Source: Litorilinea aerophila (lineage in GTDB: Bacteria; Chloroflexota; Anaerolineae; Caldilineales; Caldilineaceae). From it: a DNA stretch of 47,960 bases. The notes beneath the pieces were generated by a model, which worked only from the letters and a program-made list of their open reading frames with translations, searched no databases and was not told the origin of the DNA. Position numbers and translations under genes: made by a program. Below, piece after piece: positions 1 to 47,960 of this stretch; position 1 is the first letter of the stretch; every line of letters begins with the position of its first letter. Location of the stretch: positions 1 to 47,960 of the forward strand of contig CAMDQF010000006.1 of assembly GCA_945905745.1 (NCBI GenBank). The letters run 5' to 3'.

Positions 1-132
1 GCTTGGCTTGACCAGTGGTTCGGTCAACTTTTACCAAATTCATCGTGGCTCACCGCTCTACTGACTGCCATTTCGTGTCTTATGTTGACGCTACTCTTTA
101 CTCAACATCAATCTCGTGTTTCACTCAAAAAA
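1..132. other. left edge, no assigned gene
   Basis: No gene can be assigned to the first 132 bases. One forward frame is open from base 1 to 264 and would encode a hydrophobic stretch (about residues 15-32) followed by basic residues. It could therefore be the tail of a membrane protein that starts outside the window. It would overlap the 3' end of the leftward gene at 133-693 by about 130 bases, which makes it doubtful. Confidence 0.2.
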
Positions 133-693
133 TTACCGAACGCCCAGAGCTTTGTCGTATTCAGTCGATTCCATCAGATCTTTTATTTTATTGGTGTAAT
201 TGGTTATCTGCTGCCCCAACTCAATGCTTGGCGTAGAAACTTGACTCTGTGCGGAATCAACTGAGACAGAATCGCTGGGGATGTTTTTGCGGCTCAGATC
301 TGTGAATGATCTAATGTCGCTATTATTACTGAAAAGAATCTTAGTTATGCCGTTAAGATGAGCGACAATTTCAGCGCGGTCAGCTTGGCGGCTCTCATCG
401 TCACCATAATTCCTGGCCCTAAATATATTCTCTCGCAGCCTGTGCTCTTGAGCTAGGACGGCAAACAGCTCGGATTCAGTCCGCGACGCTTCATTTTTGA
501 GCTTTTCAATAGCTAGTTCAAGGATACTATACTCGTCATCACCTGTCTCGTTCTCCCTGTCATTCTGCTCTATGACGTCGCCGTTTCCTTGACGTTTGAG
601 TATCACTTCCAAAAGAGGCTTAGAACCAAATATGATCGCATAGAGAGCTGCAATTCCTGCGATAATCGTAGCCAGTAGGGCAATGGTCTCCAC
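133..693 (-). CDS. small membrane protein with the same C-terminal domain as the TIR protein
   Basis: This 186-residue protein starts at a GTG preceded by GAGGT six bases upstream. Residues 3-23 form one hydrophobic segment, probably a membrane anchor. A polar linker follows, then a helical domain at about residues 55-135. Residues 84-117 align without gaps to residues 201-234 of the TIR protein at 3395-4138, with 14 of 34 identical, including RxRENxxxxR, the YG/FG turn, RxxIVxxLN and IT. Both copies also end in RSFT. The shared domain resembles in position the effector-associated adaptor domains known from bacterial conflict systems, but I cannot name its family. The rest of the C-terminus is low in complexity. 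The gene lies 61 bases after the phosphohexomutase on the same strand. Membrane anchoring of a TIR partner is an inference. Confidence 0.7.
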   Translation of the reverse strand: METIALLATIIAGIAALYAIIFGSKPLLEVILKRQGNGDVIEQNDRENETGDDEYSILELAIEKLKNEASRTESELFAVLAQEHRLRENIFRARNYGDDESRQADRAEIVAHLNGITKILFSNNSDIRSFTDLSRKNIPSDSVSVDSAQSQVSTPSIELGQQITNYTNKIKDLMESTEYDKALGVR

Positions 694-754
694 TTCTTAC
701 CTCATTGATCAACATTCGAAGGATATGCAACTGTTCAATCGGACTAGACTTTCT

Positions 755-2167
755 CTACCCAGAAGGCACTGACGACTCTATAAACGAATATATCTCCTGA
801 GCTGCTTCATTTACCACATCGGGATCGCTTAATAAGCTTCCCTCAAACATCACGGTTAGTCGTCCGGGTTCTGTGCTTGAATACCAGATCTTCTCCCGCG
901 AATCATCACCAATCAGTGCCAGATAACGCTGCTTCATTTCCTCCAACCCCAATAATGTCTTCAAGCAAGGCGTCTGGCGAGGCCTGTCCGATACAAGAGC
1001 TTGAGGGAATTTGATATAATCAGAAACAAGGTGATGAAGAGCATTTTCTTGTGCTGTATCCGCGATGATTCCTATGAGCAATAAAGATGCAAAAAGGGGG
1101 TCAGCAGATCCGTGGTATGAATCATTGACAATGAGATTGCCAACTGATTCAGCACCCAAGAGTAGCTTCTTCCTGTAGATCACATATTCCAGGTTCTTAT
1201 CGCCGTGTTCTGTTCGAATGGTGGAAATGCCATACTTCGCCAAACTGTGATCGAGGCCTCTATTGGTAGATGTAGACGTGACGATTGCGCTACCCCCTAA
1301 CATCTCCTTGTCATGGAAATGTTTGGCCAATATAAACAATATGTCTATTCCATCATACGTTTGGCCGTCTCTATCCACGATCAGTAATCGATCGCCATCA
1401 CCGTCAAAGGCCAGACCATAGTCCGAGCCAGTGTCACGGATCCGTTGTGCAAAGCGATTTGGCTCACGACGAACATATTCCGAACCTGAATCACCACCTA
1501 TCTGTGTTCCATCCTGCTCAATATTGACGAATTGGGTTGTCGAGCCGAGAAGTTTGAAAACCTCTGGAGCCACACGCGCCACCGCGCCGTTTGCACAGTC
1601 TATGAGTAGCCTTGGTATGGGGCGACTAACACCAGACAGACTTACCTGATCAGCGGCGTATTCTTTTAGTAAGTCATCAACGCTAGGAGGCGTTGATGAT
1701 CTCGTTGCAATTTTCTGCTGTCTCTGATTGATATCCGTGTCAGCTATCAGGCCCTCGATTTCGCTCTCATCTTCGACCTCCAGCCGAAAACCAAGGGAAT
1801 TTAGTAGCTTGACTCCGTTGTACTGAGGCGGGTTATGAGACGCCGTGATGATCACGCCTAGATCTGCTCTATATTTTTTTGTCAAATAGGCTACTCCGGG
1901 GGTAGTTATGACGCCGAGATTCACTATCTCAATCTCATCGCAACTTAGACCTGCGACAAGTGCGTTGGATAATTCCCTCCCTGAAGAACGAGTATCTCGT
2001 CCGAGATAAACGGTTGCCTTCTCCTTCTTGACGTTCTTTGATAACTTCAACTTTAATAATAAATACTTACGTATCGCCAAGCCGATCTGCCACATACCTA
2101 GCGAATCGATCGGCCACTTACCTGCGATACCCCGAAATCCATCAGACGAAAATCTTATTGTAGGCAT
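755..2167 (-). CDS. phosphohexomutase (GlmM/PMM family) with altered phosphate loop
   Basis: This is an alpha-D-phosphohexomutase of 470 residues, the usual family length. The family interconverts hexose or hexosamine 1- and 6-phosphates in the cytoplasm, using a phosphoserine and Mg2+. The start SSDGFRG (about 7-13) corresponds to the family's GTDGxRG. TASHNPP (108-114) carries the phosphoserine Ser110. DGDGDR (255-260) is the metal-binding loop. The sugar-binding region reads GAESVGN where GEQSGH or GEPSGH is usual. The C-terminal phosphate-binding loop, normally RPSGTEP, is YSSTEPG (429-435), so the Arg and Gly are missing. Substrate preference (glucosamine, mannose or glucose) cannot be read from this. 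It sits between a HAD hydrolase and a TIR-associated membrane protein and not among cell-wall genes, and its base composition is lower in GC than the metabolic genes to the right. Confidence 0.85.
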   Translation of the reverse strand: MPTIRFSSDGFRGIAGKWPIDSLGMWQIGLAIRKYLLLKLKLSKNVKKEKATVYLGRDTRSSGRELSNALVAGLSCDEIEIVNLGVITTPGVAYLTKKYRADLGVIITASHNPPQYNGVKLLNSLGFRLEVEDESEIEGLIADTDINQRQQKIATRSSTPPSVDDLLKEYAADQVSLSGVSRPIPRLLIDCANGAVARVAPEVFKLLGSTTQFVNIEQDGTQIGGDSGSEYVRREPNRFAQRIRDTGSDYGLAFDGDGDRLLIVDRDGQTYDGIDILFILAKHFHDKEMLGGSAIVTSTSTNRGLDHSLAKYGISTIRTEHGDKNLEYVIYRKKLLLGAESVGNLIVNDSYHGSADPLFASLLLIGIIADTAQENALHHLVSDYIKFPQALVSDRPRQTPCLKTLLGLEEMKQRYLALIGDDSREKIWYSSTEPGRLTVMFEGSLLSDPDVVNEAAQEIYSFIESSVPSG

Positions 2168-2244
2168 TTATTCACGTATCCACTAAATTGCTACAAGACG
2201 GCGAGGACGGCACACCCCATTATTGGCTCAAACTCAGAAAACAC

Positions 2245-3225
2245 TTACCGCCTGGGATGCAGCGTAATCAATCTCGTCACGATTGGGAGTACATGCTTCA
2301 TGCTGGTGCGCGGTAAACCAGGCATGACATATCTACCGACAAGCCTTGCGCAGAACCGAAAGAAGTCGTTGTTGAATATACCCCAAAAACGGGTGAGAAT
2401 TGCACTTTTATCAGACATAAAAAACTCGGTTCTTATCCGTGCGCCGTATAAAGGCAATTGCCCGAACGGAATACCAGTCGGGCCAGCCTTCAAATTTTCT
2501 TGATCAAGAAGCGGAAATAGCCTGCCGAGGTGCTCGATCTTGGGGCATTTTTCGTCTGGATGACTGCCGTCTCGATCAAGCAGGATCGCCTGCGCATAAA
2601 CCCGACGCGCAGGATTCACAAATCCAGGCCTGTCATCAATGAAAATCGCTTCACCGCTGGTCACGCCCAAGCCATTCATGGCCTTTCGATGAATTCCACG
2701 ATTAGGTTTCAGACAGCGACAGTCACTTCGATACGATAGCATCAGACAATCAAAACTATCCCACAATTCCAAATGCTGAAGAATTCCTTCGGCTGACGGA
2801 AGGGCATTTGAAACACAGCCAAGTATCAATCCTAAACCCTTCAGTCTTGCCAGGGTATCATTCACGTCGGGGAAACACTGAAATGTTGTCGGGCCAAGCT
2901 GCCTGACGGCTAGTTCATCCAGCAGAACTTGGGGAGGATTATCCAGCCCCCAGCGTTTCAAAACGGCAGGGTAGAAGTCTTTGCTCAGGAAAGACTTCTC
3001 ATCTTCCAACGTTTGTATTTTCAGTAATTCTTTGGGCTTATAACTATTCCATATAGCGCGTTCGGTCGCTTTCAGTCGCTGTCTCAGTTTGGGTAGATCC
3101 ACATCCGACGGGGTCGAATTGCCCAGAGCGGCGAAAATCAGTTTGATAAATTCTTCGTTAACTTCTGGATTTCGCTCAACCAGGGTATCGCCAAGATCAA
3201 AAAACACTGCCTTAATGGTAGACAT
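2245..3225 (-). CDS. HAD-superfamily hydrolase
   Basis: This 326-residue protein has a HAD hydrolase core with all four motifs in order: FFDLGDTL with nucleophile Asp10, a Ser139 motif II (VSNA), Lys173 motif III (CLKP), and the acidic pair Asp197-Asp198 (FIDD) as motif IV. A helical cap lies at about residues 20-110. Position +2 from the nucleophile, the general acid in most HAD phosphatases, is Gly (DLGDT), so phosphatase chemistry is uncertain. About 90 residues after the HAD fold (230-326) resemble nothing I recognise. The gene is 77 bases upstream of the phosphohexomutase and on the same strand, so the two may be cotranscribed. Substrate unknown. Confidence 0.8.
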   Translation of the reverse strand: MSTIKAVFFDLGDTLVERNPEVNEEFIKLIFAALGNSTPSDVDLPKLRQRLKATERAIWNSYKPKELLKIQTLEDEKSFLSKDFYPAVLKRWGLDNPPQVLLDELAVRQLGPTTFQCFPDVNDTLARLKGLGLILGCVSNALPSAEGILQHLELWDSFDCLMLSYRSDCRCLKPNRGIHRKAMNGLGVTSGEAIFIDDRPGFVNPARRVYAQAILLDRDGSHPDEKCPKIEHLGRLFPLLDQENLKAGPTGIPFGQLPLYGARIRTEFFMSDKSAILTRFWGIFNNDFFRFCARLVGRYVMPGLPRTSMKHVLPIVTRLITLHPRR

Positions 3226-3394
3226 GACCGCCCCCTAGAATGATTGCTCAATTTGTGACATTATCCCTTTTTAGGGGATGGCATGTCCAACGAGGATTTG
3301 ACACGCATTTACCATATTCCCGAATTGGGCACTACAAATTGGGGAAAGAACACTCGTTCTGTCGATCCAATTTATGATCGATCCATGTGGCGCG
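3226..3394. other. intergenic gap within the putative TIR operon
   Basis: This 169-base gap separates the TIR gene from the HAD gene, both read leftward. I see a short CCCCTAAAAAGGG hairpin near 3266-3280 but no T-run that would make it a clear terminator. Readthrough is therefore possible but not shown. Confidence 0.4.
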
Positions 3395-4138
3395 TCATTC
3401 GCCCAGCGACGTGAAACTTCTGCCGCCCCAATCCAGAGTAATCCTATTTAGCTCATGTACGATTTGGGATCGTTCATGCCGAAGCGTTTCGGTCGAGCCG
3501 AATAATCTTTCGCTACGCAGATTTTCGCGTATTCGCGCCTCCAATACGGCAAAACTCAACATCGTTTCTGTGTCTGCATTCGCCAGAAGCTCACTTAATC
3601 GCTCTAAACCGCGCTCGTACGCGATGACATATCCATAGCTGCTTGATTTGGGCGCAATTCCACCAGATTGTGAGTTCGGTTTGAGCGGTGGCTTTTCACT
3701 CCCTGCCCCGCGAATCGCTTCAACGAGACGGCGCATCTGATAATCGAAGTCTGCCGACTTTCTCAAATCGAGGTATGTGAAGATACTGAGCCGATCCGGT
3801 AGAACGCAATTGCGCACCATCAGCGGTAACATACGTTGCCCACGGCCTACCGGGTCCTTTGTTTGAATCAGCAACGCTTCGAAATCTGTCCACTGGCTGG
3901 CTACCCAGTCCGGCGTCAGCACCAGCAACGTCTTGCGACTCTGCTGAACAGCGCGTTCTATGTTGATCAGGCTGGGTACACCGATTTGGAAATTGCGCTC
4001 ATCTATGCAGATGGTGAGACCTTCCTGCTCCAAGCGCTGTAAAAGTACATCATAAACCCACTTTTCATCCAAGTGGCTGTAGCTGATAAAGGCATCATAC
4101 TTGTAGCTTGGCGATGAATCGGTTGGTTCTGTCATCAA
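3395..4138 (-). CDS. TIR-domain effector with C-terminal adaptor-like domain
   Basis: This 247-residue protein begins with a TIR domain (about residues 12-145): YDAFISYSHLDE at the first strand, then IDERNFQIG, then SRKTLLVLTPDWVASQW with Glu87 at the position of the catalytic glutamate of NAD-consuming TIR enzymes. A Pro/Ser-rich linker (146-168) follows. A helical C-terminal domain (about 168-247) matches residues 84-117 of the membrane protein at 133-693. TIR proteins of this kind commonly act in anti-phage or conflict systems by NAD+ cleavage or by signalling, which is family knowledge and not shown here. A near-consensus promoter lies about 105 bases upstream. The first of two adjacent ATG codons is used, after an AAGGAT ribosome binding site. 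Confidence 0.88.
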   Translation of the reverse strand: MMTEPTDSSPSYKYDAFISYSHLDEKWVYDVLLQRLEQEGLTICIDERNFQIGVPSLINIERAVQQSRKTLLVLTPDWVASQWTDFEALLIQTKDPVGRGQRMLPLMVRNCVLPDRLSIFTYLDLRKSADFDYQMRRLVEAIRGAGSEKPPLKPNSQSGGIAPKSSSYGYVIAYERGLERLSELLANADTETMLSFAVLEARIRENLRSERLFGSTETLRHERSQIVHELNRITLDWGGRSFTSLGE

Positions 4139-4250
4139 GTGGCATCCTTGCTATCTGTGATTTTATGCCGAGGCAGGTCGATCCTACAGCCTACTCAAGA
4201 ATAATCATTTCCATATTCGAATCAAAAGTTGGAGCAAAGACTACGACAGT

Positions 4251-4279
4251 ATTATAGGCCCACACTTGTTTCTCGTCAA
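4251..4279 (-). promoter_or_regulatory. sigma70-type promoter for the TIR gene
   Basis: On the minus strand, TTGACG (4279-4274) is followed after exactly 17 bases by a perfect TATAAT (4256-4251). The predicted start is near 4244, giving a leader of about 105 nt before the TIR start codon. This is the best promoter match seen in the window. It may drive the TIR, HAD, phosphohexomutase and membrane-protein genes together. Confidence 0.6.
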
Positions 4280-4396
4280 TGCATGATTCAGAATCCTTGC
4301 GGTCACAAAAACTGTTCATTTTGACTACCGACAGAAGACAAACTAGACATCATAGCCGGTGTCGGGCTAGCCTTCTGCCGGAAATGAATCGTCACA

Positions 4397-5593
4397 TTAC
4401 GCCGCCTCGAAATAGCCCTTCAACCGTTGTAACCCGGTGACAATATCCGGCACGTCGATGCCCGAATAGGCAAAGCGGATGAAATTGTTGTCACGTCCGG
4501 GCAGGGGACGGCCAAAGTGCTTGCGGGTGCAGAACGAGACATCCACCTGCTCCAGCGCGCCCCGCATCAGGTCATTGACATCGGTCAACCCTTTACGCTG
4601 CATAATTTTGGAGACATTGGGGAAGAGGTAGAAGGTGCTTTCCGGTGCGGCGATGGAAATGCCGTCGATGGCGTTGAGACCAGCCACAGCCGCATCGCGG
4701 CGGGCGCGCAGGGTCTCCACAATGGCGTCGGGTCCGCTGGTGTCGCCGGGGATGGCGTCTACCAGCGCGTGCTGGATGAAGTGGGTGGTGCAGGACTCGG
4801 CGTTGGTGTTCAGTTTATTGAAGACGTCGATGACGGGTTTTGGCCCAATCGCCGCGCCCAGCCGCCAGCCGGTCATGGCGAAACGCTTGGAGCAGGTGTA
4901 AAGAATCACCGTGCGCTCCTGCATCCCCGGCAGGTTGACAATGCAGAGGGGATCGCCGCTGTAGCGCATTTCATAGTAGGCGTCATCGCTCATCACCCAA
5001 AGGTCGTTGGCAATCGCCAATTCCGCCACTGCTTCCATCTCGGCCCGGGTGGACTGGGCACCAAGCGGGTTCTGGTAGTTGTTGTAGATGATGGCGACTG
5101 TGCGGGGGGTGATGCTTGCCTTCAGTTCGTCCAGGTCCAGGGCAAAACCCGTGGGTGTCTCCACATAGCCGTAGGGCACAGCTACCCCGCCCTGATACTC
5201 AATTTGCGATTCGTAGATGGGGTAGCCGGGGTTAGGATAGAGCACTTCGTCGCCGGGGTTCATTACCGCGGAGATGAATTTGCCGATGACCGGTTTGCCG
5301 CCGGGCTGGACGGAGATATTCTCCGCCGCATACTTCACGCCCCGTTTGCTGCCCACATCCTCGGCCAGGACTGCGCGCAGGGGAGCGATGCCTGCGCCGG
5401 CGCAGTAGCCTGTATAACCGTCGGCGATGGCCTTGGCGGTGGCTTCCACGATATTGGCCGGGGTGGGCAGGTTGATGTCGCCCAGATGGAGGGGATAGAC
5501 TTTGTGACCTTTGGCGGCCCAGGCCGCGGCCGCGGCAGAGACGGCGAAGGCGGTCTCTGTGCCCAATTTGTCCAGTTGCTTGGCTAATTTCAT
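4397..5593 (-). CDS. PLP-dependent class I/II aminotransferase
   Basis: This 398-residue fold-type I aminotransferase is of normal length for the aspartate/aromatic aminotransferase group. Visible motifs are NNYQNPLG (substrate and PLP binding), DDAYYEMRY with the Asp that pairs with the PLP nitrogen, and CSKRFAMTGWRLG with the Schiff-base Lys236. Arg near the C-terminus (FIRFAYSG) is the usual carboxylate-binding Arg. The amino-acid specificity cannot be read. It reads leftward and stands alone, with a long imperfect hairpin (5717-5787) upstream. Composition becomes clearly GC-rich from this gene onward, unlike the TIR block to its left. Confidence 0.88.
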   Translation of the reverse strand: MKLAKQLDKLGTETAFAVSAAAAAWAAKGHKVYPLHLGDINLPTPANIVEATAKAIADGYTGYCAGAGIAPLRAVLAEDVGSKRGVKYAAENISVQPGGKPVIGKFISAVMNPGDEVLYPNPGYPIYESQIEYQGGVAVPYGYVETPTGFALDLDELKASITPRTVAIIYNNYQNPLGAQSTRAEMEAVAELAIANDLWVMSDDAYYEMRYSGDPLCIVNLPGMQERTVILYTCSKRFAMTGWRLGAAIGPKPVIDVFNKLNTNAESCTTHFIQHALVDAIPGDTSGPDAIVETLRARRDAAVAGLNAIDGISIAAPESTFYLFPNVSKIMQRKGLTDVNDLMRGALEQVDVSFCTRKHFGRPLPGRDNNFIRFAYSGIDVPDIVTGLQRLKGYFEAA

Positions 5594-5716
5594 CGAATGA
5601 CCTCGTAGTGTGATAAGAAAAAGGGGACGCAGATTTTTGTGATTTGGATTGATGAGCGCAGATTGGACTGCTCAATTAACCACGGCATACTGTACTGGTC
5701 AGACAGATGGTGGAGA
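5594..5716. other. intergenic region with degraded repeat
   Basis: This non-coding stretch contains GGACGCAGAT-like sequence near 5628-5660. It resembles the GGACGC...GCGTCC hairpin found inside the element at 17426-17561. No gene seen. Confidence 0.4.
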
Positions 5717-5787
5717 TTTCAACGCAAAGATGCGAAGGCGCAAAGAAACCGCTTTTCTCTTTGCATCTTTGCATCTCTGCGTTGAAA
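5717..5787. repeat. 30-bp imperfect inverted repeat (long hairpin)
   Basis: The arms 5717-5746 and 5758-5787 are inverted copies with 26 of 30 matches and an 11-base loop. Each arm is itself built from ACGCAAAG/ATGCAAAG-like units of about seven bases. It lies between two leftward genes and could terminate or stabilise the upstream transcript. Confidence 0.75.
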
Positions 5788-5800
5788 AGTAACCATTCCG

Positions 5801-6985
5801 TCATCCGGTGTATTCTGTGGTTGTAGTTCTTCTGTTCGCCAGTCGTCCCTGAATGCCCCGGCCCATCAGTTGGGCGGAGAGCCGGGCAGAAATAGTGAAA
5901 CCGAAGAAGAGGCCGAAGTCCTGCACCGCGGGGATGCTCGTCACAAACAGCCCTGGAATGTTCGTCTGCAAATGCTCGTCCAACCGGGGAGAGCCGTTGG
6001 ATGTCGCCAGTTCCGCCAGCAGATTGCCCCGCGCCAGCAGGGGCACCCGGCCCATCTCCACCTCATACCCCGTGGCAAAGAGTACCTGATCCACAAGGAA
6101 AGACGCTCCGCTCTCCAAACGAATCTGCAGCGCACCGTCGGCCTGCTCCTGACCGTCGGCCAGTTGGCTCTGCGGCCAGAGGGTGACATTCGGTTGGTTG
6201 ATGCGCGGCCAGAGCCAGGGTTCCAGTTTCAGCCGCCCTTCGGTCCAGAACCAGTGGTTGATGTCGTCTTTCTCCGCGTCGCTCAGATCACGAAACCAGT
6301 TGGGGTTGTCGGCCAGCCCGGCCACAATGCGGTTGGCCCGCCCCCAATCCGACGACTCGAAGCGGGGTGTGGGATGGCGGTAGCAGAGGTGGACGTGGGC
6401 CGCGCCGGCCTCGCGCAGGAGGGCCGCGCTCTCAAAGGCGCTCTGGCGTCCGCCCACAATCAGAATGCGCTTGCCAGCGAGAGGCGCAAAGTCCACCAAA
6501 TCTTTGCTGTGGGCGTAGCGGCCAGGGGGCAGGAGAGCCGCCAAATTTTCAGGAATGTGGGCAAAGTTGCCAAAACCCAGGGCCAACACCACATTCGCCA
6601 CCCCAATCGTCTCGCCGTTTTCCATCTGCGCCTGAAATTTGCCGTCGATGCGGTCTAGCCGCTCCACCAGCACCGGCTCGATAACCAGCCCTTTTTGCTC
6701 TTGAAACCAGCAGGCGTAGTCCAGATAAAATTCCAACGATAGCGGCTCCACATCCGCGGGTCTCTGGTGACGGGTCGCCAGAAAAGCCTCAATCGTGTGG
6801 ATACCAACCGGGTCCAGATGCCAGTCGCAGGCCGAGCGCAGAAACATCCCCGCGGGCATATTCGTACGCCAGAAGTCCATCGGCTTGCCCACGACCAGAT
6901 AATCAACTCCATCCGCCTGGGCCTGGGCCGCCATGGCCAGCCCAAACGGCCCTGCCCCCACAATCAGCAACTCAACCGAACGCAT
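5801..6985 (-). CDS. flavin-containing monooxygenase-like FAD/NAD(P)-binding protein
   Basis: This protein has about 394 residues from the ATG at 6985. A TTG four codons earlier is open but lies in the repeat, so the ATG is preferred. The N-terminus has a dinucleotide-binding GAGPFGLAMA motif (FAD). A second Rossmann motif, RILIVGGRQSAFESA (about 170-185), should bind NAD(P)H, and ATGYE near the C-terminus is the conserved FMO/thioredoxin-reductase-like motif. The architecture fits class B monooxygenases or lysine/ornithine N-hydroxylase relatives that hydroxylate small substrates. The FMO fingerprint FxGxxxHxxxY/F is not obvious. Its 3' end is followed by a long hairpin. Substrate unknown. 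Confidence 0.75.
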   Translation of the reverse strand: MRSVELLIVGAGPFGLAMAAQAQADGVDYLVVGKPMDFWRTNMPAGMFLRSACDWHLDPVGIHTIEAFLATRHQRPADVEPLSLEFYLDYACWFQEQKGLVIEPVLVERLDRIDGKFQAQMENGETIGVANVVLALGFGNFAHIPENLAALLPPGRYAHSKDLVDFAPLAGKRILIVGGRQSAFESAALLREAGAAHVHLCYRHPTPRFESSDWGRANRIVAGLADNPNWFRDLSDAEKDDINHWFWTEGRLKLEPWLWPRINQPNVTLWPQSQLADGQEQADGALQIRLESGASFLVDQVLFATGYEVEMGRVPLLARGNLLAELATSNGSPRLDEHLQTNIPGLFVTSIPAVQDFGLFFGFTISARLSAQLMGRGIQGRLANRRTTTTEYTG

Positions 6986-7021
6986 CCCAGTCCCCAATCC
7001 CTAATCCCCAATCCCCAATCC
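6986..7021. repeat. CCCCAAT/CCCCAGT heptamer repeat
   Basis: About five copies of a seven-base unit (CCCCAGT, CCCCAAT, CCCTAAT, CCCCAAT, CCCCAAT) fill the gap between the thiolase stop and the monooxygenase start. The same unit occurs at 13153-13211, 26559-26624 and 35905-35944. It resembles the short tandemly repeated repetitive heptamers described in cyanobacteria. Confidence 0.85.
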
Positions 7022-8230
7022 CTACTCCATCCGCTCAATCGCCACAGCCACGGCCTCGCCGCCGCCCAGACAGAGGGAAGCGATCCCCCGCTGCAAGCCC
7101 CGGTCGTGCAGGGCATGGACGAGGGTCGTCAGCAGCCGGGCACCCGTCGCTCCCAACGGATGGCCCAGGGCAATCGCACCGCCGTTCACATTCACCTTCG
7201 CCCAATCCCAGCCCGCATCGGCCAGGGCATAGCCGTTTGCCAGAATCTGAGCCGCAAAAGCTTCGTTGAGTTCGATCAAATCCACATCGGCCAGGGTCCA
7301 GCCGATTTTGTCCAGCAGTTTGCTGATGGCTTTGGCCGGCACGTCAAAAATGTACTTCGGCTCCACCGCCACCTGTGCATAGCCAGCGATACGGGCCAGG
7401 GGTATGGCGCCGATGGCCGCGGCTTTTTTCGCCCCGGCCAAGACCAGCGCTGCCGCCGCGTCGTTGAGTCCCGGCGCATTGCCCGCGGTCACCCGTCCGT
7501 CGTCCCGGAAAGCGGCAGGCAACTTTGCCAGAACTTCCAGAGACGTATCCCGGCGCGGCGATTCGTCCGTATCCACGAGCGTCACCTGCCCTTTGCGTCC
7601 GGTCACGGCGACGGGGGTGATCTCTTTTTTGAATTTTCCGGTGTCAATGGCGGCGATGGCCTTGCGGTGGCTTTCCAGCGCGTGGCGGTCCATCGCCTCG
7701 CGCGTCACTTCGTACTCGTCGGCAATAAATTCGGCCGCGTGGCCCATCGCCCAATCCTCAAAGGCGCACCAGAGACCGTCCACCACCAGCGCGTCGCGCA
7801 GTTGGCCGCTGCCGTAGCGCAGCTGGTTCATACGCCCGTCCACCAGATGGGGCGCGTTGCTCATACTCTCCACCCCACCCACAACGAAGAGATCGCCGTC
7901 GCCCAACCGGATGGCCTGGGTTGCCAGCATCGCCACTTTCAGGCTGGCCCCACAGACTTTGTTGACGGTCGTTGCGCCCACACTGACGGGCAGACCGCTG
8001 TGGATGGCGCACTGGCGGGCGATGTTCTGGCCCAGCCCCGCGGCCACGACGTTGCCCATCAGTACTTCGTCAACATCGGCGGGGTCCGGCAGGTTGGCCC
8101 GCTCCACCGCGGCACGCACGGCAGCCGCGCCCAACTGCGCGGCGGAGAGAGCGCCCAGAGTGCCCTGCAAACGGCCCACCGGCGTGCGGGCAGCGCTGAG
8201 GATAACGGCTTCGTCGTAGTAGTTGCTCAT
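7022..8230 (-). CDS. acetyl-CoA C-acetyltransferase (thiolase)
   Basis: This is a 402-residue thiolase, counted from the ATG at 8230. A longer upstream frame exists but is the antisense of fabH. Thiolases condense or cleave acetyl-CoA and acetoacetyl-CoA or longer 3-ketoacyl-CoAs in the cytoplasm. The full catalytic set is visible: Cys93 in NKVCGAS (acyl-enzyme), His357 in [10 protein letters not shown], and Cys387 in CLGGGEA. The LNEAFAAQ motif is also present. It is transcribed divergently from the KASIII gene, with 165 bases between them holding a promoter for each. Whether it serves beta-oxidation or biosynthesis is not shown by the neighbours. Confidence 0.92.
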
Positions 8231-8270
8231 CGGCAGGGCTTCCCAGAAAATGAGTGGAGTCACTTGTCCG

Positions 8271-8299
8271 ATTTTAGCATTCTTGGCGCGGCCCTGCAA
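8271..8299 (-). promoter_or_regulatory. candidate thiolase promoter
   Basis: On the minus strand, TTGCAG (8299-8294), a 17-base spacer and TAAAAT (8276-8271) precede the thiolase start by about 40 bases. The -10 box is good and the -35 box is weak. Confidence 0.4.
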
Positions 8300-8321
8300 C
8301 GATTGGGAAGTAAGAATGCGT

Positions 8322-8350
8322 TTGACGCTCCTGTCCAGGCCGAGTACACT
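8322..8350 (+). promoter_or_regulatory. candidate fabH promoter
   Basis: TTGACG (8322-8327), a 17-base spacer and TACACT (8345-8350) lie about 45 bases before the fabH start. The -35 matches 5 of 6 bases and the -10 matches 4 of 6. Confidence 0.5.
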
Positions 8351-8395
8351 GAAGACATCCCCGCGCCAGCGGCGGTACTTCCCAGGAGAAACCCA

Positions 8396-9403
8396 TTGAA
8401 CAACGGACACACACCCATCTACGGGCAGATCACCGGTTGGGGCGCCTACGCCCCGGAGAAGATATTGACCAATTTCGATCTGCCGCCGGAACTGGAAACC
8501 AGCGACGAGTGGATCGTCCAGCGCACAGGCATTCGGGAACGGCGCATTGCCGCGCCCGACGAGACGACCTGCACCCTTTCCCTCAACGCCAGCCGGGCCG
8601 CGCTGGCCAAGGCGGGCATCGCTGCTACGGAATTGGACCTGATTATCGTCGCCACCTCCACACCGGATCACCACACGCCGCCGGTCTCCAGCCAGTTGCA
8701 GCACAGCCTGGGCGCGACGGATGTGCCCGCCTTCGTCGTTGTCACCGGCTGCACGGGCTTTGTCTACGCGCTGAGTACGGCCTATCAATTCATCCACAGC
8801 GGCGCCTATCGCAATATTCTGGTGGTGGGGGTGGAGCTGCTCAGCCGCTTTGTGGACTGGACCGACCGCTCCATGTGTGTGCTCTTTGGGGATGCGGCCG
8901 GCGCGGTGGTGGTGCAGGCGACGGATCGCCCCTGCGGGCTGCGCAGCTTCGTCCTCGGCTCGGACGGCAGCCAGAGCGAGCAGATTATTATGCACGGGGG
9001 CGGTTCGGCCCGGCCCTTCAGCCAGGAGGTACTGGACAATCGCCAGCAGTATGTGCAGATGAACGGGCGGGAGGTCTTCAAATTTGCCACTCGGGTCGTC
9101 GGCCCTGCCTGTGCGCAGGCTGCGGCCAAAGCCGGGATGACCCTGGCCGATATGGACTGGATTGTGCCCCATCAGGCCAATCTGCGCATCATCCAGACCG
9201 CGGCCAAGCTGATGGACTTTCCGCTGGAACGCTTCGTCGTCAACATCGAGCGCTACGCCAACACCTCCGCCGCCTCGATTCCCCTGGCCCTGACCGAAAA
9301 TCTCGACAGCGGGCGCATCCTGCCCACGGATCGGCTGATGCTCGTGGCCTTTGGCGCAGGGCTGACCTGGGGCGCAGCGGTGTTGGAGATGAGTCCTCGA
9401 TAA
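8396..9403 (+). CDS. fabH: 3-oxoacyl-ACP synthase III (KASIII)
   Basis: This 335-residue protein starts at a TTG with AGGAG seven bases upstream. The same frame is open for another 1.6 kb upstream, but that part is antisense to the thiolase and monooxygenase genes. KASIII condenses an acyl-CoA starter with malonyl-ACP to begin fatty-acid synthesis. The catalytic triad is intact: Cys119 (VTGCTG), His259 (PHQAN) and Asn289 (YANTSAASIP). The first residues TGWGAYAPEK, SDEWIVQRTGIRERR and the GDAAGAVV motif are typical. No other fab genes are nearby, so it may be a second copy or a starter enzyme for a special acyl chain. The HMG-CoA-synthase-like relatives are less likely given these motifs. Confidence 0.9.
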   Translation: MNNGHTPIYGQITGWGAYAPEKILTNFDLPPELETSDEWIVQRTGIRERRIAAPDETTCTLSLNASRAALAKAGIAATELDLIIVATSTPDHHTPPVSSQLQHSLGATDVPAFVVVTGCTGFVYALSTAYQFIHSGAYRNILVVGVELLSRFVDWTDRSMCVLFGDAAGAVVVQATDRPCGLRSFVLGSDGSQSEQIIMHGGGSARPFSQEVLDNRQQYVQMNGREVFKFATRVVGPACAQAAAKAGMTLADMDWIVPHQANLRIIQTAAKLMDFPLERFVVNIERYANTSAASIPLALTENLDSGRILPTDRLMLVAFGAGLTWGAAVLEMSPR

Positions 9404-9415
9404 AACAGATAGTAG

Positions 9416-9477
9416 GTTGGGTTCTCCCGGCAAGAGCGCGCCATCTACGCGACCAGCCTGCGCCGGGAGAACCCAAC
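9416..9477. repeat. GTTGGGTT palindromic element, copy 1
   Basis: The 16-base arms GTTGGGTTCTCCCGGC (9416-9431) and its exact complement (9462-9477) enclose a 30-base loop just after fabH. The same arms recur at 19301-19361, and a relative occurs at 19202-19265. It may form the fabH mRNA 3' hairpin. Confidence 0.85.
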
Positions 9478-9505
9478 ACGCTGCGGTCTATTGACTGTCA
9501 TTGAC

Positions 9506-9554
9506 GCAGAAAAAGAGAGGGCCAGACAAAAAGTCTGGCCCTCTCTTTTTCTGC
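9506..9554. terminator. perfect 22-bp hairpin, bidirectional terminator
   Basis: The arms 9506-9527 and 9533-9554 are perfectly complementary over 22 bases around an AAAAA loop. The base of the stem has A-rich and T-rich ends, so it could terminate in either direction. It stands about 100 bases after fabH and before the leftward UPF0175 gene. Confidence 0.65.
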
Positions 9555-9597
9555 CTATTCACCAGCAGAGGCAAGCACAGTTGCGATCAGCGCATCA

Positions 9598-9741
9598 CTA
9601 GTACACTGCGGCGTAAATACCTGTGCGGTTCCTGCTCCCCGCCGGTCCGTGACCGGCGGCGGGTGCCCACCAGACGCCGCCGGGTCACGGACCCGGCGGG
9701 AGCGATTTATCAGCATAGTCATTTGCACCGCAGTGTACTAG
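9598..9741. mobile_element. 144-bp MITE-like palindromic element
   Basis: The terminal inverted repeats CTAGTACACTGCGG (9598-9611) and its exact complement (9728-9741) bound an almost fully palindromic 144-bp element. The centre is a GC-rich double hairpin built on the CCGCCGG/CCGGCGG and GTCACGGAC/GTCCGTGAC words. CTAG at both ends may be a 4-bp target duplication, since it is self-complementary. It carries no gene. Its right end lies inside the 3' part of the UPF0175 gene and supplies that gene's last codons and stop. Confidence 0.75.
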
Positions 9742-10026
9742 CCCGAAAACCGAAGGAACGCAATTTATCAGTCGTCTGGCTGCCTCCACCTCGTACTTTG
9801 CCTCTCTCGCATCCAAATTGATGGCTGCCACGCCGTATCGCTCCAGCAGATGCAGAAACAGCACACGGGATACCCCAGCCACTTCTGCGGCTTTACCTGA
9901 TGTTAGCTTTCCCATATCAAAAAGCTTGACCGCAAGTAACATCTGCATCTCCCGCGCAAAATCGTCATCCGACATTTTGAGCAGAAACGGAAGATCCTTT
10001 GGGATAGTCAGTGTCAATTGTGTCAC
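9685..10026 (-). CDS. UPF0175-family antitoxin-like protein, C-terminus altered by insertion
   Basis: This 113-residue protein starts at a GTG (10026). The longer frame to 10557 is antisense to the aminotransferase gene. Residues 1-89 match the UPF0175 pattern: TLTIPKDLPFLLKMSDDDFAREMQ, then LTSGKAAEVAGVSRVLFLHLLERYG, which resembles a small DNA-binding helix pair, then an acidic/basic tail. UPF0175 proteins are thought to be antitoxins of PIN-type toxins, but no toxin gene is adjacent. The last 17 or so residues are read from the palindromic element at 9598-9741. Removing the element and one CTAG would give a stop after three other codons (VMR), so the original protein probably had about 99 residues. 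The gene may still work because the core is intact. Confidence 0.7.
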   Translation of the reverse strand: MTQLTLTIPKDLPFLLKMSDDDFAREMQMLLAVKLFDMGKLTSGKAAEVAGVSRVLFLHLLERYGVAAINLDAREAKYEVEAARRLINCVPSVFGLVHCGANDYADKSLPPGP

Positions 10027-10061
10027 TGCTTCGATACTCCTGTTTTGCGAACAGGGCCAAA

Positions 10062-10991
10062 TCAGCCCAACTTCACATGGGTCAGCCAGTTCCATTTGTC
10101 CGGCGCGCCGTCTTCCACAATGCCGAAGAAGACATCCTGCACGGCTTTGGTGATGGGTCCGCGCTTGCCGTCGCCCACGGGCATCCGGTCCACTGAGCGC
10201 ACGGGGGTGATCTCGGCCGCGGTTCCAGTGAAGAAAATCTCGTCGGCCATGTAGAGCATCTCCCGGCTCATGGACGCTTCCTTCACTTCGTAGCCCAGGT
10301 CTTTGGCGATGGTCATCGCGCTGTCCCGGGTGATGCCGCCCAGAATACTGCTGGAAAGAGGCGGGGTGTAGATGACGCCCTTGTGGATGATGAAGATATT
10401 CTCGCCGCTGCCTTCGCTGATCTGGCCGTTGCCGTCCAGGGCGATGCCTTCGGTGAAGCCGTTGTCTTTGGCTTCGATGACGATATTCTGGCTGGAGATG
10501 TACTGACCGCCGATCTTCGCCATGGGGCTGAGCATATTGGGGGCCATCCGCCGCCAACTGCTCACCTGCACGTCGATGCCGTTCTCAATCGCATCTGTGC
10601 CCAGATAGCGTCCCCAGGGAACCGTCGCCACAATCGCATCCACCGGGCAGCCCCGGCCATCCACGCCCAGGGTGTTGTAGCCCCGGAAGACCAGCGGGCG
10701 CACATAAGCGCTGCGCAGATTGTTGGCCTGCAAGACCAGAATCGTCACATCCATCCACTCGTCCACAGTCAGCGGGGAGGGGATGTGGGCCACTTTGCAG
10801 CTAAAGAGCAGCCGTTCGTAATGCTCCCGCCCGCGGAAGATGGCCGGACCGTCCGGTGTCTCGTAGGCCCGAATGCCCTCAAAAGTGCTGCTGCCGTAGT
10901 GCAGGGCGTGGGTAAAGACGTGGACCTGGGCCTGGTCCCACGGAATGATTTCGCCGTTCATCCAGATAAAGTCGGCTCGCATTTTCGCCAT
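10062..10991 (-). CDS. ilvE: branched-chain amino acid aminotransferase
   Basis: This 309-residue class IV aminotransferase starts at the ATG at 10991, which has AGGAG six or seven bases upstream. A longer open frame to 11018 lacks this signal. The enzyme transfers the amino group between glutamate and the 2-oxo acids of Leu, Ile and Val. The N-terminal WMNGEIIPWDQAQVHVFTH and GSSTFEGIRAY are typical of IlvE. Lys159 (MAKIGGQY) is the PLP Schiff-base lysine, and SEGSGENIF with the later GTAAEITPV region are conserved PLP and substrate motifs. D-amino-acid transaminases share the fold but differ in the FEGIRAY region. The leader has a TATAAT box at 11118-11123. Confidence 0.92.
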   Translation of the reverse strand: MAKMRADFIWMNGEIIPWDQAQVHVFTHALHYGSSTFEGIRAYETPDGPAIFRGREHYERLLFSCKVAHIPSPLTVDEWMDVTILVLQANNLRSAYVRPLVFRGYNTLGVDGRGCPVDAIVATVPWGRYLGTDAIENGIDVQVSSWRRMAPNMLSPMAKIGGQYISSQNIVIEAKDNGFTEGIALDGNGQISEGSGENIFIIHKGVIYTPPLSSSILGGITRDSAMTIAKDLGYEVKEASMSREMLYMADEIFFTGTAAEITPVRSVDRMPVGDGKRGPITKAVQDVFFGIVEDGAPDKWNWLTHVKLG

Positions 10992-11018
10992 TGAGTTTCT
11001 CCTTCGCAAATGGGACAC

Positions 11019-11186
11019 GGACGCAATCGACTTCGTTGGGGAAGGAGCGCGTGTCTGGTCGGATTTTGGTCAGGAGTTCACCTTTTCTCAAAAAGCGAGC
11101 CCCTGACAAGTCCAGCCATTATAGCCAGTAAAAGGGAGAAATGCTATTTTGCGGGGTTCGATTTTTGTTCATTTCCGCGTCAATTC
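11019..11186 (-). promoter_or_regulatory. ilvE leader and promoter region
   Basis: On the minus strand a perfect TATAAT lies at 11123-11118 without a clear -35 box. The transcript would have a leader of about 120 nt with an imperfect GTCAGG...CCTGAC stem (about 11058-11107). I looked for T-box motifs and did not find them. Confidence 0.35.
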
Positions 11187-13427
11187 TCATTCGTTGCGAA
11201 TCCAGGGGAAAAAGATCGGGGCGGGTGTTCCGCCAGGCTCGCTCGTCGGTTCTTTGGTCACAACGGTTTGCAGAGTGGCCGTGCGCACCAGAGGCGGCTG
11301 GAGGGTAGAAATATCCACAACCGTCACGTTCGTCATACCGATGCTGGCGGTGAGGGGGATATTGACGGTGACAGGCAGGCTGACGGTGCTGTCAGGTTGC
11401 AAGGAAACCGTTGCGTCTGTGACAGTTGCAGGCCATTGGGACGAACGGATGACGAGGGTAAAGCAGGCGGGCAATGTACCAGTATTGGTTAGCGTGAGTG
11501 TGTGGGTGAAGGTTTCGCCTGAGATCACATCGGCGGAGGCGGGCATCTGTTCCAGTTCCAGTTCCAGACCCGACTCACCGTTGATTTTGACAAAAGCGGC
11601 AGAGGGTGGTCCCCAATTGCCTGCGGCATCCTGACTTTCAATAAAAAGGGTGTGCTGCCCCGGACACCAGCCAGCCGTGTCGATCAGCCCTCTCACCCCT
11701 TCGCTGGTAGCGTTGAATGTGCCGTCGGTTGGCGAAAGCAGATGGGTGGTGGATGTCTCCCAAGAAGGCTTATCAATTGTATAGCGGGCTACGGCCACAT
11801 TCTGGGACGGCTCCACGCCGTAGCCGTTGGCAAAATAGCGGGTATCGTTGGCAGTGGCGGTGAGGGTGATGGGCTGGCCCACATCCACCTGGCTGGCAGA
11901 CAGGGCAACCGCAAGCGTATCCGGCCCAGCGGCCACCTGATAGGGACGGCGGGCGGCTTTGGCCGCGTAGAGCAGGCTGTCCAGATTCTGTTGAACGATA
12001 AAACTTTCAAAATAGGAGCAACTTTGGAAAAAGCTGGTCCCGACCTCGAAAGTATAGGTGGCGACGCCGAATTCGCCGTAGGCAAAATCAGTCGTGCTGC
12101 CGTCCACCGCATAGAGACAGTTGGATGTATTGCAGACGCTGTAGCGGTTGTGGTAGCCAAACTTGCGCCCCAATCGGCGCAACTGCTCCATATTGGGTGC
12201 GTCGCTGCCCGTGTGATCCCAGGAATAGATCACCAGATTGCCGTAGGAGTGCAGCGAAATAAAGACGCCATTTGTGTCAAGGGGTGCGGCGTCGGTGTAA
12301 TTCGGCCCACGCTGGTCGGCGAAGACGCTGCGCATATAAGCCTGGATGGCCTGCACCTCCGGCTCGGAGCCAGGCGATGAGCCCCGGTAGATGACACTGC
12401 ACGGATCGCTGGAGGAACAGCCTTCTCCGCACGTGCCCCACAGAAATGTGCTGTTGCGATTCAGGTCTACGCCAAAGGAGTAGGGCGCGTTGCTGGGCGA
12501 CGAAGCGCAGGTGGCGGGTCGATCCGTGTTTTTGCGCCAGGAATAGCCCTGTTCGGCCCAGCCGCGCCCGTCCGGGTTGGCCTGGGGAACGATATGAATT
12601 TCGTTGTAGTCGAGCAGCCAGGTGATGTCCGGGTCCACGCCGTAGCCTGCGACCAGCTTTTCCGCAAAGCGGGCAGCCAGTTCCGCGGTGGCATACTCTC
12701 GGGCGTGAATGGCCGCAACCAGCACAAATTTGCCCTTTTCCGTCACCCTGGAATTCTGATTGGTCAGTACCAGCGCGTGGATATCCGAACCCGCGGGCTC
12801 ACCCGGTGTCACTTTGTCGTAGCTGTCGCCGATGTCGATCCACTGAGCGATCTCCGGCTTGTCCGCGGCCAGTTGAGACAGACTGGCGAAGGTCTCGCCC
12901 ACTGTCCGGTAGCAGGCGTAGCCGGGAATGCCGCTGGTCTGCTCGGCGTTGCGGGCGGCGGGACGGGCGAGGGTGGCGGTCATCTCGGCGTCAACAATCC
13001 ACGCGTAGCCCAGCAGTTGCAGCCATCTTTCCTGCGCCGGATAGACCAACGCCACCACTTCCCCCGTCTGCCGGTTGACCTCCCAGACGTCCAAATTGCC
13101 AGTCAGCGGGCGCAGCGCGGTCTCGTCGGTAAAGGGGATGCGGATGACGACAGGGGATTGGGGATTGGGGGCTGGAGATTGGGGATCGGAGATTGGGGAT
13201 TGGGGATTGGGTGAGACACAGGGATCGGTGAAGATAGCTGGGGATTGGAGCGCAGGCAGGCCAGTCGGGCTGGTCAGGTCTGGGCGGCAGGGGATGGGGT
13301 TCTGGGCTGTGGGCGCGGCGTAGAGGTGAGCAACGGGTTTAAGCCGCTCTGCCAGTGCCAACAGTGCGATGCACAAAAGAAGCGCTGTCAACAGCCGTCT
13401 GGGAGTCAAGAGTTTGTGTCTTTGCAT
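11187..13427 (-). CDS. secreted M14 zinc carboxypeptidase
   Basis: This 746-residue protein (ATG at 13427, AGGA upstream) has a basic N-terminus and a hydrophobic segment at about 13-28, a signal peptide or anchor. The M14 catalytic domain spans about 165-480. His241 and Glu244 (HARE) with His393 (SLHSYG) bind zinc, NRN (323-325) carries the substrate-binding Arg, and Glu461 (FEVGT) is the catalytic base. The insertion with several Cys at about 330-345 suggests disulfides. Two beta-rich modules follow (about 510-620 and 630-725), the second like an immunoglobulin or CARDB-type fold. Residues 73-92 are translated from a GGGGATT heptamer repeat (PNPQSP units) in the linker before the prodomain. 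It probably degrades extracellular peptides. Confidence 0.9.
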   Translation of the reverse strand: MQRHKLLTPRRLLTALLLCIALLALAERLKPVAHLYAAPTAQNPIPCRPDLTSPTGLPALQSPAIFTDPCVSPNPQSPISDPQSPAPNPQSPVVIRIPFTDETALRPLTGNLDVWEVNRQTGEVVALVYPAQERWLQLLGYAWIVDAEMTATLARPAARNAEQTSGIPGYACYRTVGETFASLSQLAADKPEIAQWIDIGDSYDKVTPGEPAGSDIHALVLTNQNSRVTEKGKFVLVAAIHAREYATAELAARFAEKLVAGYGVDPDITWLLDYNEIHIVPQANPDGRGWAEQGYSWRKNTDRPATCASSPSNAPYSFGVDLNRNSTFLWGTCGEGCSSSDPCSVIYRGSSPGSEPEVQAIQAYMRSVFADQRGPNYTDAAPLDTNGVFISLHSYGNLVIYSWDHTGSDAPNMEQLRRLGRKFGYHNRYSVCNTSNCLYAVDGSTTDFAYGEFGVATYTFEVGTSFFQSCSYFESFIVQQNLDSLLYAAKAARRPYQVAAGPDTLAVALSASQVDVGQPITLTATANDTRYFANGYGVEPSQNVAVARYTIDKPSWETSTTHLLSPTDGTFNATSEGVRGLIDTAGWCPGQHTLFIESQDAAGNWGPPSAAFVKINGESGLELELEQMPASADVISGETFTHTLTLTNTGTLPACFTLVIRSSQWPATVTDATVSLQPDSTVSLPVTVNIPLTASIGMTNVTVVDISTLQPPLVRTATLQTVVTKEPTSEPGGTPAPIFFPWIRNE
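13153..13211. repeat. GGGGATT heptamer repeat inside a coding region
   Basis: About eight seven-base units related to GGGGATT lie in frame within the M14 carboxypeptidase gene. They encode Pro/Asn/Gln/Ser units of seven residues per three repeats. It is the same unit as at 6986-7021, 26559-26624 and 35905-35944. Confidence 0.85.
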
Positions 13428-13457
13428 AGCAATTTTCCTGGTCATGCGGGAAGCCCA

Positions 13458-13805
13458 CTACAGCCCAAGACAGTAACGTACAGCATCTTCGACTTGTTCA
13501 AGAACGGTCCCCGCCACTTGGCCCGCAGGCGTAGCCGGAAACCGACTGACATCGAGCGAACGAATTTGAAAACACAAAAAGACTGTTTCCATCGGCAGGC
13601 CACTCTCCGCCCCACTTATGCGCACGTTCGTCGAGTAGTCGCGCGGCAGATTTTCCCCTTTTGTGCCGACAATGACTGTCACAACCAGCGGCAACCGATT
13701 GATCGCATCAATCGAAAGTACCAAGACTGGACGTTGCCCAGCCTGTTCGCGGCCCTGCACTGGGTTCAGATTGACGAAGTAAATATCTCCGCGCTGAACA
13801 CTCAT
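13458..13805 (-). CDS. MazF/PemK-type mRNA interferase toxin
   Basis: This 115-residue protein has the PemK/MazF signature: MSVQRGDIYFVNLNP at the first strand, REQAGQRPVLVLS with the conserved Arg/Pro segment, a DAINR connector, and a central strand TVIVGTKG. Such toxins cleave single-stranded mRNA at short sequences and are neutralised by a cognate antitoxin. It overlaps the preceding small gene (13802-14041) by four bases, the normal arrangement of an antitoxin-toxin operon. It lies 30 bases before the end of the intergenic gap to the carboxypeptidase gene. Confidence 0.88.
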   Translation of the reverse strand: MSVQRGDIYFVNLNPVQGREQAGQRPVLVLSIDAINRLPLVVTVIVGTKGENLPRDYSTNVRISGAESGLPMETVFLCFQIRSLDVSRFPATPAGQVAGTVLEQVEDAVRYCLGL

Positions 13806-14041
13806 CCATTTACCCCTAACCCGTCGGCTTCGGTTGTTGCGAACTCGGCCTCAATCGCTTTCAACTCGCGTTGCATATTCGGATCATAGGCCATCGCTGC
13901 CAGTTGCGTCTCCAGCGCTGGACGTGTCCGCAATGTCCGTTTGCGAATGCGCTGAATCAAACGCTCCAGCAACCAAAGTTGGTCAGATAAAGCGAGTTGG
14001 CTGATCTCTATTTCCATCCGTTCAATCAAACTAGCATTCAT
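13802..14041 (-). CDS. antitoxin partner of the MazF-like toxin
   Basis: This 79-residue protein is largely helical (LIERMEIEISQLALSDQLWLLERLIQRI), then a basic stretch (RKRTLRTR), then an acidic tail (ELKAIEAEF). It overlaps the MazF-like toxin start by ATGA, so its role as antitoxin is inferred from position. It does not show the AbrB-type MazE fold. A helical domain with a toxin-binding tail, like those paired with Chloroflexota and cyanobacterial MazF proteins, is more likely. Confidence 0.7.
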   Translation of the reverse strand: MNASLIERMEIEISQLALSDQLWLLERLIQRIRKRTLRTRPALETQLAAMAYDPNMQRELKAIEAEFATTEADGLGVNG

Positions 14042-14084
14042 AGATACCGACCTTATCCAGAGATTCTAACGATGCCTGATCTGC

Positions 14085-14104
14085 AACTTTCCACCTGCCA
14101 CCAC
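14085..14104. repeat. short CCACCTG-type repeat
   Basis: AACTTTCCACCTGCCACC (about 14085-14102) sits just after the VWA stop. It matches the edge of the larger CCACCTG heptamer array at 23560-23757, including the CAACTTTCCACTTG-like border in reverse orientation. Confidence 0.5.
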
Positions 14105-15484
14105 CTACTTCTCCACCAGCATCCGATCCACCGCGGCGGTCAACTCGGCCAGCGTACTCACCTGCAAAATCGTATCACAAATGGGCGCGTATTCCAGCAT
14201 ATCGCTGTCGCCGCTCCCCCACATCATCGGCATCTCCGGGTTGAGCCAGAGAGTGCGTCGGGCACGCCGGGCCATCATCCCGAAAATATCCAACCGGGGA
14301 TCGTTGTAGTTGTTGCGTCCGTCGCCCACCACAATCAGCGTCGTTCGGCTATCGATAGTGTCCAGGTGACCGTCGGCAAAGTTTTGCAGGCCGTTGCCCA
14401 TATCCGTGCTGTAGTAGCCCGGCGGCATACGGACTAACACCTGGCCGATAGCCTCATTGGCGTCCCTCCCCTGCAGATCCGGCGTGATATATTCCAAATG
14501 GTCGATAAAGGCGAAGGCGTGGGTCTTTGTGACCAGATCCTGCAATTCGTAGACCAGACTGAGCATTAGTTCCGAGCAGTAGCGCATGGATGTGCTGATG
14601 TCGCAGATGACCACCAGTTTGGGTTTGACTTTGCGGTCCCGGTGTTTGATGTCGAAGGGGACGCTGCCGTGGCGCAAGTTGGCCCGAATCGTCGCTTTGG
14701 CGTCCAGTTGACCGGTCTTGGCCCGCTTCTGGCGCAGAGCCACCCGGCTGCGCAAAAGCGCAGCCAGCTTGCGCACTTCTTTGCGCAGTTTGTGCATATC
14801 GTCGTCGGAGAGCGCGTTGAAGGGGCGGTCCATCAGCCCGTCCAGTGCATCTTGCGGGCGCTGCTCGCTCATGTTTTGAGCGATCTTCTGCCCGGCGAAC
14901 TGGCGCAACTGTTCTTCCAGCCCCTGCATGTTGGCCTGAATCAATTGGCGCATCTGCTCCATCCGCTCTTTGTTCATCCCCATCTGGGCCATCAGTTTGG
15001 CGATCTCATCCATCGCCTTGCGCACTTCGTCGAATTGAAGGGCACGCTGCATCCGCCGGGCCATCCACTCCCGATAGCGTAGATCGTCGGCCTGGTTCAA
15101 CCCCACCATCTGGCCCAGCCGCTCCAACTCCTCTTTGCTCAACTGCTCACCCCGCAGCAGCCGTTCCAGCATCTCGCGCAGGTGTTCGCCAAACTGACGC
15201 AGAGCCTCAGCCAGCATCGCCGCTTCTTCTTCGGTCAAATCTTCGGTCAGGTTCATCAGCGGTGGCGCTTCTGTGCCGTCGAAAAAGAGGGGGAACAGCT
15301 CCTCAAAGGTGCCCAAATCCGCGGCTTCTTTGACCAGTGTGGCGCGCAGGCTGAGCCGGAATGCCTCCCGCTCCTGAATGCCCAGATTATCCACCGCCCG
15401 AAAGGCATCCGCGCTCTCGGCCAGGCTGACCCGCACACCGCCGGAGCGGAGGGCGGCGATGAATTTGACGATGCGTTCTTCCAT
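14105..15484 (-). CDS. CoxE-like VWA-domain protein
   Basis: This protein has 459 residues from the ATG at 15484, which has GGAGGT eight bases upstream. The alternative start at 15577 lies inside an inverted repeat. The N-terminal half is helical and charged, including a Met/Gln-rich coiled region (about 145-200). The C-terminal half is a von Willebrand A domain with the metal-site motif DISTS, then DMGNGL and VVGDGRNNYNDPR. Proteins of this CoxE/YehP type work with a MoxR-type AAA ATPase to insert metals or mature other enzymes. The AAA gene is immediately upstream on the same strand (15676-16656), separated by a 150-bp palindromic element. The client protein is not present in this window. 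Confidence 0.85.
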   Translation of the reverse strand: MEERIVKFIAALRSGGVRVSLAESADAFRAVDNLGIQEREAFRLSLRATLVKEAADLGTFEELFPLFFDGTEAPPLMNLTEDLTEEEAAMLAEALRQFGEHLREMLERLLRGEQLSKEELERLGQMVGLNQADDLRYREWMARRMQRALQFDEVRKAMDEIAKLMAQMGMNKERMEQMRQLIQANMQGLEEQLRQFAGQKIAQNMSEQRPQDALDGLMDRPFNALSDDDMHKLRKEVRKLAALLRSRVALRQKRAKTGQLDAKATIRANLRHGSVPFDIKHRDRKVKPKLVVICDISTSMRYCSELMLSLVYELQDLVTKTHAFAFIDHLEYITPDLQGRDANEAIGQVLVRMPPGYYSTDMGNGLQNFADGHLDTIDSRTTLIVVGDGRNNYNDPRLDIFGMMARRARRTLWLNPEMPMMWGSGDSDMLEYAPICDTILQVSTLAELTAAVDRMLVEK

Positions 15485-15524
15485 TGGGAATACCTCCGAA
15501 GATACTGACAACTCGACACAGGAG

Positions 15525-15674
15525 GTATTGCGTATTTCGTATTGCGTAAGTAGTGGCGATTGAGGAGCATCGCACAATTGGTTCTGGGTGATGCTCCCAT
15601 AATTTCGTCACAAACACCCAATCGACAAAAGCCGAAGAGTCGTCCTAACCTACGCAATACGAAATACGCAATAC
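15525..15674. repeat. 150-bp element with 24-bp perfect inverted ends
   Basis: Positions 15525-15548 and 15651-15674 are exact reverse complements (24 of 24). Each arm is made of ATTGCGT/ATTTCGT heptamer-like words. The element fills the gap between the AAA stop and the VWA ribosome binding site. The ends would fold into a long stem in the shared transcript. Confidence 0.85.
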
Positions 15675-15675
15675 G

Positions 15676-16656
15676 TTAGTTATTCCGTCTGCCCCGCCGC
15701 CGAGACTCTTCTTCTCCACCGCCACCGCCTTCGCTTTCACCCCTGGCCCGGCCCAACTGGCGCTGGACTTTGCGCAGGTCGCTCTCGTGTTTGAGAAGGA
15801 CACTCATTGTCGTTTCCAGGGTTTTCTGGTCCAGAGCGGTGGCGTTGAGCGCCACCAGAGACCGGGCCCAGTCCAGGGTTTCGCTGATGCTGGGCGACTT
15901 ACGCAGGTCCATCCCGCGCAGGCGCTGGACAAGATCGACGGCCTGTTGGGCCAGTTTGGGGGCCAATTGGGGCACTTTCAGACGCACAACACCCAACTCC
16001 TGTTCCAAATCTGGGTAGCCGATGAAGAGGTAGAGGCAGCGCCGTTTCAGCGCTTCGCTCAGTTCCCGGGTATTGTTGCTGGTCAGCAGCACAATCGGCA
16101 TGTGTTTGGCGACGAGAGTCCCCAACTCAGGCACACTGACCTGAAAATCGCTCAAAATCTCCAGCAAAAAAGCCTCGAACTCGGCATCGGCCCGGTCAAT
16201 TTCGTCAATGAGCAACACCACTGGCTCTTCGCTCAGAATGGCCTGGAGCAGAGGGCGTTGCAGCAGAAAACGCATGGAGAAAAAAACATCTTCCTCACCG
16301 GCCAGCCGGTCAGCAGCCTCGGTCAGATTGGCCGCGCCGGAGAGGGTCTGGGCCAACTGGTCGCGCAAGAGTTGGGTATAGAGCAATTGTTTGGCATATT
16401 CCCACTCGTAGAGCGCCTTTGTCTCGTCCAGCCCCTCATAACATTGCAGGCGGATGAGTCTGCGCCCGGTAGCGCTGGCAATCGCCTTGGCCAGTTCGGT
16501 CTTGCCCACCCCAGCTGGCCCTTCGGCGAGCAGAGGCTTCTGCAACTGCTGGGCCAGGAAAGTAGTGGTAGCGATTTCGTCGCTGGAAATGTATTGCTGC
16601 TGGGAAAGGGCGTTCTTTGTATCGTCAATTGATTTGAACGTGCGTAGCTTTGTCAT
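15676..16656 (-). CDS. MoxR-family AAA ATPase
   Basis: This is a 326-residue AAA+ ATPase. Walker A is GPAGVGKTELAKA (about 43-55). Walker B is LLIDEIDRAD. Sensor 1 is LTSNNTRELSEALKRRC. The C-terminal lid helices end at about 300. The last 25 residues are Gly/Glu and then Arg-rich (GGGGGEEESRRRGRRNN), which is probably unstructured. MoxR ATPases act as chaperones with VWA-domain partners, and the VWA gene follows on the same strand, so the two are likely cotranscribed. The target is unknown. Confidence 0.9.
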   Translation of the reverse strand: MTKLRTFKSIDDTKNALSQQQYISSDEIATTTFLAQQLQKPLLAEGPAGVGKTELAKAIASATGRRLIRLQCYEGLDETKALYEWEYAKQLLYTQLLRDQLAQTLSGAANLTEAADRLAGEEDVFFSMRFLLQRPLLQAILSEEPVVLLIDEIDRADAEFEAFLLEILSDFQVSVPELGTLVAKHMPIVLLTSNNTRELSEALKRRCLYLFIGYPDLEQELGVVRLKVPQLAPKLAQQAVDLVQRLRGMDLRKSPSISETLDWARSLVALNATALDQKTLETTMSVLLKHESDLRKVQRQLGRARGESEGGGGGEEESRRRGRRNN

Positions 16657-16683
16657 GCGTCACGGCTCCTTGCGGCTCGGATT

Positions 16684-16911
16684 CTATGCGCTGGTAGAGA
16701 TAAGTTCACTTACCTGATAAGCAGCAATTTCTTCATACAGTTGATCAACGGTCGCATCGGCAAATGCTTCTTCCCGCCAGGCCAGATAGTCTCCGCCTCC
16801 CGATTGCCAGATCGCCCATAGACGCACAAGTTTTGCGGGACTAAATCGCTCCATCAGCAGGCGATTGGCTTCCTGCATAATCTGCATATCTGGTACCACC
16901 AAAACACTCAT
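16684..16911 (-). CDS. small protein paired with PIN-domain toxin
   Basis: This 75-residue protein has an ATG at 16911 in an ATGA overlap with the PIN gene's stop, and GGAGG six bases upstream, so the two are translationally coupled. It is acidic and helical, with LWAIWQSGGGDYLAWREEAF in the middle. I do not recognise the family. Its place directly after the PIN gene suggests the antitoxin of a toxin-first pair, but that rests on context alone. Confidence 0.6.
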   Translation of the reverse strand: MSVLVVPDMQIMQEANRLLMERFSPAKLVRLWAIWQSGGGDYLAWREEAFADATVDQLYEEIAAYQVSELISTSA

Positions 16912-17378
16912 TGTACTGCCTCCATTTCTTGCTCGTCATGATCCCGAACAAATGTCACAGGATCAGCAACTTTCGTTTTCGTGTTTCCAATCTGCCGGTA
17001 GCGTCGAATCAGCCGGTCATCACAGGTCAATAGGAAATCAACCGTTACCGATTCAGCGCTAGCCATATGTAACGCATCCAATGCATTGATTCCAAATCTT
17101 TCAAGCACTATCGCCCGCTGACGAATTGCAGGATTTACGTTCACGAATTCGCCCGCCAAAGCAGTGACTCGTCCTACCCAAGCCCTGCGTTCTGCGTGGG
17201 GATTCTTGCTTGTTTCGTAAGCTACAACCGATGAGGTAACAAGCACACAGTCGCCCGATTCTATCATTTGAGGAATGACCGACAACGCCATCGTTTCCAG
17301 CCAAATGCGCGGCTGTTGCTGATCGTCGAAAGGTCGATTGTAAACGCTTGTATCCAAATAGATACGCACTGGCGTCAT
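16908..17378 (-). CDS. PIN-domain protein, probable toxin nuclease
   Basis: This protein has about 156 residues from the ATG at 17378. An ATG eight codons upstream is open but the conserved start IYLDTSVYNRPFDD follows this one. PIN domains are Mg2+ RNases. Visible acidic positions are Asp9 (LDTSVYNRPFDD), a Glu in the second motif (AYETSKNP), and the NALDALH and LTCDD segments, which carry the usual Asp residues. VapC-like toxins cleave tRNA or rRNA, but here the specificity is unknown. The 75-residue gene follows with a 4-base overlap. The native promoter appears to have been split by a 136-bp insertion (17426-17561). Confidence 0.82.
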   Translation of the reverse strand: MTPVRIYLDTSVYNRPFDDQQQPRIWLETMALSVIPQMIESGDCVLVTSSVVAYETSKNPHAERRAWVGRVTALAGEFVNVNPAIRQRAIVLERFGINALDALHMASAESVTVDFLLTCDDRLIRRYRQIGNTKTKVADPVTFVRDHDEQEMEAVQ

Positions 17379-17410
17379 ACACTTTTCCGTTTCTGAACAC
17401 AATTTGTATT

Positions 17411-17425
17411 GATAGTCTCATTATA
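17411..17425. repeat. 15-bp direct repeat, left copy (candidate target duplication)
   Basis: GATAGTCTCATTATA is repeated exactly at 17562-17576, directly adjacent to the other end of the element at 17426-17561. On the minus strand each copy contains TATAAT, a -10 box. Confidence 0.8.
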
Positions 17426-17561
17426 TGTACTGATCAGAATGATGATAGAACAGAAAATGGGACGCTGATTCACGCGGATTGACACTGATCCAGAGCCAAA
17501 AATCTGCGTTTTCAGCGGTTATCTGCGTCCAGCTTTTTTCATGATCAGACTGATCACTACA
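17426..17561. mobile_element. 136-bp MITE-like element with 15-bp target duplication
   Basis: The ends TGTACTGATCAG (17426-17437) and CTGATCACTACA (17550-17561) are inverted repeats with 11 of 12 matches. They abut exact 15-bp direct repeats. Inside, GGACGC (17460-17465) and GCGTCC (17525-17530) start an imperfect palindrome. There is no gene. It is inserted between the PIN gene and its apparent native promoter. Confidence 0.75.
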
Positions 17562-17599
17562 GATAGTCTCATTATAGCACGTTCATTGTCCGTAGTCAG
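17562..17599 (-). promoter_or_regulatory. candidate original PIN-gene promoter
   Basis: On the minus strand CTGACT (17599-17594), a 17-base spacer and TATAAT (17576-17571) form a promoter pointing at the PIN gene. The insertion at 17426-17561 now adds about 150 bases of leader and places a second TATAAT close to the gene. Confidence 0.45.
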
Positions 17600-17948
17600 T
17601 CACTCATATTTGAGGCAGCTTGGGAGAAATCCAAAAAATGGATTGGACTGCTGAACGATTCAGTTGCACTCTGCCCAACTGCTGGTCACAATCCTTCCGA
17701 ACCCACCCGCTTGCCCAGCCGATCTGCAAACGATCGCCCTGACCTTCCCTTCCCCAGTCACAGCCGAGAATCTCTACGCCCAACTGCTGCGCTACGGCAG
17801 CAGCCAGCGCATGCAGGCGGCTATGGTGGTTGGTCAAGTACTGATGATGAATGGGGGACGGTGTTGGGCGTGGACGCTGGGGCTGTGCGGGAGCGGAGAA
17901 TTGAGGCGGCCCGGAGGTTGAATAGTTGATCGGGAAGTTCGGCACTAT
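17600..17948. other. non-coding or decayed region
   Basis: No convincing gene lies between the PIN promoter and the AlaX stop. A short forward frame (17664-17921) and a leftward frame (17604-17945) are open but show no recognisable motif and no ribosome binding site. The forward frame (TIALTFPSPVTAENLYAQLL) could be a gene remnant. Confidence 0.4.
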
Positions 17949-19184
17949 TCAACCGTTCAACTGTTCACCCACTTCCCGCCGCGCTGCCTCGACCAATTCC
18001 CCCAACCGCTCCCCATCCACCCCGCCCCCCTGGGCAAAGTCCGGGCGACCACCCCCGCTTCCGCCAAATCGGGGCAGAATGGCCCGCAGAAGTTGGCCCG
18101 CGTGGAGCTCCACATCCGCCGAGCGGGCAAAAATCGCCGTGCCTTTGCCCTCTGCGCCACAGGCCAGCAGGGCCACGACACCGGACTTTGCCACCAGCCC
18201 CGCGGCCAGACTCTTCAACCCGGCTGGATCGAGATCCACCAGGACTCGCGCAACCAGCCGCAGATTGCCCACTCGCTCCGCTTCGGCCAACAGGCTCTGC
18301 GCCCGATAGCCCAGCAATTCCTCTTGCATAACCCGCAACAGCCGGTCCTGCTCCTTCATCCGCTCCTGGCGAGCCAGCAGCAGGGCAGGCACCTCTTCCA
18401 CAGCCGTGTCAAGCAGCGCGGCTGCGTCGGCCAGCCATTGGCGGCGACGGCGACTATCGGCCACCGCCCGCGCGCCGCAGACGAAATAGACCCGGCTGCG
18501 CTGGCCTGGGCTTGTCGAAGTGTTTGCTTTGCTCCGCTCCACCCGCAGCAGAGAGATGGGGCCGATGCCGCCCGTACCTTCCACGTGGGTTCCCCCACAG
18601 GCAGACCAGTCGTAGCCATCAATTTCGACGATACGGATTTTCCCTGTCACTTTGGGCGCACGGCGCAGGGGGATCGATGCCAATTCAGCGTCAGCCACTT
18701 CATAGGCCCGAATCGCCCGGTTCTCCCAGACGACTTCGTTGGCGTGGCGTTCCACCGCAGCCAGACTCTCCGCGTCCAGCGTCTCCCCGGCCAGATCGAC
18801 AGTGCAGATTTCTTCGCCGAAATGGACGGAGATAGTCTCCAGCCCCAGCAGCCGGTCGAACGCTTGGGAGAGCAGGTGCTGGCCGCTGTGCTGCTGCATG
18901 TGGTCAAAGCGCCGGGGCCAGTCGAGGACGCCGCTGACTTGCGCTGCCTCCTCTGCCAGCGGTCCGGCTAACAGATGGAGCACTCCTCCATCCTCGGCCA
19001 CCCGCACATCGATCACCGCCACACCGTCCAGCGTACCCGTGTCGTGGGCTTGTCCCCCAGATGTGGGATAAAAGGCCGAGCGGTCCAGGCGCACGGCAGA
19101 GTGGCCGTCCACTGTTAAGCGTTCGATCACAGCGGCGGTGAAGGCGGCAAGATAGGCGTCGTCGTAGTAGAGGCGGGTGGTCAT
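17949..19184 (-). CDS. alanyl-tRNA editing protein (AlaX, DHHA1-containing)
   Basis: This 411-residue free-standing editing protein is related to the editing half of alanyl-tRNA synthetase. It hydrolyses tRNA-Ala mischarged with Ser or Gly. The N-terminal domain has FYPTSGGQ. The zinc ligands are His95 and His99 (HMQQHSGQHLLSQ), with Cys196 and His200 (CGGTHV). The second half carries a DHHA1 domain (about 275-400) with the glycine-rich GGSGGGRPDFAQGGG near the end, so this is the long AlaX form. There is no aminoacylation domain. It stands next to GTTGGGTT palindromes and a lactonase gene and is probably a housekeeping fidelity factor. Confidence 0.9.
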   Translation of the reverse strand: MTTRLYYDDAYLAAFTAAVIERLTVDGHSAVRLDRSAFYPTSGGQAHDTGTLDGVAVIDVRVAEDGGVLHLLAGPLAEEAAQVSGVLDWPRRFDHMQQHSGQHLLSQAFDRLLGLETISVHFGEEICTVDLAGETLDAESLAAVERHANEVVWENRAIRAYEVADAELASIPLRRAPKVTGKIRIVEIDGYDWSACGGTHVEGTGGIGPISLLRVERSKANTSTSPGQRSRVYFVCGARAVADSRRRRQWLADAAALLDTAVEEVPALLLARQERMKEQDRLLRVMQEELLGYRAQSLLAEAERVGNLRLVARVLVDLDPAGLKSLAAGLVAKSGVVALLACGAEGKGTAIFARSADVELHAGQLLRAILPRFGGSGGGRPDFAQGGGVDGERLGELVEAARREVGEQLNG

Positions 19185-19201
19185 AAGCGTTTACTCTGTA
19201 G

Positions 19202-19265
19202 GTTGGGTTGTTTCGGCAGAAAACGACTCTATCTTCCCTCTAAGATCGCGCAGAAACAACCCAAC
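19202..19265. repeat. GTTGGGTT palindromic element, variant copy
   Basis: The arms GTTGGGTTGTTTC (19202-19214) and its exact complement (19253-19265) form a 13-bp stem. The arm differs from the 9416 and 19301 copies after GTTGGGTT. Confidence 0.8.
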
Positions 19266-19300
19266 AGTCCTGGTGGAAACGTAACGAAAGGTGGGTCCGT

Positions 19301-19361
19301 GTTGGGTTCTCCCGGCGCTCGTCGCTTTGTAGACAATCTCGCCTTGCCGGGAGAACCCAAC
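19301..19361. repeat. GTTGGGTT palindromic element, copy 2
   Basis: Arms identical to those at 9416-9477 (16 bases each) surround a 29-base loop in the gap after the lactonase gene. The two copies on either side of the same gap suggest local duplication. Confidence 0.85.
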
Positions 19362-19368
19362 CTACAAA

Positions 19369-20247
19369 TTATCCGGCAAACCGATACGTCGGAACGCCCC
19401 TCACCCCCGGTTTGACGGCAAAGAGCGACCCGGCCAGAGGCTGCTTGGCCAGCGCCGCCGCGTCCAGGCCTATCGCTGCAGAGGTGATGAAGAGGGTGTC
19501 CAGTTCCGCACCGCCAAAGGCGCAGGAGGTGATCTGCTTGGCAGGCAGGTCGATCTGATCGATTAGTTGCCCGGTATGGGGATTCCAGCAACGGACACAG
19601 CCGCCGCCAAAGTGGGCCACCCATAGATTTCCGTCGGCGTCGATCGCCATGCCATCGGGCATTCTCATCTCCTGGGATTCAGGGATGACCACCCGTTCGT
19701 GGCTGATATCGCCGCTGGCGTTGTCGTAGTCAAAGGCGCGCACGTTGTGGACCATTGTGTCGATATAGTACATTGTGCGCTTGTCGTGGCTCCAGACAAT
19801 GCCATTAGAGATGGCGATATTGCCGAGCATCTTGTGTACGGACAAATCCGCGTCCAACCGATAGAGACTGCCCTGGGTAGACTGGTTGGCATAGGCCATT
19901 GTACCCGCCCAGAAGCGCCCGCCCGGATCGCACTTACCGTCGTTGAAGCGGTTGCCGGGCAGGTGGCTTTCCGGGTCGCCCAGAATCGTCAATTTACCGC
20001 TTGCCAGATCGTATTCGGCAAAGCCATTGGCCAGGGCCAGCATTACCCCGCCGGATTGACGCAGGACAACCGTGCCCACATGCTGGCCGATGTCGTAATG
20101 GCGGTTCTGGCCCGTGGCCGGATCGTAGACGTAGAGGGCGTTGGACATAATATCCACCCAATAGAATAGTTGCGCCTGTTCATCCCACAACGCGCCTTCG
20201 CCCACCAGGGCGCGGATGTCAACCAAAACGTTCACTTCTCTGGACAT
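19369..20247 (-). CDS. SMP-30/gluconolactonase family protein
   Basis: This 292-residue six-bladed beta-propeller starts at the ATG at 20247, which has AGGAG upstream. The family opens sugar lactones such as gluconolactone in a divalent-metal-dependent way. GEGALWDEQ near the start gives the first Glu ligand. NRFNDGKCDPGGRFWAGTM, ISNGIVWS and PDGMAIDADGN carry the conserved Asn and Asp metal ligands. No signal peptide is seen, so it is cytoplasmic. It lies directly downstream of the sugar-acid dehydratase gene on the same strand, so the pair fits a lactonase plus dehydratase step of a non-phosphorylated sugar-acid pathway. The actual sugar is not known. Confidence 0.88.
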   Translation of the reverse strand: MSREVNVLVDIRALVGEGALWDEQAQLFYWVDIMSNALYVYDPATGQNRHYDIGQHVGTVVLRQSGGVMLALANGFAEYDLASGKLTILGDPESHLPGNRFNDGKCDPGGRFWAGTMAYANQSTQGSLYRLDADLSVHKMLGNIAISNGIVWSHDKRTMYYIDTMVHNVRAFDYDNASGDISHERVVIPESQEMRMPDGMAIDADGNLWVAHFGGGCVRCWNPHTGQLIDQIDLPAKQITSCAFGGAELDTLFITSAAIGLDAAALAKQPLAGSLFAVKPGVRGVPTYRFAG

Positions 20248-20361
20248 GGGTTTCTCCTTTTGGATAGTACAGGTAGTCAGAAATCTCTTCAATCTCCCAA
20301 TCTCTGCTCGGCATTTGAGATGGGGAGATTCAGAGATTGTTTCGTGTGCGTGTTGTTTGGA

Positions 20362-21498
20362 TTATACATCGAAAACACTGCCATCCGCGGCGAAGGCATC
20401 CCGGGGGATGCGGGAGAGCCGGGGCGTGCTGGCTTGCAGCGTCTCCACGTTCAGGTCGACGCCGAGGCCGGGCAGCTCTGGCACAAGCAGATTGCCCTTC
20501 TCCACTACCCACGGCTCAGTCAACGCCTGATCCCGGTAGGGTTCGCTGCGCACGAATTCGAGAATGTGGAAATTGGGGATGGCCATACTCAGATGGGCAG
20601 CGGCTGCGGTAGCGACCGGCCCTTGGGGATTGTGGGGGGCCACATTGACGTAATAGGCTTCGGCCATGGCGGCAATCTTCTTGCATTCGCTGATGCCACC
20701 CGCGTGGCAGAGGTCGGGCTGGATCACATCCACCAGCCGCTGTTCCAGCAGGGAACGGAAGTCCCACTTAGAGTAGAGCCGCTCGCCGGTCGCCAGGTCC
20801 ATTTTGGGATTGGCGGCGCGCACCCGGGCCAGCCCTTCCACGTCGTCGGGCTGGGTCGGCTCCTCCAGAAAGAAGAGATCGAAAGGCTCCAGCGCCTGCA
20901 TCAGCCGCACGCCGCTGGAGGGCCGCCCTCGCCCGTGATCGTCCACCATTATATCGATCTTCGGTCCAACGGCCTGGCGCAATGCACCGATGCGCTCGGC
21001 AAAGGCGGCAATGCGTTCGACTTCGGGCAGACGGGAATCCCCGGCCCAGGCCCCGGTCTTCATGGCGGTGTAGCCGTCCGCCACATCGCGCAGGGCGTCT
21101 TCGATCATCAGTTGTGGCTGGTAGATGCCCACATGGGTATAGACCCGCAGATGTTGGCGCGTCGGCCCGCCCAGCAGCCGGTAGACAGGCACGCCCCAGG
21201 CCTTGCCCCGTATATCCCACAGGGCCTGATCCAGGGCGGCTAAGGCAGAGTTCAGCACGACTCCTCCCCGCCAGAAGCCGTGGCGGTAGAGTACCTGCCA
21301 GTGATGCTCGACGGCGAGGGGGTCCTGACCGATCAACCCTTCGGCCAACTGGTGGATGGCCTGCTCGACCGTGCGTTCCTTGCCTTCCAGTGTCCCCTCC
21401 CCCCAGCCATAGAGGTCCGTGTCCGTGCGCACCTGGACAAAGACCCAATTGCGCAGGCCAGCCCAACTGACGATTGTACGAATTTCGGTGATACGCAT
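20362..21498 (-). CDS. enolase-superfamily sugar-acid dehydratase (galactonate dehydratase-like)
   Basis: This 378-residue member of the mandelate racemase/enolase superfamily is close to D-galactonate dehydratase. It removes water from an aldonic acid to give the 2-keto-3-deoxy acid. It has the N-terminal capping domain (WGEGTLEGKERTVEQ) and a TIM barrel. Probable metal ligands are the Asp of VDDHGR, the Glu of FFLEEPT and the Glu of TGERLY. His of APHNPQGP is the usual acid/base near the last strand. The sequence TGERLYSKWDFRSLLEQ with VDVIQPDLCHAGGI is typical of the galactonate group. It runs just upstream of the lactonase gene with a 114-base gap. Confidence 0.85.
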   Translation of the reverse strand: MRITEIRTIVSWAGLRNWVFVQVRTDTDLYGWGEGTLEGKERTVEQAIHQLAEGLIGQDPLAVEHHWQVLYRHGFWRGGVVLNSALAALDQALWDIRGKAWGVPVYRLLGGPTRQHLRVYTHVGIYQPQLMIEDALRDVADGYTAMKTGAWAGDSRLPEVERIAAFAERIGALRQAVGPKIDIMVDDHGRGRPSSGVRLMQALEPFDLFFLEEPTQPDDVEGLARVRAANPKMDLATGERLYSKWDFRSLLEQRLVDVIQPDLCHAGGISECKKIAAMAEAYYVNVAPHNPQGPVATAAAAHLSMAIPNFHILEFVRSEPYRDQALTEPWVVEKGNLLVPELPGLGVDLNVETLQASTPRLSRIPRDAFAADGSVFDV

Positions 21499-21767
21499 GA
21501 ATGGGGTTCCTTTTGGGTGGGATGGAATAGAATGGTGACTCCATTATAGCATCTTGCCGCGAGAATAAAAGTTGCTCGTCGTTGTCGTGCTTGGAGGGGA
21601 TCATTTCTCAGATACAGCGACCAAATCTACGGATTCGATCGCCGTATCTGGTTTTACAAATGTATATCGTCAGGATGAAATAGACTTGCCACATTCGCCG
21701 TCTACGGGTATGATCATTTGCGCAACGACTGCGTTATCGATGCTCCCAGACGATTGGTCCTGATCCC
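21499..21767. promoter_or_regulatory. divergent promoter region (dehydratase / ABC exporter)
   Basis: The 269-base gap serves the leftward dehydratase and the rightward ABC exporter. On the minus strand TATAAT occurs at 21548-21543, about 45 bases before the dehydratase start, with a weak -35. No clear box for the exporter was found. Confidence 0.35.
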
Positions 21768-23549
21768 ATGCGACGGCTCTTTGGATTCCTCAAGCCCCAC
21801 AGCAAACTGTTGATTATTCTGATGGCGGTCAATATCTTTTTGTCGGGGATGCTCACTGTTGCGCCATTGGTCATCAAAGCCATTGTGGATGAGGTGATCG
21901 ACCAGAAGCAGCTACACCTTCTCCTGCCCTATCTGGGCCTGCTGCTGGTGGTGACTGGTGGGCGGGCCGCCTCCACCTGGTACTACTCCTACGGACAGAA
22001 CCGTCTGGGCCAGTTGGTGATGACTGACGTGCGGGCCGCGCTCTACCGCAAACTCCTGGCCCTGCCCTACAGCTTTTATGACAAAGAGCAGACCGGGCGG
22101 CTGATGAGCCGGGTGAGCAGCGACGTGGAGAGTACACGCATCTTCCTCTCCCAGATTCTGGTTGAATCTACAAGCCACATCTTCACGATTATCCTCTCCG
22201 GCATTGTCTTTTTCCAGCAAGACCCGCTCCTTTCCGCCATCGCCATCATTCCCGTCCTCATCTCCGGGCTGGGGATGTACTACGCGCATGAGGTCCTCAC
22301 CAAGCCCTGGCAGCAGCAGCACGAACGCATCGCTCAGATGTCCGCCACCCTGCAGGACAGCCTGAGCGGTATCAAAGTTGTCAAAGCCTTTGCCCAGGAA
22401 GATCAGGCCCGAGGCAAGTTTGAGGAAGTACAGCAGGCTGTACGTATGGGTAGTCTGGGCATCCACGACGCCTGGTCCAAGCGTTGGGCGATCATCGGCA
22501 GCCTGCCCCGCTTTATGCAGTTGGGGCTGATTCTGATGGGCGGCTATCAGGTGATGGATGGAGATATTACCCTGGGCACGCTGGTGGCTATCCTCAGTCT
22601 GAGCCTGCTGCTGATGGGCGCGGTCAACGCGCTGGGAACCCAACTCAATAGCTTCAGCCAGACGGCCACCGCCGCGGTGCGCATTTTTGAACTGATGGAC
22701 GAACCGGTCGCCATCCACTCCCCGGACGGTTCTGAACCGGCCCAAACTCACACCATTCAGGGCGAGATCGAATATCGCCACGTCAACTTCAGCTATCCCA
22801 CTTCTATCGCCAAAACGCTGAAGGATGTGAATCTGCGCATCCCCGCGGGTTCCTCCCTGGCCGTGGTCGGTGCCACTGGCAGCGGCAAGAGCACACTCAT
22901 TCACCTGATCGGGCGTTTCTACGACCCGACCAATGGTCAGGTGCTGATCGACGGTATCGACGTGCGAGAGATGGACTTGCAGGGTTTACGCCGTCAGATT
23001 GGGATGGTCTCCCAGGACACCCTCCTTTTCAGCGCTACACTTGGGGAAAATATCGCCTTTGGCCGCCCGGATGCTACCCAGGCCGATATCGAGCGGGTGG
23101 CGAAGTTGGCCCAGGCCCACGACTTTATCAGCGAACTGGCCGAGGGCTACAACACCCGCATCGGCGAGCGGGGTGTGGGGCTGTCCGGTGGTCAGCGCCA
23201 GCGGGTGGCGATTGCCCGCGCTATGCTCCTGGACCCCCGGATTCTGATTCTGGATGATTCCATGTCGGCGGTGGATTCACAAACCGAGCGGCTGCTCCAA
23301 TCCGCCATCAGCGAAGTGATGCAGGGGCGCACGACGATCCTCGTCGCCCACCGGCTGGCCACGGCCCAGCGGGCCGACCGTATCGTCGTCCTGCGTGACG
23401 GCGAAATCGTCGAAATCGGCAGCCACGATGAACTGGCCGAGGCCGGGGGCTATTATGCCCACGTGCTGGAGATGCAGCAGATGAACGCGGAAGAGTCGGT
23501 GACCGACATTTTGGGGACCGCGCCGACGATAGAGGGTGTGAAAGTATAG
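21768..23549 (+). CDS. ABC exporter half-transporter, degenerate-site subunit
   Basis: This 593-residue protein has a six-helix type IV exporter membrane domain (about 1-310) and a C-terminal nucleotide-binding domain. Walker A is GATGSGKST with Lys374, the signature is LSGGQRQR, Walker B is LILDDSMSAVD, and the H-loop is VAHR. The residue after the Walker B Asp, the catalytic Glu in most exporters, is Asp497, so this subunit's own ATP site is probably weak. Its signature motif is canonical. The next gene has the complementary pattern, so the two form a heterodimer of the TM287/288 or BmrCD type, probably exporting drugs, lipids or peptides. The substrate is unknown. Confidence 0.88.
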   Translation: MRRLFGFLKPHSKLLIILMAVNIFLSGMLTVAPLVIKAIVDEVIDQKQLHLLLPYLGLLLVVTGGRAASTWYYSYGQNRLGQLVMTDVRAALYRKLLALPYSFYDKEQTGRLMSRVSSDVESTRIFLSQILVESTSHIFTIILSGIVFFQQDPLLSAIAIIPVLISGLGMYYAHEVLTKPWQQQHERIAQMSATLQDSLSGIKVVKAFAQEDQARGKFEEVQQAVRMGSLGIHDAWSKRWAIIGSLPRFMQLGLILMGGYQVMDGDITLGTLVAILSLSLLLMGAVNALGTQLNSFSQTATAAVRIFELMDEPVAIHSPDGSEPAQTHTIQGEIEYRHVNFSYPTSIAKTLKDVNLRIPAGSSLAVVGATGSGKSTLIHLIGRFYDPTNGQVLIDGIDVREMDLQGLRRQIGMVSQDTLLFSATLGENIAFGRPDATQADIERVAKLAQAHDFISELAEGYNTRIGERGVGLSGGQRQRVAIARAMLLDPRILILDDSMSAVDSQTERLLQSAISEVMQGRTTILVAHRLATAQRADRIVVLRDGEIVEIGSHDELAEAGGYYAHVLEMQQMNAEESVTDILGTAPTIEGVKV

Positions 23550-23559
23550 AAGCGTGGCA

Positions 23560-23757
23560 GCTGGCAAGTGGAAAGTTGCAGGTGACAACTGGAGACCCGC
23601 CACCCGCCACCCGCCACCTGCCACCCGCCACCTGCCACCCGTCACCTGTCACCTGTCACCTGCCACGTGCCACGTGCCACCTGCCACCTGCCACCTGCCA
23701 CCCGTCACCTGCCACCCGCCACCTGCCACCTGCCACCTGCCACCTGTCACTTGCAAC
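23560..23757. repeat. CCACCTG/CCACCCG heptamer array
   Basis: More than twenty tandem seven-base units, mostly CCACCTG, CCACCCG and TCACCTG, fill 23594-23757. A reverse-complement border (GCAGCTGGCAAGTGG and GTTGCAGGTGAC) lies at 23560-23590, so the ends can fold on each other. It separates the two subunits of the ABC exporter. A forward frame stays open through it with a seven-residue period, which is why the second subunit can be misread with a long N-terminal tail. Confidence 0.9.
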
Positions 23758-23769
23758 CAGGACAACCCA

Positions 23770-25566
23770 ATGCTTCGTTCTCTCGTCAAACCAATCGCCA
23801 TGCAGGACATGGACGCGCCGCCGCCTATGGGCTCGACGTTGCGTCGTCTCTTTGGTTATCTACGCCCCTACCGGCGACGGATGACAGCGACGCTTTTCAT
23901 CTATGCCATCTGCGTGACGATCTCCCAGTTTTATCCCTATATTGACCGTATCCTCATTGACGATCACATTGCCGTGGGCAGGCGAGAGGGCTTTCTGCCG
24001 CTTCTGGGCCTGGCTGCGGTGGCCCACTCCCTCGTCTGGCTGGGTGTGCTGGCCCGCTCTTTGCTCATCCAACGGGTCAGCCTGAGCATTCTGGTAGACC
24101 TGCGCCATCAGTTGTTCCAGCACGTGGTCAACCTCTCCTTCACCTTCCACGAGCGGGAACCAGTGGGCAAGACCATGACCCGTTTCATCGGCGACGCCAA
24201 CACCCTCAACGATTTTCTGACCAACCAGATGGCGAATGTGGTCAACGACGTAATGTCGGGGATTATCGTCATCGCGCTGATGTTCGCCATCAACCCGGTG
24301 CTGACCCTCATCGCCCTCTTTATGCTGCCCATCCTGACGGTCATCGGCCTCTATATGCGCCCCCGGCTCTACAACGGCTGGGATCGGGTGCGGGAAAACA
24401 TGACCCGCTTCAACATTTTCCTGGCCGAGAATATCGCAGGAATGCGGGTGATCCAGGCATTTGTGCGGGAGGAGTTCAATCTGGGCCAGTTCCATCAGGC
24501 CAACGACCGGGTGGTGACTGAGTGGATAGGCGTCATCCGTTTGCAGGCCTGGTTCTCCCCACTGGTGGAGATTACCCGCAGCGCCGCCCTGGTGATTGTC
24601 CTTTTCGTGGCGGCCAATCAGTTGGGGCTGGGTGGGGACGCGTTGACCGTCGGCACGCTGGTCGCTTTCACCGCCTACATCAACAATCTGTGGGGACCCA
24701 TCAGTACCCTGACCAATCTCTATGTGGTGATGCAGGCAACCCTGGCCTCGGCGGGGAAGGTCTTTCAACTGCTGGACGCCCGCCAGACTGTACAGGACCG
24801 ACCCGACTCCGTGAATCTGCCCCGGATCAGTGGGCGGGTCGTCTTCGAACACGTGGACTTTGGCTACGACGAGACCAAACGGGTATTGCGGGATGTGAAT
24901 CTGACGATTGAGCCGGGGCAACTGGTGGCCCTGGTGGGGCAGACGGGCAGCGGCAAGACGACGATTGCCTCCCTGCTCTGCCGCTTCTACGATGTGATCG
25001 GCGGGCGCATTACCGTGGACGGCTACGATCTGCGCACAGTCACCCAGCGCTCCCTGCGCGATCAGATCGGTGTTGTGCTGCAAGAACCATTTATCTTCAC
25101 CGACACTGTGGCCCACAACATCCGCTACGGTCGTCCTGACGCCACGGACGAGGAGGTCATCGCCGCCGCCAAAATGGCCAATTGCCATGACTTTATTATG
25201 AAATTGAGCGAGGGCTACAGCACCGTCGCCAGCGAACGGGGAGCGCAGTTCAGCATCGGTCAGCGTCAGTTGCTCTCCATCGCCCGGGCCATCCTGGCCG
25301 ATCCCCGCATCCTCGTTCTGGACGAAGCCACCTCCGCCGTGGACACAGAGACCGAAGCCCTCATCCAGGAAGCTTTTGCCCGGCTGATGGCGAACCGCAC
25401 GGCCATCGTCATTGCCCACCGACTCTCCACCATCCGCAAAGCCGACCAGATCGTCGTGCTGAAACATGGGCGCGTGATGGAGGTAGGCACCCACGAAACG
25501 CTGATGCAGAATTCCGACGGCTACTACACAGCCCTGGTTCAGGCCCAGGCCCGGGGTGAGCATTAG
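23770..25566 (+). CDS. ABC exporter half-transporter, catalytic-site subunit
   Basis: This 598-residue protein starts at the ATG at 23770 (AGGA nine bases upstream). A longer frame from 23554 would only add heptamer-repeat peptide. It has an exporter membrane domain (about 25-340) and a nucleotide-binding domain: Walker A GQTGSGKTT, Walker B LVLDEATSAVD with catalytic Glu519, H-loop IAHR. Its signature motif is FSIGQRQ in place of LSGGQ. The consensus Walker B here pairs with the LSGGQ of the upstream subunit to make one active site, and the degenerate FSIGQ pairs with the Asp-type Walker B of that subunit. This is the classic asymmetric heterodimer. Confidence 0.9.
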   Translation: MLRSLVKPIAMQDMDAPPPMGSTLRRLFGYLRPYRRRMTATLFIYAICVTISQFYPYIDRILIDDHIAVGRREGFLPLLGLAAVAHSLVWLGVLARSLLIQRVSLSILVDLRHQLFQHVVNLSFTFHEREPVGKTMTRFIGDANTLNDFLTNQMANVVNDVMSGIIVIALMFAINPVLTLIALFMLPILTVIGLYMRPRLYNGWDRVRENMTRFNIFLAENIAGMRVIQAFVREEFNLGQFHQANDRVVTEWIGVIRLQAWFSPLVEITRSAALVIVLFVAANQLGLGGDALTVGTLVAFTAYINNLWGPISTLTNLYVVMQATLASAGKVFQLLDARQTVQDRPDSVNLPRISGRVVFEHVDFGYDETKRVLRDVNLTIEPGQLVALVGQTGSGKTTIASLLCRFYDVIGGRITVDGYDLRTVTQRSLRDQIGVVLQEPFIFTDTVAHNIRYGRPDATDEEVIAAAKMANCHDFIMKLSEGYSTVASERGAQFSIGQRQLLSIARAILADPRILVLDEATSAVDTETEALIQEAFARLMANRTAIVIAHRLSTIRKADQIVVLKHGRVMEVGTHETLMQNSDGYYTALVQAQARGEH

Positions 25567-25786
25567 GGAAAGCTCAAGAGTTTTCATTGACAGTGAAAAC
25601 ATCAGCGCAAATCATTTCACCGTCACTGAAACAAATAGAAGCAAGAGACTCCCCTTATTCATCGATTTGGAACGATTCCTCCACACTTTCCCCATAATTT
25701 CCTGCTATCCTTTCGGTGGCTTGTCCGGCCTTTGACACGCCGGATGGCAATAATTTGACTCAACCGTACACACGAAAGGATTGTAA
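25567..25786. other. intergenic region before the YceI gene
   Basis: No gene. It contains an imperfect dyad around TTGACAGTGAAA...TTTCACCGTCACTG (25588-25628) and a short TCCGG...CCGGA stem near 25725-25745. The YceI gene has AAAGGA seven bases before its ATG. Confidence 0.35.
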
Positions 25787-26560
25787 ATGGGTATCTTCTC
25801 TCACCGATTGATTTTGACAGCCATTCTGGTAGCTATGCTGGCATTAGCCGCCTGCTCATCTTCCAGCACGCCGGAGGCGGCGCCTGTGGAGGCGGCGCCT
25901 GCAGAGGCGGCAGCAGCCCAGCCAACATCCACATCAGCACCGGTTGAGCCAACGCCGGTCCCAGTGGCAGAAGCAACCACCGCGCCCGCAGCCGAAGCAC
26001 CGGCCGCTTCAGAGGCTGCCAGCGACGCCATTACCTTCGCCATCGACCCGGCCCAATCCGAAGCGCGTTTTGTGATTGACGAACTGTTGATGGGCAACCC
26101 CAAAACCGTCATTGGCACGAACAGCACAGTCAGCGGCGAAGTCACTGTCAACCCCGGCGAGCCAGGCAGTGTGACGATTGGCACAATTACGATTGACGCC
26201 AGTAAATTTGCCACAGACAGCGACCGACGCAACGGCGCGATCCAGCGCTTCATTTTGCAGGCCAGCAGCTACCCAACCATCACCTTCACACCCACCGCCA
26301 TTGAAGGCGTGCCCGGCTCGGTGGCTGTGGGCGACACCCTCTCCCTGCAAGTCACCGGCGACTTGACCATCCGGGAGATCACCCGATCCGAAACCTTTGA
26401 GATCGAGGTTCAGGTAGTCTCGGAAAGCGAACTGCGTATCAGCGGCGCAACCCAAATCCTGCGCGAGAACTACGAACTCACCATCCCCAGCGTGCCCAGC
26501 GTAGCCAATGTAACCAACGAAGTCCAGCTCCAATTCGATTTTGTGGCGGTAGGGAAATAG
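25787..26560 (+). CDS. YceI-domain lipoprotein
   Basis: This 257-residue protein has a lipobox ending in LAAC with Cys23, so it is probably lipid-anchored on the outer face of the membrane. An Ala/Pro/Thr-rich linker (about 28-82) follows. The YceI lipocalin-like beta-barrel domain (about 84-257) shows FAIDPAQSEARFVIDE, then GEVTVN, then IDASKFATDSDRRNGAIQRFILQASSYPTITF and VTGDLTIREITR. YceI proteins bind isoprenoid-like or other amphipathic molecules. The gene is followed by a heptamer hairpin (26579-26624) that may serve as its terminator and that leads into the cyclase promoter. Confidence 0.9.
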   Translation: MGIFSHRLILTAILVAMLALAACSSSSTPEAAPVEAAPAEAAAAQPTSTSAPVEPTPVPVAEATTAPAAEAPAASEAASDAITFAIDPAQSEARFVIDELLMGNPKTVIGTNSTVSGEVTVNPGEPGSVTIGTITIDASKFATDSDRRNGAIQRFILQASSYPTITFTPTAIEGVPGSVAVGDTLSLQVTGDLTIREITRSETFEIEVQVVSESELRISGATQILRENYELTIPSVPSVANVTNEVQLQFDFVAVGK

Positions 26561-26624
26561 GAGACTGGGGATCGGGGACTGGGGATTGGGAAGATTTCGC
26601 CTGATCCCCTTTCCCCAATCCCCC
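26559..26624. repeat. heptamer repeat forming a hairpin after yceI
   Basis: Units of GGGGACT/GGGGATT/GGGGATC run from 26562 to 26590, and CCCCAATCCCC follows at 26613-26623. GGGGATTGGG (26581-26590) pairs with CCCAATCCCC (26614-26623), so the repeat itself builds a stem between the YceI stop and the cyclase start. Confidence 0.75.
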
Positions 26625-26634
26625 TCCCCTCCGC

Positions 26635-26640
26635 TATAAT
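26635..26640 (+). promoter_or_regulatory. -10 box directly before the cyclase ATG
   Basis: A perfect TATAAT ends six bases before the ATG at 26647. Transcription would start at or next to the A of the ATG, and no ribosome binding site is present, so the mRNA would be leaderless. The -35 region is in C-rich repeat and is not a good match. Confidence 0.4.
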
Positions 26641-26646
26641 AGGCGT

Positions 26647-29600
26647 ATGGAGAATCCAGCCGCCTACATCCCATTGGACCGTCGCCGGGCACTGGCCGCG
26701 GGCATTGAATTGCCCATCCATAGCACCGGCGCGGCCCTCTTTGCCGACATCTCCGGTTTCACCCCACTCACCGAGGCCCTGACCCTGGCCTTTGGCCCGC
26801 GCCGGGGTGCAGATGAACTCACCCGCCAGCTAAACGAAGTCTACAACGCCATCATTGCCCCGATCGACCGCTACGACGGCGCGGTCATCGGCTTCAGCGG
26901 TGACGCGATCACCTGCTGGTTCGACGACAGTGGGAGCGCACCCGGTGGTCTGCGGGCTTGTGCCGCCGGTCTGGAGATTCAGCAGGCCATGACCGCCTTT
27001 GCTATGCTGGACTACCCCAGCAGCCCCGTGCGGCTGGCGATCAAAATCGCGATAGCGGTCGGCCCTGTCCAGCGCTATCTGGTGGGGGATCCGGCCAGCC
27101 GCCTGATCGATGTGCTGGCTGGTGGTCTGCTGGAGCGGATGGCGAACGCCGAGAACTTGGCGGCGCAGGGCGAAGTGCTGATTGACGAAGCCAGCGCGCA
27201 CAGTCAAATGGCACATCTGACTGGTGAGTGGATCGAGCGCAGCGACTACCGTTTTTTTCGGGTGGGTGGGCTGACATCTCCCATTCCCGTTGGGGCGGTC
27301 CAGCCTGAGGTTACCCTTTCTGACGAAATCACCCGGCCCTGGCTGCTGCCCGCGGTCTACGAACGCATTTCGGGTCAGCAGGGCCGTTTTTTGGCCGAAC
27401 TGCGACCGGCAACTGCCCTCTTTCTTAAATTTGAGGGGCTGGATTTTGACGCCAATCCGGAGGCTGGCGAACAGTTGGATCGCTATATCCGCTGGGTGCA
27501 GGGGGTGGTAGACCGGCTGGAAGGCAGCCTGATCCAACTGACTACTGGTGACAAAGGCAGCTATCTCTATGCTACCTTTGGCGCGCCCATTGCCCACGAC
27601 GACGACGTGCAGCGAGCCGTAACAGCAGGGCTGGAATTGCTCCACACGCCCCGGCTCTTCCCCTTTATCAGCCAGGTGGCAATCGGCATCAGCCAGGGCC
27701 AGATGCGGGTGGGGCCTTATGGCAGCGAGAACCGGCGCACCTACGGCGTGCTGGGCGACGAGACGAATATGGCCGCTCGGTTGATGTCCAAAGCCGAGTC
27801 CGGGCAGATTCTGGTCAGCCAACGGGTAGCCGAACAGATCGATGAACGCTTTCAGTTGCGAGCGATGGGGGCTATACGCTTCAAAGGCAAGAGCGAACCC
27901 CTGGCCGTCTTTGCCGTGGAGGGGGAGCGCATCTTCTCCGGCGACGAATACCGGCTGCTCTTTCCCAATCGGCTGGAAGGGCGCAGCAGCGAGTTAGCCC
28001 AGATGCGCGACGTCCTGGCCGAAGCGCTGGCGGGGCAGGGCGGGCTGTTGAGGGTGCAGGGCGAGGCTGGCGTGGGCAAGAGCCATCTGGCCGCGATCTT
28101 TTTGGAAGAGAGCCAGCACCAGGGCGTACAGGTGGCTGTAGGAAGTTGCCAAAGCACAGGCCGGGCCGTGGCCTACGGGTCGGTAGGGGCAATCGCCCGT
28201 CAATTGGTGGGGTTGGCCGGACAGGAGGGACGATCCGCCGAGGAACAATTGGCCCATCTGACAGCAGTAATCAGTGAACTGAACCCGGAATGGCTGGTGC
28301 GTCTGCCCCTGTTGGGCGATCTCTTGCGTCTGCCCATTCCAGACAGCCCGACGACGGCAGCCTTCACCCCCCAACTGCGCCAGGAAGCGCTCATCGCCCT
28401 GGCCCTGGAAATTGTCCAGTTGCGGGCCAGGCAGCGCCCTCTGCTGCTTCTCATCGAAGACATTCACTGGATCGACGAAGCATCCGGACAACTGGTGCTG
28501 GCTCTTTCCCGTGTGATTCGGGAGTCACGCATCCTGCTCCTGCTGATCCATCGGCCTGTGACCGGCGAGAGTACAGGGCAGGCCCTGGGCGAGTTGGTGA
28601 ACGGAACCGACCACCCGGTAATCGAGCTGGCTGAGCTGCCCCCGGAAGGAATTGCCGGTCTGGTGGGCAACCGGCTGGGCGGCCCGGTGGATGAACTGGC
28701 CCTGGCGCTGATTCAGGTGCAGGCCCAGGGCAATGCATTCTTCACTGAGGAACTGGTAGATACGCTCACCGAATCCGGGCTGCTGGTTCTAGCAGGCGCA
28801 AAATGGCAACTATCTCCTGCTTTGCTGGCCCAATTGCAGGCAGACGGCTGTGTGCAGCGGGTAGATGGGCGCTGGGAGCTGTTGGTCGATGCTCCTCTCT
28901 CGGCGGTCAGCCTGGGTATGCCCGACACCATCCATGGGGTTGTCCTCTCCCGGTTGGACCGGCTACCCGAAGATGTAAAGCTGACTCTGAAACTTGCCAG
29001 TGTGATTGGCCGGGTCTTTGAGTTGGATTTGCTGGCTGCTATCCACCCTGCTGTGCCTGCACTGGATCAATTGTTGGAGCAGATCGAAACCCTCAGCCGC
29101 CGGGATTTTGCCCGGCTCGAACGCCCCCAGCCCTACATCACCTACATTTTCAAGCACAACATCACCCAGGAAGTGGTCTACAAAACTCTGCTGGAAAGCC
29201 AACAGCAGGAGGTGCATACCAGCGTGGCCCGGCGGTTGGAAAGCAGATCCCCCCAGGCCATTGAGCGGCTGGCCTTTCACTACCGCCACGGGGACCTCAG
29301 CCAGCCCCCTGTGCGGGACAAAGCCCTGCACTTTCTGGACGCAGCAGGCGCGCGGGCCAAGCGGGAATTTGCCAACGAGACCGCGCTGGGCTATGTGGAG
29401 CGGGCGCTGGCTCTTTCCAGCAGTTGGGAAAGGCAGACGGCCAAAGTCGATCTGCTGCACATTCTCGGCCGCCGGGAGGACGAACAGGCCGCGCTGGATC
29501 GATTGGACGGTCTGGCCGGTGTGCCTGCCCTGGAAGTGCAACTGCTCTGGGGCCAATTCCACGAGGCGATGAGCGACTATCCCGCCGCGCTGGCCGCGAT

Positions 29601-30816
29601 GGAAGACGCCGCGGCCAGCAGCCGTGCCGGGGCCGACAGCCGGGGATTGATTCGGGTATTGGGGCGCACGGGACTGATCCACTGGCGACAGGGCAACTAC
29701 ACCGAGTCAGCGACGGTCTACGGCCAGGCCCTGGCCCTGTTGGCCGCTTCGCCCGACTGGGCTGCCGAGGAAGGGCAAATCCGCTACGGGTTGGGGATTC
29801 TGCACCGGCAGCAGGGAAAGTTTGCCGAGGCCCAGGTGGAGTTGGAGCGGGCGTTGGCGTTGGCCCGACAGTTGGAAAATCGGCCAGAGGAGGCGAAGGT
29901 GTTGGCGGCGCTGGCAAGCATTGCTGAGATCCATCGCAGTGATTACCCGGTTTCTCAGGCGTACAATTTGCAGGCACTTGGGCTGCGCCGACAGATTGGG
30001 GATCGGGCTGGCGAAGGGGCAAGTCTCCTTGCATTGGGCCAGTCTTACTCCAGGCTGGGCCAATACACCGAAGCATTGGCTTCCTTTACGGAAGCGTTGA
30101 CTATTCAAAAAGCGTTGGGCAACCGCTGGTGGGAGGCTGTCGCCCTGATGGAGACCGGCATTATACGGTTGCTTGTGGGCCAGTTAGACTTTGCCCGCAC
30201 AAACCTGGAGTCGGCTCTCGATATTTTCGAGAGCATTGACGCTTCGGTAGGCATAGCCTACACCCACGTCAATTTGGGCCAGGTGCTCAGGGATAGCGGC
30301 GAGTACAATCGTGCGGTGCAATCGTTCCAAATTGGTCTGAAATTTGCCTATGAACAAAAAGACCGCCAGTTACAGGCGATTTGTGATAGCGATCTGGCGA
30401 TCTTGCATCTAGCACAGGGCTACTATACTCAGGCTGTAGACGCTGCCCAACGAGCAGCCACTCTGTACGCAGAAATTGGAACGCCCTTTTCAGCCACTGC
30501 TGACTTTGCGACGCTGGCGTGCGCATCGCTGGCTCTTGGCTTTGACGCAGAAGCAGAATTGTATGCGAAGCGGACAGTTGCACTGTTGGATGAATGTGAA
30601 GGCGAAGGCCCGGATTTCCCCCACCGGGATTACTGGTATTGCGCCCAAGTCTTCAAGGCTCTGGGCCTGCAAGCGGATGCAGAAACAGCTCTGGCGGCGG
30701 CCCATAGCCTTTTGCAAGCCAGAACTGAAAAAATATCAGACCCGCTGATGCGCGTGTCATTTTTAGAAAATGTGTCGTTCAATCGGGAGATATGGGCGGG
30801 ATATGAGAACAAATAG
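26647..30816 (+). CDS. soluble-adenylyl-cyclase-like protein (two cyclase domains, AAA ATPase, TPR)
   Basis: This protein has 1389 residues. The first class III cyclase domain (about 25-200) keeps both metal Asp residues, Asp34 (FADISGF) and Asp86 (SGDA), but lacks the transition-state Asn/Arg. The second (about 245-410) has Lys instead of the first metal Asp (FLKFEGL), but keeps DKGSYL with Asp302-Lys303 and Asn374/Arg378 (NMAAR). Together they would form one active site, as in soluble adenylyl cyclase. An AAA/STAND-type ATPase follows (about 440-760) with Walker A Lys478 (GEAGVGKSHL) and Walker B Asp605 (LLLIEDIHW). TPR-like helices fill about 930-1385 (AEAQVELERALALARQ and similar). It probably makes cAMP in response to a ligand or partner sensed by the TPR region. 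Confidence 0.88.
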   Translation: MENPAAYIPLDRRRALAAGIELPIHSTGAALFADISGFTPLTEALTLAFGPRRGADELTRQLNEVYNAIIAPIDRYDGAVIGFSGDAITCWFDDSGSAPGGLRACAAGLEIQQAMTAFAMLDYPSSPVRLAIKIAIAVGPVQRYLVGDPASRLIDVLAGGLLERMANAENLAAQGEVLIDEASAHSQMAHLTGEWIERSDYRFFRVGGLTSPIPVGAVQPEVTLSDEITRPWLLPAVYERISGQQGRFLAELRPATALFLKFEGLDFDANPEAGEQLDRYIRWVQGVVDRLEGSLIQLTTGDKGSYLYATFGAPIAHDDDVQRAVTAGLELLHTPRLFPFISQVAIGISQGQMRVGPYGSENRRTYGVLGDETNMAARLMSKAESGQILVSQRVAEQIDERFQLRAMGAIRFKGKSEPLAVFAVEGERIFSGDEYRLLFPNRLEGRSSELAQMRDVLAEALAGQGGLLRVQGEAGVGKSHLAAIFLEESQHQGVQVAVGSCQSTGRAVAYGSVGAIARQLVGLAGQEGRSAEEQLAHLTAVISELNPEWLVRLPLLGDLLRLPIPDSPTTAAFTPQLRQEALIALALEIVQLRARQRPLLLLIEDIHWIDEASGQLVLALSRVIRESRILLLLIHRPVTGESTGQALGELVNGTDHPVIELAELPPEGIAGLVGNRLGGPVDELALALIQVQAQGNAFFTEELVDTLTESGLLVLAGAKWQLSPALLAQLQADGCVQRVDGRWELLVDAPLSAVSLGMPDTIHGVVLSRLDRLPEDVKLTLKLASVIGRVFELDLLAAIHPAVPALDQLLEQIETLSRRDFARLERPQPYITYIFKHNITQEVVYKTLLESQQQEVHTSVARRLESRSPQAIERLAFHYRHGDLSQPPVRDKALHFLDAAGARAKREFANETALGYVERALALSSSWERQTAKVDLLHILGRREDEQAALDRLDGLAGVPALEVQLLWGQFHEAMSDYPAALAAMEDAAASSRAGADSRGLIRVLGRTGLIHWRQGNYTESATVYGQALALLAASPDWAAEEGQIRYGLGILHRQQGKFAEAQVELERALALARQLENRPEEAKVLAALASIAEIHRSDYPVSQAYNLQALGLRRQIGDRAGEGASLLALGQSYSRLGQYTEALASFTEALTIQKALGNRWWEAVALMETGIIRLLVGQLDFARTNLESALDIFESIDASVGIAYTHVNLGQVLRDSGEYNRAVQSFQIGLKFAYEQKDRQLQAICDSDLAILHLAQGYYTQAVDAAQRAATLYAEIGTPFSATADFATLACASLALGFDAEAELYAKRTVALLDECEGEGPDFPHRDYWYCAQVFKALGLQADAETALAAAHSLLQARTEKISDPLMRVSFLENVSFNREIWAGYENK

Positions 30817-30870
30817 GGGGATTGAGCGAATGGCGACCTGACCAGTCACCATTCGCTCAATCCCCCTATT
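30812..30870. terminator. perfect 22-bp hairpin between convergent genes
   Basis: The arms 30812-30833 and 30849-30870 are exact complements over 22 bases with a 15-base loop, and the cyclase stop codon lies in the left arm. It separates the rightward cyclase gene from the leftward secreted protein gene, so it can terminate both. Confidence 0.75.
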
Positions 30871-30890
30871 GGCTGTCACAGGTTGTGTGG

Positions 30891-33800
30891 CTATCGCTCA
30901 ATCTGTGGCAGATAGAGTGGGTTTGTGGATGGCGTTTCTTCTTCCAAGAAGAGAGCGTAGACACCCACGCCCCGGGATGGCGCAATGGCGACACGCGCAT
31001 CCACCAGATCGTCCAGATTGATGCTTTGGATCGGTGTCCACACGCTGCCATCCCAGAAGGCCACCACAACTTTGAGGAAAACTTGCGCGCGGCGGGCGTT
31101 GCCAAAGAACGGTCGCGTACGCAAAGTCACATTCCCTTCCTCGACCAGCGCGCGGGGCAATGCCACCAAACGGTAGGCCTGTCCGACAATCTCACGTCCT
31201 ACGGGGGGGCGCGGTATACCCACCATACTCTGCAAAGCGATAAACTCGCCCTTTTCCAGGTAGATATCGGTGGTGCGGGCAAACTCGGCTTGACCATCCG
31301 AAGAGATCACCGGCGCACCACCATAGAGATGCGCCGGCCCCTCCGCTCCGTGACCGCCCACGCCGTAATCCACCAGCGTCTCTCGGCGGGACGCGCTCGC
31401 TCTAGCCGATTCACTCACAAATATCTGTACATAGGCCGAGGTGGCGTCCACGGGCGAGTGGAAGGTGCCCGTATAAAAGCCGTCACTCCCGGCCAGAACG
31501 ATTTCTGTCGGCGTGTCCGTATCTTCCGGGTAGAGTACGGCCCGCAGGGAAAGCCCGGCGCTGATCTCCTGGGTCACCGAGATTCCGATGGTGCGGCTGG
31601 TGGCGTGGGAGATTTCGATGATTGGCGCCCAGCCATCGTCCTTCTCCATTTGCAGACTGTTATCCCCCAGCGCCAGCACCTCACAGCCGTACTGGTGGCG
31701 CGGCTCCGATGCGTCCTCTGTAAAGTCATTGACATCAAAGACGCAGAAACGGTCATCGGTCTGGCTGCCAACGAGGGTGATTTCGGTTGTCCCCCCGGCT
31801 GGCTTGCCCTGATCGATCACCCGGTTCCCCCGCAAGAGAAAGGCGCGGGCCTCGCCGGAGGCGCTTTCCCCAGCCTGGTAGTTGAGGGTGAAGGTCTGGT
31901 TGGGCAGCACAACCACCGGGTTGGCCGGCGGATGGATGGTCACTTGGGTGAAGGCCGCCGGCAGGGTATGGGGGCCGGGATTCACGGCTGTTGGCGACGA
32001 CAGAGAGCTGTACCAGAGCCGGATCGTATCCCATTCGTTGCGTTTGAGGGTGTGGTTGGCCAGGGTGCTGCCACAGGCACTCTCCCAATGGCCGGGATCG
32101 TAGACAAATTCGGTGTTCGCTTCCTCATAAACCCAGCCCATCGCGCTGCCTGTGCAGCTAGCGGTCTCCACAATTTCGCCCTCCGGGGTCACAGCCAGAT
32201 AGGTGTCGAAGAGATAGAGCAGATAGTGGCCCAGTTCGTGGGCCAGGGCCAGAGGCCAGTCGTTGCTGATGTCCACGCCCAGGTCGTCGGGTTCGCCGGG
32301 CAGGTTGAAGCGATTCCAGGTGCGTCCCATAAAAGTGTAGCCGGGGTAGTAGGAGACCGTCGGAATCAGCGGGTCGGTCACATCGCTGGCGCTCACGCCA
32401 CCGATCTCGGCGTGGGGGCGCAGATTGTTGCTGGCATAGATACGCACATCCGCCTCGTCCCACTTGTCGTAGTTCTGGTAGACCTGGACATCACCCAGGC
32501 TCACCTGGCCATCGGTGAAATCGTAGAGATAGCGGGCGGCCTGCTGGATGTGATTGCGCAGCCGGTTCTGATAGGCCGTATCGCCCAGCAGACTCCACTG
32601 GGTGGAGAGGGTCAGATTGTAGAGCAGCAGGGGATGGGCCGGACCAATCGATAGGGTCATTTCCTGAGTAGGAGAACGATTGAACTCGGCGGCCTGGAGT
32701 TGCCTGGGCGCGCCGCTGGTCTGATAGAGAACTGTCTGGCTGGTGGTAGAGATTGGCAGAAATGCCCACAGAGAGTCGGCAATGCCCACCTGTCTGCGCA
32801 CCAGATAACCCTGGCTGTCGGTTGTGAGAGGTGGCCCGGCAGGGGAACCGTCGCGCAGGAGGGAGACCTGGGCGTTGGCAGCCGGCACACAGGCGGTCTG
32901 CAATTGCTGGCAGACGCGGATATTGTTGGCCGGGAAAAAGGGACCGAAGGTCAGATTGTCAAGCGCTTCGGAATTGGCAGTGCGGCCATAGTCCAGTTTG
33001 ACGTAAGCAATGCGGCCAAAGGCATCGGCCAACCCCAGAAAAGCGGTGTGAGAAACCGGCACAGGGGAGAGCCGTGCACTGCACAACTCTTTTCCCGTCC
33101 GGTCATAGGCAGTGAGGGTGGCAGTCAGATTGGCGGGTTGGCCGTTTCTATCCTCGCCGTTGCCGATCCACATACCCACATAGCTCTGGTCCCGGTCAAA
33201 GGCCATAGGCATAGGCACCCCTTCGCTGGTCCCGGTGATGGCGTCATTGGCGGCCACATTGGGTGCGGAGCGGGGTTGGGAGGGGTCGTTGGTATGGCCG
33301 CCGTAGATGATGGCGTGGTTGGTGTTGTTCTTTTGAAAACGCACCCCATAACTGTTGGCATAGAAGTCTCCGATCTCTGCGTCGTCTTTCATATCGTCGA
33401 AATGGATGTAGGCAAAGCCGGGAATCACAGCCTGGTTGGTCAATTGTCCACAGGGAAGAGTCAGACTGGCGTCGCAGTTGTTGCTCAGGGCAAAGACGAC
33501 CAGATTGATGAAAAATGCCTCTCCCAGGGGTGTCATCGCGCTGCGCGGCGCGTGGAAGCCCCACAGCGTGCGGCAGCCCTGGCCGACAACCAAACCGGCG
33601 TTGATGATTCTGTTTCCATCCAGCAAAGCATGGGGTAGCAGATCAGTTATCTCCGCGGGCACGTCCACCATTACAGTATCGACATCTGTGGTAAAGAGGG
33701 GCATCTCCCGCTGGTTGCGCACCAATGCTGTCAAATCGAAGGGAACACGCAAGGAAGTAAGTTGTGGGTCGCCCGCTCTGATCTTGTGCGCCTGTAGCTG

Positions 33801-34550
33801 GGTTCCGTTGGGCGCGCCGATCATCAGGTCCATTCGCCCAAAGAGGGCGTGGCCGCCTTTGCCAATGCCGACGATGCGGGCGGCTTTACTCAACGCTTCC
33901 ACCTGGCTTGGCGTGCCCCACTCTTGGTCGCTGCCCGTGTCGCTGCCCACAATCACCAGACGGTATCTCCCAAAGTCGGTGCTTTCCACATCGGCCAGGG
34001 GAATCGGGGTGAGGACGATGCCAACCGGTTGCAGCAGGCTGGCAAACTGGGCCGCCTGCTCTTTGTCCGTGTCATAGATATAGGCGACGGAGCCGGAAAA
34101 AATGGGCATAGCCCCTGTCACCTGAAAAGACCTGCCGGTTTTCTTGGTCTGTTCGGCGCGGGCACAGGCATCCCCCGCACAGACATCCAGCCAGTGGGCG
34201 CCGGGGTTGGCGTCGTCGGGCACGGGGAAGGGAATGCTGAAGGCGTCGCCCGTCCCCATCCAGTGGGTGGCAACCTCTTTGCCGTCCCAGGAGAAGGTCA
34301 GCTTCTGCCCACCGGGGCTGAAGCCCTGGCCGTTGACCAGCACAATCGCGCCGGCGGTCGCAGAAGGCGGATCGAGGGTGATTATGGCTTCACCGGTTTG
34401 GGCTTGGACCAGAGCAACCCGGCCCAAACCAGCCAAGAGGAGAAGCGCGATGGCGAAAAGAATGGCCCGGCCCGTCGGTTGCAGGTTACGGGCGGGGCAA
34501 GCCATAGCTGGTTGGTAAAAATAGGGGGAGGTAGAGGTGGATCGGTTCAT
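30891..34550 (-). CDS. giant secreted protein with HELGH metalloprotease motif
   Basis: This 1219-residue protein has a basic start and a hydrophobic segment at about 27-50 (signal peptide). An IPT-like beta domain follows (about 55-145). Next is a region like a glutamine-amidotransferase or ThuA fold (about 150-260) with VAYIYDTDKEQ and LVIVGSDTG. HELGH (771-775) is a zinc metallopeptidase motif, with two His ligands and the catalytic Glu772. A third ligand may be in the downstream acidic segment, but I cannot place it. Beta-rich modules continue to the C-terminus, ending in LYLPQIER. The family was not identified. It reads toward the cyclase, separated by a strong hairpin. Confidence 0.72.
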   Translation of the reverse strand: MNRSTSTSPYFYQPAMACPARNLQPTGRAILFAIALLLLAGLGRVALVQAQTGEAIITLDPPSATAGAIVLVNGQGFSPGGQKLTFSWDGKEVATHWMGTGDAFSIPFPVPDDANPGAHWLDVCAGDACARAEQTKKTGRSFQVTGAMPIFSGSVAYIYDTDKEQAAQFASLLQPVGIVLTPIPLADVESTDFGRYRLVIVGSDTGSDQEWGTPSQVEALSKAARIVGIGKGGHALFGRMDLMIGAPNGTQLQAHKIRAGDPQLTSLRVPFDLTALVRNQREMPLFTTDVDTVMVDVPAEITDLLPHALLDGNRIINAGLVVGQGCRTLWGFHAPRSAMTPLGEAFFINLVVFALSNNCDASLTLPCGQLTNQAVIPGFAYIHFDDMKDDAEIGDFYANSYGVRFQKNNTNHAIIYGGHTNDPSQPRSAPNVAANDAITGTSEGVPMPMAFDRDQSYVGMWIGNGEDRNGQPANLTATLTAYDRTGKELCSARLSPVPVSHTAFLGLADAFGRIAYVKLDYGRTANSEALDNLTFGPFFPANNIRVCQQLQTACVPAANAQVSLLRDGSPAGPPLTTDSQGYLVRRQVGIADSLWAFLPISTTSQTVLYQTSGAPRQLQAAEFNRSPTQEMTLSIGPAHPLLLYNLTLSTQWSLLGDTAYQNRLRNHIQQAARYLYDFTDGQVSLGDVQVYQNYDKWDEADVRIYASNNLRPHAEIGGVSASDVTDPLIPTVSYYPGYTFMGRTWNRFNLPGEPDDLGVDISNDWPLALAHELGHYLLYLFDTYLAVTPEGEIVETASCTGSAMGWVYEEANTEFVYDPGHWESACGSTLANHTLKRNEWDTIRLWYSSLSSPTAVNPGPHTLPAAFTQVTIHPPANPVVVLPNQTFTLNYQAGESASGEARAFLLRGNRVIDQGKPAGGTTEITLVGSQTDDRFCVFDVNDFTEDASEPRHQYGCEVLALGDNSLQMEKDDGWAPIIEISHATSRTIGISVTQEISAGLSLRAVLYPEDTDTPTEIVLAGSDGFYTGTFHSPVDATSAYVQIFVSESARASASRRETLVDYGVGGHGAEGPAHLYGGAPVISSDGQAEFARTTDIYLEKGEFIALQSMVGIPRPPVGREIVGQAYRLVALPRALVEEGNVTLRTRPFFGNARRAQVFLKVVVAFWDGSVWTPIQSINLDDLVDARVAIAPSRGVGVYALFLEEETPSTNPLYLPQIER

Positions 34551-34607
34551 TCGTTTCCTCTGCGTATAGACAATGCAACCGGTCGCTGACCAATGCCCCA
34601 GGTCTGG

Positions 34608-35348
34608 CTACCAGTCGCTCTCGTTGCCGAAAAGCTCAATGCGGCTGTCGCGTTCCGCCACCACTCGTTCCATATCCAAAATCGTGATCACGCCCTGGTC
34701 ATACTCCAGCAGACCCCGCTTGCGCCAGTCACTGAGCAGCCGGTTCACCCACTCCCGGCGTGCGCCCACCATAGAGGCCAGGTCGGTCTGGTTGAGGGCG
34801 AGGTCCACAGTGTACTGTCTGCCTGCTTCCACTTCTTTGCCATAGCGCTCCACATAGTAGAGCAGAATATGGAGCAGGCGGCCGGCAGCGTCGAACTGGG
34901 CCACGGACTCGGCGAAAGAGGCTGTCCAACGCAGCTTTTGGGCCAGCAGGCGGGCCAGTCCCAGTGCCAGCCCCGGCGCGTTTTCCAGATGATAAAGAAA
35001 ACGCTCGTGGGACATTGTGAGCAATGAAACTTTGCCAATGGCCTTGCCTGTGGCCGAGCGGGGGCTGCTGTCGATGGCGGCCAGTTCCCCAATCACATCG
35101 TTGACGGAAAAGATGTCTATGGATGTCTCGTTGCCCGATGGACTGATTTTGAAGATACGCACTTTGCCTTTGAGCAAAATGTAGACTTCCCGGCTCTCGT
35201 CGCCCTGACGGAAGATGATATCGTCTTTGTCGAACTCGCGCAGGCGGAAATCGTTGACCAGCCGTTCCAACTGGGTGGTGGCCAGGGATGAAAAAAGCGG
35301 GACTTCTTTGAGCAGCGCAACCCGACGGGCCAATTCGGTCTCTTGCAT
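34608..35348 (-). CDS. Crp/Fnr-family transcription regulator
   Basis: This 246-residue regulator has an N-terminal cyclic-nucleotide-binding domain (about 15-135) and a C-terminal winged helix with recognition region [18 protein letters not shown] (188-205). The phosphate-binding cassette [15 protein letters not shown] (86-100) keeps Gly87-Glu88-Leu89 and Arg97-Ser98, the residues CRP uses for cAMP, so cAMP binding is plausible. FNR-type Cys residues are absent. It sits two genes from the adenylyl cyclase, which fits a cAMP circuit. An inverted repeat at 35389-35403 in its own upstream region may be an operator. Confidence 0.9.
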
Positions 35349-35365
35349 GATTTACCACCATTCTG

Positions 35366-35403
35366 ATTGTACAATTGAGAAAAATCCATTGTGCCGTGCA
35401 CAA
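35366..35403. promoter_or_regulatory. candidate operators upstream of the Crp/Fnr gene
   Basis: TTGTGCCGTGCACAA (35389-35403) is an inverted repeat with perfect 6-base arms around CGT. The palindrome ATTGTACAAT lies at 35366-35375. Both sit within 60 bases of the regulator start and in the divergent gap to the DUF3307 gene, as expected for autoregulation. Confidence 0.4.
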
Positions 35404-35540
35404 CAGGCATGTGCCGAGGATCACAGGGAGTCGGTGTATTTGCCAGTTGGTCGGAAACTGAGCCTGGGGGTATTATAAACCATCCCTCCCGGATCTGATA
35501 TGGCCGTGTTGACAGATGACCGAAGCAATCGGCGCTCCCC

Positions 35541-35903
35541 ATGACACTCTTCGAATGGTTACTGGTCGGTCACCTGATCGGCGATTGGGTTTTTCAGAAC
35601 GATTGGATGGCCCGGCACAAACAGGACGGATTGTTCAACCGGGCAATCCTCATTCATTGCGCCATCTACACCGCGGTACTTCTGCTCATCTATTTTCTGC
35701 CCGCAGCCCAGCCCCAGAGCCTGCGCGTTTTTTTGCGTGTAGCGATCTTTGTCTACCTTTCCCACTGGTTGATCGACGCCACTGGGCTAGCCCGGCGCTG
35801 GATGCGTTTCTTCAAGCAGACGGATGCGCTCTTTATGCGCATTGCCGTGGACCAGATTTTGCATGTGATTGCATTGGCCCTGCTGGTGGAGTTTGTGGCG
35901 TGA
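35541..35903 (+). CDS. DUF3307-type membrane protein
   Basis: This 120-residue protein has hydrophobic segments at about 45-55, 66-82 and 106-120. The pattern WLLVGHLIGDWVFQNDWMA, a central HCAIYT, SHWLIDATG and DQILHVIALALL matches DUF3307, a family of small membrane proteins of unknown function with conserved His/Asp positions (HxxGDWxxQ, HxxID, DQxxH). It stands alone, divergent to the Crp/Fnr gene. No function is assigned. Confidence 0.78.
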   Translation: MTLFEWLLVGHLIGDWVFQNDWMARHKQDGLFNRAILIHCAIYTAVLLLIYFLPAAQPQSLRVFLRVAIFVYLSHWLIDATGLARRWMRFFKQTDALFMRIAVDQILHVIALALLVEFVA

Positions 35904-35904
35904 A

Positions 35905-35944
35905 TGGGGAGTAGGGACTGGAGATTGGGGATTAGGGATTGGGC
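35905..35944. repeat. GGGGATT heptamer repeat at convergent gene ends
   Basis: About five GGGGATT/GGGACTG/GGGATTA units lie between the DUF3307 stop and the phosphopantetheinyl transferase stop, overlapping the latter's last codons (LPNP). Confidence 0.8.
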
Positions 35945-36762
35945 AGTGTCGCGAAAAGGAAGGATTGTTCTCTAATCGTTGTAATCGGTCGGGTGGTAGT
36001 GAGGGCGGCGCTGTAGTTAGCAGGTGGATTGAGCAGATGGACCGACCATTCAGTGGCAGCGGCGGCGGGCCAGAGGAGGCGGGGGGGGCTCTGCCAGTGG
36101 GCTACGGTGAATTCCTGCAGGGGGGCCATCAGCCCATCGCCCAGGGCTTTGACCACTGCCTCTTTGCAGGCCCAACAGCGCAGAAAGGCGAGGGAGGTCT
36201 GTGGTTCTGGCTGCGCATAGAGCCATTCCGCTTCTACTGGGCTGAAAAAGCGTTGGGCCAGTTGGCGGGCGTCGGGATAGTCCCGGTGTTCTTCGATGTC
36301 TACGCCGATCGCCTGCCCCGCAGCAAAGGCGTAGACCGCCATTTCGCCGGAATCGGAAAGATTGAAATGGAGACCGGTCTCGGCCAAGGGTGCAGCCAGG
36401 GCCGGTTTTTGCTGTGGGCCGTAGACAAAGGCCACTTCGGCGGGTGGAATGGCGAGATAGTCGCCGAGCAGGTGGCGCAATACTCCCCGGCGCACGGCAT
36501 AGCGCCGGGCATCCCGGGCGAAGTGGAAGCGCCGCAGCCGCGCCCACTCATCGGCAGAGAGGGTCTGCTCACACTGCGCGACGGCGGAATCGGGCGGGTC
36601 CAGGCGGGCGTACCAGATGTGGACAGCGCCGGGCGGGGGAGGGGAAGAAGGGAAGAAGGGAGGAAGGGAGGAAGGGAGGAGAGCGTACCGCTCATCTTCC
36701 CTTCCTCTTGTCCTCTTGTCCTCTTGTCTTCCCTTCCTCCTGTCCTCCTGTCCTCCTGTCAT
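35932..36762 (-). CDS. Sfp-type 4'-phosphopantetheinyl transferase
   Basis: This 276-residue enzyme moves the phosphopantetheine arm from CoA to carrier proteins. The conserved blocks are GVDIEEH with Asp155 and Glu157 (Mg2+), and FLRCWACKEAVVKALGDGL with Trp197, Lys200, Glu201 and Lys205. It is last in the NRPS operon and overlaps the exporter gene by ATGA, so the likely clients are the three NRPS carrier domains (Ser569, Ser1050 and Ser1083). The first ~45 residues are not homologous-looking. They are encoded by octamer repeats (36645-36775) that also provide the AGGAGG ribosome binding site. The conserved part starts near VHIWYARLDPP. Confidence 0.88.
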   Translation of the reverse strand: MTGGQEDRRKGRQEDKRTRGREDERYALLPSSLPPFFPSSPPPPGAVHIWYARLDPPDSAVAQCEQTLSADEWARLRRFHFARDARRYAVRRGVLRHLLGDYLAIPPAEVAFVYGPQQKPALAAPLAETGLHFNLSDSGEMAVYAFAAGQAIGVDIEEHRDYPDARQLAQRFFSPVEAEWLYAQPEPQTSLAFLRCWACKEAVVKALGDGLMAPLQEFTVAHWQSPPRLLWPAAAATEWSVHLLNPPANYSAALTTTRPITTIREQSFLFATLPNP

Positions 36763-36775
36763 CCCTTCCTCCTGT
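36645..36775. repeat. octamer repeat tract at the phosphopantetheinyl transferase start
   Basis: On the top strand, GGAAGGGA-like units run from about 36645 to 36690, then TCCTCTTG units (about 36705-36730) and TCCTCCTG units (about 36735-36775). The left and right parts are roughly complementary, so they can form a large stem. The tract covers the exporter's last codons, the ATGA junction and the first 30-40 codons of the transferase. Confidence 0.8.
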
Positions 36776-38378
36776 CATACTCAATCTGCCCAGAATCCAG
36801 CTTCACAATTCGGTCTGCCGTGTCGTAGTAGTGATCGTCGTGGCTGATGACGATGACCAGCTTGCCCCGGTTGCGCAGTTCGGGCAGGAGTTGACGGTAG
36901 AAGAGTTCCTTGAATTCGGGGTCCTGGCCCGCAGCCCATTCGTCGAAGAGATAGACCGGGCGGTCTTCCAGATAGGCGGTGAGCAGGGCCAGCCGCTGGC
37001 GTTGACCAGTGGAGAGTTCCAGGGTGGAAAGGGCGCCGTTGCTCATTTGCACTTTATGGGAGAGTTGAAGTTTTTTTAGATAGGCCTGGGCTTCTTCATC
37101 GCCAGCCATTTTTTCCAGCCCCAGCAATTGATCGAAGAGAAAAAAGTCGGCAAAGACGACGGAGAAAAGTTGGCGGTAGTCGTCAATCGTCTCGTCGATT
37201 ACACCTTTGCCGTTCCATTCGATCTGCCCGCTCTCAGGTGTGTACAGCCCCAGCAGCAGTTTGGCCAGGGTTGTCTTGCCGCTGCCATTGCCGCCGATCA
37301 GGAAGATCAGTTCCCCGCTCGCCATCTCCAGGCTGATGGGGCCGAGATGAAACAGATTCTCATCATTTTCTACCCTATAGGTATGCTGGAGTTGGCAGAG
37401 GCGCAGATGAACAGGCAGCACAGGCGCAATCGTAATTCGTTCTGTGGGTACGGAGTCTTGGGTCAGGCGCATTCCCATCTGCTCCAACCGCTGGGCAGCC
37501 ACACTGGCGTCGCTGAGAAAGGGCAGCGCGCTAAAGAGGCCATTAAGTGACGTGCGAGCGTAGAGCGCCACTAGAACAAAGGTCGTCAACACATCTCCGC
37601 TGAGTTGCCAGGAAGCGGCTAACCCGAAGAGTGCCAGTACAAAAATGAAATAGATGGCCTGGGTCCAAGTTGCCGCCAGATGATGCAGTGTATGGGCCTG
37701 CACGGAGAGAGTTTCGTGCTGAAGGGCAGTGGGCAGCAACAATTTTTCCAGGAAAGCGAAACGCCGACCGCGGTGCATCTTGAGTTCCTTCGACCCTTCC
37801 GTTAACATTCGGTATTGGCGATAGAGTTCGTCGCGGGCGATGAGGGTCGCTGCCCACTTTTGCCGGGCTTTGCCGCGCAGCCAAATCTGCCCGGCCAAAG
37901 CAGGCAGGGTCAACAGCGCAGCCAAAAGCAGGGTCGGAGGCGAAAGCCAGGTCAGATAACCGAAGCAGGCGATCAGAATAGCCGCGCCCATGGCCACATT
38001 CGGCGTCTGATTGAGGGCATGGACAAGGGTTTTCACATCGTCCGTAAGCGCAGCCAGCAGTCGGGGCGCACCAATTGTCTCTAGTTGGGCGAGGGGTGTC
38101 TGCAAAATGCGTCGGGAGAGGTCGGTGCGTAACTGATAGCCCGTGCCTGCGGTCAAGCGTAGGAGCAGCCATTTGCCGCTGAAATCCAGGGTTACAACAA
38201 CCAGGACAGCCAAACCAAACTGGACGACGAAGAGCAATGACAGTCCATCGCCAGCGGTAAGCCGACGGCTGATCATGGCAACAACCACAATATTGGCGGC
38301 CCCCGCCAGTAAGCTGACTACGATGGTGGTCCAGAGGGTGGATGTCGGGATGTAGCGGAGGAGACCCAGAAGATTCAC
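36759..38378 (-). CDS. cyclic-peptide-type ABC exporter
   Basis: This 539-residue half-transporter starts at a GTG overlapping the NRPS stop (GTGA). It has about six membrane helices (about 1-300) and a nucleotide-binding domain: Walker A GGNGSGKTT, signature LSTGQRQRL, and Walker B VYLFDEWAAGQDP. The Walker B region WAAGQDP in place of TSAVD is typical of the SyrD/PvdE group that exports nonribosomal peptides and siderophore precursors. It follows directly after the thioesterase-containing NRPS and precedes the phosphopantetheinyl transferase, so it probably exports the peptide product. It should act as a homodimer. Confidence 0.9.
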   Translation of the reverse strand: MNLLGLLRYIPTSTLWTTIVVSLLAGAANIVVVAMISRRLTAGDGLSLLFVVQFGLAVLVVVTLDFSGKWLLLRLTAGTGYQLRTDLSRRILQTPLAQLETIGAPRLLAALTDDVKTLVHALNQTPNVAMGAAILIACFGYLTWLSPPTLLLAALLTLPALAGQIWLRGKARQKWAATLIARDELYRQYRMLTEGSKELKMHRGRRFAFLEKLLLPTALQHETLSVQAHTLHHLAATWTQAIYFIFVLALFGLAASWQLSGDVLTTFVLVALYARTSLNGLFSALPFLSDASVAAQRLEQMGMRLTQDSVPTERITIAPVLPVHLRLCQLQHTYRVENDENLFHLGPISLEMASGELIFLIGGNGSGKTTLAKLLLGLYTPESGQIEWNGKGVIDETIDDYRQLFSVVFADFFLFDQLLGLEKMAGDEEAQAYLKKLQLSHKVQMSNGALSTLELSTGQRQRLALLTAYLEDRPVYLFDEWAAGQDPEFKELFYRQLLPELRNRGKLVIVISHDDHYYDTADRIVKLDSGQIEYDRRKG

Positions 38379-41300
38379 TGGCTGCGGTCCTGCCAGTGTT
38401 CCGTCGTCCAGCGGTCAATGACCTGGCGCAGCTTCTCGGCGATGCGTTCCACATTTTCATCTTCGAGGAGAAGGGAGCGGTGGGTGGTGTTGGGAAAGTG
38501 GATGATTTCAAGTCCATGCAGGGCCAACTCGGGCCAATGTATCTGGGCATGATTTTTGAAATACTGGTCGCTCTGAAAGAGGACCACCTGACCAGCCAAG
38601 GGTTTCGCCTGATACCTCCATTGAGCGCGTAGGTGAGAATCCCACACCTTGTCCTTTGCATTTCCGTGGGGTAGAAATCGATGAACCAAACGAATGCGCA
38701 AGGTTCTATAATGGAATTTTAGATAATTGGCAACGCGTTGGAATAGCTCACCATTCTTTAGATGAGCAACGAATCGACGGGCATAGAACAACAAGGAACG
38801 TTTGGGTCGTTTCCAGGTTGGACCATTGGTTGGGTGGCTTGCATCGAAGGTGAGAACGATCGGCACATGCTTGCCATCGATCTGCAATTGCTGGGCCATT
38901 TCAAACGCAACGTGGGCACCAAAGCACATACCCCCAATGAGATAAGGGCCGTCTGGTTGGAGAATTCGCAGTTCATCCACATACTGTGCAGCGATTGCTT
39001 CTACACTGTCAAGAGGTTCAGATCTGCCATCAAAGCCAATCGGATCGAAACTATAGATAGGTTGATCCGGGCCGAGAACGCGTGCCAGGTAGGCAAAACG
39101 CAGACCAGTGCTGGCGGCGGGTGGAACCAAAAAGAGGGGTGGGCGCGTGCCGCTAGGCTGCACAGACACCAGCGAAGTCCACGGCGAAGTCCAGCCACCC
39201 TCTGCCAGCAACACTGCCTGCTGGCGAATCGTCGGCCCATAAAAGAGCGAAGCCACCGGCAATTCTCGCCCGGTCGCTTTGGCTACTTTTGCCAGCAGAC
39301 GCACGGCCAGCAGGGAATGGCCGCCCACGTCAAAGAAGTTGTCATCTACGCCCAGGTTTTTCGTTCCCAGCACCTGCTGCCAGACAGCCAGAAGTTGTCG
39401 TTCCAGGGGTGTCTGGGGGGATGCAGATGGTGCAGAGGCGTCCTCTCGCCCCGGTTCGGGGAGCAGGCGCAGATCGATCTTGCCGTTGGGGTTCAGGGGG
39501 AACTCCTCCACCCGGACAAATGAGGCGGGAATCATATAGTCGGGCAGCCGCTGGCGCAAAAAGGAGCGCAGATCGTCGCCGCTGGCTTCTGCCTCCGGTT
39601 TCCCAATCCACCAAGCGATCAGCCGCTTCCCCAGCGTTTCATCATCCAACACCCCCACTATTCCATCCCGCACCGCCGGGTGTTCCCGCAGCACAGATTC
39701 AATCTCGCCCGGCTCCACCCGGAAACCCCGAATTTTGACCTGGCGATCCACCCGGCCCAGAAATTCGATGACCCCATCCTCCCGGTAGCGGGCCAGATCA
39801 CCCGTGCGATAGAGCCGCGCGCCGGGTTCGTCGCTGAAGGGATGGGGGAGGAAACGTTCGGCGGTCAGGTCTGGCCGGTTGAGATAGCCCAGGGCCAACC
39901 CCGCGCCGCCCACGTAAAGCTCGCCGGGGACGCCGATGGGGACGGGCTGGAGGTGGTTGTCAAGCAGAAAAATTTGGGTGTTTGAGATTGGTTTGCCAAT
40001 GGGAGCGTCGGACGGCCATTCCGCTATCGGTCCGTCCAGTGTTTCGGCAGTGATCACATGACTTTCTGTTGGTCCATAATGATTATGCAACCGGCAGTGG
40101 GGAAGGCGCTGCATCATGGCACGGATCGATGGGGTCAGATGCAGAGTCTCACCCGCGGATATAATATCTCGCAGGGAATCGGGAAGTGCGGCCTGTGTGT
40201 TCGCGCAATCGGCTATTGTCTGCAAGAGGATGTAAGGGAGAAACAGACGTTCAATCTGCTGATCTCTGATGAAGCGCAATAGACGCGGTGGCTCTTGCCT
40301 TAAGTCCGAAGATGGCACGACAAGTGTCCCCCCATCTGTCCATGTGCTGAGAATCTCCTGTAACGAAACGTCAAAACTCAGAGACGATAATTGCAGTGTG
40401 CGCGCAAACTGGCCCAATCGCTGATTTCTGCGTTGCCATATGACAAGATTTGTGAGCGTTCTGTGGGGTAACAGGACAGCCTTTGGACTTCCTGTGGAGC
40501 CTGAAGTGAAAAATGCATAGGCAGGGTCATTGGATGCTACATAGTGGGTTAAGTTGGTGTCAGGCTGAGCAACTATATTCATTTGTTCGATATTGAGATA
40601 GGCAGTCGCCTCTCTCTTGGGAAAGGTCAAAAGGGGCGTTCTATTTGTACTGAGAAGCAATTTAGGCTGCGTGTCTGAGATCATCCCGGAGAGTCGCTCA
40701 AAAGGCAGATTGAGATCGAAGGGAAGATAAACACCACCCGCCTTTAAGATTGCCAATAGAGCCACCAGAGTTGAAACACTTTGTTCAACCCAAACCCCAA
40801 CCAAATCGTTTGGTCGAATTCCCTGTTTTTGCAAGAGGTGGGCCAGTTGATTGGAGCGCCGATTCAATTCTGCATAGGTGATGGAAGCAATCTTTGACTC
40901 AATCGCAATGGCATCAGGTGTACGCGAGACCTGTTCTTCGAACAATTGGTGGACGCACCGATCCGCCGGGTAGTCGGCGTCCGTCTGATTCCAGGCGACG
41001 AGAAGCTGCTGGCGTTCGGTGGTAGTGAGGAGGGACAATTCGCCGATGGGACAGTCGGGGTCGGCGACGATCCCCGCCAGAAGCGTTTGGAAGTGGCCGA
41101 TCATCCGGCGGATGGTGGGGGCGTCAAAAAGATCGGTGGCGTAGTTAAGATGTCCATTGATCGCGCCGCCTTCTTCGCTAAAGAACAGGCTGAGATCGAA
41201 CTTAGCTGTTTCCGAAGTGGATGGAATGCGTGTGACCGTCAAACCGTCCAATACCTGTTCCAACTCTCTTTCCTGGTTGAGTACGAACATCGTTTGAAAA

Positions 41301-42562
41301 AGGGGCTGTCGATTGGTCAAACGTGGCGGATGCAGTTCCTCCACCAGTTTTTCAAAAGGTATCTCCTGGTGCTGGTAGGCATCCAATGTCAAGGAGCGCA
41401 CATGGCGCACGAGTTGGCGAAAGCTCATCGTTCCCGATGGACGGGCGCGCAGAACAAGAGTATTGAGGAAAAGACCCATGACCCCTTCCAGCTCGCTGCG
41501 GTTGCGATTGGCTATGGGCGTGCCAATCGAGATGTCTTCCTGGCCCGTGGAACGAAAGAGCAGAATATAGAAAACAGAAAGGAGAGTGATAAAAAGGGTA
41601 GCGGATTCGGAGACGCCCAGATTGCGCAAACGGGCTACCAGTTCAGGGTCAAGGGTGAATCGCTTGCCTGCGCCCCGATAGCTTGACACAAGCGGATAGG
41701 ATCGATCCGTGGGTAATTCTAGTGGTTGGCTATTCTGAAGCTGGACGCGCCAATAGGTTAGCTCCCGTTCCAGAATTTCACCCTGCAAACGTTCCCGCTG
41801 CCAGACGGCAAAATCGGCGTATTGGAGGGGGACGGGTGGCAGGCGGTGAGGACGCCCGGCGACGCGGGCATTGTAGAGGGCGGTCAACTCCTGCCAGAAA
41901 ATCTGGCTAGACCAGGCATCGGTGATGATGTGATGGCGCACAATTTGGAGGATGTGTTCCTGTGGCCCGATACCTATGAGTGTGACGCGCAGCAGTGGCC
42001 CTGTCTGCATGTCAAAGGTCCGATCCCCCTCTGCGCGTAGAAGCTCAATAGTTTTTTGTGTCCGCTGCTCTTCTGGCAATTCTGCCCAATCGGTCCGCTG
42101 GTGAAAGCTGATCGCTGCCCACTCTGGTCCTGGTGGAGAGACGATCTGCACTGGCTCATCACCGCGCAGAGCAAAGGTTGTGCGCAGAATTTCGTGGCGA
42201 TTCACCATTTCGTTCAGGCTATATTGAAGTGCGGAGACGTTCAATGCACCCAGGATATTGAGCCAGATAGAAGTATGATAAACTGAACTGTTTGGTTCAT
42301 ATTGGTGCAGAAACCATAGCCGCTCTTCTGCAAACGAAAGTGGCAAGCTGCCCTCTCGCCTAACAGACTTGATGGGTTCCCCCTCATTACGCTTTGCAGT
42401 CTGTTGCAGAAAGCGCACAATCTCGGCTCGCCGCTCCGAAACCCTAACGCGCAAGTCGGCGGGAAAGTGGCCTGCAGACATTCTGTATCGAAGAGTATCT
42501 CCTTCAAGCCAGATTTTTATATTCTCTGTGCGCAGTTCAAGCAAAAGATCGAGGACACTCAT
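38375..42562 (-). CDS. NRPS: docking-C-A-PCP-TE, terminal module
   Basis: This 1395-residue synthetase has an N-terminal TubC-type docking domain (1-55), a condensation domain (about 70-500) with HHIITDAW, and an adenylation domain (about 520-1030) with A3 FFTSGSTGSPK, A5 NHYGPTESHV and A8 KIRGFRVEPGE. A carrier domain has Ser1083 (VGGHSLLA). A thioesterase (about 1130-1390) has GGMCFG with Cys1213 instead of Ser. The A-domain selectivity residues read as DVQFIAHVIK by manual alignment to GrsA, close to the proline code DVQLIAHVVK. It probably adds a Pro-like residue and releases the chain. The start is two bases after the previous stop. Confidence 0.93.
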   Translation of the reverse strand: MSVLDLLLELRTENIKIWLEGDTLRYRMSAGHFPADLRVRVSERRAEIVRFLQQTAKRNEGEPIKSVRREGSLPLSFAEERLWFLHQYEPNSSVYHTSIWLNILGALNVSALQYSLNEMVNRHEILRTTFALRGDEPVQIVSPPGPEWAAISFHQRTDWAELPEEQRTQKTIELLRAEGDRTFDMQTGPLLRVTLIGIGPQEHILQIVRHHIITDAWSSQIFWQELTALYNARVAGRPHRLPPVPLQYADFAVWQRERLQGEILERELTYWRVQLQNSQPLELPTDRSYPLVSSYRGAGKRFTLDPELVARLRNLGVSESATLFITLLSVFYILLFRSTGQEDISIGTPIANRNRSELEGVMGLFLNTLVLRARPSGTMSFRQLVRHVRSLTLDAYQHQEIPFEKLVEELHPPRLTNRQPLFQTMFVLNQERELEQVLDGLTVTRIPSTSETAKFDLSLFFSEEGGAINGHLNYATDLFDAPTIRRMIGHFQTLLAGIVADPDCPIGELSLLTTTERQQLLVAWNQTDADYPADRCVHQLFEEQVSRTPDAIAIESKIASITYAELNRRSNQLAHLLQKQGIRPNDLVGVWVEQSVSTLVALLAILKAGGVYLPFDLNLPFERLSGMISDTQPKLLLSTNRTPLLTFPKREATAYLNIEQMNIVAQPDTNLTHYVASNDPAYAFFTSGSTGSPKAVLLPHRTLTNLVIWQRRNQRLGQFARTLQLSSLSFDVSLQEILSTWTDGGTLVVPSSDLRQEPPRLLRFIRDQQIERLFLPYILLQTIADCANTQAALPDSLRDIISAGETLHLTPSIRAMMQRLPHCRLHNHYGPTESHVITAETLDGPIAEWPSDAPIGKPISNTQIFLLDNHLQPVPIGVPGELYVGGAGLALGYLNRPDLTAERFLPHPFSDEPGARLYRTGDLARYREDGVIEFLGRVDRQVKIRGFRVEPGEIESVLREHPAVRDGIVGVLDDETLGKRLIAWWIGKPEAEASGDDLRSFLRQRLPDYMIPASFVRVEEFPLNPNGKIDLRLLPEPGREDASAPSASPQTPLERQLLAVWQQVLGTKNLGVDDNFFDVGGHSLLAVRLLAKVAKATGRELPVASLFYGPTIRQQAVLLAEGGWTSPWTSLVSVQPSGTRPPLFLVPPAASTGLRFAYLARVLGPDQPIYSFDPIGFDGRSEPLDSVEAIAAQYVDELRILQPDGPYLIGGMCFGAHVAFEMAQQLQIDGKHVPIVLTFDASHPTNGPTWKRPKRSLLFYARRFVAHLKNGELFQRVANYLKFHYRTLRIRLVHRFLPHGNAKDKVWDSHLRAQWRYQAKPLAGQVVLFQSDQYFKNHAQIHWPELALHGLEIIHFPNTTHRSLLLEDENVERIAEKLRQVIDRWTTEHWQDRSQ

Positions 42563-42564
42563 AA

Positions 42565-45500
42565 CTATAACTCTCCCTCCTCTACTTCACTTACAGTTTC
42601 CTCGGATTCTGGCTGTATATGCCAAAGGATAGCCTCGATTCTTTGGCATATCCCGGTTATGGTTGGCTCTTCAAAGAAGCTACGTAGGGGCAATTCGATC
42701 TGAAACGTGTCTCGGACACGAGAAATCACTTGAACTGCCAGAAGCGAATGTCCCCCCACTTCAAAGAAATTATCATAAATACCGACATGACTCACCATAA
42801 GAGATTCAGCCCAAATCGCGGCCACTTTCTCTTGAATCAATGTGTGGGGGGCAACAAAGTCGTTTTCCAACACGGGTCTCTCCGTCATATCTGGGACAGA
42901 CAGCGCACGGTAGTCGATCTTACCGTGCGGGGTTACAGGCATGGCTGTTAATTGTACAAAATGCGAAGGAATCATAACCTGCGGTAATTTCTGGCCGAGG
43001 AAAGTGCGCAATTCGTGTTCAACAATGGGCTGCTTCCCAACAAAAAAGGCCACCAATTGCTTACCAGCTTGAGTCTCATGTGTCGTGACTATTGCTTCCT
43101 GGACTCTGGGATGGTTGACAAGTACAGATTCAATTTCCTGTAGCTCTATACGAAATCCGCGTATCTTTACCTGCTTGTCTTCCCGACCGAGAAACTCGAT
43201 GTTGCCATCGAGCAGATATCGGACTAAATCCCCCGTTTTGTACAGGTGTCCCGATCCAAATGGATTGGAAATAAAAGATGCTTTAGTCAATTCTGGATTA
43301 TTTAGGTAGCCACGAGCCACCAAGGATCCACCAATATATAGTTCTCCTATACACCCCACAGGAAGTAGTTGAAGATGACGATCAAGAATATATACTTGCG
43401 TGTTAGGGAGTGGCCGTCCAATGGGAGTTGTTAGGTGTTGATTTGTTGTTTGGTGTACACGATAGGTTAGAACGCCGACTGTCGTTTCGGTTGGCCCATA
43501 GTGATTGTAAATGACGGCCTCCGTACTCTGACAAAGCTCCTGCATCCATTTCCAACGTGATGATTCACCCCCAATAATCAAGCGTTGTTTGGGTAAAACC
43601 GGTGCAGGTAAAAGCGCGGCCAGGTGAGAGGGCGCGATCTTGAGACAGTCTATCGAGTGCTGCTGGAAGTAGTCGGCTAGACCACCTGGGCTCAACGCTG
43701 TTTCACGCGAGATGATGTGCAAAAGTCCACCTGTCCAAAGCGGAGGAAAAAGCATCGTAATACAAGAATCGACCGTCAATGGTTGCACCATTGCGAAACT
43801 CATTCCCTCTTGAAACTGACAGCGTTCACAAATACCTAATACGTACTGCACAACCTGGCGATGTTCAACTGCAACACCTTTTGGCTTGCCCGTTGAACCT
43901 GATGTGTAGAGTATATAGGCCAAATTGGTCGAAAGTGTGGAAGGAGCCGATGGCGTAATTCTATGTTTTGAACTGAGATCAAGTGTCTCAAAGTTAGAAT
44001 CCAAATAAACAAGCTCACACTTGTGATGTGGCAATTTCGTTTCTATATCCCCTTGTATCACTAGCACGCTAAGATTTGTATCCTGCATCATTAACAGCAG
44101 GCGATCACTTGGCATGTCTGGCGACAATGGAACATAAGCCCCACCCGCCTTCAGAATTCCCAATATACCGACAACCATCTCCATAGACTGCCCCACTAGC
44201 AGGCCGACGGCCACATCTGGCCCGACTCCCAGGTCTATCAAGTGGTAAGCCAATTGATTGGCACGGGTGTTGAGATCTTGATAATTCACTTGCTCGCCTT
44301 CGAAAACAACCGCCACCGCATCGGGAGTCCGTTCGACTTGGGCTTCAAACAACTGGTGGATACAAAGGTCTTCCGGGTAATCGATTGCGGTGTCGTTCCA
44401 CTCAATAAGAAGCTGGTGTCGTTCCACCTTAGTGAGTAAGGGCAGTTCTCCAATAGGGCAATCTGGATCAGCAACGATACCTTCCAGAAAAACTTGGAAG
44501 TGGTCAATCATGCGGTGGATAAAGGGCTCGTCATAAAGGTCGATGGCATATTCCAGATGGCCGTTCAAGTCTGCGCCTGAATCATAAAGGTGCAGACTTA
44601 GATCGAATTTGTTCGATGTATCAATACGATTCAGTCTTTGGCACACAAGCCCAGGTAGATACAGGTCGCTTCTCGGCATATTCTGAAGGGCAAACATCAC
44701 ATCATACAAAGGATTTCGGCGCATATCCCGGATTGGATGCAACTCTTCCACCAGCTTCTCGAAGGGAAGTTCCTGATGCGCATAGGCAGCCAGCGCATTC
44801 TGGCGCACCTGGGCCAGCAGTGAGCGAAAGGTCGGGTTGCCGCCGCAATCGGCGCGCATGACGAGGGTATTGACAAAAAATCCGTATATCCCCTCAATCT
44901 CTGCTCGGCCGCGGTTGGCAATGGGCGAACCGACTGCGATATCTGTCTGCCCACTGTAGCGATGGAGCAGAACTTGAAAAGCCGCCAGCAAAAGCATATA
45001 AAGACTGGACTCGGAAGCGCGGGCCAAGCTGGCCAACGAATCGCTCAGTGGCTGGCTCAACTGGAAATGAACCATTGCCCCCCGGTGGCTGGGCTGGGCT
45101 GGACGTGGGTGATCGGTCGGCAAATGGAGAGGCTCCATCCCGGCGAGACGGCTGCGCCAGTAGTCCACAAGTTCGGCCAGCCGTTCGCCCTGCAACCGTT
45201 CCCGCTGCCAGATCGAATAGTCGGCATAAGAGACGGGGAGATCGGGCAGGGGGGACGCTTCGTTGCCCATTGACAAGGCGGCGTAGAAATGGCGCAGCTC
45301 GCGCCAGAAGATGCTGCCGGACCAGCCGTCACTGATGATGTGATGGGCAATGCGCACAAAAATGTGGTCGTTGTCCGCCAGACGGATCAGGAAGACGCGC
45401 CAGAGCGGGGGGCTGGTCAAGTCGAAGATGACCGCCCGTGCCGCGTCGATCTGCTGCCAGGCCGCGTCCATCTGTGTGTCGGCGGGCATTGCAGTTAAAT

Positions 45501-45894
45501 CGATAACTTTTATGTGCGTGGGCGGCAGTGGCTGCGCTACTTGCATAAGGGTGCCGTCGATCTCCCGGAAGCAGACGCGCAGAGAATCGTGACGAGCGGC
45601 CAGGGCGTCCAGGCTGCGTTGCAGGGCCGGGATATGGAGGGGACCGGTGAGGCGCAGCACCTGCGTTTCGTTGTAGGCCGCTGAATCCGGCTCCAACTGG
45701 GCCAGAAACCAGAGCCGCTCCTGCGTGAAGGAGAGGGGCGCGGGGCCACTTTCAGAGCGGCGGGGGATGCGCTGGCTTACTTGTACTGAGCCTGTCGAAC
45801 GTATCCCGTTCTTGCGCGCAGCCAGCAAGCGCTCTTCCAGGCGGATACGTTCTTCTGTAGAAAGCTGCGCGATGCGTTGGGTGAGATCAGACAT
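42565..45894 (-). CDS. NRPS: C-A-PCP, middle module
   Basis: This protein has 1109 residues from the ATG at 45894 (GAGG upstream, 8-base overlap with the previous gene). A short linker (LSTEERIRLEERLLAA) leads into a condensation domain (about 30-450) with HHIISDGW. The adenylation domain (about 480-990) has A3 LYTSGSTGKPK, A5 NHYGPTETTV, A7 YKTGDLVRY and A10 TPHGKIDYR. The carrier domain has Ser1050. The hand-read selectivity code is DSTKIGHVGK, near the Asp-type code DLTKVGHIGK. The C-terminus (PESEETVSEVEEGEL) is strongly acidic, as expected for a short motif that binds the TubC-type docking domain of the next protein. Confidence 0.93.
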   Translation of the reverse strand: MSDLTQRIAQLSTEERIRLEERLLAARKNGIRSTGSVQVSQRIPRRSESGPAPLSFTQERLWFLAQLEPDSAAYNETQVLRLTGPLHIPALQRSLDALAARHDSLRVCFREIDGTLMQVAQPLPPTHIKVIDLTAMPADTQMDAAWQQIDAARAVIFDLTSPPLWRVFLIRLADNDHIFVRIAHHIISDGWSGSIFWRELRHFYAALSMGNEASPLPDLPVSYADYSIWQRERLQGERLAELVDYWRSRLAGMEPLHLPTDHPRPAQPSHRGAMVHFQLSQPLSDSLASLARASESSLYMLLLAAFQVLLHRYSGQTDIAVGSPIANRGRAEIEGIYGFFVNTLVMRADCGGNPTFRSLLAQVRQNALAAYAHQELPFEKLVEELHPIRDMRRNPLYDVMFALQNMPRSDLYLPGLVCQRLNRIDTSNKFDLSLHLYDSGADLNGHLEYAIDLYDEPFIHRMIDHFQVFLEGIVADPDCPIGELPLLTKVERHQLLIEWNDTAIDYPEDLCIHQLFEAQVERTPDAVAVVFEGEQVNYQDLNTRANQLAYHLIDLGVGPDVAVGLLVGQSMEMVVGILGILKAGGAYVPLSPDMPSDRLLLMMQDTNLSVLVIQGDIETKLPHHKCELVYLDSNFETLDLSSKHRITPSAPSTLSTNLAYILYTSGSTGKPKGVAVEHRQVVQYVLGICERCQFQEGMSFAMVQPLTVDSCITMLFPPLWTGGLLHIISRETALSPGGLADYFQQHSIDCLKIAPSHLAALLPAPVLPKQRLIIGGESSRWKWMQELCQSTEAVIYNHYGPTETTVGVLTYRVHQTTNQHLTTPIGRPLPNTQVYILDRHLQLLPVGCIGELYIGGSLVARGYLNNPELTKASFISNPFGSGHLYKTGDLVRYLLDGNIEFLGREDKQVKIRGFRIELQEIESVLVNHPRVQEAIVTTHETQAGKQLVAFFVGKQPIVEHELRTFLGQKLPQVMIPSHFVQLTAMPVTPHGKIDYRALSVPDMTERPVLENDFVAPHTLIQEKVAAIWAESLMVSHVGIYDNFFEVGGHSLLAVQVISRVRDTFQIELPLRSFFEEPTITGICQRIEAILWHIQPESEETVSEVEEGEL

Positions 45895-47761
45895 TAAAAA
45901 GTACCTCGAATTGATTGGAAGCTGAATCCGCGAGCAGCGCAACTGTTACCAGCAGGGCCATATCAGCCACAGTGGGTGCGCCAAAGAGTGTAGCCAGGGG
46001 CAGGTCGACGCGCAGAGTGTGGATCACCCGCGTCACCACCTGGCTGGCCAGCAGGGAATCACCGCCCAAATCCAGAAAATTGTCATGGATGCCCACCTCT
46101 TCCAGACCTAATACGTCAGCCCAAATTTGGGCCAGTTCGGCTTCCACCGGCGTGCGCGGCGCAATGTAGTCCACGGCCAGGGGCGGCCGTTGGCGACCTG
46201 GATCGGGCAATGCCCGCCGATCGACCTTCTGGGATGTGGTCAGTGGCAGTTGTTCGAGGAAGACGAAGGCAGCGGGCAGCATCGCCAGGGGTAGGCGCTG
46301 GCCCAACGCCTGACGCATCGCACCGACGACAAGCCCTTCTCTGGCTGGAACGACATAGGCTACCAGACGCAGATCACCGTTGGGACCGGGACGGGCGTCC
46401 ACGGCTGCCATTTTCACACCGTCCAGGGCCAGCAATTCTGCTTCCACTTCGGAGATTTCGATGCGGTGGCCGCGAATCTTCACCTGCTGGTCTTTGCGCC
46501 CCAGGTAATAGAGACAGCCGTCGTGGTCGCGGCGGCCCAGATCACCAGTGAAGTAGATACGGCGGTCACTCCCCTCCGGGTCGGGTCGGAATCGTTCGCG
46601 TGTCAGTGCGGGCCGATTCCAATAGCCTTGGCTCAAATAGGGGCTGCGCACGACGATCTCGCCGATTTCGCCATCTGCCACCGGCTTCCCCTTCTCATCC
46701 CAGAGCAAAATTTCTTTGTTCTCAACTGGGTAGCCAGCGGGAAGGTTCTCAAGCCCGACTGCCGTTTCCTGAGATGCACAGTAGGTCGTTGCTGTTCCGG
46801 ATTCGGTGGCACCAAACAGATTGACGAATACGCACTTGGAGGAAAATAGGCCGCGGGTCGCGACGATATCAGATCCCATCGAAGGTTCGCCGATAAGCTG
46901 AATCACACGCAAATCCGGGTAGGTGAAACGTCCAAATGCACTGCGCACCAGTTGTCGAAAGGCTGTGACAGTAGCACTTATGACGGTAATCGATTGTCGT
47001 GCAATCCCTTCTGTCAAAGCTGCCAATCCGGAGTGACGGAAATCGAATTCAAAAAAAGTCGCGCCAGCCTGGATTGTTGCAACTGCGGCAGAACTGTTGT
47101 TGTCAAAACCTGTGCGCCGATCCTGCGCACAGAATTGAATCGCCCATATGTTGTTGCGAATGTATACAAGGTAATCCCGGTGGGTGCTGAGTATGCCTTT
47201 GGGGCGACCAGTTGACCCGGAGGTATAGCGAATAAAATAACGGGTATCGGGGTCTATGGCGATCTGGATCGGATCGGCAGAGGCGTTTTGCAGCGCTTCC
47301 TCCGCAAATAGGAGGTCAACCCCACGGGAAACCAATGAGCTTGCCATCTCTCGGTTGCTGCTATCGGTCAAGAGTAGGGGATACTCCATATCCTGTAGCA
47401 TAAAGGACAACCGCTCTTCGGGGGTCTCTGGTGGCAGTACGGCGTAACACATCCCGGCTTTGGTCGCGCCGTAGATGGCTGCCAGCTTCTCAATCCCATC
47501 TTCCATCAGGATGGCTACCGGTTCGTCAATTTGACCGCCACGCTGCTGAATCGTGCGGGCGATGCGGTTGGATGCCTGATCCAGTTCGGCATAGGTCAAT
47601 GTCTTTGTCGGATCGACAATGGCCGGTTTGTCGGGATAGGCCGCTACCATACGCGCAAAGCGCGCAATGACGGACTGTTCTGTCTCAGCATGGGCGATTT
47701 CGGCGACTTCGCCGCTGGGGTGTCTGCACTGCTGACGCAGGGCCGTCTGTTGAGCATTCAT
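45887..47761 (-). CDS. NRPS loading protein: A-PCP
   Basis: This 624-residue protein has an adenylation domain (about 25-510) and a carrier domain (about 530-605, Ser569 in LGGDSLLA), with no condensation domain, so it is a loading module. A3 is YTSGSTGRPKG, A7 is YFTGDLGRRDHDG, and A8 is GRKDQQVKIRGHRIE. Lys is kept in A10 (TTSQKVDRRALP). The A4 region (TGFDNNSSAAVATIQAGATFF) is about four residues shorter than in typical alpha-amino-acid A domains, and A5 is NLFGATESG. No known code fits. The substrate may be a carboxylic, hydroxy or unusual amino acid, which is inference. It is the first gene of the operon in this window. Confidence 0.9.
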   Translation of the reverse strand: MNAQQTALRQQCRHPSGEVAEIAHAETEQSVIARFARMVAAYPDKPAIVDPTKTLTYAELDQASNRIARTIQQRGGQIDEPVAILMEDGIEKLAAIYGATKAGMCYAVLPPETPEERLSFMLQDMEYPLLLTDSSNREMASSLVSRGVDLLFAEEALQNASADPIQIAIDPDTRYFIRYTSGSTGRPKGILSTHRDYLVYIRNNIWAIQFCAQDRRTGFDNNSSAAVATIQAGATFFEFDFRHSGLAALTEGIARQSITVISATVTAFRQLVRSAFGRFTYPDLRVIQLIGEPSMGSDIVATRGLFSSKCVFVNLFGATESGTATTYCASQETAVGLENLPAGYPVENKEILLWDEKGKPVADGEIGEIVVRSPYLSQGYWNRPALTRERFRPDPEGSDRRIYFTGDLGRRDHDGCLYYLGRKDQQVKIRGHRIEISEVEAELLALDGVKMAAVDARPGPNGDLRLVAYVVPAREGLVVGAMRQALGQRLPLAMLPAAFVFLEQLPLTTSQKVDRRALPDPGRQRPPLAVDYIAPRTPVEAELAQIWADVLGLEEVGIHDNFLDLGGDSLLASQVVTRVIHTLRVDLPLATLFGAPTVADMALLVTVALLADSASNQFEVLFNV

Positions 47762-47851
47762 CGATTTATCTTGCTGTGTGTGACATCAAACTATCGGTGG
47801 CAAAAGATTGTAGGCCTTGGTCATCGTTTCGGCCAACCTGTGCTGATTGGG
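47762..47851 (-). promoter_or_regulatory. candidate NRPS operon promoter
   Basis: On the minus strand TTGGCC (47836-47831), an 18-base spacer and TACAAT (47812-47807) lie about 45 bases before the loader start. Only a weak ribosome binding site is visible. Confidence 0.35.
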
Positions 47852-47863
47852 CTAAATCAGCAC
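47840..47863. terminator. hairpin near the right edge
   Basis: GTGCTGATT (47840-47848) and AATCAGCAC (47855-47863) form a 9-base stem with a 6-base loop. It overlaps the stop of a leftward open frame at the window edge, so it may be that gene's terminator. Confidence 0.4.
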
Positions 47864-47960
47864 GGGTTGGGGTGGCGACGGTGGTCGCTTCTTGGCAGGT
47901 CTGCCGGGCAAATCGATATGGGCCAGCAGATAGTCAAACAGGTTGAGCGGCTCTGCATTG
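47852..47960 (-). CDS. partial C-terminal coding region, function unknown
   Basis: A leftward frame is open from the window edge to a TAG at 47852-47854 and would encode the last ~35 residues of a protein (AEPLNLFDYLLAHIDLPGRP, then a Pro/Lys-rich tail). I do not recognise it. The hairpin at its stop and a promoter-like gap after it suggest a real gene end. Confidence 0.4.
   Translation of the reverse strand, partial: NAEPLNLFDYLLAHIDLPGRPAKKRPPSPPQPVLI

Follow-up and report, generated by a model that had tools for sequence, protein, structure and literature searches.

The closest described systems are the linear type I NRPS, such as LgrA and SrfA-C, and the locus analysed here is made of the same A, C, PCP and TE domains in the same order and fold. 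It differs from these systems in that loading is assigned to a separate A-PCP protein, in that this protein occurs in many paralogous copies, and in that only one or two C modules are present in the clusters seen. A second precedent is the recombinational exchange of A domains in NRPS clusters, which is directed at Acore and leaves Asub and the Asub-T interface in place (PMC8097286). As in the cases described there, the substrate-choosing A sequences of the present array have diverged within an otherwise conserved machinery. A literature search at the level of titles and starts of abstracts found no comparable array of C-less A-PCPs.

The window, that is, the whole stretch of DNA analysed (47,960 nt), is an entire contig (C6), and nothing of the contig lies beyond it. 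Five coupled genes, P0001 to P0005, and two neighbours are encoded on the minus strand as follows.

45887..47761, minus strand: P0001, free-standing A-PCP, loading module 1 of the window (code DNSSQILTAK; carrier serine of LGGDS present)
42565..45894, minus strand: P0002, C-A-PCP with acidic C-terminal tail (code DSTKIGHVGK, Asp/Asn-like)
38375..42562, minus strand: P0003, TubC_N docking-C-A-PCP-TE (code DVQFIAHVIK, Pro-like)
38924..38926, minus strand: codon of the TE nucleophile, Cys1213 in GGMCFG, located by alignment
36759..38378, minus strand: P0004, ABC exporter of the TIGR01194 cyclic-peptide type (Pfam and TIGR01194)
35932..36762, minus strand: P0005, Sfp-type 4'-phosphopantetheinyl transferase (PPTase; Pfam and NCBIfam)
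34608..35348, minus strand: CRP-family regulator, at the same place in G005 (85% identity) and G006 (91%)
30891..34550, minus strand: 1219-aa protein without Pfam match, at the same place in G005 (72% identity) and G006 (69%)

This order of NRPS, exporter and PPTase genes had been proposed in a first-pass annotation, and all five genes were found where it had placed them, with all of the domains listed scoring above the Pfam cut-off. The presence of catalytic motifs in the C, A and PCP domains, and of a terminal TE, marks the products as type I NRPS. The overlapping or nearly touching junctions were also reproduced: P0001 and P0002 overlap by 8 nt, given that P0002 starts at ATG 45894 and not at the listed TTG 45942; P0002 and P0003 are separated by 2 nt; and P0003/P0004 and P0004/P0005 each overlap by 4 nt. 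The operon has its own export and activation genes, as claimed. P0004 scored 412.6 bits for the cyclic peptide export ABC transporter model TIGR01194 (curated cut-off, 286.2), from which a transport function is predicted, and P0005 contains both the ACPS and AASDHPPT_N domains that an Sfp-type PPTase requires. The best NCBIfam model for P0005 was HetI, below its cut-off. In TubC_N pairs, the acceptor has the TubC_N domain and the donor an acidic C-terminal tail. TubC_N was detected at residues 5-54 of P0003, and the acidic tail of P0002 ends with SEETVSEVEEGEL; a docking pair is thus predicted.

A domains activating alpha-amino acids are expected to have Asp235 and Lys517. Codes extracted by alignment to GrsA numbering were identical to those read by hand in the first-pass annotation for P0002 (A2) and P0003 (A3). 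The A2 code equals the reference Asp/Asn code DLTKVGHVGK, itself ambiguous between Asp and Asn, at eight of 10 positions (position 299 fell in a gap in a second alignment, where the local sequence gives I), and A3 has Val236 and Gln239, both frequent in Pro A domains (PMC12283262). By these codes, A2 is classed as an Asp/Asn-like and A3 as a Pro-like A domain. For A1 of P0001, Asp220 aligns to position 235 and the Lys is present, but a deletion of about five residues precedes Asp220 directly; in the structure model this Asp sits between a strand and a helix. The A1 code resembles no code known to us, and residue X of the putative X-Asp-Pro product cannot be read from it.

The nucleophile of a TE is usually Ser. 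In P0003 it is Cys1213, and the alignment placed an Asp 27 residues past this Cys, where EntF-like TEs have an Asp at the corresponding place. The Cys nucleophile is common to P0003 and the obafluorin synthetase ObiF, in which the catalytic Asp is instead located on strand 6 (PMC6668435). A beta-lactone-forming Cys-TE of the ObiF kind was considered for P0003 and is not supported by the EntF-like place of its Asp in the alignment. The first-pass annotation had missed this Cys, the odd A1 code, the identity of the window with an entire contig, and the insertion-element end at its border.

Contig C6 breaks inside this multicopy insertion element, which lies 51 bp upstream of P0001.

47813..47960, minus strand: end of the multicopy insertion element (terminal inverted repeat, 24 bp), covering the last 148 bases of the contig
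47805..47812, minus strand: 8-bp target duplication TACAATCT, identical (8/8) to that of the element copy at the low end of C205

An ORF tail inside the element ends at 47855; in the longer copy of G002, this ORF encodes DUF6399. Direct contig-end overlaps of at least 12 bases were absent among the six contigs compared, and contigs were joined by pairing the target duplications that flank the element ends. Fifteen left and 14 right ends gave 10 one-to-one pairs with eight common flanking bases, nine perfect and one with a single mismatch; by our own calculation, chance alone would give about 0.003 perfect pairs. The C205-C6 pair is one of the perfect ones and the unique match of its 8-bp duplication, indicating that C205 is contiguous with the window. 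In the empty site, only 4 bp separate the stop codon of the upstream A-PCP from the P0001 ATG. Four further A-PCP genes, a portion of a fifth and an ABC importer lie on C205. Contig C148 very likely precedes C205, as both contigs cut an A domain at the same place and share a 3-bp duplication; with 64 combinations, about one such match would arise by chance. Within the A-PCP genes e-d-c-b of C205 and a-b-c of C148, neighbours overlap or are at most 5 bases apart. The earlier caution that upstream genes might be missing was justified. The three modules of the proposed compact operon stand, but it is not a complete unit; the larger cluster, of which it is the 3' end, extends into C205 and very likely C148.

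In the source genome, some eight C-less A-PCPs appear to belong to one cluster, and whole-genome matches amount to two for C domains and 14 for carriers, one of the latter in a 160-aa frame. Asp235 was found in all 14 C-module A domains compared and in one of 30 C-less A domains, A1 of P0001; the others have another residue (26) or a gap (three), and two of the 30 (G273 first module and G016:C309) start at a contig edge, so that a C domain may stand in front of them. C-module and C-less A domains formed separate sets in the tree (SH-aLRT 96 and 97). We know of no code that matches those of the C-less A domains, and reading of their substrates was rejected on this ground.

Identity was then compared among the six complete upstream array members on C205 and C148, P0001 excluded. 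On average, their A cores share 31% of amino acids and 27% of four-fold sites, whereas their PCPs share 82% and 71%, respectively, and are thus alike at silent sites too. The switch from divergent to uniform sequence occurs at about residue 551. Unlike in the exchange cases of PMC8097286, the conserved block begins beyond Asub, in the PCP, and the candidate partners are tandem separate genes. The PCP of P0001 is not of the uniform type, sharing 53% of amino acids with those of the array. Recent gene conversion within the genome is unsupported as the sole cause of PCP uniformity, because four-fold-site identity is as high between same-genus species (0.69) as within the genome (0.71). Against G020 and G025, of another genus, the uniformity is gone (52% of amino acids, 0.32 at four-fold sites).

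Related clusters were found in two same-genus MAGs, G005:C10 (CAMDEX010000010.1, titled Litorilinea aerophila) and G006:C19 (JAHBVF010000026.1, titled Caldilineaceae bacterium); the named same-genus relatives of the source genome are Caldilineaceae. Like the window, both carry a C-A-PCP-TE, exporter, PPTase, CRP regulator and large neighbour gene. The C-A-PCP, docked C-A-PCP-TE, exporter and PPTase of G005 are 72, 81, 83 and 68% identical to those of the window, and its front end differs, with two other A-PCPs before the same back end. The common stretch (11.4 kb, 77% DNA identity) extends to 45895, a single base upstream of the P0002 ATG; past this point G005 has a different A-PCP paralogue (38% amino acid identity), with only a 77-bp match left. 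G006 differs in having a single C module without docking domain, 49% identical to P0003, and other A-PCPs in front. In G273, which belongs to a different family of the phylum, A-PCP, C-A-PCP, C-A-PCP-TE and PPTase are present; no exporter was seen on its 10-kb contig. As G005 and G273 show, the layout, for which the first-pass annotation knew no match, is not unique. On one unbroken contig, G020 has A-PCP, divergent A-PCP, C-A-PCP, ABC ATPase, permease and binding protein, then A-PCP, a second binding-protein-like gene (Pfam match below cut-off), A-PCP, C-A-PCP-TE, exporter and PPTase. In the profile search across the phylum, scoring was limited to four candidates per genome, so that arrays cannot be counted from it.

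We propose, with moderate confidence, that a recombining array of alternative loading modules feeds one X-Asp-Pro line, of which the window is the shared back end. Each C-less A-PCP, P0001 included, would activate one carboxylic acid, mostly without an alpha-amino group, on its own carrier, and hand the acyl group in trans to the single C domain of P0002, which would join it to Asp/Asn. The chain would then move from the acidic tail of P0002 via the TubC_N of P0003 to the Pro module, be freed by the Cys-type TE and be exported by P0004 as a predicted X-Asp-Pro product; P0005 would prime all carriers. A cassettes may have been exchanged on a common PCP. The perfect C205-C6 pair, the excess of carriers over C domains, the divergent A cores beside near-uniform PCPs and the other A-PCPs before the same back end in G005 argue for this array of starters. 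P0001 is an exception to its rule, with Asp235 and its own type of PCP, and this counts against it, as do altered core motifs in three array members, the 6.98% contamination of the MAG and an exporter family named for cyclic peptides, since a tripeptide is not obviously cyclic. As a tentative extension, the tandem operon may be a plug-in line in which up to about eight loading proteins, most with a near-identical carrier and each with its own acid pocket, compete for one C domain and yield a peptide library, pockets being gained by A exchange upstream of the conserved PCP and scavenged acids being brought in by the embedded ABC importers.

Loading modules exchangeable without breaking the line are an aim of NRPS engineers. 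If the array works as proposed, it would be a natural set of starters that can be swapped on a conserved carrier, the evolved boundary falling after Asub and not inside Acore, and would explain cheap variation of a small peptide in a little-studied bacterial group. More than two dozen A domains without Asp235 are available for substrate assay one by one.

A plain linear three-module NRPS, making one X-Asp-Pro peptide with P0001 as sole loader, is a doubtful alternative; the upstream A-PCPs would then serve other chemistry, such as carrier-bound tailoring or an importer-linked pathway. P0001 does lie directly before P0002, its Asp235 and PCP suit this role, and similar C-less A-PCPs elsewhere adjoin other enzymes, such as a methyltransferase (G000:C339) or acyl-CoA dehydrogenase and ETF (G004:C818). 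In G005 and G006, however, no loading modules other than array-type A-PCPs were seen upstream of the C modules (in G006 the contig ends a short way upstream), and C205 continues the cluster on the same strand.

It is improbable that the C-less A-PCPs are extension units acting in trans, with few C domains iterating to a longer chain from several carriers. Carriers outnumber C domains, and the cyclic-peptide family of the exporter suggests a larger product, but the predominance of non-Asp residues at 235 fits acids without an alpha-amino group, which cannot be amine acceptors. This argument is not decisive, as this Asp is absent from the Phe-activating McyG too (PMC11253843).

An array consisting largely of decaying or selfish duplicates split by insertion elements, with only the window part working, is highly improbable. 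In favour of this reading, the array is interrupted or bordered by two insertion elements, and core motifs are changed in three of its six complete members (TSD for TGD, TSSSTG, TSGSTD), so that some may be weak or dead. Against it, the reading frame is open in each of the seven complete A-PCPs of C148, C205 and C6, and in two orthologue-like pairs with G005 the A core keeps 59% amino acid identity with four-fold sites down to 45%, which points to purifying selection.

The NRPS operon of the window, assigned by Pfam domains and, for the exporter family, also by NCBIfam, is composed of five consecutive genes:

47761 to 35932, minus strand: whole operon, P0001 to P0005
P0001, minus strand: A-PCP
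P0002, minus strand: C-A-PCP, starting most likely at the ATG at 45894
P0003, minus strand: TubC_N-C-A-PCP-TE
P0004, minus strand: ABC exporter
P0005, minus strand: PPTase

From P0001 to P0005, successive genes overlap by 8 nt, lie 2 nt apart, and overlap by 4 nt at each of the last two junctions; both the gene order and the tight spacing proposed in the first-pass annotation were recovered. The codes it had read by hand, DSTKIGHVGK for A2 (A domain of P0002) and DVQFIAHVIK for A3 (A domain of P0003), were also obtained by alignment to GrsA numbering. Since DLTKVGHVGK is listed for Asp as well as Asn domains in the accessible text of PMC12283262, A2 could be specific for either Asp or Asn; in the 71 Pro domains of the same text, Val236/Gln239 is frequent (n = 59).

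The window is a complete contig of a genome of 436 contigs (completeness 98.84%, contamination 6.98%). The protein tail at its high end has 13 matches in its own genome, the window's counted, every one at a contig end, and this insertion-element protein was matched once among 45 other genomes searched, in G002. Alignment of ten copies indicated that the shared sequence ends at the equivalent of window 47813, beyond which each copy has a private flank. A 24-bp inverted repeat, identical at the element ends, occurs 29 times in the genome (15 ends of one kind, 14 of the other), and in 10 end pairs the 8 outer bases are common one-to-one, 9 pairs being perfect and one having a single mismatch. Because the ends of contig C205 and the window share one of these perfect 8-base flanks, TACAATCT, we conclude that C205 lies directly upstream of the window with one insertion element between. 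With the element removed, the stop of the last C205 A-PCP would fall 4 bases before the P0001 ATG. The ORF of the element (window 47813-47960; contig ends L070-L108) matches DUF6399, a family of unknown function, with a full match in the G002 copy. The 24-bp inverted repeats, 8-bp target duplications and 29 ends in one MAG suggest that DUF6399 is linked to transposition, and the element accounts for many contig breaks.

In operon direction, the A-PCP genes of C205 are a 3' part and three complete ones, then, after an ABC ATPase, a permease and a binding protein of NMT1 type that by eye resembles a lipoprotein, one more complete gene. The far end of C205, a repeat common to 7 other contigs, looks like one terminus of an IS3-like element, and contig C148 stops in the opposite end of such an element, within an A-PCP gene. 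Both ends are flanked by the same 3 bases, CTC; by eye, among 8 left and 8 right ends, a 3-base partner was found for 4 right ends, about one chance match being expected. In the genome search the C148 and C205 pieces matched P0001 residues 4-205 and 224-619, and their open frames come, by eye, within one or two codons of each other; the pieces are likely halves of one gene. C148 further carries an aminotransferase, two BPD_transp_2 permeases and two complete A-PCPs. C148, C205 and the window together hold eight C-less A-PCPs (one split) ahead of two C modules. The entire genome gave 2 C-domain matches and 14 carrier matches (C205, 5; C148, 2; the window, 3; C138, C187, C339 and C31, 1 each). 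At the level of DNA sequence, the anatomy, the C205 contiguity by paired duplication and the excess of C-less A-PCPs are established. Components of ABC importers, with binding proteins resembling NMT1/THI5, were observed within A-PCP operons (L016:2076-5154, L021:14753-17489, L022:2-535 and L026:6760-10614), the binding-protein gene sometimes sitting between two A-PCP genes.

Two same-genus genomes, G005 (CAMDEX010000010.1, Litorilinea aerophila) and G006 (JAHBVF010000026.1, Caldilineaceae bacterium), matched to these records by DNA identity and both Caldilineaceae, Chloroflexota, by NCBI name, carry related clusters. The G005 order is MFS, aminotransferase, two A-PCPs, C-A-PCP, docked C-A-PCP-TE, exporter, PPTase and CRP. 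Its identity to the window is 72% for C-A-PCP, 81% for C-A-PCP-TE, 83% for the exporter, 68% for the PPTase and 85% for CRP, and only 38% for the A-PCP in front of C-A-PCP. The DNA match of 11.4 kb (77%) ends at 45895, a single base short of the P0002 ATG, past which similarity is reduced to one 77-bp match. The back end, P0002 through P0005, is kept and the A-PCP slot is different, the sequence comparison placing different A-PCPs ahead of the same genes. A 1219-aa protein without Pfam match (window 30891-34550) adjoins the cluster and is kept in the window, G005 and G006. The G006 cluster comprises two A-PCPs and a single C-A-PCP-TE; in another genus, G020 has four C-less A-PCPs (one divergent) and two C modules, and G025 one of each. 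Array-type A-PCPs were detected in 9 of 46 family genomes (E up to 1e-175, with a profile built from many of the 9). In 301 genomes sampled across the phylum, at most four candidates being scored per genome, scores above 640 bits outside the family were found in G273, G219, G322 and G140, the next best being 582; G273 has A-PCP, C-A-PCP, C-A-PCP-TE and PPTase. Of 61 genomes, 21 gave C-domain matches, 17 of them above the cut-off; the seven genomes of the window's genus have 0 to 2 each.

The comparison covered 44 A domains, after removal of three partial genes. All 14 C-module A domains have Asp at position 235 (in one, g4c511CA, the sequence breaks off ahead of the C domain). Of the 30 C-less domains, P0001 alone has Asp there; 26 have a different residue and 3 align to a gap. 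Two of the 30 start at a contig edge and five have extra sequence upstream of the A domain or past the PCP, "free-standing" being strict only for the remainder. Loss of Asp235 is known for A domains of alpha-hydroxy, alpha-keto and aryl acids (PMC11253843, accessible text), and by analogy hints at non-amino acids as substrates; it is a hint, not proof, because Phe-activating McyG likewise lacks Asp235 (PMC11253843). In a 42-row tree (two partial rows omitted; quick search, SH-aLRT support only), 29 of the 30 C-less domains plus one G273 C-module domain are set apart from the remaining 11 C-module domains (support 96 and 97), g20_2 being a long-branch outlier. In the structure model of P0001 (mean pLDDT 86), of which the best structural matches are solved NRPS modules, Asp220 sits between strand 215-218 and helix 223-231, as Asp235 does in GrsA.

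Comparison of the six array members that are complete in this genome (15 pairs) gave 31% amino acid identity and 27% identity at four-fold sites (264/966) for the A core, versus 82% and 71% (315/443) for the PCP. The switch lies at about residue 551, and third-position GC is 0.73-0.82 in the PCP versus 0.50-0.58 in the A domain. Alignment and tree together demonstrate variable pockets on uniform array carriers and a separate place of C-less A-PCPs in the tree. Four-fold identity of array PCPs to G005 and G006 is 0.69, about equal to the within-genome value. Since it falls to 0.32, with 52% amino acid identity, against G020 and G025, the uniformity stops at the genus. Six orthologous window/G005 genes compared gave 0.45-0.71; thus, within the genus, the history of the PCP block is younger, or marked by more exchange, than that of the preceding A domains. 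The P0001 PCP is only partly array-like (53% amino acid identity; four-fold 0.53, 71/134). In published NRPS recombination it is mainly Acore that is replaced, Asub and the T domain being kept (PMC8097286, accessible text), whereas in the array Asub varies together with Acore.

The TE of P0003 has the motif GGMCFG. Cys occupies the nucleophile position in 8 of 10 aligned TEs, those of the six family clusters of this type (window, G004, G005, G006, G020 and G025), G273 and G219; Ser is found in G140 and in a separate cluster of family member G016. In its accessible text, PMC6668435 calls catalytic Cys less common in TEs and describes its use by ObiF for beta-lactone formation. The Cys nucleophile is common to both enzymes; a beta-lactone is not claimed for the P0003 TE, because its triad Asp appears to be at the usual place.

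In the working that we propose, all or most C-less A-PCPs would load a starter acid and donate it to the P0002 C domain, Asp (or Asn) and then Pro would be joined to it, the Cys-TE would free the product and P0004 would carry it out; importers embedded in the array may supply precursors. The exceptional P0001 and altered core motifs in three array members count against this scheme. The individual parts of the system are all known. No array in which C-less loading modules stand in tandem, with overlaps, ahead of one or two C modules was found in the literature as covered by titles and abstract starts (subscription papers mostly outside), nor was this layout in the accessible parts of PMC11253843, PMC6668435, PMC10681181, PMC12283262 and PMC8097286; such absence does not prove the array unpublished.

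Other A-PCP loci were observed. In G004, genes for acyl-CoA dehydrogenase and the two ETF subunits follow a partial A-PCP that is 59% identical to P0001 across 262 residues (L033:2-4325); together these proteins could oxidise an acyl group bound to a carrier. In the same genome, a 449-aa PCP and sulfotransferase-domain protein adjoins an array-type A-PCP (L006:1-1350). An A-PCP pair, 56% identical between the window's genome and G004 (L019:1-4290 and L030:626-5866), is flanked in both by methyltransferase and DHODB_Fe-S_bind-domain proteins, suggesting a second, separate conserved A-PCP pathway.
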